A stretch of DNA of 57,496 bases from Deltaproteobacteria bacterium (GTDB taxonomy: Bacteria; Myxococcota_A; Polyangia; JAAYKL01), in the NCBI GenBank assembly GCA_028713995.1, contig JAQTNF010000013.1, forward strand, positions 1-57,496, read 5' to 3'. The notes beneath the pieces are model-generated. The model saw only the letters and a list, made by a program, of their open reading frames with translations. It was not told the origin of the DNA and did no database searches. The position numbers were made by a program, and so were the translations under genes. Each line of letters starts with the position of its first letter. Position 1 is the stretch's first letter. Shown piece after piece: positions 1-57,496 of the stretch.

Positions 1-677
1 ACCCAGGAATTCTGATACCTGCCGCCCGCTTTGAAGCACACCGCCACGCGGCCCGAGGCGCGGCCCGCGTCCTGGAAGAGCTCGCCCTTGGGATCGTACT
101 CGCGCACGTCCCACTTGGTGATCTCGCGGACCCACGCGAGCTCCGTGTTCCAGGCGACGGTCATCTGCGGATCGGCCGGGTTGGGCGTCACCTGGAAGAC
201 GCCGCCGCCGGCAGCCATGGGGCGGTTGTAGGTCTTGCCCGTGGCCGGAGGCTCCGCGAGATCGATGCTCGCAAATTGGCCGTTGATGGTGGCCGCGGTC
301 GGGCTCTCGAGAGCCGTGTCGCCAAGCACGAGGCGCCACGTTGCCGCGCCGGGCTCGAACACGACCGCCGCGACCGGGAAGGGATTCCCGTTCAACATGC
401 CGCCCGCCGGGGCCGCCGGGATCTTGTCGAGCGCCGGCGTGGCGGTCCACTCGAACGCGGGCGGCTGCGGCAGGAGGGCCACGGCCGCGGGCGCCACAGG
501 AGGCACCGCTAGTACCTGGGGCGGTCCGGCGACCGGAGGCGCAACCCCGGGCGGTGCGACCGGCGGAGGCACGACCGCGGGAGCCGGGGCCTGTTCCTGC
601 TTCTTTCCGAAAGGCAGGGAGTCGCACGCGGCGAGCGCCGCGGCGAGCACGAGGACGACGATCGCGATGGCTCTCAT
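1..677 (-). CDS. Lipoprotein, partial (runs off the left edge)
   Basis: This frame opens at an ATG at 677 and stays open to base 1, so the C-terminus is missing. The visible 225 residues begin with a lipoprotein signal (hydrophobic core, lipobox ending LAAC, Cys18), followed by a Pro/Ala/Val-rich linker to about residue 65 and then a globular part with no motif I recognise. An SD-like GGAGGT sits just upstream. Only 13 bp separate it from the GltD-like gene, so it may be the last gene of the NuoE/NuoF/GltD-like operon. Lipid anchoring in the envelope is a confident inference; the function is unknown. Confidence 0.75.
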   Translation of the reverse strand, partial: MRAIAIVVLVLAAALAACDSLPFGKKQEQAPAPAVVPPPVAPPGVAPPVAGPPQVLAVPPVAPAAVALLPQPPAFEWTATPALDKIPAAPAGGMLNGNPFPVAAVVFEPGAATWRLVLGDTALESPTAATINGQFASIDLAEPPATGKTYNRPMAAGGGVFQVTPNPADPQMTVAWNTELAWVREITKWDVREYDPKGELFQDAGRASGRVAVCFKAGGRYQNSW

Positions 678-690
678 GGGACCTCCGTTT

Positions 691-2784
691 TTATTCGAGC
701 CCGGGCACGGGCGGGCGCTTGAAAGAACGCTCCTGCACCGCCACGGGCGCCTTCTTGAGCACGAGCGCGCCGACCGGGCACGCCTCCACGATCTGAAGCA
801 GCCCATTGTCGTCGATCTTCGCGAGCGGCCTGCCGAGCGCGGGGCGCACGCGGGATGCGAAGCCGCGAAACGTGAAGCCCAGCGCCGACGTGCCGAAGAT
901 CTCCTCGGTCATGCGCACGCACGTGCCGCACTGGATGCACTTATGCGCCTCGTAGACCACCCCCGGGTGAGAGTCGTCGCGCTCGTACTCGCGCTTCTGC
1001 CCGGCGAACCTCCTCGGATCGGCCTCGAACAACATGGCGTAGGTGCGCAGGCGGCAGCCCCGTGCGTCGCGACACCCGCACTCGAGGCAACGCTGCGCCT
1101 CGGCGCGGATTTGCGCGGCCGTGTACCCGGTCTCCACTTCCTTGAAATGGGCCACGCGCGAACGCGGCTCGAGCTCGGGCATCCTGGCCTTGGCCGCCTT
1201 CTCGCGACCCTCGATCACCTTCTTCGAGATGTCGGCGAGCTTGCCCATGGACGCGTTGTAGCGCGCCACCTCGCCCACAACGGGCTTGCCCATGAGGAAC
1301 TGATCGATGGCGATCGCCGCGCGTCGGCCCGCCGCCACCGCGCGCACCGCGATGTCGGCGCCGATGACGCAGTCGCCGCCGGCGAACACGTTCTCAAGGC
1401 TCGTGCGGCCGGTCCGTTCGTCGGCCACGATGCCGCCCCAGCCGGCTATCTCCACGCCCGCCGCGGCCTTGGCGTCCACGCTCTGCCCGATGGCGGCGAT
1501 GACGTTGTCGACCACGCGCACGTGCTCGCTGCCCTCCTGCGGCACCGGACGCGCGCGCCCCGACGCGTCCGGCTCGCCGAGCGTCATGCGGATGCAGGTC
1601 ACGGCCAGGGAGCCGCCGGCCTGCTTCTCGATCTTGGTGGGCGCGGCCAGGATCTCGAGCTTCACGCCCTCGACCTCTGCCTCGTGCACCTCCATGGCCC
1701 AGGCCGGCATCTCCGCGCGCGTCCGGCGATAGAGGATCGTGACCTCCTTGGCACCGAGCCGCATCGAGGTGCGCGCCGCGTCGATGGCCGTGTTGCCGCC
1801 GCCGACCACCATGACCCTGCGGCCGATGGGGGTCTTCTCGTCGCGCGACGCCGCGGCCAGGAATCCGATGCCCGACAGCACGCCCGGCGAGTCCTCGCCC
1901 GGCACGCGCATGGCCTGCGCCCTCTGCGCACCGAGCCCCAGGAACACCGCGTCGTGGTCGCGCCGCAGGTCGTCGAGGCTGACGTCCTTGCCGAGGCGTG
2001 TGCCAAAGCGGAACTCGGCGCCGAGCCTGGCCGCGACGGCGTACTCACGATCAATGACGTCGCGCGGCAGCCTGTAGGCCGGGATGCCGAAGCGCAGCAT
2101 GCCGCCCGGCGCCTCGTGGGCGTCGATGATCACGGTCTTGTGGCCGAGGAGCTGCAGGTAGTACGAGGCGGCGAGCCCGGCCGGACCGGCGCCCACGATG
2201 GCCACCTTCTTGCCCGAGGTCTTGGCCGGCTTGGGCAGGGACTCGTCGCCCGCGCCCGCGTCCGCCGCGTAGCGCTTGAGGTGGCAGATGGCCACCGGCT
2301 CCTCCACGAGCTGCCTGCGGCACGCTTCCTCGCACGGCCTCGGGCACACGCGGCCGAGCGTTGCCGGCAGGGGCATGTTGGTCTTGATGAGCTCGAGCGC
2401 CGCGCGGTCCTCGCCGAGCGCCAGGTGCTTGACGAAGCCCGGGATGTCGATGCCCGCCGGGCACGCGCCCATGCACGGCCCCAGGCAGTCGCCCAGGTGG
2501 TCGCTCATGAGCAGCTCCACGCACGTGCGGCGCGCCAGCTTCACCCGCTCGCTCTTCGTGCGCACGACCATGCCCGGCGCCACCGCGGTGGAGCATGAGG
2601 GCACCAGATTGGCGCGGCCATCGATCTCCACCACGCACACGAAACACGAGGCGAAGGGCTTGAGCTTGCGGTTGTGACAGAACGAGGGAATGAAGACGCC
2701 CTGCGCCTGCGCCGCGTCGAGCAGGGTGGTCCCGGGATCTGCCTCGATTGCGATCCCGTCGATTGTGAGCTTTATCTTTTCCAC
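691..2784 (-). CDS. GltD-like FAD/NAD(P) oxidoreductase with N-terminal 2Fe-2S and C-terminal Fe-S domains
   Basis: The protein has 697 residues and starts at GTG. Order of parts: a [2Fe-2S] plant-type ferredoxin domain (Cys36, Cys47, Cys50, Cys64); a NuoG/HydA-type His-Cys cluster motif (His96, Cys100, Cys104, Cys108); a GltD-type Cys-rich helical segment (Cys147, Cys151, Cys155, Cys167); an FAD-binding GAGPAG at 198-203; a second dinucleotide fold with VVGGGNTA in mid-protein; and C-terminal ferredoxin-like Cys clusters. The family moves electrons between NAD(P)H, FAD and Fe-S centres. It follows NuoE- and NuoF-like genes on the same strand, so the three probably form one soluble NAD(P)H-linked complex. 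No hydrogenase or formate dehydrogenase catalytic subunit is adjacent, so the terminal partner is unknown. Confidence 0.88.
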   Translation of the reverse strand: MEKIKLTIDGIAIEADPGTTLLDAAQAQGVFIPSFCHNRKLKPFASCFVCVVEIDGRANLVPSCSTAVAPGMVVRTKSERVKLARRTCVELLMSDHLGDCLGPCMGACPAGIDIPGFVKHLALGEDRAALELIKTNMPLPATLGRVCPRPCEEACRRQLVEEPVAICHLKRYAADAGAGDESLPKPAKTSGKKVAIVGAGPAGLAASYYLQLLGHKTVIIDAHEAPGGMLRFGIPAYRLPRDVIDREYAVAARLGAEFRFGTRLGKDVSLDDLRRDHDAVFLGLGAQRAQAMRVPGEDSPGVLSGIGFLAAASRDEKTPIGRRVMVVGGGNTAIDAARTSMRLGAKEVTILYRRTRAEMPAWAMEVHEAEVEGVKLEILAAPTKIEKQAGGSLAVTCIRMTLGEPDASGRARPVPQEGSEHVRVVDNVIAAIGQSVDAKAAAGVEIAGWGGIVADERTGRTSLENVFAGGDCVIGADIAVRAVAAGRRAAIAIDQFLMGKPVVGEVARYNASMGKLADISKKVIEGREKAAKARMPELEPRSRVAHFKEVETGYTAAQIRAEAQRCLECGCRDARGCRLRTYAMLFEADPRRFAGQKREYERDDSHPGVVYEAHKCIQCGTCVRMTEEIFGTSALGFTFRGFASRVRPALGRPLAKIDDNGLLQIVEACPVGALVLKKAPVAVQERSFKRPPVPGLE

Positions 2785-2799
2785 GTTTCGACCCCTTCC

Positions 2800-4581
2800 C
2801 TAGCCGACGACCACGGCGTCGAACTTGCAGAAGTCGCGGCACACGCCGCACCGGATGCAGGCCTTCTGATTGATGACGTGCATCGTCTTCTTCTCGCCCG
2901 TGATGCAGCTCACCGGGCAGTTCCTGGCGCAGATGAGGCAGCCGGTGCACGCATCGGTGATGGTGAACGTGCACAGCGACCGGCAGCGGCCGGCGCGGCA
3001 CTTGTGATCGCGGATATGTTCCTCGTATTCGTGCCTGAAGTAGCGCAGGGTGGTGAGCACCGGGTTGGGCGCGGTCTGACCCAGGCCGCACAGGCTCGTG
3101 GTCTTGATCTGCTTCGCGAGATCCTCGAGCAGCGCGATGTCGCTCTCCTCGCCCTTGCCCGCGCAGATGCGGGTGAGGATCTCGAGCATGCGCTTGGTGC
3201 CCACCCGGCAGAACGTGCACTTGCCGCAGGATTCGAGCTGGGTGAAGTCGAGGAAGTAGCGCGCGATGTCCACCATGCAGGTGGTGTCGTCCATGACGAC
3301 CATGCCGCCCGAGCCCATGATGGCCCCGGTGCGCGTCACCTCGTCGTAATCGATCTTGGTGTGGAACAGCTCGGCCGGCACGCAGCCGCCAGAGGGCCCG
3401 CCCATCTGCACGGCCTTGACCTTGCGGTTCGTGCCCGTGCCGCCGCCCACCTCGTGGATGATCTCGCCCAAGGTGATGCCCATGGGCACCTCGACCAGGC
3501 CGCCGCGCTTGATCTTGCCCGCGAGCGCGAAGACCTTGCTGCCCTTGGACTTTTCGGTCCCCATGGCCGCGAAGGCCTCCCAGCCGTTGCGGATGATCCA
3601 CGGCACGTTGGCCCACGTCTCCACGTTGTTGATGGTGGTCGGCTTGCCGAAGAGGCCCGACTGGGCCGGGAACGGGGGACGGATGCGCGGCATGCCGCGG
3701 CGACCCTCGATGGAGGCCATGAGGGCCGTCTCCTCGCCGCACACGAACGCTCCCGCGCCCTCCTTGATGTGGATGACGAAATCGAAGCCGAGCCCCATGA
3801 TGTTCCTGCCCAGGAACCCGCGCTCCTCGGCCTGCGCGATGGCCTTGTAAAGGCGCGCGATCGCCATGGGGTACTCGGCGCGGCAGTAGATGTAGGCCTC
3901 GTCCGCGCCGGTGGCGAAGCCGCCGATGGCCATGCCCTCGAGCACCGCATGCGGATCGCTCTCGAGCGTGGTGCGGTCCATGAACGCGCCCGGGTCGCCC
4001 TCGTCCGCGTTGCAGATCATGTACTTCTTGGGCCCCTTCTCGGCCCGCGCGAACTTCCACTTCATGCCCGTGGGGAACCCGGCGCCGCCGCGGCCGCGCA
4101 GGCCCGACTTGACGAGCGCGTCGATGACCTTGTCCGGGTTCTTCTCCTCGAGCACGCTGCGCAGGGCCTTGTACCCGTCCACGGCCAAGTAGTCCTCGAT
4201 CTTCTCGGGATCGATGACGCCGCAGTTGGCGAGCACGATGCGGCGCTGCTTGCCCATGAGGTCTTTGGTCTCGCCCTCGTCGTACTTGGCGATCCACTGG
4301 GCCCTGGGCACGCCGCCCACGACGTGCTCGTCGATGATCTTGCCCATGCGCTGGGCGGTCACGTCGCAGTAAAGGGAGCGCGTCCCGTCCGCCTCGACGA
4401 TCTGCACCTGCGGCTCGGCATAGCACATGCCGAGGCAGCCCGTGATGCGCACCTCGACGCCGAGCTTCTTCTCCTCCACGGTCTTGCGGCACAGGTCGTA
4501 CACCTCCTGCGCGCCGGCCGCGATGTTGCACGTGCTCATACCGACGACGACGGTCCTCTTGTTGTTCGTTTGTGTCTGCAC
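2800..4581 (-). CDS. NuoF/HndC-like NADH-binding flavoprotein with ferredoxin tail
   Basis: The protein has 593 residues from a GTG at 4581, chosen because a GAGGAGG lies 5 nt upstream; an internal ATG at 4539 is the alternative. An N-terminal thioredoxin-like [2Fe-2S] domain (Cys18, Cys31, Cys49, Cys53) is followed by the NuoF core, with the glycine-rich GRGGAGFPTG FMN/NADH loop, the NADEGDPGAF motif and the 4Fe-4S ligands of CGKCTFC. The tail carries two 4Fe-4S motifs of the CxxCxxxCP / CxxCxxxC type. This layout matches the diaphorase subunit of soluble NAD(P)-linked hydrogenases and BamH-like complexes rather than plain complex I NuoF. It would oxidise or reduce NADH through FMN and pass electrons to its neighbours. 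The NuoE-like gene ends 11 bp upstream. Confidence 0.9.
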   Translation of the reverse strand: MQTQTNNKRTVVVGMSTCNIAAGAQEVYDLCRKTVEEKKLGVEVRITGCLGMCYAEPQVQIVEADGTRSLYCDVTAQRMGKIIDEHVVGGVPRAQWIAKYDEGETKDLMGKQRRIVLANCGVIDPEKIEDYLAVDGYKALRSVLEEKNPDKVIDALVKSGLRGRGGAGFPTGMKWKFARAEKGPKKYMICNADEGDPGAFMDRTTLESDPHAVLEGMAIGGFATGADEAYIYCRAEYPMAIARLYKAIAQAEERGFLGRNIMGLGFDFVIHIKEGAGAFVCGEETALMASIEGRRGMPRIRPPFPAQSGLFGKPTTINNVETWANVPWIIRNGWEAFAAMGTEKSKGSKVFALAGKIKRGGLVEVPMGITLGEIIHEVGGGTGTNRKVKAVQMGGPSGGCVPAELFHTKIDYDEVTRTGAIMGSGGMVVMDDTTCMVDIARYFLDFTQLESCGKCTFCRVGTKRMLEILTRICAGKGEESDIALLEDLAKQIKTTSLCGLGQTAPNPVLTTLRYFRHEYEEHIRDHKCRAGRCRSLCTFTITDACTGCLICARNCPVSCITGEKKTMHVINQKACIRCGVCRDFCKFDAVVVG

Positions 4582-4592
4582 CGCGGTCCTCC

Positions 4593-5054
4593 TCAGCTTT
4601 CGAGGTCGTCGATGACCTTGACCGACTTCTTGCGGTCGAGGCGCCCGTAGGTCGTGCTGTCTATCATGACCACCGGCGCGAGCGAGCAGCAGCCCACGCA
4701 GGCCACGGAGGTGAGCGTGTACTTCATGTCGGGTGTGTTCTCCCCGGTCTTGACCCCGAGCCGCTCCTCGATCGCCTCCGTGAGCCCCACCGCCCCTCCC
4801 ACGTGGCAGGCCGTGCCGTGGCACACCTTGATGATCCGCTCGCCCACGGGAGTGAGCCTGAACTGGGCGAAAAAAGTGGCCACGCCGTAAAGCTGGGCCT
4901 CGGTCATCTGCGTGGTCTTCGCGATGTGCTCGATGGCCTCGATGGGCACGTAACGGAATTCGTCCTGAATCATCTGGAGGACGGGAATGGCCATCTCCGG
5001 GCCCTCGCCCTTCCTGGCCACAATGGCGTCCACCCGCGCGAGATCGATGGTCAT
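4593..5054 (-). CDS. NuoE-like [2Fe-2S] thioredoxin-fold subunit
   Basis: The 153-residue protein has the NuoE/HndA fold: a helical N-terminal region, then a thioredoxin-like domain whose [2Fe-2S] ligands are Cys78, Cys83, Cys119 and Cys123 (CHGTAC and CVGCC blocks). It is the usual partner of NuoF in a diaphorase module. The ATG at 5054 has GAGGAG upstream. It is the first gene of the leftward NuoE-NuoF-GltD-like operon. A long imperfect dyad (5071-5095) sits directly upstream and may control it. Confidence 0.92.
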   Translation of the reverse strand: MTIDLARVDAIVARKGEGPEMAIPVLQMIQDEFRYVPIEAIEHIAKTTQMTEAQLYGVATFFAQFRLTPVGERIIKVCHGTACHVGGAVGLTEAIEERLGVKTGENTPDMKYTLTSVACVGCCSLAPVVMIDSTTYGRLDRKKSVKVIDDLES

Positions 5055-5070
5055 GGGATTCTCCTCATTT

Positions 5071-5095
5071 TTCCATAGGAACTGTTCCCAAGGAA
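5071..5095. promoter_or_regulatory. 25-bp dyad upstream of the NuoE-like gene
   Basis: The sequence reads as two mirrored arms around T5083, with core GGAAC-T-GTTCC and outer TTCC/GGAA; 10 of 12 position pairs match. It ends 16 bp before the ATG. On the minus strand it lies downstream of a possible promoter (TTGCCA, 16 bp, TATATG, about 5107-5134). This suggests an operator for a dimeric regulator, or a 5'-leader hairpin. The regulator is unknown. Confidence 0.5.
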
Positions 5096-5112
5096 TCCGC
5101 GTGATTCATATA

Positions 5113-5139
5113 CAGAAACGAAAGGGGGTGGCAACCCCC
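5113..5139 (-). terminator. Intrinsic terminator after the VOC gene
   Basis: Read leftward, a GGGGGT / ACCCCC stem with a 4-nt TGCC loop (5124-5139) is followed by TTTCGTTTCTG. It lies about 50 nt beyond the stop of the VOC gene. It overlaps the possible -35 box for the NuoE operon. Confidence 0.5.
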
Positions 5140-5191
5140 CAACGTGGGGACGATTTCGACGGTCGGACGCGGAGGGCGCGCTCGCAGACCC

Positions 5192-5572
5192 CTATTGCGC
5201 GTTCTCGACCGCGGAGGCGGTGAGGATGTTGTCGTCCGGGTCGTAGAACTTGAACATGCGCATGCCCTGGCCTTCGTCCACGTACTCCTCAATGCCGCCC
5301 TTCATGCGCACGCCGTGCTCGATCAGATGGACGTGGAAGGCCTCGAGATCATCGACGCGCAGGGTGACGAACTCGTTCTTGGGCGGCTTGGTCCGTTGGC
5401 CCCAGCGGTTCAAGGCCAGGTAGGCGGTCTTGATGCCCGGCGCCGCGAGCTCGATCCACCCCGCGTTCTCGTAGACGCGGCTGAACCCGAGGACATCGAG
5501 GTAGAACCGCAGGGCCTTCTCCATGTCCGTCACCCACACAAACGCCAGCATCCCCTTGTATGTCGCCTTCAT
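5192..5572 (-). CDS. VOC/glyoxalase-fold protein
   Basis: The 126-residue protein has the vicinal-oxygen-chelate pattern: an N-terminal FVWVTDMEKALRFYLDVLGF block and a C-terminal FYDPDDN block that give paired beta-alpha-beta-beta-beta modules. Family members are metal-dependent lyases, dioxygenases or resistance proteins, and sequence alone does not fix the substrate. The size is normal for a single-domain member. AAGGAGG lies in front of the ATG. It is on the same strand as the redox operon but is separated from it by a terminator. Confidence 0.85.
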   Translation of the reverse strand: MKATYKGMLAFVWVTDMEKALRFYLDVLGFSRVYENAGWIELAAPGIKTAYLALNRWGQRTKPPKNEFVTLRVDDLEAFHVHLIEHGVRMKGGIEEYVDEGQGMRMFKFYDPDDNILTASAVENAQ

Positions 5573-5650
5573 CTTGACCTCCTTGTCATGATCGCAAGCA
5601 TCCTACCACACGGTCCGCGCCGGTCCACCGTCTGGGGCATCCGGCTGGTC

Positions 5651-6634
5651 TTACGCGCCGGGCTTCCTCGCCGTGAGGCTCCAGCGCGATTTCGAGAAAT
5701 CGACACGGCGCTCGTAGCGCAGCCCCGCAGCCTCCATCCACGCGCGGATCTCGGGCTCGGACCAGGTGTCGCCCCGCGAGCGCATGTTGATGGCGAAGAG
5801 CGCGCCCATCAGGCTCTCGTCCTTGGCGTCGTCGATGGAGAAGTCCACGACCACCAACCTGCCGCCGGGTGCGAGGGCGTCCGCGGCCTGGCGCACGAGC
5901 CGCGCAGCCCTGTCCCGCGGCTCCTGGTGCAGCACGTTCGCGATCTGCACGAGGTCGTAGCCGCTCCCGTACGGCGTCTCGAGGTAGTCGCCCTCGATGA
6001 AGGCGATGCGGCCTTCCAGGCCCGTGCCGGCCCAGAGCTCGCGACCGAGCAGCGCGACCTCGGGCGTGTCGAGCACCACGGCGGCAAGATCCGGGCGCGC
6101 GCGACAGTACGCGGCAGCGTAGGCGCCCACGCCGCCTCCCACGTCGAGCACACGGCGCACGTCCGTGAGATCGAGCGACGCGATCGCGGCCGGCGCCACC
6201 GAGGACGCCATGGCGCGCATGGCCTCGCTGAACCGCCGTACCTCATCCGGGTTCCTGCGCCGCATCTGCCAGTCGCCGCCGCGCAGCCACGCCTCCAGGT
6301 TCTCGCCCCAGCGCTCGTACATGGCGTGCGCGTGCTCGACGAACGGAGTGGCGTCGGTCTCGCCCGGAGTGAAACGCCCCGCGAGCTGCGCAACCACGGC
6401 GTAGCGACCGCCGCCCTTGGCCTCCACGACTCCGAGCGCCGCGAGCGCGCGCACGATCTTGCCCGAGGCGATCGGATCGAGCCCCAGCTCGCGCGCCGCC
6501 TCATCGGCGGTGGCCGGCCCGCGATCCAGGCGCCGAAGAATTCCTGCGCGCACCGCCACGGTCAGCACCCTGTGCCCCGCAAAGCTCCACAGGAGCTCGT
6601 TGAACCCGTCGGTGTCCATCCGCGTTTTCCCCAT
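5651..6634 (-). CDS. SAM-dependent O-methyltransferase (dimerisation domain + class I fold)
   Basis: The 327-residue protein has an N-terminal winged-helix dimerisation domain (about 10-90) and a Rossmann methyltransferase domain. The SAM loop is VLDVGGGVG (162-170), Asp189 is the expected ribose-binding acid, and the NVLHQE motif (His236) matches the catalytic His of the acetylserotonin/hydroxyneurosporene O-methyltransferase family. It should methylate a small hydroxylated substrate that I cannot identify. GAGGAGG precedes the ATG at 6634. It stands alone between the VOC gene and the HU promoter region. Confidence 0.85.
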   Translation of the reverse strand: MGKTRMDTDGFNELLWSFAGHRVLTVAVRAGILRRLDRGPATADEAARELGLDPIASGKIVRALAALGVVEAKGGGRYAVVAQLAGRFTPGETDATPFVEHAHAMYERWGENLEAWLRGGDWQMRRRNPDEVRRFSEAMRAMASSVAPAAIASLDLTDVRRVLDVGGGVGAYAAAYCRARPDLAAVVLDTPEVALLGRELWAGTGLEGRIAFIEGDYLETPYGSGYDLVQIANVLHQEPRDRAARLVRQAADALAPGGRLVVVDFSIDDAKDESLMGALFAINMRSRGDTWSEPEIRAWMEAAGLRYERRVDFSKSRWSLTARKPGA

Positions 6635-6910
6635 GGCGTCCTCCTCTCATGCACCTCGATGCGACACAACCGAAAAGGCACGGTTTGGTGTTGTAGTTTT
6701 ACACCGTATTCCCGCGTCGTCCATCTACCCCAGCGGATTATCCCAGGAACCGCGCGCCTCGCGTGGTCGCTTCGCGAGCGTGGCCTTGTCCCACGCGGAC
6801 ATGGCAGCGGTCACGTCGTAAATCCCCCGTCTTCTCTGCCTTATCCCGAAGCCATTTTCTCCGGGCCAGCAACGGCGCGGGATATCCGGATGTGGGGTAT
6901 GATTTTTCGC

Positions 6911-6939
6911 TTGACAGATGTGATTGCTGAACATATGAT
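6911..6939 (+). promoter_or_regulatory. Consensus sigma-70 promoter of the HU gene
   Basis: TTGACA (6911-6916), a 17-bp spacer and TATGAT (6934-6939) make a nearly perfect housekeeping promoter. Transcription should begin near 6946. The rest of the gap from 6635 to this site shows no gene, only a short GGATATCC palindrome near 6880. Confidence 0.88.
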
Positions 6940-6941
6940 GC

Positions 6942-7012
6942 GGTTGTTTGAACCGTGGGGAAACTCAAGAGATTTTCTCCCGAAACAACCGGTCGCTTTT
7001 GCGACCAGGAGG
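6942..7012 (+). promoter_or_regulatory. Structured leader of the HU mRNA
   Basis: GGTTGTTT (6942-6949) is exactly complementary to AAACAACC (6983-6990). Immediately after it comes a 6-bp hairpin, GGTCGC-TTTT-GCGACC (6991-7006), whose last base abuts the SD AGGAGG (7007-7012). The second hairpin could gate ribosome access. The first inverted repeat overlaps the expected start site, so it may act as DNA rather than RNA. Confidence 0.5.
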
Positions 7013-7021
7013 AATCGACAG

Positions 7022-7312
7022 ATGACGAAAGCAGAACTGATTGACGCGGTGGCGGGATCCAAGTCGGTGCCCGAGGGGCTCTCGAAGAAGGCCGTTCAGG
7101 CGGTGATCGACGAGACGTTCGAGGAGATCAAGAAGTCCCTCAAGAAGGAAGACCGCTTCTCCTTCCCGGGCTTCGGCACCTTCGCGAAGAAGAAGAGGGC
7201 CGCTCGCAAGGGCCGCAACCCGCAGACCGGCGCCCCGATCCAGATCAAGGCGCAGACCACGGTCGGCTTCAAGCCGGCGCAGTCCCTCAAGGACTTCGTG
7301 GGCAAGCGGTAG
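7022..7312 (+). CDS. HU family DNA-binding protein
   Basis: The 96-residue protein is a classical HU/IHF-family histone-like protein. It opens with MTKAELIDAVA, has the FPGFGTF turn, and carries the arm motif RKGRNPQTGAPIQI with the intercalating Pro in the usual place. It bends and compacts DNA as a dimer. The ATG at 7022 follows AGGAGG by 9 nt and a consensus promoter. It is a monocistronic gene with a leader that looks regulated. Confidence 0.97.
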   Translation: MTKAELIDAVAGSKSVPEGLSKKAVQAVIDETFEEIKKSLKKEDRFSFPGFGTFAKKKRAARKGRNPQTGAPIQIKAQTTVGFKPAQSLKDFVGKR

Positions 7313-7340
7313 TCCCCCCCCCGGATCTCCCGTCCGCTCC

Positions 7341-7649
7341 CTACTTGAACACCGACAGGATTCGCTTCATCACGGTCGTGTCCTCTTCCTTGAGCACGAG
7401 CTCGAGCTCGCCCGCGTCGAGCCAGATGCCCTCGCACGACGTGCACTTGTCGATGTTGATGCTGCGGAAGCTGATCTCGACCAGATCGCCGCCGCATTTG
7501 GGGCAGTGCATGTGGTGCAGCTCCTTCCGGCGCTCGCGCTCCGCGGCCTCCTCCTTGGCCCTCTGCTGGGCCGCGAGGGCCTTCAGGCGCTCGTACTCTT
7601 TCCTTGCGAAATACTCGGATTCCTTGTCGCTGGGTTTCTCCAGGGCCAT
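7341..7649 (-). CDS. TFIIB-type zinc-ribbon protein
   Basis: The 102-residue protein has a charged helical N-terminal half (heptad-like, about 15-45) and a zf-TFIIB domain with CPKCGG and CTSCEG knuckles, then WLDAGELE, the family signature. The ATG at 7649 is preferred over an upstream start because GAGGTGAC precedes it. Zinc binding is secure, but the partner is unknown. It follows the cyclic-nucleotide-domain gene by 38 bp on the same strand, so the two are probably cotranscribed. Confidence 0.85.
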   Translation of the reverse strand: MALEKPSDKESEYFARKEYERLKALAAQQRAKEEAAERERRKELHHMHCPKCGGDLVEISFRSINIDKCTSCEGIWLDAGELELVLKEEDTTVMKRILSVFK

Positions 7650-7687
7650 GTTGTCACCTCGTTTGTCAAATCGGGTTGAAACGGAAA

Positions 7688-9004
7688 TCACACCAGCACG
7701 AGGTCATCCGCCGCGGCCGTGGACGACGCCATGATGGAGTTGTTCTGGTCCTCGCGCCTGGCCGCGATGTCGTAGGCGCCCTTGAGCAGCTCCGGGTGCT
7801 CGCCGATGGCCGCGTGGAAGTCGTCGCGCGGCAGGAAGAGCAGGGCCGTGTCCTCGACCGCGGTCACCGAGGCGGTGGACGGCTTGCGCATGAGGAGCGA
7901 GATCTCGCCGAAGAGCTCGCCCGGGCCGAGGCTCGCCACGACCACGTCCTCGCCGCCGTCCTTCCTCGTCACGCGCACGAGCCCGGAGACCACCAGGAAG
8001 AGGCCCGGGCCCTCCCGGCCCTCCTCGATGATCGTGGTGCCGGCCTCGCGATAGTCGGTTCCGAAGCGGGCCACCACCTCGAGGCGGCGCGCGGGCGGGA
8101 TGGGCGCGAGCACGGGCGAGATGCGCATCAGGTTCTCGAGCATGCGGGCGTGGCAGAAGGCGATGAGCACGTTCCCGATTTCCGGGATCTGCGCGGCGAG
8201 CTGCTCCATGTCCTCCTTCGAGGCGACGAGCGATACCGTCCTGTCCACCGCGCGCACCTCGGCCGCTCGCGGCGCGCGCGACACAAGCGCCATCTCGCCG
8301 AAGAACGCGCCGGGCCCGAGCTGGGCGAGCTCCACGGAACCGCCGCGAGGCGGGTGCAGGATGACTGCCACAGATCCCTCGATGATGATGTACATCGCGT
8401 CGCCGGGGCGCCCCTGTTTGACGATCACCTGGCCCGGCTCGGCCGTCTCGCGCTTGAACACGTGCAGCAGGGGAACGAGGTCGTCCGGACGGAGCGCCGA
8501 AAGAAGCGGGACATAGGGCAACTTGGTGTTCTGGCCCGCAAAGGCCATGGCAGCACCCCAGGCCATCACCATGGCCTCGTTGGCCCGCTCCACGGCTTCG
8601 TCGATGCCCACGGACGCGTCCCAGGCCGGCACCGGCCGGATCGGAGGCAGGGGTGGCGGCGCGGCGGGCATCTCAACGATCCGCGGCGAGCCCGCGCCGT
8701 ACATGACCGCAATCTTGTGGATCAGATCCGCCACCTTGCCCCCGAGCTCCGCGAGCTCCTGGACGACCGCCAGCGCGAAGAACGGGCTCTGGCTCTCGGC
8801 CAGGGCCATGGCAACGCTGCCCAGGTTCTTGAGCGCGATGTCGGTCTGCCCGAGCCCGAGCAGGGCCGTGGCGCACAGGCGCCAGGCCGTCAGGTCCTCG
8901 GAGTTGGCCTCGAGCATGGGCCCGGCCATGCGTAAGGCCTGCTCGTGCTCACCGGCCAGCAGGAGATCCCTGGCCGCCGGATGGGTGCTTTCGGTTGTCG
9001 CCAT
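7688..9004 (-). CDS. Protein with TPR-like N-terminus and two cyclic-nucleotide-binding domains
   Basis: The 438-residue protein has a helical TPR-like segment (about 10-105), a Pro-rich linker, and two CRP-type cNMP domains (about 170-285 and 300-415). Each carries the phosphate-binding cassette core FGE (FFGEMALVSRAP at 234 and LFGEISLLMRKP at 364). The first keeps an Arg near the expected phosphate-binding position (Arg246). The second has Ser-Thr there and probably does not bind a cyclic nucleotide normally. There is no DNA-binding helix-turn-helix, so a sensory or scaffolding role is more likely than transcription control. The ATG at 9004 lacks a strong SD. Confidence 0.82.
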   Translation of the reverse strand: MATTESTHPAARDLLLAGEHEQALRMAGPMLEANSEDLTAWRLCATALLGLGQTDIALKNLGSVAMALAESQSPFFALAVVQELAELGGKVADLIHKIAVMYGAGSPRIVEMPAAPPPLPPIRPVPAWDASVGIDEAVERANEAMVMAWGAAMAFAGQNTKLPYVPLLSALRPDDLVPLLHVFKRETAEPGQVIVKQGRPGDAMYIIIEGSVAVILHPPRGGSVELAQLGPGAFFGEMALVSRAPRAAEVRAVDRTVSLVASKEDMEQLAAQIPEIGNVLIAFCHARMLENLMRISPVLAPIPPARRLEVVARFGTDYREAGTTIIEEGREGPGLFLVVSGLVRVTRKDGGEDVVVASLGPGELFGEISLLMRKPSTASVTAVEDTALLFLPRDDFHAAIGEHPELLKGAYDIAARREDQNNSIMASSTAAADDLVLV

Positions 9005-9184
9005 TGTCGCCGCTTTCGACAGCGCCGCGCCAAAGCGCGGCCGTGCGTGATCATAGCTCAGGAGCCGCCGCACCATCAAGTGCCGGTCCTTGAACAAAAA
9101 TTGATCGATCCGAGAATAAAGTCGGAAACGGATCCGTCGAAGCTTTTGTCTATTGCGGCGCGTGGTGAATCGGAAACTCAGGTA

Positions 9185-9213
9185 TTGAAGTGGCGAGAAA
9201 AAATTGCAATAAT
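9185..9213 (+). promoter_or_regulatory. Possible promoter of the Cys-rich lipoprotein
   Basis: TTGAAG (9185-9190), 17 bp and AATAAT (9208-9213) lie in an AT-rich stretch about 78 bp before the ATG. Four and five of six positions match consensus. Nothing else is recognisable in the 286-bp gap. Confidence 0.45.
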
Positions 9214-9290
9214 GCAAGGACTTGATAGAAACCAAGCACGTCTCAACGTGCGAATTTCCGCTTACGGCGGGGAAAAGGAGAACGGGCATC

Positions 9291-10007
9291 ATGAGTAAGA
9301 ATATTTGGTTGGTGGTCCTTTGCGCTCTGGCTCTGGCTTTCGCGGGCATGGGCTGCAGCGACGATGACGACACGAACGCCGGCGACGCCGGGAACGACGC
9401 GAACACCGACACGGGCACCGACACGAGCACCGACACGGACACCGACAGCGATACCGACAGCGATACCGACAGCGATACCGACAGCGACACCGACAGCGAC
9501 ACCGACGGCGACACCGACACCAACATCGGCGATGCAAGCCCGGATGCCGACGCGGACGCTGCACCGGACGCCAGCCCGTTCGTGTCCTGTGATATCGACG
9601 GCGGGCCGGCCACGTGCGGCGAGATCCCGGGCGACTGGTACTACGGCTGCTGCCAGGGCAACTCGGCCTTCTGGTGCCAGGACGTCGGCGACGCGGGCTC
9701 GGACGGCGGCCTCGTAGACGGCGGCTCCGCGGTCGAGACCATGAACTGCACGGAGCTCGAGGCGACCTGCGGCCACACCGCGGAGTTCGACATGTACTGC
9801 GAGCCGACCGTGACCACAGTGGTGGACTGCTCCGCCGACATCCCGACGATTTGCGGCGACCTGGGTGACGAGTTCGCTCAAGTCTACGGCTGCTGCGCCG
9901 GCGACGTGGTCTACTTCTGCGACGGTACGATTCAGCAGATCGACTGCGATGCCAGCGGCCTAGCCTGCGGGTTCGACCCGGCCGCCCTGACCCTCGACTG
10001 CATCTGA
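9291..10007 (+). CDS. DT-linker lipoprotein with two Cys-rich modules
   Basis: The 238-residue protein has a lipoprotein signal (lipobox AGMGC, Cys22), a low-complexity Asp-Thr-Asp-Ser linker (about 35-80), and two similar Cys-rich modules. Each module runs CG(E/D)…YGCC…C and ends in a C-x-C-rich tail (about 105-165 and 183-238), which suggests an internal duplication stabilised by disulfides. It should be lipid-anchored and exposed. AAGGAG precedes the ATG at 9291. It is convergent with the TPR gene. The function is unknown. Confidence 0.85.
   Translation: MSKNIWLVVLCALALAFAGMGCSDDDDTNAGDAGNDANTDTGTDTSTDTDTDSDTDSDTDSDTDSDTDSDTDGDTDTNIGDASPDADADAAPDASPFVSCDIDGGPATCGEIPGDWYYGCCQGNSAFWCQDVGDAGSDGGLVDGGSAVETMNCTELEATCGHTAEFDMYCEPTVTTVVDCSADIPTICGDLGDEFAQVYGCCAGDVVYFCDGTIQQIDCDASGLACGFDPAALTLDCI
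9403..9522 (+). repeat. Asp-Thr/Ser-encoding tandem repeat
   Basis: Hexamer/dodecamer units of the type GACACC and GACAGC repeat in frame and encode the acidic linker of the lipoprotein. A short run is almost perfect 12-mers. Confidence 0.85.
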
Positions 10008-10043
10008 TACGCTCCCCCTGACGTTCCCTTCCCGAATCCGAGA

Positions 10044-13000
10044 TTAGCCTCCCAGCCGATCGAGCTCGGCCTGGACCTCGCCCCTGTCGATGGCGCTCTC
10101 GGGCGCCACATCGAGGTAGTGCTTGAACGTGGAGATGGCCGATGCGCGCTGGCCGGACAGCGCCTGCGCCGTGCCGAGCCGGTAGAGGGACTCCAGGTAC
10201 CAGGACGGGCGCGGATCCGCCTTCTCGGCGAGCGACGCCGCCCGAAGCAGGCTCGCGGACGCGGCGTTGGGTCCGGAGGTCGTGAGCTCGGCCATCCCCA
10301 GCTTGAAGAACAGGCCGCCGTTGTCCGGCAACTGCTGCACGGCCTTTCGGTAATAAGCCACCGCCGTGCGCAGATCCGAGAGCTGCTCGAAGGCCTCGCC
10401 CACGAGCCCGTAAGCCTCGGCCAGCCGGGGATCGAGGGCCAGCGACTGATCGAACAGGGCGATGGCGTCCTTGACCGCGCCGTCCCTCAGCCGCAGCTCG
10501 CCGATGCGCATGTAGACCTCGGCCATCTTGGGATCGAGCTCCTTGGCCCGCTCGTACTCGTGCATGGCCTTGGCCGTGTCGCGCACGTCCGCGAACACGG
10601 TTCCGAGGCGCAGGTGGTAGTGGGCGTTGCTGTCGTCGAGCGCGGCCGCGGTCTGGAGATAGGCGATGGCCTCGGCCGGCCGGGCGGTGGAGCGCAACAC
10701 CTCGCCCATATAGAAGTTGGCCTCGGCCGACTTGGGATCCTGGGCCAATGCCTCGTTCAACACGGACTCGGCGCGCGCATCCTTGCCGAGGAAGTGCGCC
10801 GCTCCGCCCACGCGGATCTTGAGGTTCAGGTCGGTCGGGTTCGCGGCCAGGGTCTTCTCGTAGACCGCGAGCGCCTCCTCGACCTTGCCCGAAAGCTCCA
10901 TGAGCAGGCCCTGCTCCGTGGCAAGGCCGTTGTACCTGGGGTTGCGCTTCTCGACCTCCTTGAGGGAGTTCGCCGCGTCCCCGAAGCTGCCCATGCTCCT
11001 GTACATCTGGGCCATGCGGAAGTGGGCCCGCACGTTGTCGGGCTCCTTGTCGAGCGCCCGCCCCAGCTCCACGATGGCCGTCGCGAAGTCGCCGCGCGAC
11101 GCGTAGGCGTCGGCCAGGGTCATGTTGACGAGCGCCGCGCTCGGAACGGTCTTGGCCGCCTCGTCGAGCGTGCGCATGGCCTCCATGTCGCGGCCCGTCT
11201 TGAAGTAGACCTCGGAAAGCGCCACGTAGGGATCCAGGTACTCCTTGTCGAGGGCGTTGGCCGCGCCGAACTCCTTCATCGCCTCGTCCATGTTCTTCAT
11301 GATGACCGCGAGCCGGCCGAGAAGGTAGTGGAGCCGCGCGTTGTTGGGTTGCTTGGGCAAGAGATCCTGCAGGATGCCCCGGCTCTCGGCGAGCATTCCC
11401 TGCCTGATGAGCGTGTCGGCCTGGCCGAGGGTCGCCTCCACGTCGGACGGATCCTCGGAGCGCGCCTTGGCGAACGCGGTCGCGGCCGCGGTGAAGTCGT
11501 CGTCGAGGAGCGCGAGCTCGCCCCTGCCCACCAGCATGACCACGTCCTTGTCACTCGACTTGCCCGCGAGCTCGAACTCGGAGCCGGCCTTGGCGTACTC
11601 GCGTTCCTTGAGGCAGAGGCGCCCGAGCAGGGCATGCGCCCGCGCCTTCTCCTGGGAGCTCGTGAGGCTGGGCACGGCACCCGCCACGGCATCGAGCAGC
11701 GCGCGGATGGCCGCCGGATCGCGCTTTCGCGCTTCGAGCATGATGGCGGCGAGGGCGAGCTTGGCGTCCGAGTGGCGGGGGTTCGCCTTGACCATCTCGC
11801 CGAGGAGCTCGACGCCCTTGTCCTTCTGCCCTGCACGCAGGAGGGCTCGCACCATGATGTACGAGGCTCGGGCCGACTTCTGTTTGGCCTGAAGCTTCCT
11901 GGCCGTGAGGATGGCCGCCGCGTAGTCGCCCGCGATGAGCTGCGCCTCGGCCAGGAGCGCGAGGCCGTTCGGCGTTGCCCCGGCGGGGCCGTTCAGCGTC
12001 AGGACGGCTTTGGGCACGCGAAGCCCCCGAATGTCGCTCGACGCGATGGCCAGGGGCGCATACTGCGATTCCGATTTCTCGATGTTGATCGCGCCGAGCA
12101 GGCGCGTCACGGCCGCGTCGTGCGCCTTGTCGTCGCCGAAACGGATCTGGTGCCAGTTGTGGAGGAACACGCCGTACAGGCGCAGATCCTCGTTGTCGGG
12201 CATCTCGCGCAGCGCCTCCTCTACCCTGGAGACGGCACCGCCCACGTCCTGGAAGGTGTCGTCCGAGAGCCCCTTGTCGACGCTGGCGTTGAGCACGACC
12301 ATCATCTTGTCGACCCCGGCGCGTGGCAGGAGCTTGGCGAGCGCATAGGCGCCGAAGGGGCCGAGCGGCGTAAAGGCCATCCCCGCGCCCACGAGCCCGA
12401 CGACAACGATGAGCACGAGCAGGACGATCCGCAGCCTGCGGCTCTGGCGCTCGTATTTGCGACGGCCTTCGAATTCCACGCCGGTGCGCCGCTCGGAGCG
12501 GCCCTCGGCCGCGCTTGGAACCCGCTCGTCGATGACCGAGCCCCGCTTGGCGATGTCGCCGTAGTCGTCCTGGATGTCGAGGCCGCTGTCGCGCGGCCCC
12601 GCCTCCGCGGAGCGCTCCTCCTCCTTCTTGACGGGGAACGCGTCGAACTCCCCGCCGTCGTCCTGCGGGGGCGCGCCGAGATCGATCTCGCCGAACGTGG
12701 TGCTGCCGCTCGTCTTGACCCGGCCCAGGGACTGGGAGGAGCTCGGCATGGCGGGCGGCAGGGAAGGCAGCGTAAAGGTCCCGGTGGTCGGCTTGGCGGG
12801 AGCGGCCGGAGGAACCGGAGCAGCCGCTGGAGCCGAAGCGGCCGGAGGAGCCGAAAGCCCGCCGAACGCGGCCCCGAGCGGCGGAAACGACGGCGGTCCG
12901 GGCAAGGCCGAAGGCGCCATGGGGGCGCCCAGTCCATGCACGGTGGGGTTCTTGGGTGGCGGCGCGGACAGGTCGAAGCCGCCGAGGGGATCGTCGAACG

Positions 13001-13787
13001 GGCCCGGCAGGGCGGAAGGAGCCCGGGGCTTGCCGAGAGGAGCGCTCGCAAGGTCGAGCTTGGCCGACAGGGGATCGCCCACCCCGATCTCGCCGAAGGC
13101 GACCGTCTTGGATGCGGACGGGGGCGCCGCGGGCGGGACCGGCGGAGCAACGGGCGCGGCCATGGCGCGCGACGGCGTGGGCAGATCCATCTCGCCGAAC
13201 GGATCGTCGTCCTCCTTGCCGGGCAGATCCATGGCTCCCGCGGGCGTGGGCAGGTCAGTGACCCCGGCGGGCATGGGAAGATCGATGCTCCCGAATGGAT
13301 CGTCGACCTTGGGCGCGGGCAGATCCACGCCGCTGAACGAGCCGGTGCTCCTCGGGACGGGCAGATCCATGGCGCCGAACATGTCGTCCTGTCTGGTGCC
13401 GGACTTGGGCGCGGGCAGATCCGAGAAGTCGGGATCGCCCATAAAGGGATCGACGTAGCTCCCGCCGGACAACACAGGCGGCATGCCCGAGACCTCGCTG
13501 TCGTCAGCCCCCCGCGGCGGCGTACCGAGGAGTGACGGGCGCTTGGGAGGAACGGAAGGGCGCGCCGGCATGACCGGCATCCCTCCCGACTTCGGGACGT
13601 CCGGGATCGTCCCTTCTCCCGCGTCCGCGCCCGAGCCGTCGCCGCGCTCGGCCGCATCGGCCACTCCGCTCTTCGTCACCGTAAACGATCTGGAGCACTG
13701 CGGGCACCGCATCTTGAGGCCCGTTTCCGGGATCCGGTGGTCGTCGACCTTGTACGCGCGGTCGCATCCGGGGCAATTGACCTTCAT
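10044..13787 (-). CDS. Zinc-ribbon / transmembrane / multi-TPR protein
   Basis: The 1247-residue protein begins with an MJ0042-type zinc ribbon (Cys5, Cys8, Cys28, Cys31). A long Pro/Ala-rich cytoplasmic linker follows, with repeated FGxxDLPxP-like units at about 119-210. One transmembrane helix spans about 453-472, and some 700 residues of tandem TPR repeats (about 490-1247) should lie on the far side of the membrane. Proteins with this layout occur in myxobacteria-like genomes and are thought to scaffold envelope complexes. The ATG at 13787 has GAGGAGG 11 nt upstream. It is divergent from the ketosynthase fusion. Confidence 0.88.
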   Translation of the reverse strand: MKVNCPGCDRAYKVDDHRIPETGLKMRCPQCSRSFTVTKSGVADAAERGDGSGADAGEGTIPDVPKSGGMPVMPARPSVPPKRPSLLGTPPRGADDSEVSGMPPVLSGGSYVDPFMGDPDFSDLPAPKSGTRQDDMFGAMDLPVPRSTGSFSGVDLPAPKVDDPFGSIDLPMPAGVTDLPTPAGAMDLPGKEDDDPFGEMDLPTPSRAMAAPVAPPVPPAAPPSASKTVAFGEIGVGDPLSAKLDLASAPLGKPRAPSALPGPFDDPLGGFDLSAPPPKNPTVHGLGAPMAPSALPGPPSFPPLGAAFGGLSAPPAASAPAAAPVPPAAPAKPTTGTFTLPSLPPAMPSSSQSLGRVKTSGSTTFGEIDLGAPPQDDGGEFDAFPVKKEEERSAEAGPRDSGLDIQDDYGDIAKRGSVIDERVPSAAEGRSERRTGVEFEGRRKYERQSRRLRIVLLVLIVVVGLVGAGMAFTPLGPFGAYALAKLLPRAGVDKMMVVLNASVDKGLSDDTFQDVGGAVSRVEEALREMPDNEDLRLYGVFLHNWHQIRFGDDKAHDAAVTRLLGAINIEKSESQYAPLAIASSDIRGLRVPKAVLTLNGPAGATPNGLALLAEAQLIAGDYAAAILTARKLQAKQKSARASYIMVRALLRAGQKDKGVELLGEMVKANPRHSDAKLALAAIMLEARKRDPAAIRALLDAVAGAVPSLTSSQEKARAHALLGRLCLKEREYAKAGSEFELAGKSSDKDVVMLVGRGELALLDDDFTAAATAFAKARSEDPSDVEATLGQADTLIRQGMLAESRGILQDLLPKQPNNARLHYLLGRLAVIMKNMDEAMKEFGAANALDKEYLDPYVALSEVYFKTGRDMEAMRTLDEAAKTVPSAALVNMTLADAYASRGDFATAIVELGRALDKEPDNVRAHFRMAQMYRSMGSFGDAANSLKEVEKRNPRYNGLATEQGLLMELSGKVEEALAVYEKTLAANPTDLNLKIRVGGAAHFLGKDARAESVLNEALAQDPKSAEANFYMGEVLRSTARPAEAIAYLQTAAALDDSNAHYHLRLGTVFADVRDTAKAMHEYERAKELDPKMAEVYMRIGELRLRDGAVKDAIALFDQSLALDPRLAEAYGLVGEAFEQLSDLRTAVAYYRKAVQQLPDNGGLFFKLGMAELTTSGPNAASASLLRAASLAEKADPRPSWYLESLYRLGTAQALSGQRASAISTFKHYLDVAPESAIDRGEVQAELDRLGG

Positions 13788-13845
13788 TTGTGCAAAAGCC
13801 TCCTCGTCGAGCAACGGCGGAAAGGACCCTGACCGGCTCACGTGG

Positions 13846-13874
13846 ATGCTACAGAATGGGGACTCCGGCGGCAA
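13846..13874 (-). promoter_or_regulatory. Possible promoter of the zinc-ribbon/TPR gene
   Basis: Read leftward: TTGCCG (13869-13874), 17 bp and TAGCAT (13846-13851), four of six matches in each box. It lies about 60 bp before the ATG in the divergent gap. Confidence 0.4.
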
Positions 13875-13934
13875 GCTCCTGGACCGGCCACTTCTCTTTT
13901 GGTATGCGGGGACGGCCTCACGCGAAGGAGGAGC

Positions 13935-16250
13935 ATGCGGCGGCGCGTTGTCGCAACCGGGGTGGGAACCGTGTCCGGCGTGGCCCGCGACGCTCCGGGC
14001 TTCGCAGCGGCCCTGCGCGAGGGCAGGCGGGGGTTCTCGCGCATCGCGGATCCGAGGCTCGCGCGCCTTCGCGCCACCCACGCCGCGCTCGTCCACGATT
14101 TCTCGCCGGCTCCGTCCGATCCCGAGACCGTGCGCGCCCTGGACCGTCACGTTCACCTGGCGCTCGCCGCGTTGCGCGAGGCCTTGCGCGCAAGCGGCCT
14201 TTCCGGCTTCGACCTCGGCCCGCGCGCCGGGGTGGTGCTCGGCACGTGCTCGGGCGGCATGCTCTCCATCGAACGGCACCACGAGGCGCTCGCGCGCGGC
14301 GAGGATCCGCTCGACGACGCTCTCCTTTTCTCCAAGCGATACTACGGGGCGGCGCGAGTCCTGGCCTGGGCCGCGGGCGCGGGCGGCCCCGTGCTGACCG
14401 TGGTCACGGCATGCGCGGCGGGATCGGGCGCCGTGGCCGAAGCCGCGAACCTGATCCGCGCCGGGCTGGCGGACGTGATGCTCGCGGGCGGCGCCGACGC
14501 CTTCGCGCCCTCGACCCTGGCCGGGTTCGACGCGCTCAAGGCCACTTGCGAGGGTGCGTGCGCTCCGTTTTCGCAGAACGTGGGCCTGAACCTGGGCGAA
14601 GGTGCGGCTTTCCTGGTGCTCGAGGAGCTCGGGCACGCGTTGGACCGCCGCGCCGAGCCGCTCGCGGAGCTCCTGGGGTTCGGGCTCTCGGGCGACGCGT
14701 ACCACCCGACCGCGCCCGACCCTTCGACCAAGGGCCAGGTGACGGCCATGCTTGCGGCGCTCGCCGACGCGGGCGTGCCGCGCGAGGCAATCGCGTACGT
14801 GAACGCGCACGGCACGGGCACGCGCTCCAACGATCCGATCGAGGTGAAATCAATCGCGCGCTGCCTGGGCCCGCGCGCGGCCGAGGTGCCGGTGAGCTCC
14901 ACCAAGTCGATGCTCGGCCACTGCCTGGGCGGCGCCGGCGCCCTCGAGGTCGCGGCCACGATACTCGCCGCGCGCGCCGGGTTCGTCCCTCCCACGGCCG
15001 GCTTTACGACGCCGCGCGAGGGCTGCAACGTCGATTGCGTGCCGGATTCCGGACGCCCGTGGCGCGGTCGCATCGCGCTCTCGAACAGCTTCGGGTTCGG
15101 CGGCAACAACGCCTGCCTGGCCATCGACGTGGCGCCTGAAAACCGGGGCCCGGCCTTCGCGCAGAGAGAGCCCGCGGCCGAGTGCGCGGTCGTGACGGGC
15201 GTGGGGCTCGTGAGCCCGCTCGGCCTCGGCGCGTTCGCGCTCGCCGACCCGAATGCGAGGGGCATCGCGCCCGCGACACGTTTCGAGACGCCTTGCGCGC
15301 CGTTCCCGGCCGGGCTCGTGCCGCCCCTCGATCCGCGCGAGGTCGACCGCCGCCTCGATCTGCGCGACATGGACCGCTGCTCCACCTACGCCGCGCTCGC
15401 CGCGCGCGCGGCCCTCGACTGCGCCGGCGTCAAACCGCGACCTGCGACCATGGCCGAGGTGGGCCTCATCCTGGGACTGGCCACCGGGCCGAGCGAGGGC
15501 GAGGAGCGCCACCTTTCGGCCGTGTTCCGCGGCGCGTTCAACCTCGAGAGCCTGGGCGCGTTCCCGTACGTGGTGCCCAACTCGGTGGCGGGAAACGTGA
15601 CCCGAGCGCTCATGCTGCGCGGGCACAACAACGTCCTCGCGACCGGAGCGGGCGCCGGGCTCGCGGCGCTCGTGGTCGCGACCGTGGCCGTGACACAGGG
15701 TCACACGTCTTGCGTGCTGGCCGGCGCCTCGGACGAGCTCTCGGCGCGCACTGTGTCCGACGGGCACAAGGTCGGGCTGTTCGGCCCCGGCTCGAGCGTC
15801 ATCCCCGGCGAGGGCGCGGCAATGCTGCTCGTGGAGCGCGCCTCCTTTGCCGCGGCACGGGGCGCGAGCGGACGGGCCGAGATCCTGGGATTCGGCCTGG
15901 CCGCGGATCCTCGCGATCCACGGCGCGCCACGGACGGCTCGCCTCTCGCGCGCTGCCTCGCGGACGCCCTCGATCGCGCAGAAGTTCGCGCGGACGAAGT
16001 GCGGGCCGTGGCCACGAATCTCAGCGGATCGCCCATCGACCGGTTCGAGCGAGAAGCGCTCGCGTCCGTGCTCGGACCGCGCGACGTGGAGATCGTCTCG
16101 CTCGCGGATCGCCTGGGCACGGCAGAGGCCGCGCTCCCGCTTTTCAGCCTGGCGTTCCTCTTCGAGACGCTCGAGCCGGGCTGCACGGTCGCGGCCACCG
16201 CGCTCTCGCCAGAGGGGCTCGCCGCGGCGGTCGTCCTGCGCCTCGCGTGA
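13935..16250 (+). CDS. Fused ketosynthase / chain-length-factor-like protein
   Basis: The 771-residue protein contains two thiolase-fold beta-ketoacyl synthase domains in tandem. The first (about 1-400) has the full triad: Cys160 in VVTACAAGS, His292 in NAHGTGT and His329 in KSMLGHCLGG. The second (about 417-771) has lost it: Ala572 replaces the Cys, and both His motifs are gone (TNLSGSP and DRLGTAEAA). This resembles a KS-alpha plus KS-beta (CLF) pair of type II polyketide or aryl-polyene systems joined in one chain. It would elongate an ACP-bound chain, but no ACP, ketoreductase or other pathway gene is nearby. AAGGAGGAG precedes the ATG at 13935. Confidence 0.85.
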   Translation: MRRRVVATGVGTVSGVARDAPGFAAALREGRRGFSRIADPRLARLRATHAALVHDFSPAPSDPETVRALDRHVHLALAALREALRASGLSGFDLGPRAGVVLGTCSGGMLSIERHHEALARGEDPLDDALLFSKRYYGAARVLAWAAGAGGPVLTVVTACAAGSGAVAEAANLIRAGLADVMLAGGADAFAPSTLAGFDALKATCEGACAPFSQNVGLNLGEGAAFLVLEELGHALDRRAEPLAELLGFGLSGDAYHPTAPDPSTKGQVTAMLAALADAGVPREAIAYVNAHGTGTRSNDPIEVKSIARCLGPRAAEVPVSSTKSMLGHCLGGAGALEVAATILAARAGFVPPTAGFTTPREGCNVDCVPDSGRPWRGRIALSNSFGFGGNNACLAIDVAPENRGPAFAQREPAAECAVVTGVGLVSPLGLGAFALADPNARGIAPATRFETPCAPFPAGLVPPLDPREVDRRLDLRDMDRCSTYAALAARAALDCAGVKPRPATMAEVGLILGLATGPSEGEERHLSAVFRGAFNLESLGAFPYVVPNSVAGNVTRALMLRGHNNVLATGAGAGLAALVVATVAVTQGHTSCVLAGASDELSARTVSDGHKVGLFGPGSSVIPGEGAAMLLVERASFAAARGASGRAEILGFGLAADPRDPRRATDGSPLARCLADALDRAEVRADEVRAVATNLSGSPIDRFEREALASVLGPRDVEIVSLADRLGTAEAALPLFSLAFLFETLEPGCTVAATALSPEGLAAAVVLRLA

Positions 16251-18582
16251 GCCGCAAAGCGTCGCCCGCTCCGGGCCTGGCCTCGCCCTCGGTCGTCTCG
16301 CCGTCCGGACCGGCGTCCGCATCGAGCTCGACGGCCGGGAGCGGACCCGCGGCCTTGGGCTTCTCGGCGGTGGCCGGCAGCTCGGGGGGCGCCTCGCCAA
16401 AGAGGAGCCGGTAGCGCACGAGGTTCTGCCACACGCGGCGCACGTACGAACGGGTCTGGTCGAAGCCCGCCTTCTCCACGAACAGGTCGAGGGGCAGCCC
16501 GCTGGAGCGATCGAGCCAGCGCCCGACGGCCGCTGCTCCGCCGTTGTAAGCCATGATCGCGAGCGGCAGCGAGCCGAAGCGCCGGAGAAGATCGCGCAGC
16601 TCGAAGCCCGCGGCGCGGATGGAGTCGTCCGGGCCGGGCACGCCGCCTTCCGAGATCTGCCGCACGCCGGCCAGCTTGGCGTTGCGCGCGTACACGAACG
16701 GCATCATCTGCATGAGGCCCACGGCTCCCACGGGCGACACGGCGCGCGGATCGAACATGCTCTCCTTGCGCGCGATGGCGTAGACGAGGAAGCGCGGCAG
16801 CCCGTGGCGTTCCTCGGTCCGCCTCACCACGTCGGCGTAAGGCGCGGGGTACGCCGCTCGGGCGCGCCACAGATCGCGGGGCGCGGGAGGCCAGCCGAGA
16901 TTCGCGCTCGCCCGTGCGATGGCGTGCTGCGGCGCATCGAGTCGCACGTACGCGGCGATCCACGACACCACGCCCGCCTTGGCCGAACCCTCCTGCTCCT
17001 CCGCATGCAGCACTTCCGCGGCTTCGCGCCAAAGCCCGGCCCGGGCCAGGAACCCGGCCAGCGGTGACAACTCCTCGAGCGGCAGGACCTTGGGGGTCTC
17101 TCCGGCGCCGGTCACGGGATCGAGGCGGCACGGGCCCGGGGCCTCGCCGAGCGCCATGAGCCTCGCCCGGGCGTGGAGCGCGTACCACGACGTGGGATCG
17201 CCGCGGCACAGGTCGCGCAGGAGATCGAACCCTCCCCTGCCCTTGGCCTCGACCCGGGCCACGGCCGTCCAGTAGCGGTTGCGCGCGAGCGCCTCGGCCG
17301 GAGCGTCCTGCGACGCGGCCTCGAAGTGGAGCGCGGCGCGCTCGGGCTTGAAAGTGCGCAGCGCGCTCAAGCCCGCCAGGAAATGGGCGTCGCGAACGTC
17401 GCCGGCCGGGAGCGCGGGCGAAGCGACGCTCTTCCCGGGCTTCCCCCTGCCCACGAGCGCCTCGAACGAAAGGAGCGCTTCCCTCTCTTTCCCCATGAAG
17501 AACTCGAGGCGCGCCGCGAGGAACCGCGCCTGCGCCGCGCGCTCCTTGCTCCTTGCCTTGCGCGCGAACGACCGGTATGCGGCGACGGCCTCGTCGTCAC
17601 GGTCGAGCCGCGACAGCGCCCGTGCGGCCAGGAACGCCGCATCCTCCACGTGCGGACCTCGCCCGGCAGCAATCCTGCCGAGAGCCAAAACGGCCTCCGC
17701 GTAATGCCGTCTCCGATCGTAGAGCACGTTGGCCTCGATCCAGCGCGCCTCGGCCTCGTCCGCCTTGGAGGCCTTGCTCAACACCGGAGCGAGGGTCGCG
17801 AGCGCCGCGTCGAACGCGCGGTGTGCGGCGAGCGTTTTCGCCCGCGCCAGGCGCTGGGCCGCGTTCCATGTCGTCGCGAGCCCGGCCGCCGCGAGCGCGG
17901 TCTCGGCCTCGCGCATGATTTTGCCGGATGCTGCGTCAAGGGCGAGCGGATCGAGCAGCGCCCTCGCCTGCGCGGTCTTTCCGAGAGCGAGCAGCACCCG
18001 CCCCTCGGCCAGCGCGAGGCGATCGCGCACCGACCTGGCGCCCGCCTTGGCCGACGCGGCATGATACGCGGCCGCGGCCGACGCGAGATCGCCCGCCTTT
18101 TCGAGCCACGCGGCCCGCTCCTCGGCCAGCGCCACGCGACCCGCGAGGGGTTCGACCTCGGCGGCCGCCTCCTTGAAAGAGCCGGCCCCGGCCAGGACCC
18201 GCGCGAGCCCCATGAGCCGAAGCGGCTCGATCTCCGGCGGCCCTCCGACGAGCGCGCGGTAGAGACGCGCGGCCTCGACGTGATCCCCGAGCGCCGCGGC
18301 CACACGCGCCCCGAGGAAGACCGACTCAGGACCTTGCGCGCCCGAAGCCGAAAGGAGCGTCCTTGCACGCGCCGCGTCTCCGGACTCGAGGGCGCGACCC
18401 GCGTCCTCGAGCGCGACCTGCGCGCGGGAAGCAGCTCCGGCATCCTGCCTCGAGGGAACCGCCCGTGTCTTGCCGGCGCCGCCTGCCGTGTCTTGCTGCC
18501 CGGATCGCGCAGGCGCGCCGTTGCCGGCACATGCCGTGAGCGCGAACGCGAGCGCGGGCAGGAACGCGACTTTCGGGTCCAT
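16144..18582 (-). CDS. Slt70-like lytic transglycosylase lipoprotein
   Basis: The 812-residue protein has a lipobox (LTAC, Cys18), a long helical superhelix rich in Ala and Leu (about 60-570, like the Slt70 U-domain) and a C-terminal SLT domain. The catalytic Glu is about residue 607 in ARKESMFDP, followed by VGLMQMMP and AYNGG. It should cleave peptidoglycan glycan strands, giving 1,6-anhydro ends. The ATG at 18582 is chosen because the signal peptide starts there; no clear SD is seen. The last 36 residues are Arg/Pro-rich and are encoded opposite the end of the ketosynthase gene (107-bp convergent overlap), so the natural stop may have been lost. Confidence 0.87.
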   Translation of the reverse strand: MDPKVAFLPALAFALTACAGNGAPARSGQQDTAGGAGKTRAVPSRQDAGAASRAQVALEDAGRALESGDAARARTLLSASGAQGPESVFLGARVAAALGDHVEAARLYRALVGGPPEIEPLRLMGLARVLAGAGSFKEAAAEVEPLAGRVALAEERAAWLEKAGDLASAAAAYHAASAKAGARSVRDRLALAEGRVLLALGKTAQARALLDPLALDAASGKIMREAETALAAAGLATTWNAAQRLARAKTLAAHRAFDAALATLAPVLSKASKADEAEARWIEANVLYDRRRHYAEAVLALGRIAAGRGPHVEDAAFLAARALSRLDRDDEAVAAYRSFARKARSKERAAQARFLAARLEFFMGKEREALLSFEALVGRGKPGKSVASPALPAGDVRDAHFLAGLSALRTFKPERAALHFEAASQDAPAEALARNRYWTAVARVEAKGRGGFDLLRDLCRGDPTSWYALHARARLMALGEAPGPCRLDPVTGAGETPKVLPLEELSPLAGFLARAGLWREAAEVLHAEEQEGSAKAGVVSWIAAYVRLDAPQHAIARASANLGWPPAPRDLWRARAAYPAPYADVVRRTEERHGLPRFLVYAIARKESMFDPRAVSPVGAVGLMQMMPFVYARNAKLAGVRQISEGGVPGPDDSIRAAGFELRDLLRRFGSLPLAIMAYNGGAAAVGRWLDRSSGLPLDLFVEKAGFDQTRSYVRRVWQNLVRYRLLFGEAPPELPATAEKPKAAGPLPAVELDADAGPDGETTEGEARPGAGDALRLTRGAGRPPRRAPLARARWPRPCSPARASRRGTPG

Positions 18583-18701
18583 GCCGCGCACCATAGCACG
18601 TTCCATTCATGCCACTCGCGCAAGATCGGCGTGCAAGAATGCAATGAAACCGGTGAAAAGAATGGAAACGTTCTGCGACGGCTTGACGTAATTCCCTTTG
18701 G

Positions 18702-18745
18702 TTACAAGAGGTTGTAAAAAATGCCAAAATTGGCACACGGTGTGC
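18702..18745. promoter_or_regulatory. Cluster of three perfect dyads
   Basis: Three short inverted repeats follow each other: TTACAA-gagg-TTGTAA (18702-18717), TGCCAA-aa-TTGGCA (18722-18735) and GCACAC-g-GTGTGC (18733-18745, overlapping the second). They lie in the 395-bp divergent gap between the lytic transglycosylase and the NYN gene. They look like operators for dimeric regulators; no regulator gene is adjacent. Confidence 0.5.
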
Positions 18746-18830
18746 ATCGAACAGGCGATTGCGACACCAGGATCGTTCTTTCCCCCCTGCGATCCGTTTG
18801 TCGCGAGTTCCTTTCTTCCCTTCTCCTTTC

Positions 18831-18856
18831 GGTCCCGGGATCCTCATTCCGGGACC
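18831..18856 (+). other. Hairpin in the leader region of the NYN gene
   Basis: GGTCCCGG (18831-18838) and CCGGGACC (18849-18856) form a perfect 8-bp stem that can extend to 10 bp with one G-U pair around a 6-nt loop. No T-run follows, so it is not a standard terminator. Confidence 0.45.
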
Positions 18857-18977
18857 GGTCTATCCTCCCAATAGCCTCGGCGTATCGGCTCGATAAGACC
18901 CAGGGCTGATCCTCGCGCTCCGCCCTCTTGTGCTTCCCCCGCCGTTTCGTATGATTCGGAACAAAGGACGTGAAACC

Positions 18978-19979
18978 ATGACTGCGAATCGCGACGGAAG
19001 ACAGCCCCCGGTGCTCGGCGCCGTGTTCGTCGATCTCGAAAACCTCCACATCTCGATCCGCCAGGAGTTCGGCGAGGCCATGGATCGGACGATCCGCATC
19101 CTCCAGGCGTTGCGCAAGCACCTGGAGGAAGACCTCGGGATCTCGGTGGTGGTGGGCCGGGCCTACGCGCCGCTCGACTACTCCACGTCGCGCGACCTCA
19201 TCAACGACCTGTCGCTGCTCGGCATCACGCCGGTCCACGTGCTCGCGAGCCCGACGAAGAACAGCGCGGACCTCATGCTGGCCATCGACTGCATGGAGTT
19301 CCTGTTCCGGCGCTCGGACATCGAGGTGTTCGTGATCGTGGGCGGCGACCGCGACTACATCCCGGTCGTGGATCGCATACGGCAGAACGCGCGCAGCGTG
19401 CTCGTCGTCGGTCCCAGGTACGCCACGTCCGGCGACCTCGTCACGATCGTGGGACAGAAAAACTACATCGACGCGGTTTCGCTGTTGCCGCCGAGCCTGC
19501 GCGTGCCCGCGGCGTGGGAGACCCCTCCGGTCAGGCAGGCCTTGGTGGAGCCGCCCAAGGTCGAAGCGCCCGAGACGCCTCTTGCGCCAATGCCCGAGTC
19601 GGAACCCGAACCGGAACCGGAGTCGGAGCCGGAGCCGGAGCCACGTCCCGCGCTCGAGACCATGGCCGACGTGGAGCTGATCGTGGCCGACCCCGTCGAG
19701 CTCGAGGACCTGAAGGCGTGCCTCGCGGTCATCGTCCGGATCCAGTCGAGGCTCGGCGTGGCCGAGGTCTGGCTCGGGCCGCTCTACAGGCACTTGAACG
19801 AGGCCTTGCCGGCGAAGAACAACCTCCAGCGCAAGGATCTCATCAGCCGGCTGGCCAACCTCGGGGCCATCGAGATCGCGTCGCGCCCGCGCATGGACGA
19901 GGGCCGCGTGTCCGGGACCTACTCGGTCGTGACCGTGAACTGGAAGCACCCGCTCGTGCTGGAAGCCAATCCGGACTGA
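18978..19979 (+). CDS. NYN-domain (LabA/DUF88-type) putative RNase
   Basis: The 333-residue protein has a PIN-like NYN domain (about 12-185) with the acidic set Asp19 (FVDLEN), Asp98/Asp104 (NSADLMLAID) and Asp124/Asp126 (GGDRDYIP), the residues expected to hold the catalytic metal. A Glu-Pro repeat linker (about 205-225) leads to a C-terminal domain (about 235-325) with a winged-helix pattern of OST-HTH/LOTUS type. Family members cut or bind RNA, and the target is unknown. The ATG at 18978 is preferred because AAAGGAC lies upstream. It is a single gene. Confidence 0.83.
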   Translation: MTANRDGRQPPVLGAVFVDLENLHISIRQEFGEAMDRTIRILQALRKHLEEDLGISVVVGRAYAPLDYSTSRDLINDLSLLGITPVHVLASPTKNSADLMLAIDCMEFLFRRSDIEVFVIVGGDRDYIPVVDRIRQNARSVLVVGPRYATSGDLVTIVGQKNYIDAVSLLPPSLRVPAAWETPPVRQALVEPPKVEAPETPLAPMPESEPEPEPESEPEPEPRPALETMADVELIVADPVELEDLKACLAVIVRIQSRLGVAEVWLGPLYRHLNEALPAKNNLQRKDLISRLANLGAIEIASRPRMDEGRVSGTYSVVTVNWKHPLVLEANPD

Positions 19980-20022
19980 GAGACAAAGAGGGGGGTTGAC
20001 CCCATTCCCGAGGTGCATGCAG

Positions 20023-20064
20023 GGATGCATGCAGATTGCATCCAGATGCGGCACGCACTATCAT
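20023..20064 (+). promoter_or_regulatory. Promoter and operator of the vapBC pair
   Basis: TTGCAT (20036-20041), 17 bp and TATCAT (20059-20064) form a promoter about 25 bp before vapB. A dyad GGATGCA-n7-TGCATCC (20023-20043) overlaps the -35 box, and TGCATGCAG is repeated directly at 20014 and 20026. This is the layout expected for autorepression by the antitoxin-toxin complex. Confidence 0.6.
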
Positions 20065-20089
20065 CGAGACGGAAAGACGGAGGTCAGCC

Positions 20090-20338
20090 ATGACAGCGCT
20101 GCAAATCAGGGAGCTCGACGAAGGCGTTTACCGCGTGCTGGCCGAACAGGCGCGGCGCGAGCGACGGAGCCTGGCCCGGCAGGCTGCGACAATCCTCGAG
20201 CGGGCGCTCCTCGGGCCCGACGACAACCGGGCGCGCCGCCGGGCGCTGGTCGAACGACTGGCCGGGGACGATCGCGAGCCGTGGCCGGCACGCTTGCCGC
20301 CGCCAGCCGAGCTTCTGCGCGAGGATCGCCGGCGATGA
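20090..20338 (+). CDS. vapB: VapB/FitA-type ribbon-helix-helix antitoxin
   Basis: The 82-residue protein opens with a beta-strand (TALQIREL) and two helices of a ribbon-helix-helix DNA-binding domain, as in FitA-type antitoxins (VYRVLAEQARRERRSLARQA). An Arg/Pro-rich tail should wrap the toxin. The ATG at 20090 follows GGAGG. Its stop overlaps the start of the toxin gene (ATGA), a sign of coupled translation. It should neutralise the PIN toxin and repress its own promoter. Confidence 0.85.
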   Translation: MTALQIRELDEGVYRVLAEQARRERRSLARQAATILERALLGPDDNRARRRALVERLAGDDREPWPARLPPPAELLREDRRR

Positions 20339-20730
20339 ACGTGGTTCTCGACGCCAGCGCGGCGGCCGAAATCGTCCTCGGGCGTGACGCGGACGGGCGG
20401 TTCTCGCGGCCGATCGCCGAAGCCGACGTGGTCCTCGCGCCCGATCTTTACACCTGCGAAGTGGCGAACCTCTTCTGGAAGTACCACGCGCTCGCGGGCG
20501 TGGAACGCGACCGCTGCGCGACGGCATTGAGGGACGCCATGGAGCTGCCCGACGTGCTCGTCCCTTCGAGCGAGCTTCACGAGGAGGTCTTCGACGCCGC
20601 ATGCCGGACGCGGCATCCGGCCTATGATATCTTCTCCCTCATCCTCGCCAGGCGCCACGCCGCGATCCTGCTCACGGCGGATCGCAAGCTCTCGGCGCTC
20701 TGCCGCAAGCTCGGCGTGCGCCAGAGTTAG
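20335..20730 (+). CDS. vapC: VapC-type PIN-domain toxin
   Basis: The 131-residue protein is a complete PIN domain with the four acidic residues in place: Asp6 (VLDASAA), Glu42 (CEVANLFW), Asp98 (HPAYDIFS) and Asp116 (LLTADRKL). VapC toxins are Mg-dependent RNases, often acting on tRNA or rRNA; the target here is unknown. It overlaps vapB by 4 bp. Since all active residues are intact, the pair is likely functional. It sits at the left border of the defence block. Confidence 0.9.
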   Translation: MNVVLDASAAAEIVLGRDADGRFSRPIAEADVVLAPDLYTCEVANLFWKYHALAGVERDRCATALRDAMELPDVLVPSSELHEEVFDAACRTRHPAYDIFSLILARRHAAILLTADRKLSALCRKLGVRQS

Positions 20731-20747
20731 GACGAAGAGTCCCGGTC

Positions 20748-20764
20748 CGCGTGCGTGGCACGCG
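20748..20764. terminator. Hairpin between convergent genes
   Basis: CGCGTGC-gtg-GCACGCG is a perfect 7-bp stem between the ends of vapC and the next leftward gene. There is no T-run on either side, so a terminator role is uncertain. Confidence 0.3.
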
Positions 20765-20782
20765 CGTTGGGGGACGGGGGTA

Positions 20783-21391
20783 TTATGAACTTTCCCCGTC
20801 TTCCTCGTCGAAATCATCAGGAATCCCGCCGAGCGGCACGATGAAGTCGTAGTTGCCGTTCCCGACGGCGGCATCGAGCTTCCTCGTCACCGCGGCGCTG
20901 TCGTCGTGCGGGCCGGCGACATAGAGCGGCTTCTCGTCGTTCGCGTGCGGCGTGTCGACGAGAGCCTCGGGGCGCGGGCCGAAGATCGCGGCCGGGAAGT
21001 CCGGGTGCGGCTCGAACCCGAGCTTGCGGGCGTACGCGAGGGCGTGGTGGACGACGGAGAGCGCCACGAGCGGCTCCACCTCTTCCATGCCGTCGTGGGG
21101 GAGCCCGACCCGCTCGACCGCGTCTCGAAGGCCGTCCCTGCCGAGCGGCGGAAGGTCGTACGCGTCCTTGACGCCCAGGCACGTGCGATCCACCAGGGCG
21201 AGGCCGACCAGGAACCTGCCGTCCGGCAGGCGGCGCGTGACGATCACCGACACCAGCTCCACATCGGCGTCCTCGTCGTTCCACCCCGCGCTCAGGTAGG
21301 CGGGGCCGAACGGAAGCGCCGACACGTCGGCTTGCCCGGACGCCATCTTCTTGGCCTTGCTCCTCGCCATCTTGCGGCCTGCCTTGGTCAT
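20783..21391 (-). CDS. Conserved hypothetical protein
   Basis: The 202-residue protein has a Lys/Arg-rich start (to about 20), a central alpha-beta part with VSVIVTRRLPDGRFLVG and ALVDRTCLGVKDAY blocks, and an acidic C-terminus. The RRLPDGR…DxxCLGVK pattern recurs in uncharacterised bacterial proteins as far as I can recall, but I know no function. The ATG at 21391 has AAAGGAC upstream. It lies between the VapBC pair and a decayed PIN gene. Confidence 0.65.
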   Translation of the reverse strand: MTKAGRKMARSKAKKMASGQADVSALPFGPAYLSAGWNDEDADVELVSVIVTRRLPDGRFLVGLALVDRTCLGVKDAYDLPPLGRDGLRDAVERVGLPHDGMEEVEPLVALSVVHHALAYARKLGFEPHPDFPAAIFGPRPEALVDTPHANDEKPLYVAGPHDDSAAVTRKLDAAVGNGNYDFIVPLGGIPDDFDEEDGESS

Positions 21392-21456
21392 CGCCTACGT
21401 CCTTTCGACTTTGTCTCCGCGACGTCAATGCCTTCAAAGCTCATCCCGTGCGAAGG

Positions 21457-21630
21457 CTAACGTGGGTCACTTTCCGTGACGACCTGGAGGTCGGCGATTC
21501 CCTCGAAGTCCTTGGCGTTGTGCGTGACGAGCGGAACGCCATGTCGTATCGCGCAGGCGGCAATTCAAGCATCAGCCCATGACATCCGCTGGCTTGGGTG
21601 TTCCCGCTCAGCGGCGACCTTGGGGCATTG
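21457..21630 (-). pseudogene. Remnant of a PIN-domain (VapC-like) toxin gene
   Basis: Translating leftward gives the C-terminal part of a PIN toxin: …SQRMSWADA, a TGA stop at 21565-21567, then IAACAIRHGVPLVTHN and AKDFEGIADLQV before a TAG. Intact relatives read through the TGA position (typically SWADAWIAA), so it looks like a Trp codon turned into a stop. Another in-frame TGA just beyond 21630 ends the match, and the N-terminal half is missing. A short open stretch starting MTKKKYYLEIK at 21690 precedes it and may be part of the same decayed locus. Confidence 0.65.
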
Positions 21631-21715
21631 TCATCGCCCGTGACCTCCATCTTCCAGCTTGATCTCCAGATAGTATTTCTTCTTGGTCATGAAGATCCAT
21701 CTTCTTGAGCCCGGC

Positions 21716-24700
21716 TCAGGTGATCGCTTCCTCTACTACCCTGATCTCCTCCTTGGACAAACCGTAGAGTTCGTACACGAGGGCGTCGATCTCTTGGTCC
21801 GTGGCTGCTAGACGGCGCTCGAGGCGCGTGCGTTCGTCGTCGCTCCTCGTCTCGGGGAGCTTGCGGTGAAGATCGAGCATCAGTTCGACGAGCTTCACGA
21901 TGCGGTCGTGAGTAGACCTTTCGTAGGTGTCGGAAAGGCTGATCGTCCGGATCGGGAGCTTTCCAAAGTACTGTTTGGTGCACGGGATCCAGTTGCCTTG
22001 AAAAACGTTGCCCTCGGTAAGCGTGCGCAAGAACCAAAAAAGAAGGCGGGAGTTCAGTAACCCCAGGACGTACGCCGGGTGCAGTGCCACGGTCTCGCCA
22101 AGCGCGATGCTGAATCCCCCGCTCGCCATCAGGAAAAGGCCACCAACACGTGACCGAGGAACGAGCGTGCCAAGCCCCCGATCCGCTAGCAAAGGCACAA
22201 CGATTTGTGCACGGTCGTGGAGTCCGAGGCTTCTGGGCGCACTGTACCCATACCACGCCTTGAATTGCTTTCGACCAGTCAGGACCGTCTTGTGAGACTT
22301 GAGGTACTCGTAGGCTCTCGGGTATCGAGCCCGAAGTTCCTCTTCCGCAAGCAATCGATAGTCCGCGTCGGACTCCTTCACATATGGAAACAGAATTCGC
22401 CATTTGCCTTGGGGCTTGAACTTGTAACGTCCGAAATCAGTTGCCCATATGGGCTCGCGGAGCAACTCGTCCTCCACGATGGAAGATCCGGCTTCAACAA
22501 GAAAAACCGCGTCCTCTCCAGTGCTGCTACCGCGACTCATGTTCGCGGGCAAGTCGAGTAGAGAAACGGTGTTGTGAGATAGCTTTTCCGCGATGCTTAG
22601 AGAGGCCTCGGAGCCAAACGACCAAGTGCCGGCGCCCAAAGTTACCGGGGCGATCTCGGTAAAATCACATGCCTGGAGTGCGTCGGCGCAGGGATCGGAT
22701 TCTCCGTATTCAAAGCGTGAGGACTGGTGCTTTTCGAGAAACAGAAGGCAGGTGTATGTGGTTGCGGACTCGAAAACCTGCTTCGCTCCGAAATCCACAA
22801 TGCGGGAGACGTGTTCCCCTTCGGTAAGCAGCGTGCGGAGATTCGCGCCGTAGTCGGTGCTGAAGAACTTGCTTGGTAGAATGAAACCGAGAACGCCGCA
22901 TTTGTTTGCTAGGTCGAGGCCGCGCTCGACGAATACCACGTAAATGTCGTAACTTCCCTGCCGCGCTGAGCGAAACCGCTCCTTGTAGTAGTCAACTTCG
23001 ACTGGCGCCCACTCCTTCATGTGCTGGATGCGGATGTACGGCGGATTGCCGATCACGGCGTCGAAGCCGGGGTTTCCGTTGTCGAAGACGCGCGGAAACT
23101 CCCGTTTCCAATCGAAGGCATTGACGCGATGCTCGGTGACCTCGTCCAGAAGATCCAGTTGTCTGTCGTGGTAGAACTCTGGGCCGATGAGCGAGTTGCC
23201 GCACTTGATGGTAGTCGCGAGATCCGGGAGCGCGCGCTCCGCCCACATCTTGAGCTGGCTGTTCAACGTGTCCTGGTTCTCGTTCTCCAGCACCTTCAGC
23301 AGCAGCGACAGCTTGGTCACCTCTACCGCCTGCCTGTCGATGTCAACACCATGGATGTTGTTGAGCAGGATGCGCTTCTTCTCTGCGGTCGTGAGGTGCC
23401 ATGTGTCGCCCACGGGATAGACGGCCGGTGGATCGCTCTTCTTGCGTCGCTTGCCTTCCGGCGGCGGCGATGTGGGAATCTTCCCCGTGCGTTTCGCCTC
23501 GGTGACGTAGAGCACGAGGTGGACGTCGTAAAGGTATTGAAGCGCGACGAGCAGAAACGATCCCGACCCGCAGGCCGGATCGAGGACCCGCAGCTTGGAG
23601 AGAGCCTTGACGTCCTTCCCCTCGCACAGCCGGCCGATCGTGTTCTTCACGATATAGTCCACGATGTACCTGGGCGTGTAGTAGACGCCGCCCGCCTTGC
23701 GCACCTCGGGTTTAGGATCCACGAACACGCGTTTCGGCGTCAGGCGGATGGTCTTTCCCAGGAACCGCTCGTACACGTGCCCGAGGATCTCGGGCGGCAT
23801 GATGCTGAAGTCGTAAACCGAGTACGCCTTGTCGTCGTACAGGGTTGAAAGAATCTCCCGAAGCACCTTGTCGTCGATCTTGAGCCTGGGTGTCAGCGTG
23901 TCCGGAACACCCTCGCGATCTTTTTCCGTCGTGAAGTGGAATAGGCCCGAGTTGTACTTGACGTCCGCCTTGCTGAAGATCTCGACAAGCCGCGGGTAGA
24001 TGCGCGGCCCGGCCATCAGTCCATGGAGTTGAGCGATCCGCTCGATGCCGCGATCCTCACACATGCGCAGGAACACGATCCGGTCGATGATGAGCTGCAC
24101 GGCGAGGTTCAACTCTTCGGGGGCCAGTTCTGAGTGGTTCTTGTGGATCTCCTTGGCGAGCAGCTCCCGCCAAAGCTCCATGTCCTCGAGAAACTTCTCG
24201 TCCACCTGTTTCACGGCGCGCTTGCGGTGTTTGCCGGTTGCGAACTTGTCGAAACTGCCCTTGAGGATTGCCTCGCGCGAGAAGACGGTCTCGATTTCCT
24301 CCCATCGGTCTGCGTACTCGGTGAAGCGGATGTAGTCGATGCGCGCGGTGGTCGCCGTGTCCTTGGGCGAGATGGGGATGCGGCAATCGTAGATCGCGAA
24401 CTCCTCGAAGTCCGTGACCACGCACGCCGGCAATTTAGCGTTCCATCCGTAACGTCGAAGCTGGATCGCCCACCGCGGATCGCTCTCGAGGTCGGCCGAA
24501 GGGCGCTTGGCCTCCACGAAGAACTTCGTGGCACCGCCGATGCGAAACGCGTAGTCCGGTGTGCCGGACGGTCCGACTGCCTTGCTGCGGTCCTCGTGCA
24601 CCACGTCGCGGTATGGCGGTGCATAGCCGGCTTTGTTCTCCATGTCCCAGCCGAGGGCCGCGAAAAACGGATTCAGAAATTCCTGGCGCAGGTCGGCCTC

Positions 24701-24781
24701 GTCGTAGCCTTTGCCCTTGTAAACGTCGATGTTGGCGCGGAACCTCTCGACTAGGTTAAGGATGGTCTGCGGCGCGGTCAT
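21716..24781 (-). CDS. Eco57I-type (type IIG-like) restriction-modification enzyme
   Basis: The 1021-residue single-chain enzyme has an N-terminal PD-(D/E)XK nuclease (Pro75-Asp76, Glu90-Ala-Lys92 in FFVEAKRPS) and a helical connector. A gamma-type N6-adenine methyltransferase follows, with motif I DPACGSGSFL (401-410) and motif IV NPPY (579-582). The C-terminal 350 residues should be the target-recognition region. One polypeptide would both methylate and cut DNA. It ends the leftward operon, starting 49 bp after the HNH-like gene. Its active residues look intact. Confidence 0.92.
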   Translation of the reverse strand: MTAPQTILNLVERFRANIDVYKGKGYDEADLRQEFLNPFFAALGWDMENKAGYAPPYRDVVHEDRSKAVGPSGTPDYAFRIGGATKFFVEAKRPSADLESDPRWAIQLRRYGWNAKLPACVVTDFEEFAIYDCRIPISPKDTATTARIDYIRFTEYADRWEEIETVFSREAILKGSFDKFATGKHRKRAVKQVDEKFLEDMELWRELLAKEIHKNHSELAPEELNLAVQLIIDRIVFLRMCEDRGIERIAQLHGLMAGPRIYPRLVEIFSKADVKYNSGLFHFTTEKDREGVPDTLTPRLKIDDKVLREILSTLYDDKAYSVYDFSIMPPEILGHVYERFLGKTIRLTPKRVFVDPKPEVRKAGGVYYTPRYIVDYIVKNTIGRLCEGKDVKALSKLRVLDPACGSGSFLLVALQYLYDVHLVLYVTEAKRTGKIPTSPPPEGKRRKKSDPPAVYPVGDTWHLTTAEKKRILLNNIHGVDIDRQAVEVTKLSLLLKVLENENQDTLNSQLKMWAERALPDLATTIKCGNSLIGPEFYHDRQLDLLDEVTEHRVNAFDWKREFPRVFDNGNPGFDAVIGNPPYIRIQHMKEWAPVEVDYYKERFRSARQGSYDIYVVFVERGLDLANKCGVLGFILPSKFFSTDYGANLRTLLTEGEHVSRIVDFGAKQVFESATTYTCLLFLEKHQSSRFEYGESDPCADALQACDFTEIAPVTLGAGTWSFGSEASLSIAEKLSHNTVSLLDLPANMSRGSSTGEDAVFLVEAGSSIVEDELLREPIWATDFGRYKFKPQGKWRILFPYVKESDADYRLLAEEELRARYPRAYEYLKSHKTVLTGRKQFKAWYGYSAPRSLGLHDRAQIVVPLLADRGLGTLVPRSRVGGLFLMASGGFSIALGETVALHPAYVLGLLNSRLLFWFLRTLTEGNVFQGNWIPCTKQYFGKLPIRTISLSDTYERSTHDRIVKLVELMLDLHRKLPETRSDDERTRLERRLAATDQEIDALVYELYGLSKEEIRVVEEAIT

Positions 24782-24830
24782 TTCGTTCTTCCCCTCGGGG
24801 TTCCTCGGTGTTCGGGTGCTTCGTGTTCAT

Positions 24831-25433
24831 TCACCATGGCATCGCCGAAAGATCGATGCCGAGCTCCTCTTCGACGGCGGTCACAAAGCACAAGTGCTCG
24901 GGGTGAGCAGTAAACCAGTCGCGCCTCTTCTGTTCGTCATATTTCGCATCATCTTCAAAGATATCCCGCAACATTTTGATGTGCCGGATTCTCTCCTCGC
25001 ACAGGCAGCTATCGTTGAAGCCGAGGAAGTCAATGAGAGCCGCAGCTTCGTCGTCGCCAGCGGTCGTCTCCTCGTACACGCCGTCTCCAGCCACATAGCG
25101 GATCCTGCTGTTGAGCTCGTCTCGGTCCTGAAAGAACAGGGAAGCAAAGAAGGCCGCACCGGCGTGTCTCTCTTCTTTGCCCCTCTTGCGGAGGTTGGCC
25201 CCGTGGAGGACGGCGTAGTAGTTGAAATAGTCGTCGTCTCCCTTCTTCGTTTTATCGAAGTGCTCCACATCGACCGAGTCGAGACCGTCGACACGCTTCT
25301 CGGTATAAGCGCAGAAGCCACACTGTTCGGCGAGAAGCATGTCGCGCAGGCGGGTATTGTGACCATTCCTGTCGTAACAGATCCCCTCGGCAAGGATCGC
25401 CGAGCCTGTGTTTTTCGAGAGGAACTTCATCAC
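24831..25433 (-). CDS. HNH-like protein, PtuB-like (Septu-type)
   Basis: The 200-residue protein carries one zinc-type knuckle (Cys38, Cys41 in CGFCAYTEKR) followed by VDVEHFDK (Glu57, His58) and a conserved-looking NYYAVLHGANLRK with Asn80. This is the order of an HNH/betabeta-alpha-Me nuclease in the PtuB/TIGR02646-like group, though the second CxxC pair of classical members is not visible. It starts inside the stop of the ATPase gene (ATGA overlap at 25430-25433), so the two products should be made together. It is probably the nuclease effector of a two-gene ATPase/HNH defence module. Confidence 0.75.
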   Translation of the reverse strand: MMKFLSKNTGSAILAEGICYDRNGHNTRLRDMLLAEQCGFCAYTEKRVDGLDSVDVEHFDKTKKGDDDYFNYYAVLHGANLRKRGKEERHAGAAFFASLFFQDRDELNSRIRYVAGDGVYEETTAGDDEAAALIDFLGFNDSCLCEERIRHIKMLRDIFEDDAKYDEQKRRDWFTAHPEHLCFVTAVEEELGIDLSAMPW

Positions 25434-26791
25434 TCTTTGGTTGTGGAAAAGCCGTAGCTCTGTCCCAGCTCCGAAGCGCGAGCGAGCAGGTCGTCCTTTT
25501 CGGCCTTGTCATCCGATCGCCGAATCTGCGCCCTCAGGTCCAGGTACTCCTGCCACTTCGCTTCTCCTGCTTTCCCCATGAGGTGTGTCAGCTCGAAGTC
25601 CTTCCTCAGCAGGTCGTTGGGATCGTCGCCAATCGGCGCGCGTCCCTTCTTGGCGACCACGTGCCCGTTCTCGTCCCATTCGAGGATGATCCGCTCGTGG
25701 GGTTGGAACTGGGCCGCGATGATCGGATTGTGCGTGGCGAAGAACATCTGGGTGTTCGAGTTCCCGTCCTCGTTCCCGACGATCTTGTCGTAAGTCTCCA
25801 TCAGATTGAACAGGAAGTCTGGGAACAGGCTGTTCTCGGGCTCGTCGACGAGCAGGAATCCCCGTTCGATTTTTCTCCCGAAATACAAGAGGTAGATGTG
25901 CCCGAGCCTGAAGAGGAAGTCCCGCATTCCGGTGCTGAGCTGATTGTAGGCGATCGTCTGTTTCGTGGACTTGAGGCGGATGTACGCCTTGAGATTGTCG
26001 TTGAGCTGGATCGGGTTTGTCGCGCCCTCTTCGTCGAGCTCGAGGCCCGCGCGGTCCAGGATTTCGTTCCACAACTCCGCAATCTCGTGGAGAATCTTCG
26101 GGTGAGAGCGGTCGAACTCCTCGATGAGCTCGCCTTTGGTTTTTGTGAGGTTCTCCTCGCGGGCCTCGAATTCGTTGCGGTCGTTCTCCCGCTTTTTCAC
26201 GAGGTACACGAGCACCCGCCACATCTCCGCGACGGTCTGATTTGACACGGTATGGTGGAACGGGAAGTTCCGAAAAAGTCCAAGCGCCTGGTTGAGGTTG
26301 GTATTGGGGACATCTGCAATTGCCAGCGCGGTGTTTTGCTGAGTCTCGCAGGGAGCGTTAACCACGAGATCGGTGCTGTTGTCTTTAAGACGCAGATTTG
26401 TTGCTAGCGTAGCCTGCTGATCCGCCTCAAGGAGGTATCCCCTGTATTGGGGAAAGTCGATCTCCTTTGCCAGAACGTCGATCCATCCGGGCGCGTTCTC
26501 GATGCTTTCGTGCAAGAAAGCGACGGGACGTCGAAACGCTCTCTTCACCATATAAACACGCCCGATATCGGTCTTCAGCTTGACGGCGAACAAAGTTCCC
26601 AACTGCGGCAACTCACCGGGGATCGCAGAGAGAAGTTGATTGAGGATCCTGAGGACGGTCGTCTTGCCGGTCCCGTTTCTTCCGATGAGGCAGATCCGGT
26701 TCGCGGGCTCGCCGGTCGCGGGATCCGTAAAGTCGAGATCCGTGTTCTCGAACTGCTGGTATCCTCGAATGATCAACTTGCAGATTTTCAT
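25430..26791 (-). CDS. ABC/AAA-type ATPase, PtuA-like (Septu-type)
   Basis: The 453-residue protein has a Walker A GRNGTGKTT (37-45), an SMC/RecF-like insert of mostly helices (about 100-275), an ABC-signature-like LSTGMRD (285-291), a Walker B FLLVDEPEN (312-320) and an H-loop FFATHNP (His354). This is the RecF/OLD-like ATPase pattern of PtuA and related defence ATPases. It is the first gene of the three-gene leftward operon and would sense infection and drive the HNH partner. A weak GAGG precedes the ATG. Confidence 0.82.
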   Translation of the reverse strand: MKICKLIIRGYQQFENTDLDFTDPATGEPANRICLIGRNGTGKTTVLRILNQLLSAIPGELPQLGTLFAVKLKTDIGRVYMVKRAFRRPVAFLHESIENAPGWIDVLAKEIDFPQYRGYLLEADQQATLATNLRLKDNSTDLVVNAPCETQQNTALAIADVPNTNLNQALGLFRNFPFHHTVSNQTVAEMWRVLVYLVKKRENDRNEFEAREENLTKTKGELIEEFDRSHPKILHEIAELWNEILDRAGLELDEEGATNPIQLNDNLKAYIRLKSTKQTIAYNQLSTGMRDFLFRLGHIYLLYFGRKIERGFLLVDEPENSLFPDFLFNLMETYDKIVGNEDGNSNTQMFFATHNPIIAAQFQPHERIILEWDENGHVVAKKGRAPIGDDPNDLLRKDFELTHLMGKAGEAKWQEYLDLRAQIRRSDDKAEKDDLLARASELGQSYGFSTTKE

Positions 26792-26883
26792 CGCCTCGTT
26801 CTCTTCATTTCTGTCTCTTCGTTTCTGCCAAACAATCTGAATCTACCACTTTCCCCCAAAAATCGGGGCGCCATTCGTCCTGC

Positions 26884-28056
26884 TCAAGGCACGCACAGCA
26901 ACGAGTACGGCGGCGTCGCACCGCACGTGTGAGATCCAGGACACCACGTGTTGTTCCCGCCTGAGCCGTCGTAACAGGAGAACGTGCACTTCCCGCTTGG
27001 GCTGAAGCCGTCATCGATACCCGAAGACCCGTCTACGCTACAGAAGGCTGCATCCCCATTCTTTCGAAACTTCTCGAACGCGTAGCACGTGGTCATGGGC
27101 GCCCAGACGAGTTGGTTCGTCGCGTCAGTCGTCATCCTGGAAGCGCAGGTCAATCCGTTGACCGGTGCCGATGAGGGTGTGCATTCGCGGAGACAAACGT
27201 AATGGGTCACACCGAAGTCAGCGGCGCACTTGAACCCGGTCGGGCAATTACTTGTCGCCACGCACTCCCACGTCTCGCTCGCGTTCACCCAGCACGTGCA
27301 CGTATCGCTTGGCGTGCACACGCCAAGGGGCGAGTTGCGGGGTTGCGCGGCGCCGTTGCGGCAGTCGGCGTTGCCGGCGTCGGGATCCAGGGCGTCGTAC
27401 ACGCACTCCACGCACGCGGTCCCGTTGCAGCGCGGGGTGGCAGCGATGGCCGCGCAGTTCTGGCACGACGATCCGCAGTGGCGATCCACGGCGCACCCGG
27501 CGCACGTGCCGCTCGGGCCCGCGTCCGGATCGCAGTACGCGCCGCTCCCGCAGTCCGTGTCGCCGCCACACCCGCATGTCGCGCCGCCCACGCACGACGG
27601 GGTCGGGCTCGCGCAGATGACGCAGTCTGTGCCGCACGCGTCGCTGTCCGTGCAATCGGTCGTCGTATCCGTGCCGCCGTCATTGCTTCCGTCCATGCCC
27701 CCATCGCCCGTATCGGTGTCGCTGTCCGTGTCAGTGTCGGTGTCCGCGTCGGAGTCCGTGTCGGTGTCGGCGTCCGCGTCGGTGTCGGTGTCGGTGTCGG
27801 CATCGGTGTCCGCGTCGGAATCCGCGTCCGTGTCGGGGCCCGTGTCCGCGTCCGTGCCCGCGTCCGTGCCCGCGTCGTTCCCCGCGTCCCGGCAATTCGG
27901 CGCGCTCGCGCACGAAGGGTCGTCGCAATCGATATACCCGTCGCCGTCGTTGTCGAGGCCGTCGTTGCACAGATCGCCGTTCTCGTATCCCTTGTCCTGG
28001 TACGTGCAGGCCGCGAGCGTGAGAGCGAGCGCGAGGCCCGTGATGCGCATCGTCAT
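26884..28056 (-). CDS. DT-linker lipoprotein with MopE-type motif and Cys-rich domain
   Basis: The 390-residue protein has a lipobox LAAC (Cys17), then a MopE-like metal-binding stretch, CNDGLDNDGDGYIDCDDPSC (30-49), and a long Asp-Thr/Ala/Ser linker (about 56-120). The rest, about 130-390, is Cys-rich with EGF- or Dickkopf-like spacing and probably many disulfides. It should be lipid-anchored and face outward. It starts immediately next to the stop of the upstream signal-peptide gene, so the two are cotranscribed. The function is unknown. Confidence 0.82.
   Translation of the reverse strand: MTMRITGLALALTLAACTYQDKGYENGDLCNDGLDNDGDGYIDCDDPSCASAPNCRDAGNDAGTDAGTDADTGPDTDADSDADTDADTDTDTDADADTDTDSDADTDTDTDSDTDTGDGGMDGSNDGGTDTTTDCTDSDACGTDCVICASPTPSCVGGATCGCGGDTDCGSGAYCDPDAGPSGTCAGCAVDRHCGSSCQNCAAIAATPRCNGTACVECVYDALDPDAGNADCRNGAAQPRNSPLGVCTPSDTCTCWVNASETWECVATSNCPTGFKCAADFGVTHYVCLRECTPSSAPVNGLTCASRMTTDATNQLVWAPMTTCYAFEKFRKNGDAAFCSVDGSSGIDDGFSPSGKCTFSCYDGSGGNNTWCPGSHTCGATPPYSLLCVP
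27710..27877 (-). repeat. Asp-rich tandem coding repeat
   Basis: Read leftward, in-frame GAC-ACC / GAC-GCG / GAC-TCC units encode the acidic linker of the lipoprotein. The units are imperfect. Confidence 0.8.
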
Positions 28057-28932
28057 CTAGAACTCCACTTCGAATGCGGCCGCGCCGCCGCCCGGCAGGG
28101 GCGCCACGCCGGCCTTGGCCTTGCTCGCGGGGTTTGTACCCTTGTCGTCGTCGAGCAGGACGACGCCGGCCACGCCCACGGCCGCGACCACCGCGCCCAC
28201 GCCCAACATGGGGAGCCCGATGGTGGACAGGTCGAGCCGCTCCTTGCAGCCGTGATCGTTGCTGTCGCTCTGGCAGGGGTCCTCGACGAACGCGAGCACG
28301 AGCCCGCTGACGAGCGCCGCGGTCCCGGTCCCGGCCGCGATCCACGAGGCGATCCACAGGCCGCGTTGCGTGTCGTCACGGGGCTTCTCCATCGCGGGCA
28401 AGGCCTGCTCGCGGATGATGACCGTGGGCAACGGGCGCTTCTGCTCCGCAACCGGCGGCAGGACCGGCGCGGGCTCGGGGAGCGGGGCGACCGGCTTCGG
28501 AACAACGGCCCGGGCCGTCTCGAGCGCCTCCTTGGCAAGCTCGCGCGTCTTGACGAGCGCCGCGGCGAACGGGCCCGTGACCTGACCGGACCGGCCGCTC
28601 CCCCGGGCCAGGAACACCGTGATCTCATAGAGCGCGCCGGACTCGTCCACGGTCACGAGCACGGCCTGGTCGACCTCCAGCTTGCCCGCGACCGTGGGCA
28701 GGCACGAGGCCTCCACGCACGGGCCCACGGCCTTGACCGGGGCGCCGCGCACCGCCTCGAAGCCGGCCTCCGCCGCGGCGGCCGCGACCTGCTCCTCCAC
28801 CATGCGCGCCTTCTCGGACGACGTGGAGCCTTCCCCCACGAGCCGGTATCCGACGGGCAGCACGGCCACCTTGGCGGCCGCGGCCGGAAACGGGAGCGCG
28901 ACGAGTGCAACGAGGAGGATTGTCGATCGCAT
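28057..28932 (-). CDS. Signal-peptide protein with two C-terminal hydrophobic helices
   Basis: The 291-residue protein has a cleavable-looking signal peptide (to about 20, AAAA), and a soluble alpha-beta part (about 20-140) that begins KVAVLPVGYR, as in proteins that combine a cyclic score with stored parameters. A Pro-rich linker and two hydrophobic helices (about 195-215 and 240-260) follow. I do not recognise the family with certainty. It is the first gene of a pair with the MopE-like lipoprotein, whose ATG is directly adjacent. Confidence 0.7.
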   Translation of the reverse strand: MRSTILLVALVALPFPAAAAKVAVLPVGYRLVGEGSTSSEKARMVEEQVAAAAAEAGFEAVRGAPVKAVGPCVEASCLPTVAGKLEVDQAVLVTVDESGALYEITVFLARGSGRSGQVTGPFAAALVKTRELAKEALETARAVVPKPVAPLPEPAPVLPPVAEQKRPLPTVIIREQALPAMEKPRDDTQRGLWIASWIAAGTGTAALVSGLVLAFVEDPCQSDSNDHGCKERLDLSTIGLPMLGVGAVVAAVGVAGVVLLDDDKGTNPASKAKAGVAPLPGGGAAAFEVEF

Positions 28933-28968
28933 GGGACGAGGCTAATCGCGAGGCACCCGCGAGGTCAA

Positions 28969-28993
28969 GAACTTGGGGCCCGAACTTGGGGCC
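28969..28993. repeat. 12-bp direct repeat upstream of the acyl-CoA dehydrogenase
   Basis: GAACTTGGGGCC occurs at 28969-28980 and again at 28982-28993, one base apart, in the divergent gap. It could be a regulator site or slippage; nothing decides between them. Confidence 0.4.
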
Positions 28994-29053
28994 GAGCTTG
29001 ATGTGCCCCCGGTTCCTTGCTAGAAACGCCTGACCGCACCTCAAGGAGGCAAC

Positions 29054-30205
29054 ATGGACTTCGATTTCAATGAAGAACAGATCCTGATGCGCGACACCGC
29101 GCGCAAGTTCGCCGAGGAGATCAAGCCGACGATCGAGGACGACGAGGAGCACCACCGCTTCCGCCCCGAGCGCGTGCGCCAGATGGGCGAGCTCGGCTTC
29201 TTCGGCACGGTCATCAAGGAGGAGTACGGCGGGACCGAAGCCGGGCACCTCGCTGCCTGCATCATGGCCGAGGAGGTCGCCAAGGCCCACGCCTCTTGGG
29301 GCCTGCCCTTCAACATGCAGATGAACGGCCCGGCGCTCACGATCCAGCGCTTCGGCAACGATGAGCAGAAGAGGCGCTACATCGAGAAGCTGGTGAACGC
29401 CGAGATCCTCGGCAGCTTCGCCATCACCGAGGCCAACACCGGATCCGACGTGGCCTCCATGAAGACCTCCGCCCAGGCCAAGGGCGACGGTTTCGTCATC
29501 AACGGCTCCAAGACCTGGATCTCCCAGGGCCACGTGGCCGATCTCAGCCTCGTCTACGCCTACACGGACCGCAGCCAGGGCGCCAAGGGCATGACCTGCT
29601 TCCTCGTGGATCTCAAGACCACGAAGGGCGTCTCCACGGTGCCGATCGAGAAGAAGTTCGGCCTGTTCTGCGCGCCGACCTCGGAGATCTACTTCGAGGA
29701 CGCGTTCGTGCCCAAGCAAAACGTGCTCGGCAAGCTCGGCGACGGGTTCAAGATCTGCATGTCCATGCTCGACGTGACGCGGCTCTCGTGCGCGGCGCGC
29801 GCCTGCGGCGTGGCCGGGGCCGCCATCGACGCGTCGGTCGCCTACGCGCTCGAGCGCACCCAGTTCGGCAAGACCCTGAGCGAGTTCCAGATGATCCAGG
29901 ATCAGATCGCGTGCATGGTGGCCGAGCACGAGGCGGCCAAGCTGCTCGTGTACCGCGCCGCCACCACCAAGGACAAGAACCCGGACGCGCGCAACACGCA
30001 CGAGGTGTCCATCGCCAAGTACTACGCCGCCGAGTCCGCGGTCATGTGCGCCAACACGGCCATGAAGATCCTGGGCTCGTACGGCTACTCCAACGAGTAT
30101 CCGGTCGGACGCTTCCTGCGGGACGCCAAGTCGTTCCAGGTGGTGGAAGGGACCTCGAACATCCAGAAGACGATCATCGCGCGCCACGCGCTCGGCAAGG
30201 GCTAG
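29054..30205 (+). CDS. Acyl-CoA dehydrogenase
   Basis: The 383-residue protein is a full-length acyl-CoA dehydrogenase. It has an N-terminal helical domain, a middle beta domain with AITEANTGSD and TWISQGHVAD FAD/substrate loops, and a C-terminal helical domain with RTQFGK. The catalytic Glu365 is in QVVEGTSNIQK. It would oxidise an acyl-CoA to the enoyl-CoA and pass electrons to ETF. The EGTSNIQ context fits short-chain or glutaryl-type enzymes, but the substrate is not fixed. AAGGAGG precedes the ATG. A biotinyl carrier gene follows 45 bp downstream. Confidence 0.95.
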   Translation: MDFDFNEEQILMRDTARKFAEEIKPTIEDDEEHHRFRPERVRQMGELGFFGTVIKEEYGGTEAGHLAACIMAEEVAKAHASWGLPFNMQMNGPALTIQRFGNDEQKRRYIEKLVNAEILGSFAITEANTGSDVASMKTSAQAKGDGFVINGSKTWISQGHVADLSLVYAYTDRSQGAKGMTCFLVDLKTTKGVSTVPIEKKFGLFCAPTSEIYFEDAFVPKQNVLGKLGDGFKICMSMLDVTRLSCAARACGVAGAAIDASVAYALERTQFGKTLSEFQMIQDQIACMVAEHEAAKLLVYRAATTKDKNPDARNTHEVSIAKYYAAESAVMCANTAMKILGSYGYSNEYPVGRFLRDAKSFQVVEGTSNIQKTIIARHALGKG

Positions 30206-30250
30206 CGGGCGCAAGAGCGAAATCGACAACAACACAGCGAGGAGATCAAC

Positions 30251-30466
30251 ATGGCAGTGGAAATCGTCGCCCCGATGGTTGGCAAGGTGGTCAAGGTGCT
30301 CGTGACGGTCGGGCAGGAGGTTGAGGAGGACGAGCCCGTGGTCATGATCGAGGCCATGAAGGTGGAGATGCCGGTCGTGGCGCCCGAGAGCGGCAAGGTC
30401 TCGGCCGTGCACGTGAAGGAAGGCCAGACCGTGGAGGGAGAAGCCGTCCTCGTCGAGCTCGCGTAG
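30251..30466 (+). CDS. Stand-alone biotinyl carrier domain protein
   Basis: The 71-residue protein is only a biotin/lipoyl attachment domain. It contains the consensus EAMKVEM with the acceptor Lys37 and the flanking GKV…GQxVxxG hammerhead pattern. It should be biotinylated and serve as the mobile carrier of an acyl-CoA carboxylase whose other subunits are not in this window. The position after an acyl-CoA dehydrogenase fits acyl-CoA degradation. GAGG(A) lies just before the ATG. Confidence 0.92.
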   Translation: MAVEIVAPMVGKVVKVLVTVGQEVEEDEPVVMIEAMKVEMPVVAPESGKVSAVHVKEGQTVEGEAVLVELA

Positions 30467-30476
30467 GTTCTTCAAG

Positions 30477-31229
30477 ATGCTCGAGGTCAAAGACCTCTGC
30501 AAGACCTTCCGCATCGGCTTCTTCCGCAAGCGCGTGGAGGCGGTGCGCGGCGTCAGCTTCTCCGTAGGCAAAGGCGAGATCTTCGGGCTGCTCGGGCCCA
30601 ACGGCGCGGGCAAGACCACCACCATCAAGACGCTCATGGGGCTCATCGCGCCCACCTCGGGCACCTTCCGCATCATGGGCGAGGACGGCGCGAACACGGC
30701 GGTGCGCAGGCACATCGGGTACCTGCCCGAGAACCCCTACTTCCACGAGTACCTGACCCCGCGCGAGCTGCTCGACTTCTACGGGCGGCTCTCGGGCCTT
30801 TCCCGGGCCGAGATCGCCGAGCGGCGCGACGCGCTCATCGAGCAGGTCGGGCTCGCCGACGCCGCGAAAAGGCCGCTGCGCAAGTTCTCGAAGGGCATGC
30901 TGCAGCGCATCGGGCTGGCCCAGGCGCTCATCGCGCGGCCGAAGCTCCTCGTGCTCGACGAGCCCATGAGCGGGCTCGATCCCATCGGCCGCAAGCTCGT
31001 GGCCGACCTCATCGCGGATCTCAACAAGGGCGGCACCACCATCCTGTTCTCGTCCCACATCCTCTCCGACGTGGAGCGGCTGTGTCATAGGGTGGTCATC
31101 CTCAACAAGGGGGTCGTCGCCGCCGAAGGCCGCATCGAGGATCTCATGCACGGCGAGGCCGGCACCGAGACGCTCGAGGCGCTCTTCATGCGCAAGGCGC
31201 TCGAGAGCGACGGAGCCGCCGCCAGTTGA
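30477..31229 (+). CDS. ABC-2-type transporter ATP-binding protein
   Basis: The 250-residue protein is a complete ABC ATPase: Walker A GPNGAGKTT (40-48), signature FSKGM (137-141), Walker B LLVLDEP (157-163), and the H-loop in LFSSHILSD. The motif set (LPENPYF Q-loop region) resembles ATPases of ABC-2 exporters such as NatA/CcmA-like proteins. Normally a permease gene follows; here an IS91-type element begins directly after the stop. It starts 10 bp after the biotinyl carrier gene. Confidence 0.92.
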   Translation: MLEVKDLCKTFRIGFFRKRVEAVRGVSFSVGKGEIFGLLGPNGAGKTTTIKTLMGLIAPTSGTFRIMGEDGANTAVRRHIGYLPENPYFHEYLTPRELLDFYGRLSGLSRAEIAERRDALIEQVGLADAAKRPLRKFSKGMLQRIGLAQALIARPKLLVLDEPMSGLDPIGRKLVADLIADLNKGGTTILFSSHILSDVERLCHRVVILNKGVVAAEGRIEDLMHGEAGTETLEALFMRKALESDGAAAS

Positions 31230-31239
31230 CTAAACAGAG

Positions 31240-31365
31240 GAGCCTCGGTCCGCTGCAGAATCTTGCCAGCCACCATCGGCCTGCTCGGGGGGAGACCCGC
31301 CCTCCAGGTATTCGGGGAGTCTTCCCCGTTGCACGGCCCTCGTAATTCGATCTGGACCGAGGCTC
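31240..31365. repeat. Perfect 12-bp inverted repeat at the left IS end
   Basis: GAGCCTCGGTCC at 31240-31251 is the exact reverse complement of GGACCGAGGCTC at 31354-31365. The intervening 102 bp are non-coding and include the 6-bp CGGGGA/TCCCCG hairpin. Confidence 0.75.
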
Positions 31366-31527
31366 GCCTATTTGGCCAGGCAGGCATCGGTCAATGTCGG
31401 ACTGCTCGTCCGTCGGCGGGGACGGCGCCCGCCGCCTTCCGCCGCGCTCCGCCGCCGCTCGATCCCCGTCTGAGCCAGGGAAACCGGCCTTCTCGTCGAT
31501 GGCACGGAACGTGTCCGTCGTTCGGCC

Positions 31528-33060
31528 ATGGGCAAGCCCGCAAAGGCCGAATTGGCGTGGTCGCCGGGCAGCAGGTTCGCGCCCTCGGCGCAGTACAAGC
31601 CCAGGGACGCCACGTCGACCGTGCTGCACGAGGTCGTGCGCGATCACATGGAGCAGTTCCTGCTCGAGGCGAGCCGCGGCAGTGACGACGGACCCGGCAT
31701 CCCCAGGTTCGTGGAGGACGAGCTGCGAAAGTTCCTCAAGTGCGGGGATCTCGCGGGTGGGTTCGCGCGGTTCAAGTGCGGGTCGTGCGGCAAGGAGCGA
31801 CTCGTGCCGTTCTCGTGCAAGTGCCGGGGCGCGTGTCCGAGTTGCGCCGGGCGGCGCATGGCCGAGCGCGCCGCCGATCTCGTGGACCTGGTCATCCCGT
31901 ATGCTCCGGTCAGGCAGTGGGTGCTCAGCCTGCCGTTCGTGTTGCGCTACCGCCTGGCCTGGGACCACGGGCTCACCCGCAAGGTGCTGCGCGCGTTCAT
32001 CAAGGAGATCGAGCGGTTCTTCAGAAAGCAGGCGCGCGCCGCCGGCCTGAAAGACGTCCGCGTCGGCGCGGTGGCGGTGATCCAGCGCGCGGGCGGCGCC
32101 CTGAACCTGAACGTGCACTTCCACGTGGCGGTGCTCGACGGCGGGTTCTTTCGCAAAGCGGACGGGAGCCTGCGGTTCTTCGCGGTGCGCGTGGCCACCG
32201 ACGACGAATTGAAGGAGATCGCCAGGAGGGTGCGCGAGAAGGTGTTGAAGATCCTGGGGCAGAAGAAGCTCTCGCCCGACGAGGACGCGGAGTGCTGGGT
32301 GGATCCGCTGGCGGAGGAGCATCCGGCGTACGCGGCCACGTGCGCGGCGTCGGTCAACCAGCTGACGGCGATCGGCCCGCGCGCCGGGCGCAGGACCATG
32401 CGCCTCGGCGTGGAGCCGGACGGGGACGAGCCGCCGTTCGAGCGCAACGGGCATCACGCGAACGCGCACGGGTTCGACGTGCATGTGGGAGCGCAGATCC
32501 ACGCCAACGACCGGGCGCGGCTGGAGCGCATGCTGAGATACCTGCTCAGGCCGCCCATTGCTCAAGGCAGGCTGTCATTGCTTTCCGATGGCAAGGTCGC
32601 ATTGGAGCTGAAGAACCAGTGGAATGACGGGACCACTCATCTGATCTTCGAGCCCGTCGAGTTCATCGAGAAGATCGCGGCCTTGGTCCCTCGCCCGCAA
32701 TCCAACCTGATCATCTACAACGGCGTGCTCGCGCCCAATGCGAAGTGGCGCAAGGACGTCGTCAGGTACGGGCGCCCGGTCCTGGTCAAGCCCGCGAGCG
32801 AGGAACAGCCCGAGCCCGAGAAGCCGGCCGAGGGTTCTCGATATCGCCCGTGGGCGGAGTTGATGAAACGTACGTTCGGGCTCGACGTGCTGTGCTGCAC
32901 CGAGTGCGGCGGCAGGATGAAACTGATCGCGCTCATCGAGGAGCCGTCCGTGGTGCGCAAGATCCTCAAGCACTTGAAACTCCCCACCGATCTCGCCACG
33001 CCCCTGCCGGCGCGCTCCCCGCCCGAGCAGCTCGAGCTCTACGACACCTACGCCGAGTGA
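31528..33060 (+). CDS. IS91-family transposase
   Basis: The 510-residue protein has an N-terminal zinc-binding domain (Cys84, Cys87, Cys97, Cys99, Cys103, Cys106) and a HUH-type nuclease core with His197-Phe-His199 in NVHFHVAV. A candidate catalytic Tyr338 lies in RMLRYLLRPP. A second Cys pair near the end (CCTECGG) is common in the family. It would nick and transfer a single strand by rolling-circle transposition. The frame is intact, so the element may still move. The start at 31528 is the first ATG that gives the whole zinc domain; no strong SD is seen. Confidence 0.9.
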   Translation: MGKPAKAELAWSPGSRFAPSAQYKPRDATSTVLHEVVRDHMEQFLLEASRGSDDGPGIPRFVEDELRKFLKCGDLAGGFARFKCGSCGKERLVPFSCKCRGACPSCAGRRMAERAADLVDLVIPYAPVRQWVLSLPFVLRYRLAWDHGLTRKVLRAFIKEIERFFRKQARAAGLKDVRVGAVAVIQRAGGALNLNVHFHVAVLDGGFFRKADGSLRFFAVRVATDDELKEIARRVREKVLKILGQKKLSPDEDAECWVDPLAEEHPAYAATCAASVNQLTAIGPRAGRRTMRLGVEPDGDEPPFERNGHHANAHGFDVHVGAQIHANDRARLERMLRYLLRPPIAQGRLSLLSDGKVALELKNQWNDGTTHLIFEPVEFIEKIAALVPRPQSNLIIYNGVLAPNAKWRKDVVRYGRPVLVKPASEEQPEPEKPAEGSRYRPWAELMKRTFGLDVLCCTECGGRMKLIALIEEPSVVRKILKHLKLPTDLATPLPARSPPEQLELYDTYAE

Positions 33061-33365
33061 CGCGCCTCGCGGCCGTTCCCGGCGCTTTCTCAGCCCGAGA
33101 CGCGGACCGCAGCGCGAAGGTGCGCCCGGCGGATGCGGGGAAGGGCCGCGGCGGCCCGGGGCAGCGTTTATGCGGGGGTCAACGGGCGTGAAAAAGTGAG
33201 ACAAAGAGGTTGAGGAGATCTTCGGTCGGGCGTACGATCTGTCTCGGGTGGAAACAAACAGAAACAGGGGATCGGGTGGATCGCAGATCAAGCGATTATG
33301 TAAACTCGAACAGCGTTTGTGCCGACTATGCGCCTATCCTCTGTAGTAGACCGAAGGTCGCCTAT

Positions 33366-35684
33366 TTAGGGCGGCCCCGCGTCGCGGGTCTCGGCCACGA
33401 GCAGGTTGGCCGGCGTGACCGCGTCGGGCGGCGGGGCGGTCTCCGTGGGTTGCGTGCCGTCGATGAAGACCTCGTCGACGGCGTTCTCCTCTCCTTCGTA
33501 TGCGAGGAGCCCGGTGGCCGGATCGATGCGCGCGGTGACCACGCCCTGTGGTCGCTCGAAGCCCCGCGCCGGTCTGCCGGCCAGGGCCTGTTTCATGAAC
33601 CCGGTCCAGATGGGCAGCGCCGCACGGGCGCCGAACTCCCTGCGTCCAAGCGGGCGCAGGTCGTCGTAGCCGACCCACACGGCGGCCGCGAGATCGGGCG
33701 TGTAACCCACGAACCAGGCGTCCTTGAAGTCGTTGGTGGTGCCCGTTTTGCCCGCGACCGGGCGGCCGAGCCTCTTCGCCGCCTCGCCCGTGCCCTCCTC
33801 GACCACGGAGACGAGCAGCGACGTGATGACGTACGCCTCGTCCTCGGTGATCACCTGCTCGGCCGCGTGGCCGAGGAGCGGGATCTCGGCGCCGTCCGGC
33901 CCCACGAGCCGCTTCACGATCCACGGCCTCGCGCTCCTGCCGTGCGACGCGAGCGACGCATACGCGCCGGCCATCTCGAGAGGCGTGACGCCGGACGAGC
34001 CCAGGGCCAGCGCGGGCTGCGGATCGAGCTTCGACGCGATGCCGAGGCGCGCGGCGAGCGCGGCGACCTCGGCCGGGGTCACGTCCGTCGCGACCTTGAC
34101 CGCCGGCAGGTTCAGGGATCGGGCGAGGGCCTCGCGCAGGCGGATGGGGCCCGCGTGCTTCGCCGGGTCCGCGTCGTGCGGCTGCCATTCGCCCTGCACC
34201 TCGGGCGAGTCGTCGATGATGGTGGCCGCGGTGTACCTTCGCGTGCGCAGCGCCGTGAGGTACACGAAGGGCTTGAACGCGGAGCCGGGCTGCCGCAGGG
34301 CCAAAGACGCACGATCGAAACCGCCCGGCTCGACCACGTCGCCGCCCACCAGCGCCACGATGCGAAAGGTGCCGGGCTCGACCACGGCCACGGCCGCCTG
34401 CGGGCCGATCTCGAGGCGCAAGGCCAGGGGCTCGCCCTCGGACGCGGTCCTCACGAGCGAGACCGGAAGCCTCGCTCCCTTGGCCGCGAAGCGCGACGGC
34501 GGCAACCCTCTCGGGTTGTAACGGGCCGCGGCCCGCGGATCGATGGACCCGAATCGCCGCCCCAGCCGAACCGCGACGCGGAAGGTCGTGTCGTCGTGGC
34601 CCGTCACCGTGGCGAGCGCGATCCGCCCCGGGGAAGGCTCGAATCCCTCGGCCAAAGCGGGCACGTCCCACTTGCGCGACGCCGCAAAAGGAGCGAGCCG
34701 GCCCTCGCGCGCGTCGATGCTCGCGAGGCCATCCACCGCCGCCTGGCGCGCGGCCCGCTGCACAACCGGATCGACGGTGGTCTCGACCGTGTAACCGCCG
34801 CGGCGCAGGCTGTCCGGATCGGCCACGTCCGCGATCTCGGCCATGGCCCGGGCCACGGCTTCCGGCGCGAGGAACGCGTCCACGCCGATCCTGGCCACGA
34901 GCTTGATGGGCGCGGCGTCGGCGTCCGCGGCCTGTGCGTCGGTGATCATCTTGTGCCTCTTCATCTCGAGGAGCACGTACGTCCTGCGGCTCTTCGCCGC
35001 GTCCGGGTGGGTCAGCGGCGAGTAGATGGCCGGACCCTTGGGGATGCCCGCGAGGAGCGCAGCCTCGGGCAGGGTCACCTTGTCGATGCCCTTGTTGAAG
35101 TAGAACCGGGACGCCTCCTCCACTCCGTAGCGACCGTGGCCGAAATTGATCTGGTTCAAATAGAGGTAGAGGATCTGATCCTTGCCGAGCCGCTCCTCGA
35201 TGCGGCGCGTGAGGATGATCTCGCGGATCTTGCGCGAGAACGTCTTTTCCCGCGTGAGGAAGAACGTGCGCGCCACCTGTTGCGTGATGGTGGAGGCGCC
35301 CTGCGCGAGGCGGCCCGAGCTGACGTTGGTGACCAGCGCCCGGATCATGCTCAGGTAGTCGAGCCCCTTGTGGGTGCGGAAGCTCGCGTCCTCGGCCGCG
35401 ATGACCGCGTCCAGCATGATCTTGGGGATGCGCTCGACCGGTACGACCGTGCGCCGCTCGATGAACATCTCGCCGATGACCGTGCCGTCCGCGGCCAGGA
35501 AGCGCGTCGTGCGCGGCGGGGCGTACCCCTCGAGCAGCGGCCCGATCTGGGGAAGGTCGAGCGACAGATAGTAGACGACCGCCGCGAGGCCGGCTCCGGC
35601 GCCGAGGACGAGGCAGAAAAAGGCGAGGAGCGCGCGCCGAAAAACGCGCCGCTTGCGTCGCACCGCTCTTCTCCTCAAGGCCAT
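33366..35684 (-). CDS. Class A penicillin-binding protein (PBP1A type)
   Basis: The 772-residue protein has a basic N-terminus, a membrane helix (about 18-40), and a GT51 glycosyltransferase (Glu98 in AAEDASF, QGASTITQQ, KIREIILTRR). The transpeptidase has Ser468-x-x-Lys471, Ser523-x-Asn525 and Lys646-Thr-Gly. It polymerises and cross-links peptidoglycan. The stop codon lies inside the 19-bp motif that marks the right end of the IS91 element, so the last few codons may have been altered by the insertion, but all catalytic parts are present. Confidence 0.95.
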   Translation of the reverse strand: MALRRRAVRRKRRVFRRALLAFFCLVLGAGAGLAAVVYYLSLDLPQIGPLLEGYAPPRTTRFLAADGTVIGEMFIERRTVVPVERIPKIMLDAVIAAEDASFRTHKGLDYLSMIRALVTNVSSGRLAQGASTITQQVARTFFLTREKTFSRKIREIILTRRIEERLGKDQILYLYLNQINFGHGRYGVEEASRFYFNKGIDKVTLPEAALLAGIPKGPAIYSPLTHPDAAKSRRTYVLLEMKRHKMITDAQAADADAAPIKLVARIGVDAFLAPEAVARAMAEIADVADPDSLRRGGYTVETTVDPVVQRAARQAAVDGLASIDAREGRLAPFAASRKWDVPALAEGFEPSPGRIALATVTGHDDTTFRVAVRLGRRFGSIDPRAAARYNPRGLPPSRFAAKGARLPVSLVRTASEGEPLALRLEIGPQAAVAVVEPGTFRIVALVGGDVVEPGGFDRASLALRQPGSAFKPFVYLTALRTRRYTAATIIDDSPEVQGEWQPHDADPAKHAGPIRLREALARSLNLPAVKVATDVTPAEVAALAARLGIASKLDPQPALALGSSGVTPLEMAGAYASLASHGRSARPWIVKRLVGPDGAEIPLLGHAAEQVITEDEAYVITSLLVSVVEEGTGEAAKRLGRPVAGKTGTTNDFKDAWFVGYTPDLAAAVWVGYDDLRPLGRREFGARAALPIWTGFMKQALAGRPARGFERPQGVVTARIDPATGLLAYEGEENAVDEVFIDGTQPTETAPPPDAVTPANLLVAETRDAGPP

Positions 35685-35750
35685 CGGGCGCGATCATAGT
35701 CCCAAAGGACGTGCCGTTGCCACCCGCTGACGGCGCCCGTGGCGTGGTTC

Positions 35751-35779
35751 TTGGTTCCAGGAACGTTCCGCCGTATAAT
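35751..35779 (+). promoter_or_regulatory. Promoter of the 35814 lipoprotein gene
   Basis: TTGGTT (35751-35756), 17 bp and a perfect TATAAT (35774-35779) lie about 35 bp before the ATG. The downstream SD is AGGAGGG. Confidence 0.7.
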
Positions 35780-35813
35780 TCACACCTGACGTTCAACAAC
35801 AGGAGGGACGACT

Positions 35814-36347
35814 ATGAGACATTTTTGGCTGATGGCGGCGATGCTCCTCGCGACCCTCGCCTTCGCGCAAGCGTGCGGGGGCGACGATGACAACGACACC
35901 GGGACCGACACTGGCACCGAGACGGAGATGGACGGCGGCGGCGATGCCGGGGACGGCGGCGACACCGACAGCGACACCGACTCCGACACCGACGCCGACA
36001 CCGACACCGACTCCGACACCGACGGCGACGGCGACACCGACACCGTGACCGAGGGCGGCGACTGCCTGGTGGACATGATGGGCTACGCGCAGCTTTTCGG
36101 CGTGTGCAAGCAGACCACGGACACCTGCGAGGGCGGCCTCTCCCCGATACCGGGGACCGAGGGCGGCGACTGCGACACCGATCTCGTCTGCTGCATCAAC
36201 ACCGACCAGTGCGAGGCGAACGGCGGGGTCTGCCAGGATCCGGCGGACGTCTGCTCCGGCATGGCGGCCGAGATCGGCTGCCCGGCCGGCAATACCTGCT
36301 GCACGAGCTTCAACCTGGACGGCGGGCTCCCGGACGGCGGCTTCTAG
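35814..36347 (+). CDS. DT-linker lipoprotein, Cys-rich
   Basis: The 177-residue protein has a signal with lipobox AQAC (Cys21), an Asp-Thr/Ser linker (about 48-78) and a C-terminal domain of about 95 residues with ten or so Cys (for example CCINTDQC and GNTCCTSF). Disulfide-bonded, lipid-anchored and exposed are inferred. It resembles the linkers of the other DT-lipoproteins here, but its globular part differs. It has its own promoter and ends 39 bp before the convergent sucD. Confidence 0.85.
35961..36047 (+). repeat. Asp-Thr/Ser-encoding tandem repeat
   Basis: In-frame GACACC/GACAGC/GACTCC units encode the linker of the lipoprotein. Confidence 0.8.
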
Positions 36348-36386
36348 CCCGGCTCGACATCCCGCCCCATCGATCACCGCACATTT

Positions 36387-37259
<873 letters not shown>

Positions 37260-37272
37260 GTTCGTGCCCTCC

Positions 37273-38451
<1,179 letters not shown>

Positions 38452-38537
38452 CGGTTCCTCCGCGCTCGGGGTGAAGGCCGGTTGTTCAGACCGTTTTATA
38501 TACAGCCATTCGCCGCGAACGCCACCCCGCGGTTCCC

Positions 38538-39245
38538 CTACGGCTCCAGCTTGTACCCCACCTGCCGCACGGTCTTGATGTGCCGCGGCTTTGCCGGGTC
38601 GCGCTCGATCTTCTGGCGCAGCGACATGATGAAGTTGTCCACGGTGCGCGCCGTGCCCTCGAAGCCCCAGCCCCACACGCGATCCAGGATCACCTCGCGC
38701 GTGAAGGGCCGATCCGGCGAGCGCGCGAGCAGGATGAGCAGGTCGAGCTCGCGGGCCGAGAGCTGCACGGCCTCGCCCCGCACGGTGACGCGGCGCGAGG
38801 TCGGATCGATCTCCACGTCGCCGAAGCGGATCGACGGATCGGCGCGGCGGGCCGGACGCGCCCTGCGCAGCATGGCCTCCACCCGGGCGAGGAGCTCCTT
38901 GAGCTCGAAGGGTTTCGTCACGTAGTCGTCCGCGCCAGTGCCGAGACCCTCGATCTTGTGCTCGACCTTGTCGCGCGCCGAGAGGATGAGCACCGGCACG
39001 TCGTCGGCCTTGGCGCGCAGCTCCGAGAGGATCTCGATGCCGCTCCACCCGGGCAGCATCACGTCGAGCACGATGAGGTCCGGCCGCGCGTCGAACGCCT
39101 TGCGCATGCCCTCGTCCCCGTCCGCGGCGGTCAGCACCCGGTAGCCCTGGAGCTGGAAGTTCAGCGCCAGCCCCTCGCGCAGCGACTTGTCGTCCTCTAC
39201 GACCAGGATGGTCGCCCTGGCCGCACCCTCGGCGTTCGCGCTCAC
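38538..39245 (-). CDS. OmpR-family response regulator
   Basis: The 235-residue protein has a receiver domain (Asp17-Asp18, phospho-acceptor Asp61 in VLDVMLP, DDYVTKP) and a winged-helix effector ([10 protein letters not shown] and VWGWGFEG … [10 protein letters not shown]). It should bind DNA when phosphorylated by the adjacent kinase. It starts within the stop of the kinase gene (4-bp overlap). Its targets are unknown; the next gene on the same strand is sucC. Confidence 0.95.
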
Positions 39246-40192
39246 GCGGCCTTCTCCTTGCCGGCCGCGGGGAGCCGCAGGGTGAAGCGGCTGCCCTTGC
39301 CGACCTCGCTCTCCACCCCGACCGTGCCGCCGTGGGCCTCGATCTCGTGGCGCACGATGGCGAGCCCGAGCCCCGCGCCGCTCGACCTGGCCCGCAGCCG
39401 GGAATCGACCCGGTAGAACGGCTCGAACACGCGCGCCAGCTCCTTCGCCTCCATCCCCACGCCGTTGTCGGCGACCGCGATCTCGACGACCCCGTCCCCG
39501 TCCGTGACCCCGACCTCGATGCGCTTGTCACGCTCCGAGTACTTGTAGGCGTTGACGAGCAGGTTGAGCACGGCCGACGACACGGCGTGTCGATCGTGGG
39601 CCACGACCGTGTCCGACCCGATCGAAACGGACAGCTCCACCTCGCCCGGAGGCGTCATGCGGACAAAACGCGCCACAGCCTCCTCGACCGCCTCGCGGAC
39701 CGACGCGACCTCCTTCTTGAGCTCGGCGCGGTCCTTGACGGCGGCGCGCCACGTGAGCACCCGATCGATCATGGCCTCGAGCCATTCGGTCTCGCGGAGG
39801 ATCGTCTCCATGCACTGCGCGGCGCGTTTGGGATCGTCCGCGAGCCGGCCCGTCATCAGGGTCTCGGCGTACAGGCGGATGGCGGCGAGCGGCGTGCGCA
39901 GCTCGTGCGTCACGTTGGCCAGGAAGTCGGCCTGGAGCCTGGCGAGCCGCGCCCTGCGGCTCAGGAGCACGCTCGCGGCCACCACGCCGCCAATGGCCGC
40001 CGCGGCGAACGAGATGGTGAGCACGCCGATGACGATCGACCCCGAGCCGCGCCCGAGGGCCAGGGTCACGATGCCGACCGACGTGGAGAGCATCACGGGA
40101 AGCACCACGCCCACGCACAGGGCCACGATCACGCCCGTCATGCTCATCTCCCGGCGCAGCTTCCTGACCCTGGTGACCTCGCGATGCTCCAT
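39242..40192 (-). CDS. Sensor histidine kinase
   Basis: The 316-residue protein has two membrane helices (about 19-45 and 52-76) with a very short loop between them, so it probably senses within or near the membrane. A HisKA domain (His96 in [10 protein letters not shown]) and a HATPase_c domain ([25 protein letters not shown]) follow. It phosphorylates the response regulator downstream, with which it overlaps by 4 bp. There is no recognisable sensory domain. Confidence 0.95.
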
Positions 40193-40316
40193 CGTCCGCA
40201 GTATGGGCCCGGGCGGCTTCCAAGCGCAAGCGAGAGGGCGCTCGCGATGCTTGTGTCATCCCGGGCTCCCCGGATATGCTCAAGCCGACCCGCTCAAGAC
40301 GGGCGAAGGAGATGCG

Positions 40317-41375
40317 ATGTCCTGCCGTAAGGGATTGCTCGGAGCGCTGGTCCTGGCTTCGGCCTTCGGGCCCGGATGCCAGGGTGCGCAGAGCGGGAAG
40401 GACGGGGACGGCACGGACACCGCGACCGGCCCGGCCCCGGACGGCGGGACCGACTCAGAGGACGCGGGGGACGCGGGCGCCGACGCCGGAGAGATCACGT
40501 TCGACTGCTCGTGGTGCGCCCACACGGGGATCACGCCGGGGGCCATGCTGTGCGCCTTCGAGGCGTGCGATCCCGACTACGCCTTCGACTCGTTCTTCAT
40601 ATCGCCGACGAACACGCCGATCGTCGGAACCCACGCCGCGGTGAAGCGCTTCGGCGTGGCGACCAACGGCCTCGCGCCCAAGGGCGAGGACTCCTACGCG
40701 CTCCTGGCCACGGGGCCGGCCCTCGGGACATCCCACAGCATCGATCTCGGCGGCATTGCGGGCGCCGACCCTTACGCCAACGACGACTATCCGGCGCCGA
40801 TCTACAACGCCATGGAGTGGTCGATCGTGCTCAAGGCGCCCAAGAAGGCGCGGGGCTTCAGCTTCAATTACGTGTTCTTTTCCGAGGAGTACGACGATTT
40901 CGTGGGAACTTCCTACAACGACAAGTTCTACGTGTTCCTCGAGTCCGAGTCGACGAACGGCGGAAAGAAGACCATCATCAACTTCACGAGCTGCCGCCAG
41001 CCGGCCTTGTACAACGACTTCCTGTGCCCTTCCGACGCGACCTACTGCGAGCCCAAAGAACCCTACTGCTACATCGCCATCAACTCGGCCTACTCGGACT
41101 GCTGCTGGTACAATAACTGTCCCAACCCGCAGCCCAAGACCGACATCGCGGGCACGGGCTTCGAGTGCGCGGCGAGCTCCGCAGACGACGGCCTCGCGCA
41201 CGGTTCCTCAACGGGGTGGCTCAAGACCAGCTGGCCGATCAGGCCCGAGGAGCAGTTCAAGCTCACGTTCCACGTGCACGACACGAATGACGGCAGCTAC
41301 GATTCCGAGGTCATCCTCGACAACTTCCATTTCCTCAGCAGGAAACCCGATACCGGCACCGTCAAGCCGGAGTGA
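40317..41375 (+). CDS. Choice-of-anchor L domain lipoprotein
   Basis: The 352-residue protein has a lipoprotein signal (Cys21 in FGPGCQG), a short Gly/Asp linker (about 25-60) and a choice-of-anchor-L domain. The marks are FVFFSEEYDDF-like FFSEEYDDFV, then SYNDKFYVF and a C-terminal EVILDNFHF strand. Several Cys pairs suggest disulfides. Members are secreted or surface proteins that bind calcium. AAGGAG precedes the ATG at 40317. It is divergent from the two-component pair and is followed 6 bp later by a PHP gene. Confidence 0.85.
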   Translation: MSCRKGLLGALVLASAFGPGCQGAQSGKDGDGTDTATGPAPDGGTDSEDAGDAGADAGEITFDCSWCAHTGITPGAMLCAFEACDPDYAFDSFFISPTNTPIVGTHAAVKRFGVATNGLAPKGEDSYALLATGPALGTSHSIDLGGIAGADPYANDDYPAPIYNAMEWSIVLKAPKKARGFSFNYVFFSEEYDDFVGTSYNDKFYVFLESESTNGGKKTIINFTSCRQPALYNDFLCPSDATYCEPKEPYCYIAINSAYSDCCWYNNCPNPQPKTDIAGTGFECAASSADDGLAHGSSTGWLKTSWPIRPEEQFKLTFHVHDTNDGSYDSEVILDNFHFLSRKPDTGTVKPE

Positions 41376-41381
41376 ACCAAC

Positions 41382-42248
41382 GTGATCGACCTCCACACCC
41401 ACTCCACGGCCTCGGACGGCTCGCTCGCGCCGGCCGCGCTCGTGCGCGCCGCGGCGGAGGCCGGACTGCGCGGCATCGCGCTCACGGATCACGACACCGT
41501 GGCCGGGGTCGCGCAGGCCGCGGCAGAGGCACGTAAGCGCGGCGTGCCGTTCATCGCAGGAATGGAGATCTCGGCCAAGCCCGAACGGGGCTCCATGCAC
41601 ATCCTCGGCTACCACGTGGACGCGCGCCACCCCCACCTCCTCACGCGCCTCAACTGGCTCGTGGAGCGGCGCAACGAGCGCAACGTGCTCATCGCACGGA
41701 AGCTGAACGGGCTCGGGCTCGACGTGAGCCTCGAAGAGGTGCGCGCGGCCGCCGGCGGCGGCGTGGTCGGACGACCTCACTTCGCCAGGGTCATGATCGC
41801 GAAGGGCCACGTGAAGAGCGAAGCGATCGCGTTCAAGAAATACCTCGATCGCAGCGGGCTGGCGTACGTGGAGAAGGACAGGCTCGATCCGGAGGAGTGC
41901 CTGGGGCTCGTCCGCGCCGCGGGCGGCGTGCCCGTGCTGGCCCACCCCGACCAGACCAAGGCGGAGGGAGGCGATCTCGAACGCCTCGTGCGCCGCCTCG
42001 TGGGTCTGGGGCTCGCCGGCATCGAGGTCCACTATCCCGGCTATTCGCGCTCGCGGATCGCAGAATACTCCGAGCTGGCGCGCAAGTACGGGCTCGTGCT
42101 CACGGGCGGCTCGGACTTCCACGGCGGGACCAAGCCCGGCTGCGAGCTGGGACGCGGCCGCGGAACCCTGCGCGTTCCGGACGACCTGCTCGGCCCCCTG
42201 GCCGAGGCCGCGAGGCGCGTCCGCGAAGGACGAGCCGAGGGGACGTGA
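41382..42248 (+). CDS. PHP-domain phosphoesterase
   Basis: The 288-residue protein starts at GTG. It has the PHP metal-site motifs: MIDLHTHSTASDGS (His5, His7, Asp12), LTDHDT (36-41), GMEIS, PVLAHPDQ and TGGSDFHG. It resembles YciV/RNase AM-type enzymes that hydrolyse 3',5'-nucleoside bisphosphates or RNA 5' ends. The metal ligands are all visible. Its stop shares one base with the start of the diguanylate cyclase gene (TGATG), so both are translated together. Confidence 0.9.
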   Translation: MIDLHTHSTASDGSLAPAALVRAAAEAGLRGIALTDHDTVAGVAQAAAEARKRGVPFIAGMEISAKPERGSMHILGYHVDARHPHLLTRLNWLVERRNERNVLIARKLNGLGLDVSLEEVRAAAGGGVVGRPHFARVMIAKGHVKSEAIAFKKYLDRSGLAYVEKDRLDPEECLGLVRAAGGVPVLAHPDQTKAEGGDLERLVRRLVGLGLAGIEVHYPGYSRSRIAEYSELARKYGLVLTGGSDFHGGTKPGCELGRGRGTLRVPDDLLGPLAEAARRVREGRAEGT

Positions 42249-43447
42249 TGGGCTCCTCCGATCTCTACCTGCCTTGGGTGATCGTGGCCGTGCTCGCGGG
42301 CGTGGTCATCGCGCTGCTCGGCCGCGGGAGGCGGCGCCCCCGGACCGGTCCCAAGCCCGGCCCGGACCTGAACCTCGTCGCCGAGCTCCGCACCCAGTTG
42401 CAGCAAGTGGAGCAGCGCTATCGTGCCCAGGTGGAGTTCTTCGTGAACTTCCCCGAGGTCGTGAAGACGCTCACGGCCGCCTTGAACGTGGGCCAGGTCA
42501 CCGCGGCCTGCTCGCGCGCGTTCACGACCCTCCTCGGGACCCGCCGCGTGGCCATCTTCCTGACCCACGAGAATGGCAAGCTGCTGCTCGTGGACGGAGC
42601 CGGATTCCCGGCGGAGCTCAGGAGCGCGCTCACGATCACGGTGGCGACGTCCCCCCTCAAGCCCGTCATCGAGTACCGCTGCGTCTGCGAGCTCAAGGAT
42701 ACCCCGGAGGCCGTGGCGATCCTCGCGACGCGGGGGCTCCCTGACGGCCTGGCCTCGTCGGTCTGGTACGGCGAGCGGCTCCTCGGGCTCATCCTCCTGG
42801 CCGACTACGAGGTCGATCGGCACATGGCGCACCGCATCGTGGCCATGCTGGCCGACCTCATGTCCGTCGGCCTGCACGCCGCCGGGCTCGTGAGCCAGAT
42901 CCGCCACGACGCGGAGAACGACGCCCTCACGGGCCTCGCGAACCGGCGATCGCTCATGGTCCGCATCGCGACCGAGCTCCAGCGGACGCGGTCGTACGGA
43001 TCCCGGTTGTCCCTCATCATGATCGATGTCGATCACTTCAAGAAGTACAACGACCAGAACGGCCACGGACCCGGCGACGAGGTGTTGAAGAAGGTCGCCT
43101 CGCTCATGGCCGCCACGATCCGCAGGACCGATCTCGTGGCCCGTTACGGCGGAGAGGAGTTCACCGTGCTTCTGTCCGGCGCGGACGGCGCGAACGCACA
43201 GCAGACCGCGGAGCGCGTGAGGCTCGCCGTCGAGGCGAACGACTTTCCGAACGGCAAGTCCCAGCCCCTGGGCCGCGTCACGATCTCGCTGGGCTACGCC
43301 ACCTTCCCGGACGACGCCTGCGACGTCGCGGGCCTCTTCAAGGCCGCGGATGCGGCCCTCTATCAGGCCAAGTCGCAGGGTCGGAACCGGGTCGTGGCGT
43401 ACGCGGGACCGCAGATCCCCGAGGGCGGGGAGAGCCCCGCGACCTGA
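42248..43447 (+). CDS. Membrane-anchored GAF-like / GGDEF diguanylate cyclase
   Basis: The 399-residue protein has an N-terminal membrane helix (about 8-25), a coiled segment (about 45-65), a GAF-like sensory domain (about 75-215) and a GGDEF domain. The active loop is GGEEF (301-305), and an inhibitory I-site RxxD (Arg292-Asp295) lies five residues before it. It should make c-di-GMP, with product inhibition. The start overlaps the PHP gene's stop. Confidence 0.92.
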   Translation: MGSSDLYLPWVIVAVLAGVVIALLGRGRRRPRTGPKPGPDLNLVAELRTQLQQVEQRYRAQVEFFVNFPEVVKTLTAALNVGQVTAACSRAFTTLLGTRRVAIFLTHENGKLLLVDGAGFPAELRSALTITVATSPLKPVIEYRCVCELKDTPEAVAILATRGLPDGLASSVWYGERLLGLILLADYEVDRHMAHRIVAMLADLMSVGLHAAGLVSQIRHDAENDALTGLANRRSLMVRIATELQRTRSYGSRLSLIMIDVDHFKKYNDQNGHGPGDEVLKKVASLMAATIRRTDLVARYGGEEFTVLLSGADGANAQQTAERVRLAVEANDFPNGKSQPLGRVTISLGYATFPDDACDVAGLFKAADAALYQAKSQGRNRVVAYAGPQIPEGGESPAT

Positions 43448-43475
43448 CGGCCCCGCACCGGACACGACTCGAGAT

Positions 43476-43573
43476 TGGCGGGAACGTGTGGGAATCGAAC
43501 CCACCCGGCACGCTGTTAACGCGCCAAAACGGATTTGAAGTCCGCTGGGCCCACCAGGCACCCGTCCGTTCCC
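43476..43573 (-). tRNA. selC: tRNA-Sec (anticodon UCA)
   Basis: The minus strand folds as a 98-nt tRNA with the encoded CCA end. Acceptor GGGAACG pairs with CGTTCCC. The anticodon stem AGCGGA/TCCGTT has loop CTTCAAA (anticodon TCA at 43536-43538). A long variable arm has a 6-bp stem (GGCGCG/CGTGCC), and the T-arm is GTGGG-TTCGATT-CCCAC. The UCA anticodon, long extra arm and long acceptor mark selenocysteine tRNA. It reads UGA codons through SelB. No selA/selB or selenoprotein is in this window. Confidence 0.93.
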
Positions 43574-43681
43574 ATGGGTGAAAGACCCGGCGCGATCGTG
43601 GCCGCGGATGAGCTGGATGTCAATACGAGGGCGAACCGAGGGCGAACCGGCCGTGTCAATGAAACGGGGTCTTGATCCGGG

Positions 43682-44356
43682 CTACGCGGCCGGCTGCTCG
43701 TCCCCGGCGACCTTGGACTCGGCGATGGTGGGGAACAAGGCCTCGACCTTTTTCTCGTCCGCGTCGAGGCGGTCGCGCAGGAACGTCACGCTCTTGCGCA
43801 GCGACCGGCACAGGGCGTCGCGCTTGTCGCGCTCCAGGCCTTGCGCGGCGCGGAACGCGGCCTCGGCCGAGGCGAGCGGCCCGAGCGCGGCCTCGAGCGC
43901 GGCGCACTTGGACCGCAGGTCCGCGGCGCGGCCGGCCATGGGGTGCTGCGGGTTGGCTTCGAGGTGCGCGGCCATGCCCTGCACCTGGGCGATTTCGGCG
44001 CGGTCCGGGCCGTCGATGAACGCGATGTTCCCGGCCGGGAACAGGGCCTTGTAGAGCGGCGAGGAGCGGTCGCCCTTGAGCGCGGACGGCCCGAGCAGGT
44101 CGTAGGACAGCGCGCGGACCGCGTCGTCGAGCGCGTCGTCGGCCGCGTCCTTGGCGTCGGTGGCCTGGGTCCACAGCGCCGCGAGCGGCCTGCGGGCCGC
44201 GTAGGCCTGCTCCAGGTCGGTCACGTTCTGCATGACCGCAACGCCGCGGGCCTGGATCTCCATGTCCTTGTGAGCGGCGCACTTCTCGGCGTGCTTGCGG
44301 CCGAAGTTGGCGATGGACAGGGTGCCGAACGCGCCGAGGGTCTTAGAGATATTCAT
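43682..44356 (-). CDS. Hypothetical helical protein
   Basis: The 224-residue protein is almost entirely helical and rich in Ala, with alternating charged residues (probable coiled coil in about 30-200). There is no signal peptide or known motif. The ATG at 44356 is chosen for AAGGAG 8 nt upstream. A dyad (44428-44442) lies about 70 bp upstream. I do not recognise a family. Confidence 0.6.
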   Translation of the reverse strand: MNISKTLGAFGTLSIANFGRKHAEKCAAHKDMEIQARGVAVMQNVTDLEQAYAARRPLAALWTQATDAKDAADDALDDAVRALSYDLLGPSALKGDRSSPLYKALFPAGNIAFIDGPDRAEIAQVQGMAAHLEANPQHPMAGRAADLRSKCAALEAALGPLASAEAAFRAAQGLERDKRDALCRSLRKSVTFLRDRLDADEKKVEALFPTIAESKVAGDEQPAA

Positions 44357-44427
44357 CGGAGCTTCTCCTTGAGCTGCGCCCGGGGCCCCCTTCGGCTCGG
44401 GCGGTCGTCCGAAAGTGGACCGGATTG

Positions 44428-44442
44428 GGTTACAGTGTAACC
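44428..44442. promoter_or_regulatory. Dyad upstream of the hypothetical helical gene
   Basis: GGTTAC-AGT-GTAACC is a perfect 6-bp inverted repeat in an otherwise AT-richer spot. It could be an operator for the leftward gene. Confidence 0.4.
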
Positions 44443-44543
44443 GGAATGGCGTCAAGACCCGGGCGTGTGTCTCGTAACATTGCGATATAATATGAGAAAT
44501 ACGGGACTCCCGACGCCGAACCGGTACCCGGTTTGGCGGTCGG

Positions 44544-44663
44544 GAACGGGTACCTGCTTCGAGCCACTACTCGTTCCGGCGGCCAGGAACGGGTACCCGC
44601 TTCGAGCCAGTGCCCGTTCCGGCGGCCGGGAACGGGGACCCGCTCCGATCGAGGAGTCGTTCC
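44544..44663. repeat. REP-like tandem palindromic repeat
   Basis: Units of 43 bp begin GAACGGG and end in GTTCCGGCGGCC-like sequence: 44544-44586, 44587-44629 and a partial third to about 44663. Each contains GGAACGGG and CCCGTTCC-like arms, so each can fold as a hairpin. A diverged partial unit precedes at about 44515. No ORF here looks real. The rest of the 44357-44789 gap holds only the dyad at 44428 and an isolated TATAAT at 44486. Confidence 0.7.
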
Positions 44664-44789
44664 AACGCAAGGTGGCGGTCGCCCTTGTCGATCCGGTGGT
44701 CGTTCCGGCGCGGGGTGGCGGTCGCCGGGGCGGGCGAGGGCAACAACCACCAGAGGGATCACGGACACTGAAGGGAGTCCGGTGCGGGT

Positions 44790-45860
44790 TCAGTGGGTGA
44801 ACATACAGATGGATACCTGGAGAACGAAACAGAACACCGTATCCGTACAAGCGATGTCGATGACGGTGGGTACGACACTACCCAGCAGATCCACCTCGTG
44901 GTCTGGGGAGGTTATCGCGGAACTCGCCGCATTTGAGGCGAAGGCCTTCGCTGTCCGTGGGAGCAGCCCTCCTTCATCCGCTTCGAGAACTCCACCGATG
45001 ATTTCCCCAATCACCTCGTCGGCAATGCACTTCAGCAGCTTGTTAAGAGACTGCTCCCTCTTGTGCATCTCCCAAGTGCGCTCGCGCCAGATCGATGCTG
45101 TTTCGTCGTCATGCAGTTCCTGGGCTTTCTTCCACTTCGCGCCCGCCTCGCCGGATGTCATTGGCGCGTCGATGTGGAAGTACGAGACAAGGTATCTGCC
45201 CTGCTCGTCGCGCTGTGGGATGTAGTGAGGTTTCTGGCAGTCCCCGTTGTTGGGTATCGCGAGCCAGCGTTCTTCCTTGTCCGGAACGTAGCAGAAAGAC
45301 ACGAGCTCGCCGATTTGAAGAACCTGTCCCGTCCGGTGCCCGTCTTGCTCGGGCGTGTGCCGCACTAACAAGTCTGTTGCGATTACTCGGACGGTTCTTT
45401 CTGTTGAATGGTTACGCTCCTTCTCCCAGACTTGAAGCTCTGCCTGCTTCTGGATCAGGTAGTCCCGAAATCCTTCCGGATCTTGTCTGACGTACTCGAC
45501 GGCTTCTTTAAGAAACTGCTTCCTTTCGGCCTTGTCGTTGCCGTGCTCTCGGATGCGCCTCTCCAGCGACTCGCGCTGCGTGACAAGTTCGTTGGAGTGA
45601 GAGTCCTCTGCTCCCAGGTCAGACGATGTCGCTTCAGGCTTGAGGTTGTTCGCTTCGACAGCCTGGTCTGCTCGAGCAGAGTCTTGTTTCTCAATTGCTG
45701 CCTTTTCTGGAACAGGAAGCGAGGCTGAAGAAGGTAATTCATGATGACTCCTGCTGCCGCAGGAAATCAAGAGGGCACACAAAGAACAGAAAAACAGAAC
45801 GCGGGATTGGCTCAAGCGCTCAGGGAAAAACGAGATATTTATCGTTCCAATACCGTTCAT
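44790..45860 (-). CDS. Lipoprotein of unknown function, lower GC
   Basis: The 356-residue protein has a signal with lipobox LISC (Cys34), a charged region with coiled-coil-like Glu/Lys/Gln runs (about 90-140), and a middle part containing ATDLLVRHTPEQDG and LQIGELVSFC, which looks like an SH3-type small beta domain. The C-terminus is hydrophobic. The nucleotide composition is clearly less GC-rich than its neighbours, which suggests recent transfer. The ATG at 45860 is chosen for the signal peptide; the SD is weak. It lies beside the palindrome array. The 145-bp gap to the next gene holds nothing I can name. Confidence 0.65.
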   Translation of the reverse strand: MNGIGTINISFFPERLSQSRVLFFCSLCALLISCGSRSHHELPSSASLPVPEKAAIEKQDSARADQAVEANNLKPEATSSDLGAEDSHSNELVTQRESLERRIREHGNDKAERKQFLKEAVEYVRQDPEGFRDYLIQKQAELQVWEKERNHSTERTVRVIATDLLVRHTPEQDGHRTGQVLQIGELVSFCYVPDKEERWLAIPNNGDCQKPHYIPQRDEQGRYLVSYFHIDAPMTSGEAGAKWKKAQELHDDETASIWRERTWEMHKREQSLNKLLKCIADEVIGEIIGGVLEADEGGLLPRTAKAFASNAASSAITSPDHEVDLLGSVVPTVIDIACTDTVFCFVLQVSICMFTH

Positions 45861-46005
45861 GATCGCCGCTTCACGGTCCCGAACGAACACAACGAGCCAC
45901 GGCTCCGGGCGCTTCGCGCGGCGGCTCCGCTTCGCCGCGCTTTCGCTTCCTCCGCCTTGCCGCGGCGTCCGGAAGAGGGTTGCCAAGGGATTGAGGGAAC
46001 AAGGG

Positions 46006-48516
46006 TCAAGGGCTCGACCTGGCGAGGCGAAGACCGCTGCTGCTGTAGCGGGTGCCCGGCGTGAGGCCGTTGCGATAGCCAGACCGGCAAAAGCCCGCGA
46101 TGTAGTTCCAGCTGCCGCCCCGGAAGACACGGGAGGAGGCCGATGCCGGGCCCGTCGGGTCCACCAACGGCGCGGCCGTGCTCCCGCTCGGATACGCCGC
46201 CAGGTACCAGTCCCATACCCATTCGTAGACATTGCCGCTCATGTCGTATAGCCCCCACGCGTTCCCCTCCTTGCCCTTCATCGGATGCGTCGTGCTGCTC
46301 GAGTTGTATGAGTACCAGCCAATCTGGTCCATGTTCGGATCCGAGGTCGTGCTCGTGATGCTCCCGTCGTTCCCGTCGCTCGGATAGAAGGCGGTCAGGC
46401 TCCCGGCGCGGATCGCGTACTCCCACTCGCTCTCCGTCGGTAGCCTATACCCCTCGCAATCGTACGGCGTGCTCGCACTCAGCGTCACCGTCGCACTCGC
46501 GATGCCGCCGTACGACGTCGCATCCCCGTCGAAGCAGCTCATGTAATCCGTCCCCACCGCTTTGTTCGTTCCAGAGACGCAGTTGACCGCCGTCAGCACG
46601 TAACACGGCGCAAGGCTCGCGTTCGTCGACAGCGCGTTCGCGTACGCCACCGTGTCGTACCAGCTCACGTAGTACACCGGGTTGGTCGCGCCGCAACCGT
46701 AGGTGCAGCTCGTCGTGCTCGGGTTCCAGCCCATCACCGCCTCGAAGTCGCCCTGCGTCACCTCGGTCCGCATCAGCTTGAACGCGTGCGTCAGCGTCAC
46801 GTAGTGCAGGTCCTCGTTCGTGCTTCGCCCCAACTCGGACGTGCACCCTGTCCCGCCAGGGTAGTCGGTCGGGCAGGTCCCGTCCGGCGACCCCATCCAG
46901 AACGAACCCGCGGGAATCGTCGTCCACTCCGCGCCGATCACCACGCCCCCGTCCGCGTCGGTGTCGGACGCGTCAGGGCCCGCGTCCATGCTCGTGTCGG
47001 TGTCGGAATCCGTGTCGGTGTCGGAATCGGTATCGCCGTCCGTGTCGGTATCGGTGTCAGTGTCAGCGTCCGTATCCGCATCGGTGTCGCCGTCGCCGTC
47101 GGTGTCGCTATCACTATCTGTGTCGCCATCGGTATCCGCATCGGTGTCGCTGTCCGCGTCCGTGTCTGTGTCCGCATCAGCATCGGTGTCGGTGTCGCTG
47201 TCCGCGTCCGTGTCCGCGTCCGCGTCCGTGTCCGAATCCGAGTCTGTGTCCGTGTCGCCGCCGCAGGTGCCGTCGAGCAGGTGGGCGGACAGATCGAACA
47301 GCGGCGCGTCGTAGCCGAGCTCGATGCCCAGCACGTCCACCCCGGCGCCCACGGTCCCCTCCACGCCCACGTCCAGGTTCCACTCGCAGCTCGGCAGCAG
47401 CGCGAGGCTCGCTTCGGCGTACGGCCCGGCCGTGAGATAGGGGCCCGCGATGCCGTACAGCTCCACATCCACCCGCAGCTTGGCCGAGCCGCGCGCCGTG
47501 GCACTCACGTCGACGCCGAACGTCGGCCCGATGGCCGCGTAGTCGAAGTCCGCGTCGGCGATGGGGGTCCACGTGCCACCGGTGTAGTCCACGCCCGCGC
47601 CGACGAGCGAGCTCGCCGTCACGCCCCCGCTCACGCTCGTCTCGGCCGTGGCCGTCACCTCGTAGCTCAGCTCGACCGAGTAGGTCACCTGATGGACGAC
47701 CGGAACGCCCCCGAGCATCACTACGACCCATTGCTGCCCGAGATCGACGACCGCGCTCCCGTCGTCGGTCAGGCTGCCCCCGGCCGTCGCCCCTATCTCC
47801 ACCGTGCCCGTGAACTGGGCGCCGGCCTCGAAATGGAAGTGGTTCATCACCGGGTGCCAGACGTCCCAGCCGATGTCCAGCCCGGCGTTCATCTTCGGGT
47901 CGAAGACGATCTTCCCCTGGACGACATCGACGGTCAGAGGCACTCCCTTCACCTCGCCTTCGAACAGCGTGGTCCCTCCGAAGTTCCAGGTGCCCTTGGT
48001 CCCGGTCACCGGGATCTCGTAGGAGAGGTGCGCCGCGGTGAAGACGTCGGTCAGCTTGCCCTGCTCGGTCGCGATGACGATCTCCGTCCCGGTGTCGGTC
48101 ACTGAAACGACCTTGCGTAGGAACCCCGCGTGAAAGGCGCTCACGAGCACCGCTTCCGTTTCGAGCGTGAGCAGGTCTTCGTTGCCTGCCTTGGGGAAGG
48201 TGAGGCTGTCGGGGCCGACCGTGGCCTGTGCGGCCTGATCGTCGGGGAGGATCACGACCTCGTCCGCGACGCCGGCCCAGTTGTCGGTGTCCGTGCCGGT
48301 GTCCGTGTCCGAGTCGGTGTCCGTGTCGCCATCGGTGTCCGAGTCGGTGTCGGTGTCTGTGTCACTGCCGGTGTCGGACCCGTCGAACGTGTCGGACCCG
48401 TCGGACGTGTCGGAGTCACCGTCCGTGTCGTCGTCCGAGCCCGAGCCGCCGCACGCGGGCGCGGCCAGCACCGCGAGCAAGGCAAGGATTCCAAGTCCAC
48501 GTGTTGCGAGCCCCAT
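46006..48516 (-). CDS. FGE-sulfatase-domain lipoprotein with two DT linkers
   Basis: The 836-residue protein has a lipobox PAC (Cys22), a first Asp-Thr/Ser linker (about 27-80), a beta-rich middle domain (about 85-440), a second, very long acidic linker (about 448-545), and a C-terminal formylglycine-generating-enzyme/SUMF1-type domain (about 550-836). The FGE motifs are [34 protein letters not shown] and RVFRGGSWN-x6-CRS, whose Cys is the family's conserved one. It may oxidise or bind a surface substrate rather than a sulfatase. AAGGAGG precedes the ATG at 48516. Confidence 0.85.
46991..47259 (-). repeat. Long Asp-Thr/Ala/Ser coding repeat (second linker)
   Basis: Imperfect GAC-NNN units (ACC, GCG, TCC, GGC as the second codon) run for about 270 bp within the FGE-domain lipoprotein gene. 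Confidence 0.85.
48283..48438 (-). repeat. Asp-Thr/Ser coding repeat (first linker)
   Basis: A second in-frame tract of the same kind lies just after the lipobox of the same gene. Confidence 0.8.
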
Positions 48517-48703
48517 CGCCCACCTCCTTGTCGAACTGGTTCGATAGTAACACAGCTTTCGCGATTCGAGACAAGAGCCCCCCAACCACGCGATACGTCA
48601 GAACCAACGCGGTTTCTTCATCTTTCTTGACGGGGATCATGTCCGGCCCGGCCTGCTTGCCCGGGTCGCGCGTTTTGACTAATGTCTCGACGAAGGAGGG
48701 GCC

Positions 48704-51550
48704 ATGGAAAAAAGCAAGTCGCTGAGCGCACTCGCATTGCAGCGCCGCATGGGTTTCCTTGGGACGTTCGGCGCCAAGATCGAGAGCCTGCGCCGCGAGA
48801 TGGAACGCGTCAATCGGGCCGCCGGAGATCCGAAGTCCTTCAGCGGGAGCTGGCCCGCGGAGGGGCTCGAGCGCATCGGGCGATCACTCGTGGGCGCGGG
48901 GCCTGTCTACGGCTTGAACGGCGTCACGGACTGGGCCAAGGGCTTCCTCTCGCGTCTCGACGAGCTGCGCGCGAGCGTCGCAGGTCCCACGGAAGAGGAC
49001 GTGCGCTGGCTCGCGTCCGAGATCCAGGCTCTCGTGGAGCTCAAGGACGCGGCCGAGCGCGAGACCAGGCGTGCCAACGACGCACCGACGGGGCCTGCAA
49101 CCCCGTCGATCGGGGACGTGGCCGCGGCGGCGAGCAAGGCGCTGGGATCTTTTCCGCCTCCCAAGCGACCGACCGATGTGCCGCTCACGGTCGTCGTGGC
49201 CGCGGCCGTGCCCGGCGTGCTGCGCGGGATCTCCGCCGCCCTCAAGAGCGCCGGTTTCTCGGTGGACGAGGTGGCCAACGCCTCGGACGCCCTCCCCCGT
49301 GTGCGCGACATGTCGCCCGACCTGGTCGTCGTCGATCTCGACGACTCCCCGCCCGGGGGCTCCGCGCTGGTCGCGGCCCTGAAGGCCGATCCGCTCACCG
49401 ACTGCCTGCCCGTCCTCAAGGTCGCGACCGTGACCGGGCAGCCCCCCGCCGACGTCCTTCCCAAGCCGGCCGCCGCGGCGCGCGTGTCGGCCGAGGCGCA
49501 AAGGTTCTTCGGTCCGACGCTCCAAGGAGCCCGGGCGGCCTTCGGCCTCAAGGACACGGATCTCGAGGGCATGCTGCGCTTCGTCGAGGAGGAGGTCCGA
49601 TCCGGCCTCATCGACGCCGCCAGCGGACCGCATACGACAGAGCGCTTCCGGGTGACCGACGAGGGGCCGCTTTTCGCCTCGGTGTGGGCGCTCGTGGCCA
49701 GGCTGCGCAAGGTCGCGGCCCGCGCGTCCGGCGGCCGGATCCGCTTCATGCCCACGAGCCGCGGGCAGATCGACATGCTCGCCCTCGCCGAGTCCGGGGG
49801 CGTGCTCGATCCCACGCTTTTCGCCGTGTCCGACGAGGCGGGGATGGCCGGTCTCGACGGCCTGCGCGCACTGATAGCCGACGACGACGAGGACGTGCGC
49901 TCCGCGTTCTCGCGCGTGCTCGTGGACGAAGGGCTGCGCGTGCGCGCGGTCGCGAACGGGGCGCAGGCCCTGCGCGAGATCGAGAGCGATCCGCCGGACG
50001 TGATCATCACGGACATCGTCATGCCGGTCATGGACGGCTGGGACCTTTGCGAGCGTCTGAAGAGGGACTACGCGCTGCGCCACATCCCCATCATCCTCCT
50101 CTCCTGGAAGGAGGACTTCCTGCAGAAGCTCAAGGACATGAACGTGGCCGCGAGCGACTTCCTGCTCAAGGAGGTGGACCGCCGGGAGATCTTGAGCCGC
50201 GTGACCTCGGTCCTGAGGCCGAAGCTCTTCCTCGAGGCCAGGCTGCGCGCCGAGGGCGACGTGTCCGGCCGCCTGGAACGCCTCGGCATGCTGACCGTCC
50301 TCGACGCCGCCGCGCGCCTGCGTCCGTCGTGCCGGATCACGGTGCGGGACGTGACCGCCTACTACGAAGCGGATCTCCGGGACGGGCGCATCGTCGCCGT
50401 GTCGCGCACGGGCGTGAACGGCTCCTACACCTCGGGCGAGGCGGGCCTTGCGCGCCTTCTGGGTGTCTTGGGCGGACGCTTCTCGGTCGTGCCGAAGGTG
50501 GAGACGCGGCGCCGTCCGCTTTCCGAGGGCGCCGATCACATCAGGGACGCGTGCTCGCGCCTGAACGCGCTCGTGGCCAGGGTCGCAGGCGGCGCATACC
50601 GCGACATCGAGAGCATCGAGCTCGACGAGGAGGAGCTCGCGGCCTATGCCGAGACCACGCCCGCCAGGCTGCGCGGGATCATCGCGCGCCTCAAGGGCAG
50701 GGACCGGCCGCGCGACATCGCTCTCGACAAGGACACCTCGCCGATCGCCTTCGAGACGCTGTTGCTCGACCTGATTCGCGCGGGCGCCGTGAAGGGCATC
50801 GTGTCCGGGCGGCCGGACGCTGTCTCTTCGAGCTCCGCCAAGGGGGCGATCTCTCCCCTCAAGGAGCCGTTGGACACCACGATGCCCATCTCGTTCGATG
50901 ACATCAGCATGGTCGGCAAGTTGCCGTCGCCAAGGCCGCAGCACGGCGAGCCGCGACGTTCGGAGCCCCCTCTCCCGCCGTTCGCGCGTGTGAAAATGCA
51001 GAAGTCGGCGAGGCGCTGGAAGGCGCTCGCCGTGGCCACGTTCGCCCTGCTCGCGATCTCCGTGGGCGCGAACCTCTTTCTGCGGTTTTCGGGCCCGGCG
51101 CCCGCCTCGACCGTGGCGCTCCCGGAGCTTCGGGTCGAGGCTCCGAAGCCCGCGCCGATCCCTGAACCGCGGCCCGCTCCGATTCCCGAGCCATTGCCCA
51201 CGCCGTCCGTCGCGACCCCAAAGCCCGCTCCCGCGCCCGAACCGCCCGTCGCGGAACCGAAGCAGGTCGAGCCGAAGCAGGTCGAGCCGAAGCGCGAGCG
51301 CAAGGCGGACCGCGAGGATCGAACAAGGCCGGCCGTCAGCGGCACTCTCGCCGTCACGCTTCCTCCCGACGCCCCCAGCCCCGTGACCGTGATCGTGGAT
51401 GGCAGGCCGCGCGGGAAGGCGCCGCTCACGCTCACTCTTTCGGCAGGGCTGCACGAGGTCGTCTTTTCGTCCCAGGGCAAGCGCACCATGCGCATGGTGA
51501 GCATCCAGCCGCACGCCGCGAAGAGCCTGCCCGCCTCGGTCGCGCAATGA
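48704..51550 (+). CDS. Double receiver / DUF4388 / transmembrane / PEGA protein
   Basis: The 948-residue protein has a helical N-terminal part (about 1-150) and a degenerate receiver (about 161-260, Asp211 kept but no acidic pair). A full receiver follows (about 386-505: Asp393-395, phospho-acceptor Asp437 in ITDIVMP, Ser467, Lys489). Then come a DUF4388-type domain (about 515-600), one membrane helix (about 773-795), a Pro/Glu linker, and a C-terminal PEGA beta domain (about 878-935). It should receive a phosphoryl signal in the cytoplasm and connect it to the envelope side. AAGGAGGGG precedes the ATG. Confidence 0.82.
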   Translation: MEKSKSLSALALQRRMGFLGTFGAKIESLRREMERVNRAAGDPKSFSGSWPAEGLERIGRSLVGAGPVYGLNGVTDWAKGFLSRLDELRASVAGPTEEDVRWLASEIQALVELKDAAERETRRANDAPTGPATPSIGDVAAAASKALGSFPPPKRPTDVPLTVVVAAAVPGVLRGISAALKSAGFSVDEVANASDALPRVRDMSPDLVVVDLDDSPPGGSALVAALKADPLTDCLPVLKVATVTGQPPADVLPKPAAAARVSAEAQRFFGPTLQGARAAFGLKDTDLEGMLRFVEEEVRSGLIDAASGPHTTERFRVTDEGPLFASVWALVARLRKVAARASGGRIRFMPTSRGQIDMLALAESGGVLDPTLFAVSDEAGMAGLDGLRALIADDDEDVRSAFSRVLVDEGLRVRAVANGAQALREIESDPPDVIITDIVMPVMDGWDLCERLKRDYALRHIPIILLSWKEDFLQKLKDMNVAASDFLLKEVDRREILSRVTSVLRPKLFLEARLRAEGDVSGRLERLGMLTVLDAAARLRPSCRITVRDVTAYYEADLRDGRIVAVSRTGVNGSYTSGEAGLARLLGVLGGRFSVVPKVETRRRPLSEGADHIRDACSRLNALVARVAGGAYRDIESIELDEEELAAYAETTPARLRGIIARLKGRDRPRDIALDKDTSPIAFETLLLDLIRAGAVKGIVSGRPDAVSSSSAKGAISPLKEPLDTTMPISFDDISMVGKLPSPRPQHGEPRRSEPPLPPFARVKMQKSARRWKALAVATFALLAISVGANLFLRFSGPAPASTVALPELRVEAPKPAPIPEPRPAPIPEPLPTPSVATPKPAPAPEPPVAEPKQVEPKQVEPKRERKADREDRTRPAVSGTLAVTLPPDAPSPVTVIVDGRPRGKAPLTLTLSAGLHEVVFSSQGKRTMRMVSIQPHAAKSLPASVAQ

Positions 51551-51605
51551 GCGGCGCCTTCGATCCGGTTGACAGCCGGCCGGTTCGATGCGTTGATTGC
51601 CCACC

Positions 51606-52667
51606 ATGACCAGGAACACAATCACAGCATGTGTCGCTTTTTCAATCGCCGGCCTGCTTGCGCCCGCGCTCTTCGGCTGCGGCGCGGGCCAGGGCCGGAC
51701 CGACGCCGTCGCCGCGCCGGCCCCCATCGACGACGATCTTCTCGCGCTCGCGCCCGCGAGCCCGGACCTGGTGCTGTGGGCCGACATGGCGGCCCTGCGC
51801 CGCTCCGCGCTGTGGGACAGCCTCAAGGTCCTGACCGAGGATACCGGTGGCGAGCGCGCACATCGATTCGCGGGGGTCGATCCGTGGCAGGAGACGGATC
51901 AGATCCTCATTACGGCGACCCACGATCGAAAGGACGAACTGAGTTTCCTCATGCTCATCCGGGGTCGCTTCGACGCGCCCAGGCTGCTCGACTCGTACGT
52001 CCGCGCGAACACCGGGGCACGCATCGAGCTCAAGGGACGCGCCGGAGTGCGCACGCCCGAGTACACGGCCGTGGCTGTCACCGGACGGACCTTCGCGATC
52101 GGCCCCGAGCCCCTCGTCTCCGAGGTGCTCTCACTGGCGGGCGGGACAGGAAGCTCCCTGCGGGGAAGCGCGGCGTTCAAGGATCTCGCCCTCGACGGCG
52201 GCGTCATCGGAAGGCTCCGCTTCCGCCGGGGGCTCGCGGCGCCCGACCTGTCGCGCTACCGCGGCCAAACGGGCGGCATCGCCCTTGAGAGGATCTCGGG
52301 GGTGGACGCCTCGCTCCGCGCCGATTCGACCGTCCACCTCTCGATTGACGTCACGACCGAAAACAAGCTCGACGCATCGGGACTGGTGAGGGAGATCGAC
52401 CGCCTGAAGCGCAAGCTCAAGCGCAACGCCCTCGTGGTCTTCATCGGCGTGGACTGGCTCGTCGATCGGTTCTCGGCGGTTGCCGAGGGCGGGGCCGTCC
52501 ACGTCACATTCACGCTCGACGCGAGCGACCTGGCCGAGGTCCGGAGGCTGGCGGAGCGCATCCGCAAGGTCCGCGAGATCGCCGGTGAGGACAACGCGGA
52601 CGGCGGGCTCGACCTGGATCTCCTGCCCGGCCCCTTGAAAGGCGCCGAGCCCGGGAGCTCTCCATGA
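51606..52667 (+). CDS. Lipoprotein upstream of cmk
   Basis: The 353-residue protein has a lipobox FGC (Cys25) and an alpha-beta soluble part with no motif I recognise; its ALAPASPDLVLWADM block recalls proteins annotated as DUF3352-like, but this is weak. The ATG at 51606 gives a good signal peptide (a TTG three codons earlier is possible). Its stop overlaps the cmk start (ATGA at 52664-52667), so the genes are translationally coupled. Confidence 0.75.
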   Translation: MTRNTITACVAFSIAGLLAPALFGCGAGQGRTDAVAAPAPIDDDLLALAPASPDLVLWADMAALRRSALWDSLKVLTEDTGGERAHRFAGVDPWQETDQILITATHDRKDELSFLMLIRGRFDAPRLLDSYVRANTGARIELKGRAGVRTPEYTAVAVTGRTFAIGPEPLVSEVLSLAGGTGSSLRGSAAFKDLALDGGVIGRLRFRRGLAAPDLSRYRGQTGGIALERISGVDASLRADSTVHLSIDVTTENKLDASGLVREIDRLKRKLKRNALVVFIGVDWLVDRFSAVAEGGAVHVTFTLDASDLAEVRRLAERIRKVREIAGEDNADGGLDLDLLPGPLKGAEPGSSP

Positions 52668-53338
52668 GGCCGCGACCGGTGGTGGCCATCGACGGCCCGT
52701 CGGGCGTCGGCAAGACCACCGTAGCCCGAGGTCTGGCCCGAAGGCTCGGCATGATCTACGTGGACTCGGGCGCGCTCTACCGCAGCCTCGCGTGGCTCGC
52801 GGCGCAAGACGGCGTGAGTTGGGACGACGCCGAGGGCTTGGCCGCGCTTGCCGGGCGGCACCGCTTCGCCTTCGACCGGGAGGGCCGCGCGCTCGTGGAC
52901 GGAGAGCTCGCCGGGAAGCGCATCCGAACGCTGCGGATGAGCGAAGGCGCCTCGACAGTGGCCCAGCACCCCATGGTGCGCAAGGCGCTGCTCACCATCC
53001 AGCGCGACCTCGGCGCGAACGGCGGCGTGGTGCTCGAAGGCCGCGACATCGGGACCGTGGTCTTCCCCGACGCGGAGGTGAAGTTCTTCCTCGCCGCGAG
53101 CCCGAAGGTGCGCGCGCTTCGCAGGTGGAAGGAGATGCAGGCGCACGGCGAGCAGGCGACGCTCGAGCAGGTGGAGCGCGACCAGGAAGCGCGCGATCGC
53201 AAGGATCGCGGCCGTTCCGTGGCGCCGCTCATCAAGGCCGACGACGCCGTGGAGATCTCGTGCGACGACATGGGCCCGGACGAAGTGGTGGCGCTCATGG
53301 CGGCGCGCGTCGAAGGATGCGGCGCAACAAGCGCCTGA
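52664..53338 (+). CDS. cmk: Cytidylate kinase
   Basis: The 224-residue protein has the P-loop GPSGVGKT (11-18), the start AIDGPSGVGKTT typical of Cmk, YVDSGALYRS, and VVLEGRDIGTVVFP (NMP-binding). It phosphorylates CMP and dCMP with ATP. It overlaps the preceding lipoprotein gene by 4 bp and is followed by rpsA, a pairing seen in many bacteria. Confidence 0.96.
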   Translation: MRPRPVVAIDGPSGVGKTTVARGLARRLGMIYVDSGALYRSLAWLAAQDGVSWDDAEGLAALAGRHRFAFDREGRALVDGELAGKRIRTLRMSEGASTVAQHPMVRKALLTIQRDLGANGGVVLEGRDIGTVVFPDAEVKFFLAASPKVRALRRWKEMQAHGEQATLEQVERDQEARDRKDRGRSVAPLIKADDAVEISCDDMGPDEVVALMAARVEGCGATSA

Positions 53339-53344
53339 TTTCCT

Positions 53345-53373
53345 TTGACTTCCATCCGGAAAAAGCATACACA
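53345..53373 (+). promoter_or_regulatory. Possible rpsA promoter
   Basis: TTGACT (53345-53350), 17 bp and TACACA (53368-53373) lie in the cmk-rpsA gap. The -35 box is good and the -10 box is weak. Confidence 0.35.
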
Positions 53374-53485
53374 ACCAGCCTGCCGTGTGAGCCAGCCCCA
53401 ACCTTGCGGTATTCAAGGGGAAATCGGCGAGGAAGGCCGGCCAGGCACGCCAGAAAAGGAGGAGGCCTAGAGCCGACCATCGCGG

Positions 53486-55234
53486 ATGAGCCAGACACAG
53501 CATACCCCACCGAAAAAGACAGACGAAGAATTCGAGGCGCTTCTAAACTCAAGTTTCGAGATCGAGTCACCCTTGCAGGAGGGCCGCATCGTCAAGGGCG
53601 AGGTGGTCAAGGTCGGCAAGGACCACGTCGTCGTGGACATCGGCTTCAAGTCCGAGGGCGAGATCGCGATCCACGAGTTCGCCGACACCACGGGACAGAT
53701 CCGGGTCAACGTTGGTGATCGCATCGACGTCCTTCTCGAAGCACTCGAAAATGAGAACGGACTTGTCGAGCTTTCCAAGGAGAAGGCCGACAAGATGAAG
53801 GTGTGGGACGAGATCTCGGCCGCGTGCGAGCGCGACGAGATCATCGAAGGCACCATCAGCCAGCGCGTCAAGGGCGGGCTGTCCGTGACGATCCGCGGCG
53901 GGGTCAAGGCCTTCCTGCCCGGCTCGCAGGTCGATCTGCGTCCCATCCGGAACCTGGAGCGGCTCATCGGCGAGACCCACCGCTTCAAGGTCATCAAGTT
54001 CAACAAGAAGCGCGGCAACATCGTGCTGTCGCGGCGCGTCCTGCTCGAGCAGGAGCGCGACGCCATGAAGGGCAAGACCCTCGAGCGGCTCCAGGAAGGC
54101 CTGGTCGTCGAGGGCATCGTCAAGAACATCACCGAGTACGGCGCGTTCGTCGATCTGGGCGGCATCGACGGGCTCCTGCACATCACGGACATGAGCTGGG
54201 GCCGCGTCGGCCACCCGTCGGAAATGCTCAAGGTCGGCGACAAGCTCAAGGTCAAGGTGCTCAAGTACAACGCCGAGACCGAGCGCGTCTCGCTGGGCCT
54301 CAAGCAGACCCAGGAAGATCCGTGGGCCGACACGGAGGCGCGTTATCCGATCGGGCTCAAGGTCAAGGGCAAGGTCGTCTCGATCACCGATTACGGCGCG
54401 TTCGTGGAGCTCGAGCAGGGCGTCGAGGGGCTCATCCACGTATCCGAGATGAGCTGGACCAAGCGCGTCAAGCACCCGTCCAAGATGCTCAACATCGGCG
54501 ATGAGGTCGAGTGTGTCGTCCTCGACGTCGACACCCAGGCCAAGCGCATCTCCCTCGGGCTCAAGCAGCTCGAGCCGCACCCGTGGGAGCGCTTCATCGC
54601 CAAGTACCACCCCGGCGACACGATCAAGGGCCGCATCCGCTCGATCACCGATTACGGCGTGTTCATCGGGATCGAGGAGGGCATCGACGGAATGGCCCAC
54701 AAGAGCGACCTGTCGTGGACCCAGCGCATCAACCACCCGTCCGAGCTGTTCCACAAGGGCGAGGAGGTCGAGGCGGTCATCCTGGGCGTCAACCACGAGG
54801 AGCAGAAGGTCAGCCTGGGCATCAAGCAGCTCTACGAGGATCCGTGGGAGCGCATCCCCATGGACTATCCGCTCGGCCAGGTGCGCGAGGTGAAGGTCAT
54901 CAAGGTGACGGACTTCGGCGCCTTCGTGGAGCTCGAGGCCGGCATCGAGGGCCTCATCCACGTGTCCGAGATGAGCAACGAGCGCGTGGACGACCCGCGC
55001 AAGATCGTGAAGGACGGCGACGTGGTCAAGGCGGAGATCATCACGGTGGATACCGCCGAGCGCAAGATCGGGCTCTCGATGAAGTCGCTGCTCGGCCGTG
55101 AGGACGAGGCCGACCTGGCGGAGTTCCACCAGAAGCTGTCGTCCGATCGCGCCACGCTCGGCGACGTGCTCGCCCAGAAGCTCGGCGAGATGGCTGCCGA
55201 GGCCGAAGAGACCATCAAGAAGGACGAGGCCTAA
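53486..55234 (+). CDS. rpsA: 30S ribosomal protein S1
   Basis: The 582-residue protein contains six S1 (OB-fold) repeats, each with a GAFVxLxxGxxGLxHxS-type core; the middle four are most alike and the first two are divergent, as usual. It helps the ribosome bind and unfold mRNA. The length matches the six-domain form. An in-frame TAG lies just before the ATG at 53486, so this start is fixed, but the strong SD-like AAGGAGGAGG (53455-53464) is 21 nt away. Confidence 0.96.
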   Translation: MSQTQHTPPKKTDEEFEALLNSSFEIESPLQEGRIVKGEVVKVGKDHVVVDIGFKSEGEIAIHEFADTTGQIRVNVGDRIDVLLEALENENGLVELSKEKADKMKVWDEISAACERDEIIEGTISQRVKGGLSVTIRGGVKAFLPGSQVDLRPIRNLERLIGETHRFKVIKFNKKRGNIVLSRRVLLEQERDAMKGKTLERLQEGLVVEGIVKNITEYGAFVDLGGIDGLLHITDMSWGRVGHPSEMLKVGDKLKVKVLKYNAETERVSLGLKQTQEDPWADTEARYPIGLKVKGKVVSITDYGAFVELEQGVEGLIHVSEMSWTKRVKHPSKMLNIGDEVECVVLDVDTQAKRISLGLKQLEPHPWERFIAKYHPGDTIKGRIRSITDYGVFIGIEEGIDGMAHKSDLSWTQRINHPSELFHKGEEVEAVILGVNHEEQKVSLGIKQLYEDPWERIPMDYPLGQVREVKVIKVTDFGAFVELEAGIEGLIHVSEMSNERVDDPRKIVKDGDVVKAEIITVDTAERKIGLSMKSLLGREDEADLAEFHQKLSSDRATLGDVLAQKLGEMAAEAEETIKKDEA

Positions 55235-55281
55235 GGCCCCCTCCCCCGCAACTTCCTGACAGTTCAAAACCGCCGAACCCG

Positions 55282-55300
55282 AGACCTCGACGGGTCTTGT
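55282..55300 (+). terminator. Possible rpsA terminator
   Basis: AGACC and GGTCT (55282-55297) form a 5-bp stem followed by TGTTT. It is weak and lies 48 bp after the stop. Confidence 0.3.
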
Positions 55301-55447
55301 TTCCCGACTGAGGTCCATTCGTGCGACGGGTGGCGGCGGGCGGGCGCCCGTCGCGCGCAGCGGGCGAGCACGATGGGCAGGCCGCCGACAGAACCCGTCG
55401 CAGTCGGGGCTGACAATTGGGAGCGGGGAGGAACGAATAGAGAGGGA

Positions 55448-56731
55448 CTACTGGGACAGGAAGTCGTCGACCGCATCCCCGCTCTTCTTCTTTTTGTCCT
55501 TCTTCTTGGGCTCGGGCTTCTCCTCGGCCCTCTTCTCCTCTGGAGCGGACTGCTTGAGCGGAGCCACGCTGCCGCCCTCGTCGCCGCCTTCGCCGCCGCC
55601 GCCGGACGTCTCGCCCAAAGCGCGCGGATTGAGCACGAGGCTGTTCAGCCTGAGCCGCACTCCCTCGTCGACCTTGGCCGGATTGATCCACAGGACGATG
55701 CGGTCGTTCACGTGCACGACCGTCGTCTCATCGTATTCCATCTCCACGCCCATGCGCTCCTTGCCCGTGGTGAGCGTAACCGCGATCGGCTTGCCCGAGC
55801 CCTTGGTGGCCGAGAACGCGGTCTCGTTGAACTCGGGGCACTCGGGTGGACGCGACGTGAGATCGTCCCAGATGAGGAACACGTCGCAGTCGTCCTTCTT
55901 GCTCTCCTTGCGCCAGGCATCGTTCGGGATCTCCCTGAAGGCGAAGAACAAAGGCTTCTCGCTCTTGAGCGTGAAGTCCTTCATGAGGCGCTTCGCCGGC
56001 GGCGGAACCTGTGACTCGGGAATGAACTCGCCAGAGGGCGACTTGAAGAGCGGCTTGCCCTCGGGGCTCATCATGGAGTTGCCGCTCGCGTCCACGGCCG
56101 GCTCGTAGACGAAGAGCGCCGGCGATTCGATGACCATGTTCTGGCTGCTCGCGGCCCGCACCAGCTCCTGCTGCATCTCCGGGTCGATGGGGAGCGAGGA
56201 CTTCACCTTCAAGATCTTCGCGCCGAAGAGCGTGGTCACCGCGTGCTGGTTCGGAGGCAGCCACCCCACGTCCTTGTCGATGCAGTCGGGATGCTCGGCG
56301 AACCGGATCTGCTCCGCCGGAACCTCCGCCGTCATGAGGTCATCGATCTCGATGGTCCAGTTGCGCGTCGTGATGTCGGTGAGCCCCGACGGCGCCAGAT
56401 CCGTGTAGAACCAGGCTCGGACGGCCTCCGCGACCTCGGCCTTGTGATCCCCCATGAGCCCCTGGGTCGTCACGTCCGCCGACTGCGGCGCGAGATTCTC
56501 GACCTTCTTGAAGCACTGCGTGTCCTCGCTCGCGCCCTCGCCGACGATGAACGGGAGATCGGCCTTGAGCGTGGCCTTGGGGAGCAGTGCCCAGACCTGG
56601 TAGTCCGGCCCCTTGGGTCCCTTGTCGACCGCCGTCGTCTCCTTGGGCGCCGCGGCTCCGCACCCGAGCGCCACCGCGAACACCGCCAGGACCATCGCGA
56701 ACCGGCCCACCTGTCTCAAATGCTTGAGCAT
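55448..56731 (-). CDS. Lipoprotein of unknown function with basic C-terminus
   Basis: The 427-residue protein has a lipobox LGC (Cys24), a soluble alpha-beta region of about 350 residues, and a C-terminal low-complexity tail (Gly/Glu then Lys-rich, EKPEPKKKDKKKKSG) ending DDFLSQ. GAGGAGGG precedes the ATG at 56731. I recognise no family. It is convergent with rpsA. Confidence 0.8.
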   Translation of the reverse strand: MLKHLRQVGRFAMVLAVFAVALGCGAAAPKETTAVDKGPKGPDYQVWALLPKATLKADLPFIVGEGASEDTQCFKKVENLAPQSADVTTQGLMGDHKAEVAEAVRAWFYTDLAPSGLTDITTRNWTIEIDDLMTAEVPAEQIRFAEHPDCIDKDVGWLPPNQHAVTTLFGAKILKVKSSLPIDPEMQQELVRAASSQNMVIESPALFVYEPAVDASGNSMMSPEGKPLFKSPSGEFIPESQVPPPAKRLMKDFTLKSEKPLFFAFREIPNDAWRKESKKDDCDVFLIWDDLTSRPPECPEFNETAFSATKGSGKPIAVTLTTGKERMGVEMEYDETTVVHVNDRIVLWINPAKVDEGVRLRLNSLVLNPRALGETSGGGGEGGDEGGSVAPLKQSAPEEKRAEEKPEPKKKDKKKKSGDAVDDFLSQ

Positions 56732-56914
56732 CGATCCCTCCTCTTTTGGGTTGACGCGTGCATGGGCTTCTCGATGGGCCATCTTACCACCTCGGCCGGG
56801 GCCGTGAAGCCCCAAGACGCATCCCCAAGACGCATCCGCGGCCTTGCGCCGGGCGAGGTCGTGAAGCCGCGGCTCCCGGGCTCGCGGCATGCTAGGATGA
56901 ACAAGGAGGCCATG

Positions 56915-57379
56915 ATGAATTCCGACGACAGAATCAACGCGCTCTTCGACAGGCTCGACCAATGGCGGCACCTGCCCACGTACCAGCTCGAGCGCCGCGC
57001 CGACATCTTCTTCTCGCTCTACCTCAAGGGGGTGCTCGAAAAGGAGCTCGAGGTCGACCTCCTTGACGAGATCATCCCCGAGTTCCCGCTGAAGAAGGAT
57101 CTCGTCGGGCCCGAGCTCAAGAAGAACCTGTCGGTGAAGGTCGACTACGTCCTGTTCTCCAGGGACCTCGAGGTCGCCTACTTCGTGGAGCTGAAGACCG
57201 ATCGCCGGCTCCGAAGCCGGAGCCAGGACGACGATCTCGCCCATGCTCGCGACAAGCGGTTCCGCAAGCTCCTTCAGGGGGTCGTGGACATCGGTTCCGC
57301 GTCCAAGGACAGCCACAAGTACTACCGGCTGTTCCATGACCTCGCGCAGCTCGGGTTCCTGACCCTCCCGCTAGGCTGA
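56915..57379 (+). CDS. PD-(D/E)XK-like protein of unknown role
   Basis: The 154-residue protein has a helical start and a core SVKVDYVLFS … AYFVELKTDRR, in which Asp (VDY) and Glu-x-Lys (ELK) are spaced as in the PD-(D/E)XK nuclease fold. The full active site cannot be proven by eye. The ATG at 56915 is preferred (AAGGAGG 5 nt upstream); 56912 is the alternative. No restriction or repair gene is nearby. Confidence 0.65.
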   Translation: MNSDDRINALFDRLDQWRHLPTYQLERRADIFFSLYLKGVLEKELEVDLLDEIIPEFPLKKDLVGPELKKNLSVKVDYVLFSRDLEVAYFVELKTDRRLRSRSQDDDLAHARDKRFRKLLQGVVDIGSASKDSHKYYRLFHDLAQLGFLTLPLG

Positions 57380-57454
57380 AGTTCCCCCGCGGTCCGGACA
57401 CAGTTCGTCAGTGATCATCGGGAGATAGGCTGGAAATCGGGTGCACGCGCCTGT

Positions 57455-57496
57455 CTACACGGCGATCTCCTTGAGGAGGTCGAAGGCGCGCTGCTG
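57455..57496 (-). CDS. C-terminal end of a leftward gene (partial)
   Basis: The right edge holds an open frame with the last 13 codons, QQRAFDLLKEIAV, and a TAG at 57455. The reading frame and composition fit a coding end, but nothing identifies the product. Confidence 0.35.
   Translation of the reverse strand, partial: QQRAFDLLKEIAV

Follow-up and report, generated by a model that had tools for sequence, protein, structure and literature searches.

A one-chain ketosynthase with a CLF-like second half and candidate partner genes at separate loci in a deltaproteobacterial genome

A single gene in a deltaproteobacterial assembly (GCA_028713995.1) encodes a ketosynthase (KS) and a second, inactive KS half in one chain, with no pathway genes around it. 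Whether such a protein could serve as a KS-CLF (chain length factor) pair, and where the rest of its pathway would lie, are the questions raised by this locus. The window is the whole stretch of DNA that was analysed, the 57,496 nt of contig JAQTNF010000013.1 (C13). Architecture, active-site residues, orthology, the operon of relatives, co-occurrence and the predicted fold were established by computation. The gene, referred to as KSKS2, is open from the ATG at 13935 to the stop at 16250 on the forward strand, and its translation has 771 aa. The gene and its surroundings comprise the following features.

13922..13931, + strand: probable ribosome-binding site, AAGGAGG region, upstream of ATG 13935; letters GAAGGAGGAGCATG
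13935..16250, + strand: KSKS2, one-chain KS-CLF protein, 771 aa (translation, Pfam, full-length orthologues)
13935..15134, + strand: N half, catalytic FabF-like KS, residues 1-400 (active-site columns kept; clade 97/94)
15135..16247, + strand: linker and C half, CLF-like KS fold without catalytic residues, residues 401-771 (A/N/A/T columns; clade 100/100)
14412..14414, + strand: codon of the nucleophile Cys160, equivalent to E. coli FabF Cys163 by alignment; invariant in alignment A1
14808..14810, + strand: codon of catalytic His292, HGTGT motif, equivalent to FabF His303; invariant in alignment A1
14919..14921, + strand: codon of catalytic His329, GHCLGGAG motif, equivalent to FabF His340; invariant in alignment A1
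15648..15650, + strand: codon of Ala572, nucleophile position of the C half (alignment)
10044..13835, - strand: divergent neighbour, zinc-ribbon/TPR protein, start approximate (Pfam); outside the pathway
16144..18606, - strand: convergent neighbour, SLT lytic transglycosylase (Pfam), a mechanically listed ORF whose ends may differ; outside the pathway

The G+C contents at codon positions 1, 2 and 3 of the KSKS2 ORF were 0.757, 0.575 and 0.886 and were near-equal between the halves; the codon composition of both halves is that of a real gene. Pfam domains PF00109 and PF02801 were each found in two stretches, with the N half far over the cut-off. Full-length orthologues were present in four genomes of the same family (G005, G007, G009 and G010) at 55-59% identity and in a Lentisphaerae MAG at 43% identity. 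ACP, KR, AT and other PKS genes were absent among the 28 larger window ORFs scanned, in agreement with the earlier note, which had found no ACP, KR or AT nearby. Elsewhere in the window, an Eco57I-like methylase gene with an AAA ATPase gene nearby (21716-26791) may represent a restriction or defence locus, and an IS91-type transposase is located at 31528-33060.

The active site of each half was read from an alignment of 84 KS domains with E. coli FabF as the reference. The N half of KSKS2 carries C-H-T-T-K-H-E-F at the eight active-site columns, including the full Cys160/His292/Lys324/His329 set and the gating Phe, and its N- and C-terminal KS domains, together with the Cys-His-His set, place it in the beta-ketoacyl synthase superfamily (KAS I/II). 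The score against the FabF equivalog TIGR03150 was 437.3 bits, under the cut-off of 493.75. The C half carries A/N/A/T at the Cys/His/Lys/His columns, which is the pattern of a KS-CLF pair, where the second KS has neither the nucleophile nor the catalytic His and Lys. The alignment bears out what had been read from the letters, namely a full Cys-His-His set in the first KS and Ala at the Cys position with no catalytic His in the second. In six KSKS2-type relatives the C-half Cys position is occupied by P, L, R, E, P and P. The occurrence of Pro, Leu, Arg and Glu in these relatives excludes a sequencing error, and together with the separate clade of C halves described below it opposes the possibility, raised earlier, that the second half is a catalytic KS with a sequence error at the Cys.

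A maximum-likelihood tree was built for 80 KS domains, with Pfa KS references from two genomes (G384 and G197). The 24 C halves came together in a single clade (100/100), separate from catalytic KS. The clade divides into a KSKS2 side and a side of KSKS1, the other one-chain type found in this genome and its relatives, and the N halves divide likewise. The N half of KSKS2 grouped with the N halves of other one-chain KS-CLFs (97/94), and these lay apart from FabF, FabB, ApeO, actinomycete KS-alpha and Pfa KS. The tree gave no firm order for the deepest splits among the KS and CLF clades, and the branches were long. Distances among N halves closely followed those among C halves (Mantel r 0.90-0.92; none of 2000 permutations gave a value as high). 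Judged from these sequences, one ancestral KS-CLF fusion followed by duplication would fit best.

KSKS2 might instead be a tandem FabF duplicate, the second copy of which is decaying and functionless. The C half does evolve faster than the N half (48-50% versus 60-68% identity to orthologues), and the residue at its Cys position is not conserved. However, the C half is near full length, and invariant at 43 positions, across seven KSKS2-type proteins drawn from three families in two phyla; it retains a coding G+C3 of 0.879, and in the tree it clusters with the KSKS1 C halves, away from FabF. A decaying duplicate is therefore very improbable. The phylogeny proposed in the earlier note as a check grouped neither half with FabF, so that alignment and tree both speak against ordinary FabF duplicates.

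The AlphaFold2 model of KSKS2, built from 5 sequences, had a pTM of 0.77 with 203 residues below a pLDDT of 50. At a mean pLDDT of 66.7, its best PDB match was 6riw, the KS-CLF didomain of PfaC, over the full chain (TM 0.71, query-normalised; E 1.5e-32), and the best single FabF chain ranked behind it (E 2e-22). The model supports an intramolecular KS-CLF arrangement, although it is not proof. Thus alignment, tree and predicted full-length PfaC-like fold agree with the original description of a KS and an inactive CLF-like KS in one chain. By sequence, the best PDB match of the whole protein was 9s5h (E 2e-70 to chain B); like KSKS2 this entry combines two different KS, but as separate chains, B and C.

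The statement that there is no pathway around the gene is true of the window, but since relatives have an operon, it describes a local feature of this genome. In G005, G007, G009 and G010, a B12-binding radical SAM (rSAM) gene is directly followed by two adjacent one-chain KS-CLF genes. The order rSAM-KSKS1-KSKS2 is seen in loci L018, L050, L051, L052 and L088. KSKS1 and KSKS2 overlap or abut (9807/9810 in L018 and 12061/12062 in L050), as translational coupling would predict. An ACP gene and a GcvT-like gene lie about 5 kb downstream of the KSKS pair in G010 (L050, L062). The order in G060, from another family, is rSAM-KSKS1-KSKS2-ACP-KS-CLF-like. The Lentisphaerae MAG (L019) has rSAM and KSKS1 in a single frame, followed by KSKS2, ACP, GcvT-like and SDR genes, and KSKS1-ACP-GcvT-SDR was found in G729. 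Genes on AT-rich contigs were taken as the longest ORFs. The rSAM protein of L018 has Radical_SAM and B12-binding Pfam domains over their cut-offs, which identifies it as a B12-binding radical SAM protein, and the CX3CX2C motif was present in the rSAM proteins of this genome and of relatives in an alignment from which the L050 row was left out. In the GcvT-like protein of L019 the Pfam domains, folate-binding domain included, were found and an Asp was kept in the alignment; its NCBIfam GcvT score was 126.3 against a cut-off of 300.

Some of these loci show further arrangements. At 13370-15947 of L088 (G060), an ACP, a separate KS and a CLF-like gene come after the one-chain pair, so fused and unfused forms are side by side. 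The rSAM and one-chain KS-CLF of L019 make up one open frame of 1250 codons (6252-10004). rSAM and KSKS1 are also one frame at 2-3475 of L106 (G715, from the same phylum set as L019), a locus cut by the contig start.

Eleven KS-domain matches were found in the genome under study, including KSKS1 on contig C131, a second one-chain KS-KS with 42% identity to KSKS2. The rSAM homologue (73% identity) is on contig C7, and homologues of the ACP (74%) and the GcvT-like protein (51%) adjoin each other on contig C5. With KSKS2 on C13, the rSAM, KSKS1, KSKS2 and ACP-GcvT genes are on four different contigs of an assembly of 218. The KS-CLF copies in the window and on C131 are both flanked by unrelated genes; hence the operon is split at the KSKS1 locus too. 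The homologues on three other contigs support the earlier proposal: the remaining genes of the pathway probably lie elsewhere, and sequence similarity points to C7, C5 and C131 as candidate loci in this genome. On contigs C34 and C121, a catalytic KS adjoins a KS-like gene without the Cys, and by sequence these are probable unfused KS-CLF pairs. On C34, FabZ-like, CLF-like, KS and SDR genes stand in a row (L015, 7687-11322), a candidate unfused KS/CLF set.

Co-occurrence was scored over 13 genomes of the family; G012, which is incomplete and shows only part of an rSAM gene, at the edge of a contig, was set aside. The rSAM and GcvT-like genes were both present in 7/7 genomes with a fused KS-CLF and in 0/6 without it, as raw counts uncorrected for relatedness. 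G001 and G002 showed KSKS1 alone, truncated where the contigs end. All six genomes of family f35 also had the GcvT-like gene, which was further present in four genomes of the L019 phylum set and absent from G060.

The dispersal over four contigs could be taken to mean that the pathway has been broken up into a relic whose scattered pieces no longer make one product. This is unlikely: all five genes are open, clearly similar to their counterparts and have kept their active sites, and partial dispersal is common, because relatives, too, often carry the GcvT-like gene on a different contig from the KS-CLF.

The reading that we favour, with a probability of about 0.78, is that KSKS2 elongates ACP-bound chains as a KS-CLF heterodimer formed within one polypeptide, working with KSKS1, a dedicated ACP, the B12-binding rSAM and the GcvT-like protein, encoded at four separate loci here. 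As the partner genes are non-adjacent here, their joint function in this genome is what we infer, and the same applies to catalysis, chain-length control and the product. By analogy with the biochemistry of FabF and KS-CLF, Cys160 would accept the acyl chain from acyl-ACP, and His292, Lys324 and His329 would serve in decarboxylation of the malonyl extender and in condensation. The inactive C half may stand in for the second subunit, contributing the opposite face of the dimer interface and helping to shape the acyl tunnel. The rSAM and GcvT-like proteins would act on the chain while the ACP carries it. A lipid or polyene-like acyl chain is the probable product, altered by radical SAM chemistry and possibly by folate-dependent one-carbon chemistry.

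It is possible, and we suggest it only tentatively, that these genes belong to a type II pathway for acyl chains or polyenes that has not been described before and is spread over at least two phyla. Such a pathway would combine two one-chain KS-CLFs, a dedicated ACP, a B12-binding rSAM (in two MAGs fused to one of the KS-CLFs) and a GcvT-like protein whose substrate is the chain on the ACP, leading to unusual carbon chemistry in a lipid. The GcvT-ACP pair would then be comparable to GcvT and H-protein in the glycine cleavage system, which the ACP-GcvT adjacency recalls as an analogy only. The open-licence papers searched described neither a stand-alone fused type II KS-CLF nor the rSAM/ACP/GcvT partner set, which is weak evidence of absence; searches on GcvT with KS likewise gave nothing on this system, and no paper on PDB 9s5h turned up. 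Natural one-chain KS-CLFs hold the heterodimer at 1:1 stoichiometry. Should they express well alone, chain-length control could be studied with them free of the difficulties of assembling subunits. The conserved set of partners suggests that these little-studied bacteria possess a lipid or polyene pathway yet to be characterised, and a neighbourhood missing in one genome can be resolved through the operon of relatives.

Anammox bacteria offer another comparison, a ladderane-like lipid pathway. The rSAM weakly matched TIGR04072 (rSAM_ladder_B12), and in Kuenenia a B12-rSAM, Kuste2803, is near an inactive FabB/F paralogue, Kuste2805, as their close locus numbers indicate (PMC2649909). However, the match scored 42.7 bits, far under the family cut-off of 360, and the Kuenenia KS genes are separate. 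We therefore give a ladderane-like pathway very little credence.

Strong matches were found in 10 of the 379 genomes sampled in the phylum of the window and in 5 of the 388 sampled in the phylum of L019, where one match was confined to the N half. A KS-CLF in one chain is already known from PfaC and from plasmid-borne fused forms. The earlier note described type II polyketide KS-alpha/KS-beta pairs as normally separate genes; the one-chain form is not new in itself. KS-CLF didomains have been discussed for PUFA synthases (PMC13311796, which cites Santin et al. 2020 for the PfaC didomain, PDB 6riw). Like PfaC, KSKS2 has a KS and then an inactive CLF in one chain. PfaC, however, belongs to a multidomain synthase of type I, whereas KSKS2 is a stand-alone protein of 771 aa with no DH, in a clade apart from Pfa KS, including the Pfa3 KS of myxobacterial relatives, and its candidate partners comprise a B12-rSAM and a GcvT-like protein besides a free-standing ACP. 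KSKS2 also combines a catalytic and an inactive KS as type II KS-alpha/KS-beta pairs do (actinorhodin 1TQY and ishigamide 6KXD, both among the PDB matches), but there the subunits come from separate genes with an adjacent ACP. In the two labelled Streptomyces CLFs sampled, which form their own clade, Gln occupies the Cys site, whereas KSKS2-type C halves have Ala, Pro and others.

ApeO-ApeC of aryl-polyene (APE) pathways is likewise a Gram-negative type II KS-CLF, and KSKS2 might be a fused version from such a pathway. In family f35, of the same phylum as the window, fused KS-CLFs of the KSKS1 type are found beside GT2, LolA, MMPL and DUF3261 genes (L086, L087, L089-L092), an aryl-polyene-like setting that is also seen at the APE KS genes of E. 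coli CFT073. The window copy, however, is in the KSKS2 clade and the f35 proteins are on the other side of the KSKS1/KSKS2 split. Its N half is apart from ApeO; ApeC is a separate, half-length CLF of 240 aa; and the family of the window has the B12-rSAM instead, the APE gene set being absent among the larger window ORFs scanned. An APE origin thus seems improbable, and an intramolecular heterodimer with the rSAM, ACP and GcvT-like partners remains the preferred reading.

Fused KS-CLFs were also found on plasmids of Priestia, Pseudalkalibacillus and Streptomyces. Like KSKS2, the proteins of Priestia plasmid pBMG6 and of the Streptomyces plasmids are one-chain KS-CLFs, of about 800 aa. The plasmid forms differ in their identity of only about 30-38%, in having no rSAM listed nearby and in being the single fused KS-CLF within the plasmid stretch read. 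A gene upstream of the Pseudalkalibacillus KS-CLF was considered as a GcvT candidate and rejected, as it gave no match in the comparison. The fused KS-CLF of pBMG6 adjoins ACP, FabZ, FabG and GcvT-like genes, and in Priestia megaterium pBMG6 (L115, 3816-8163) the ACP, FabZ, GcvT-like and fused KS-CLF genes stand in one row.
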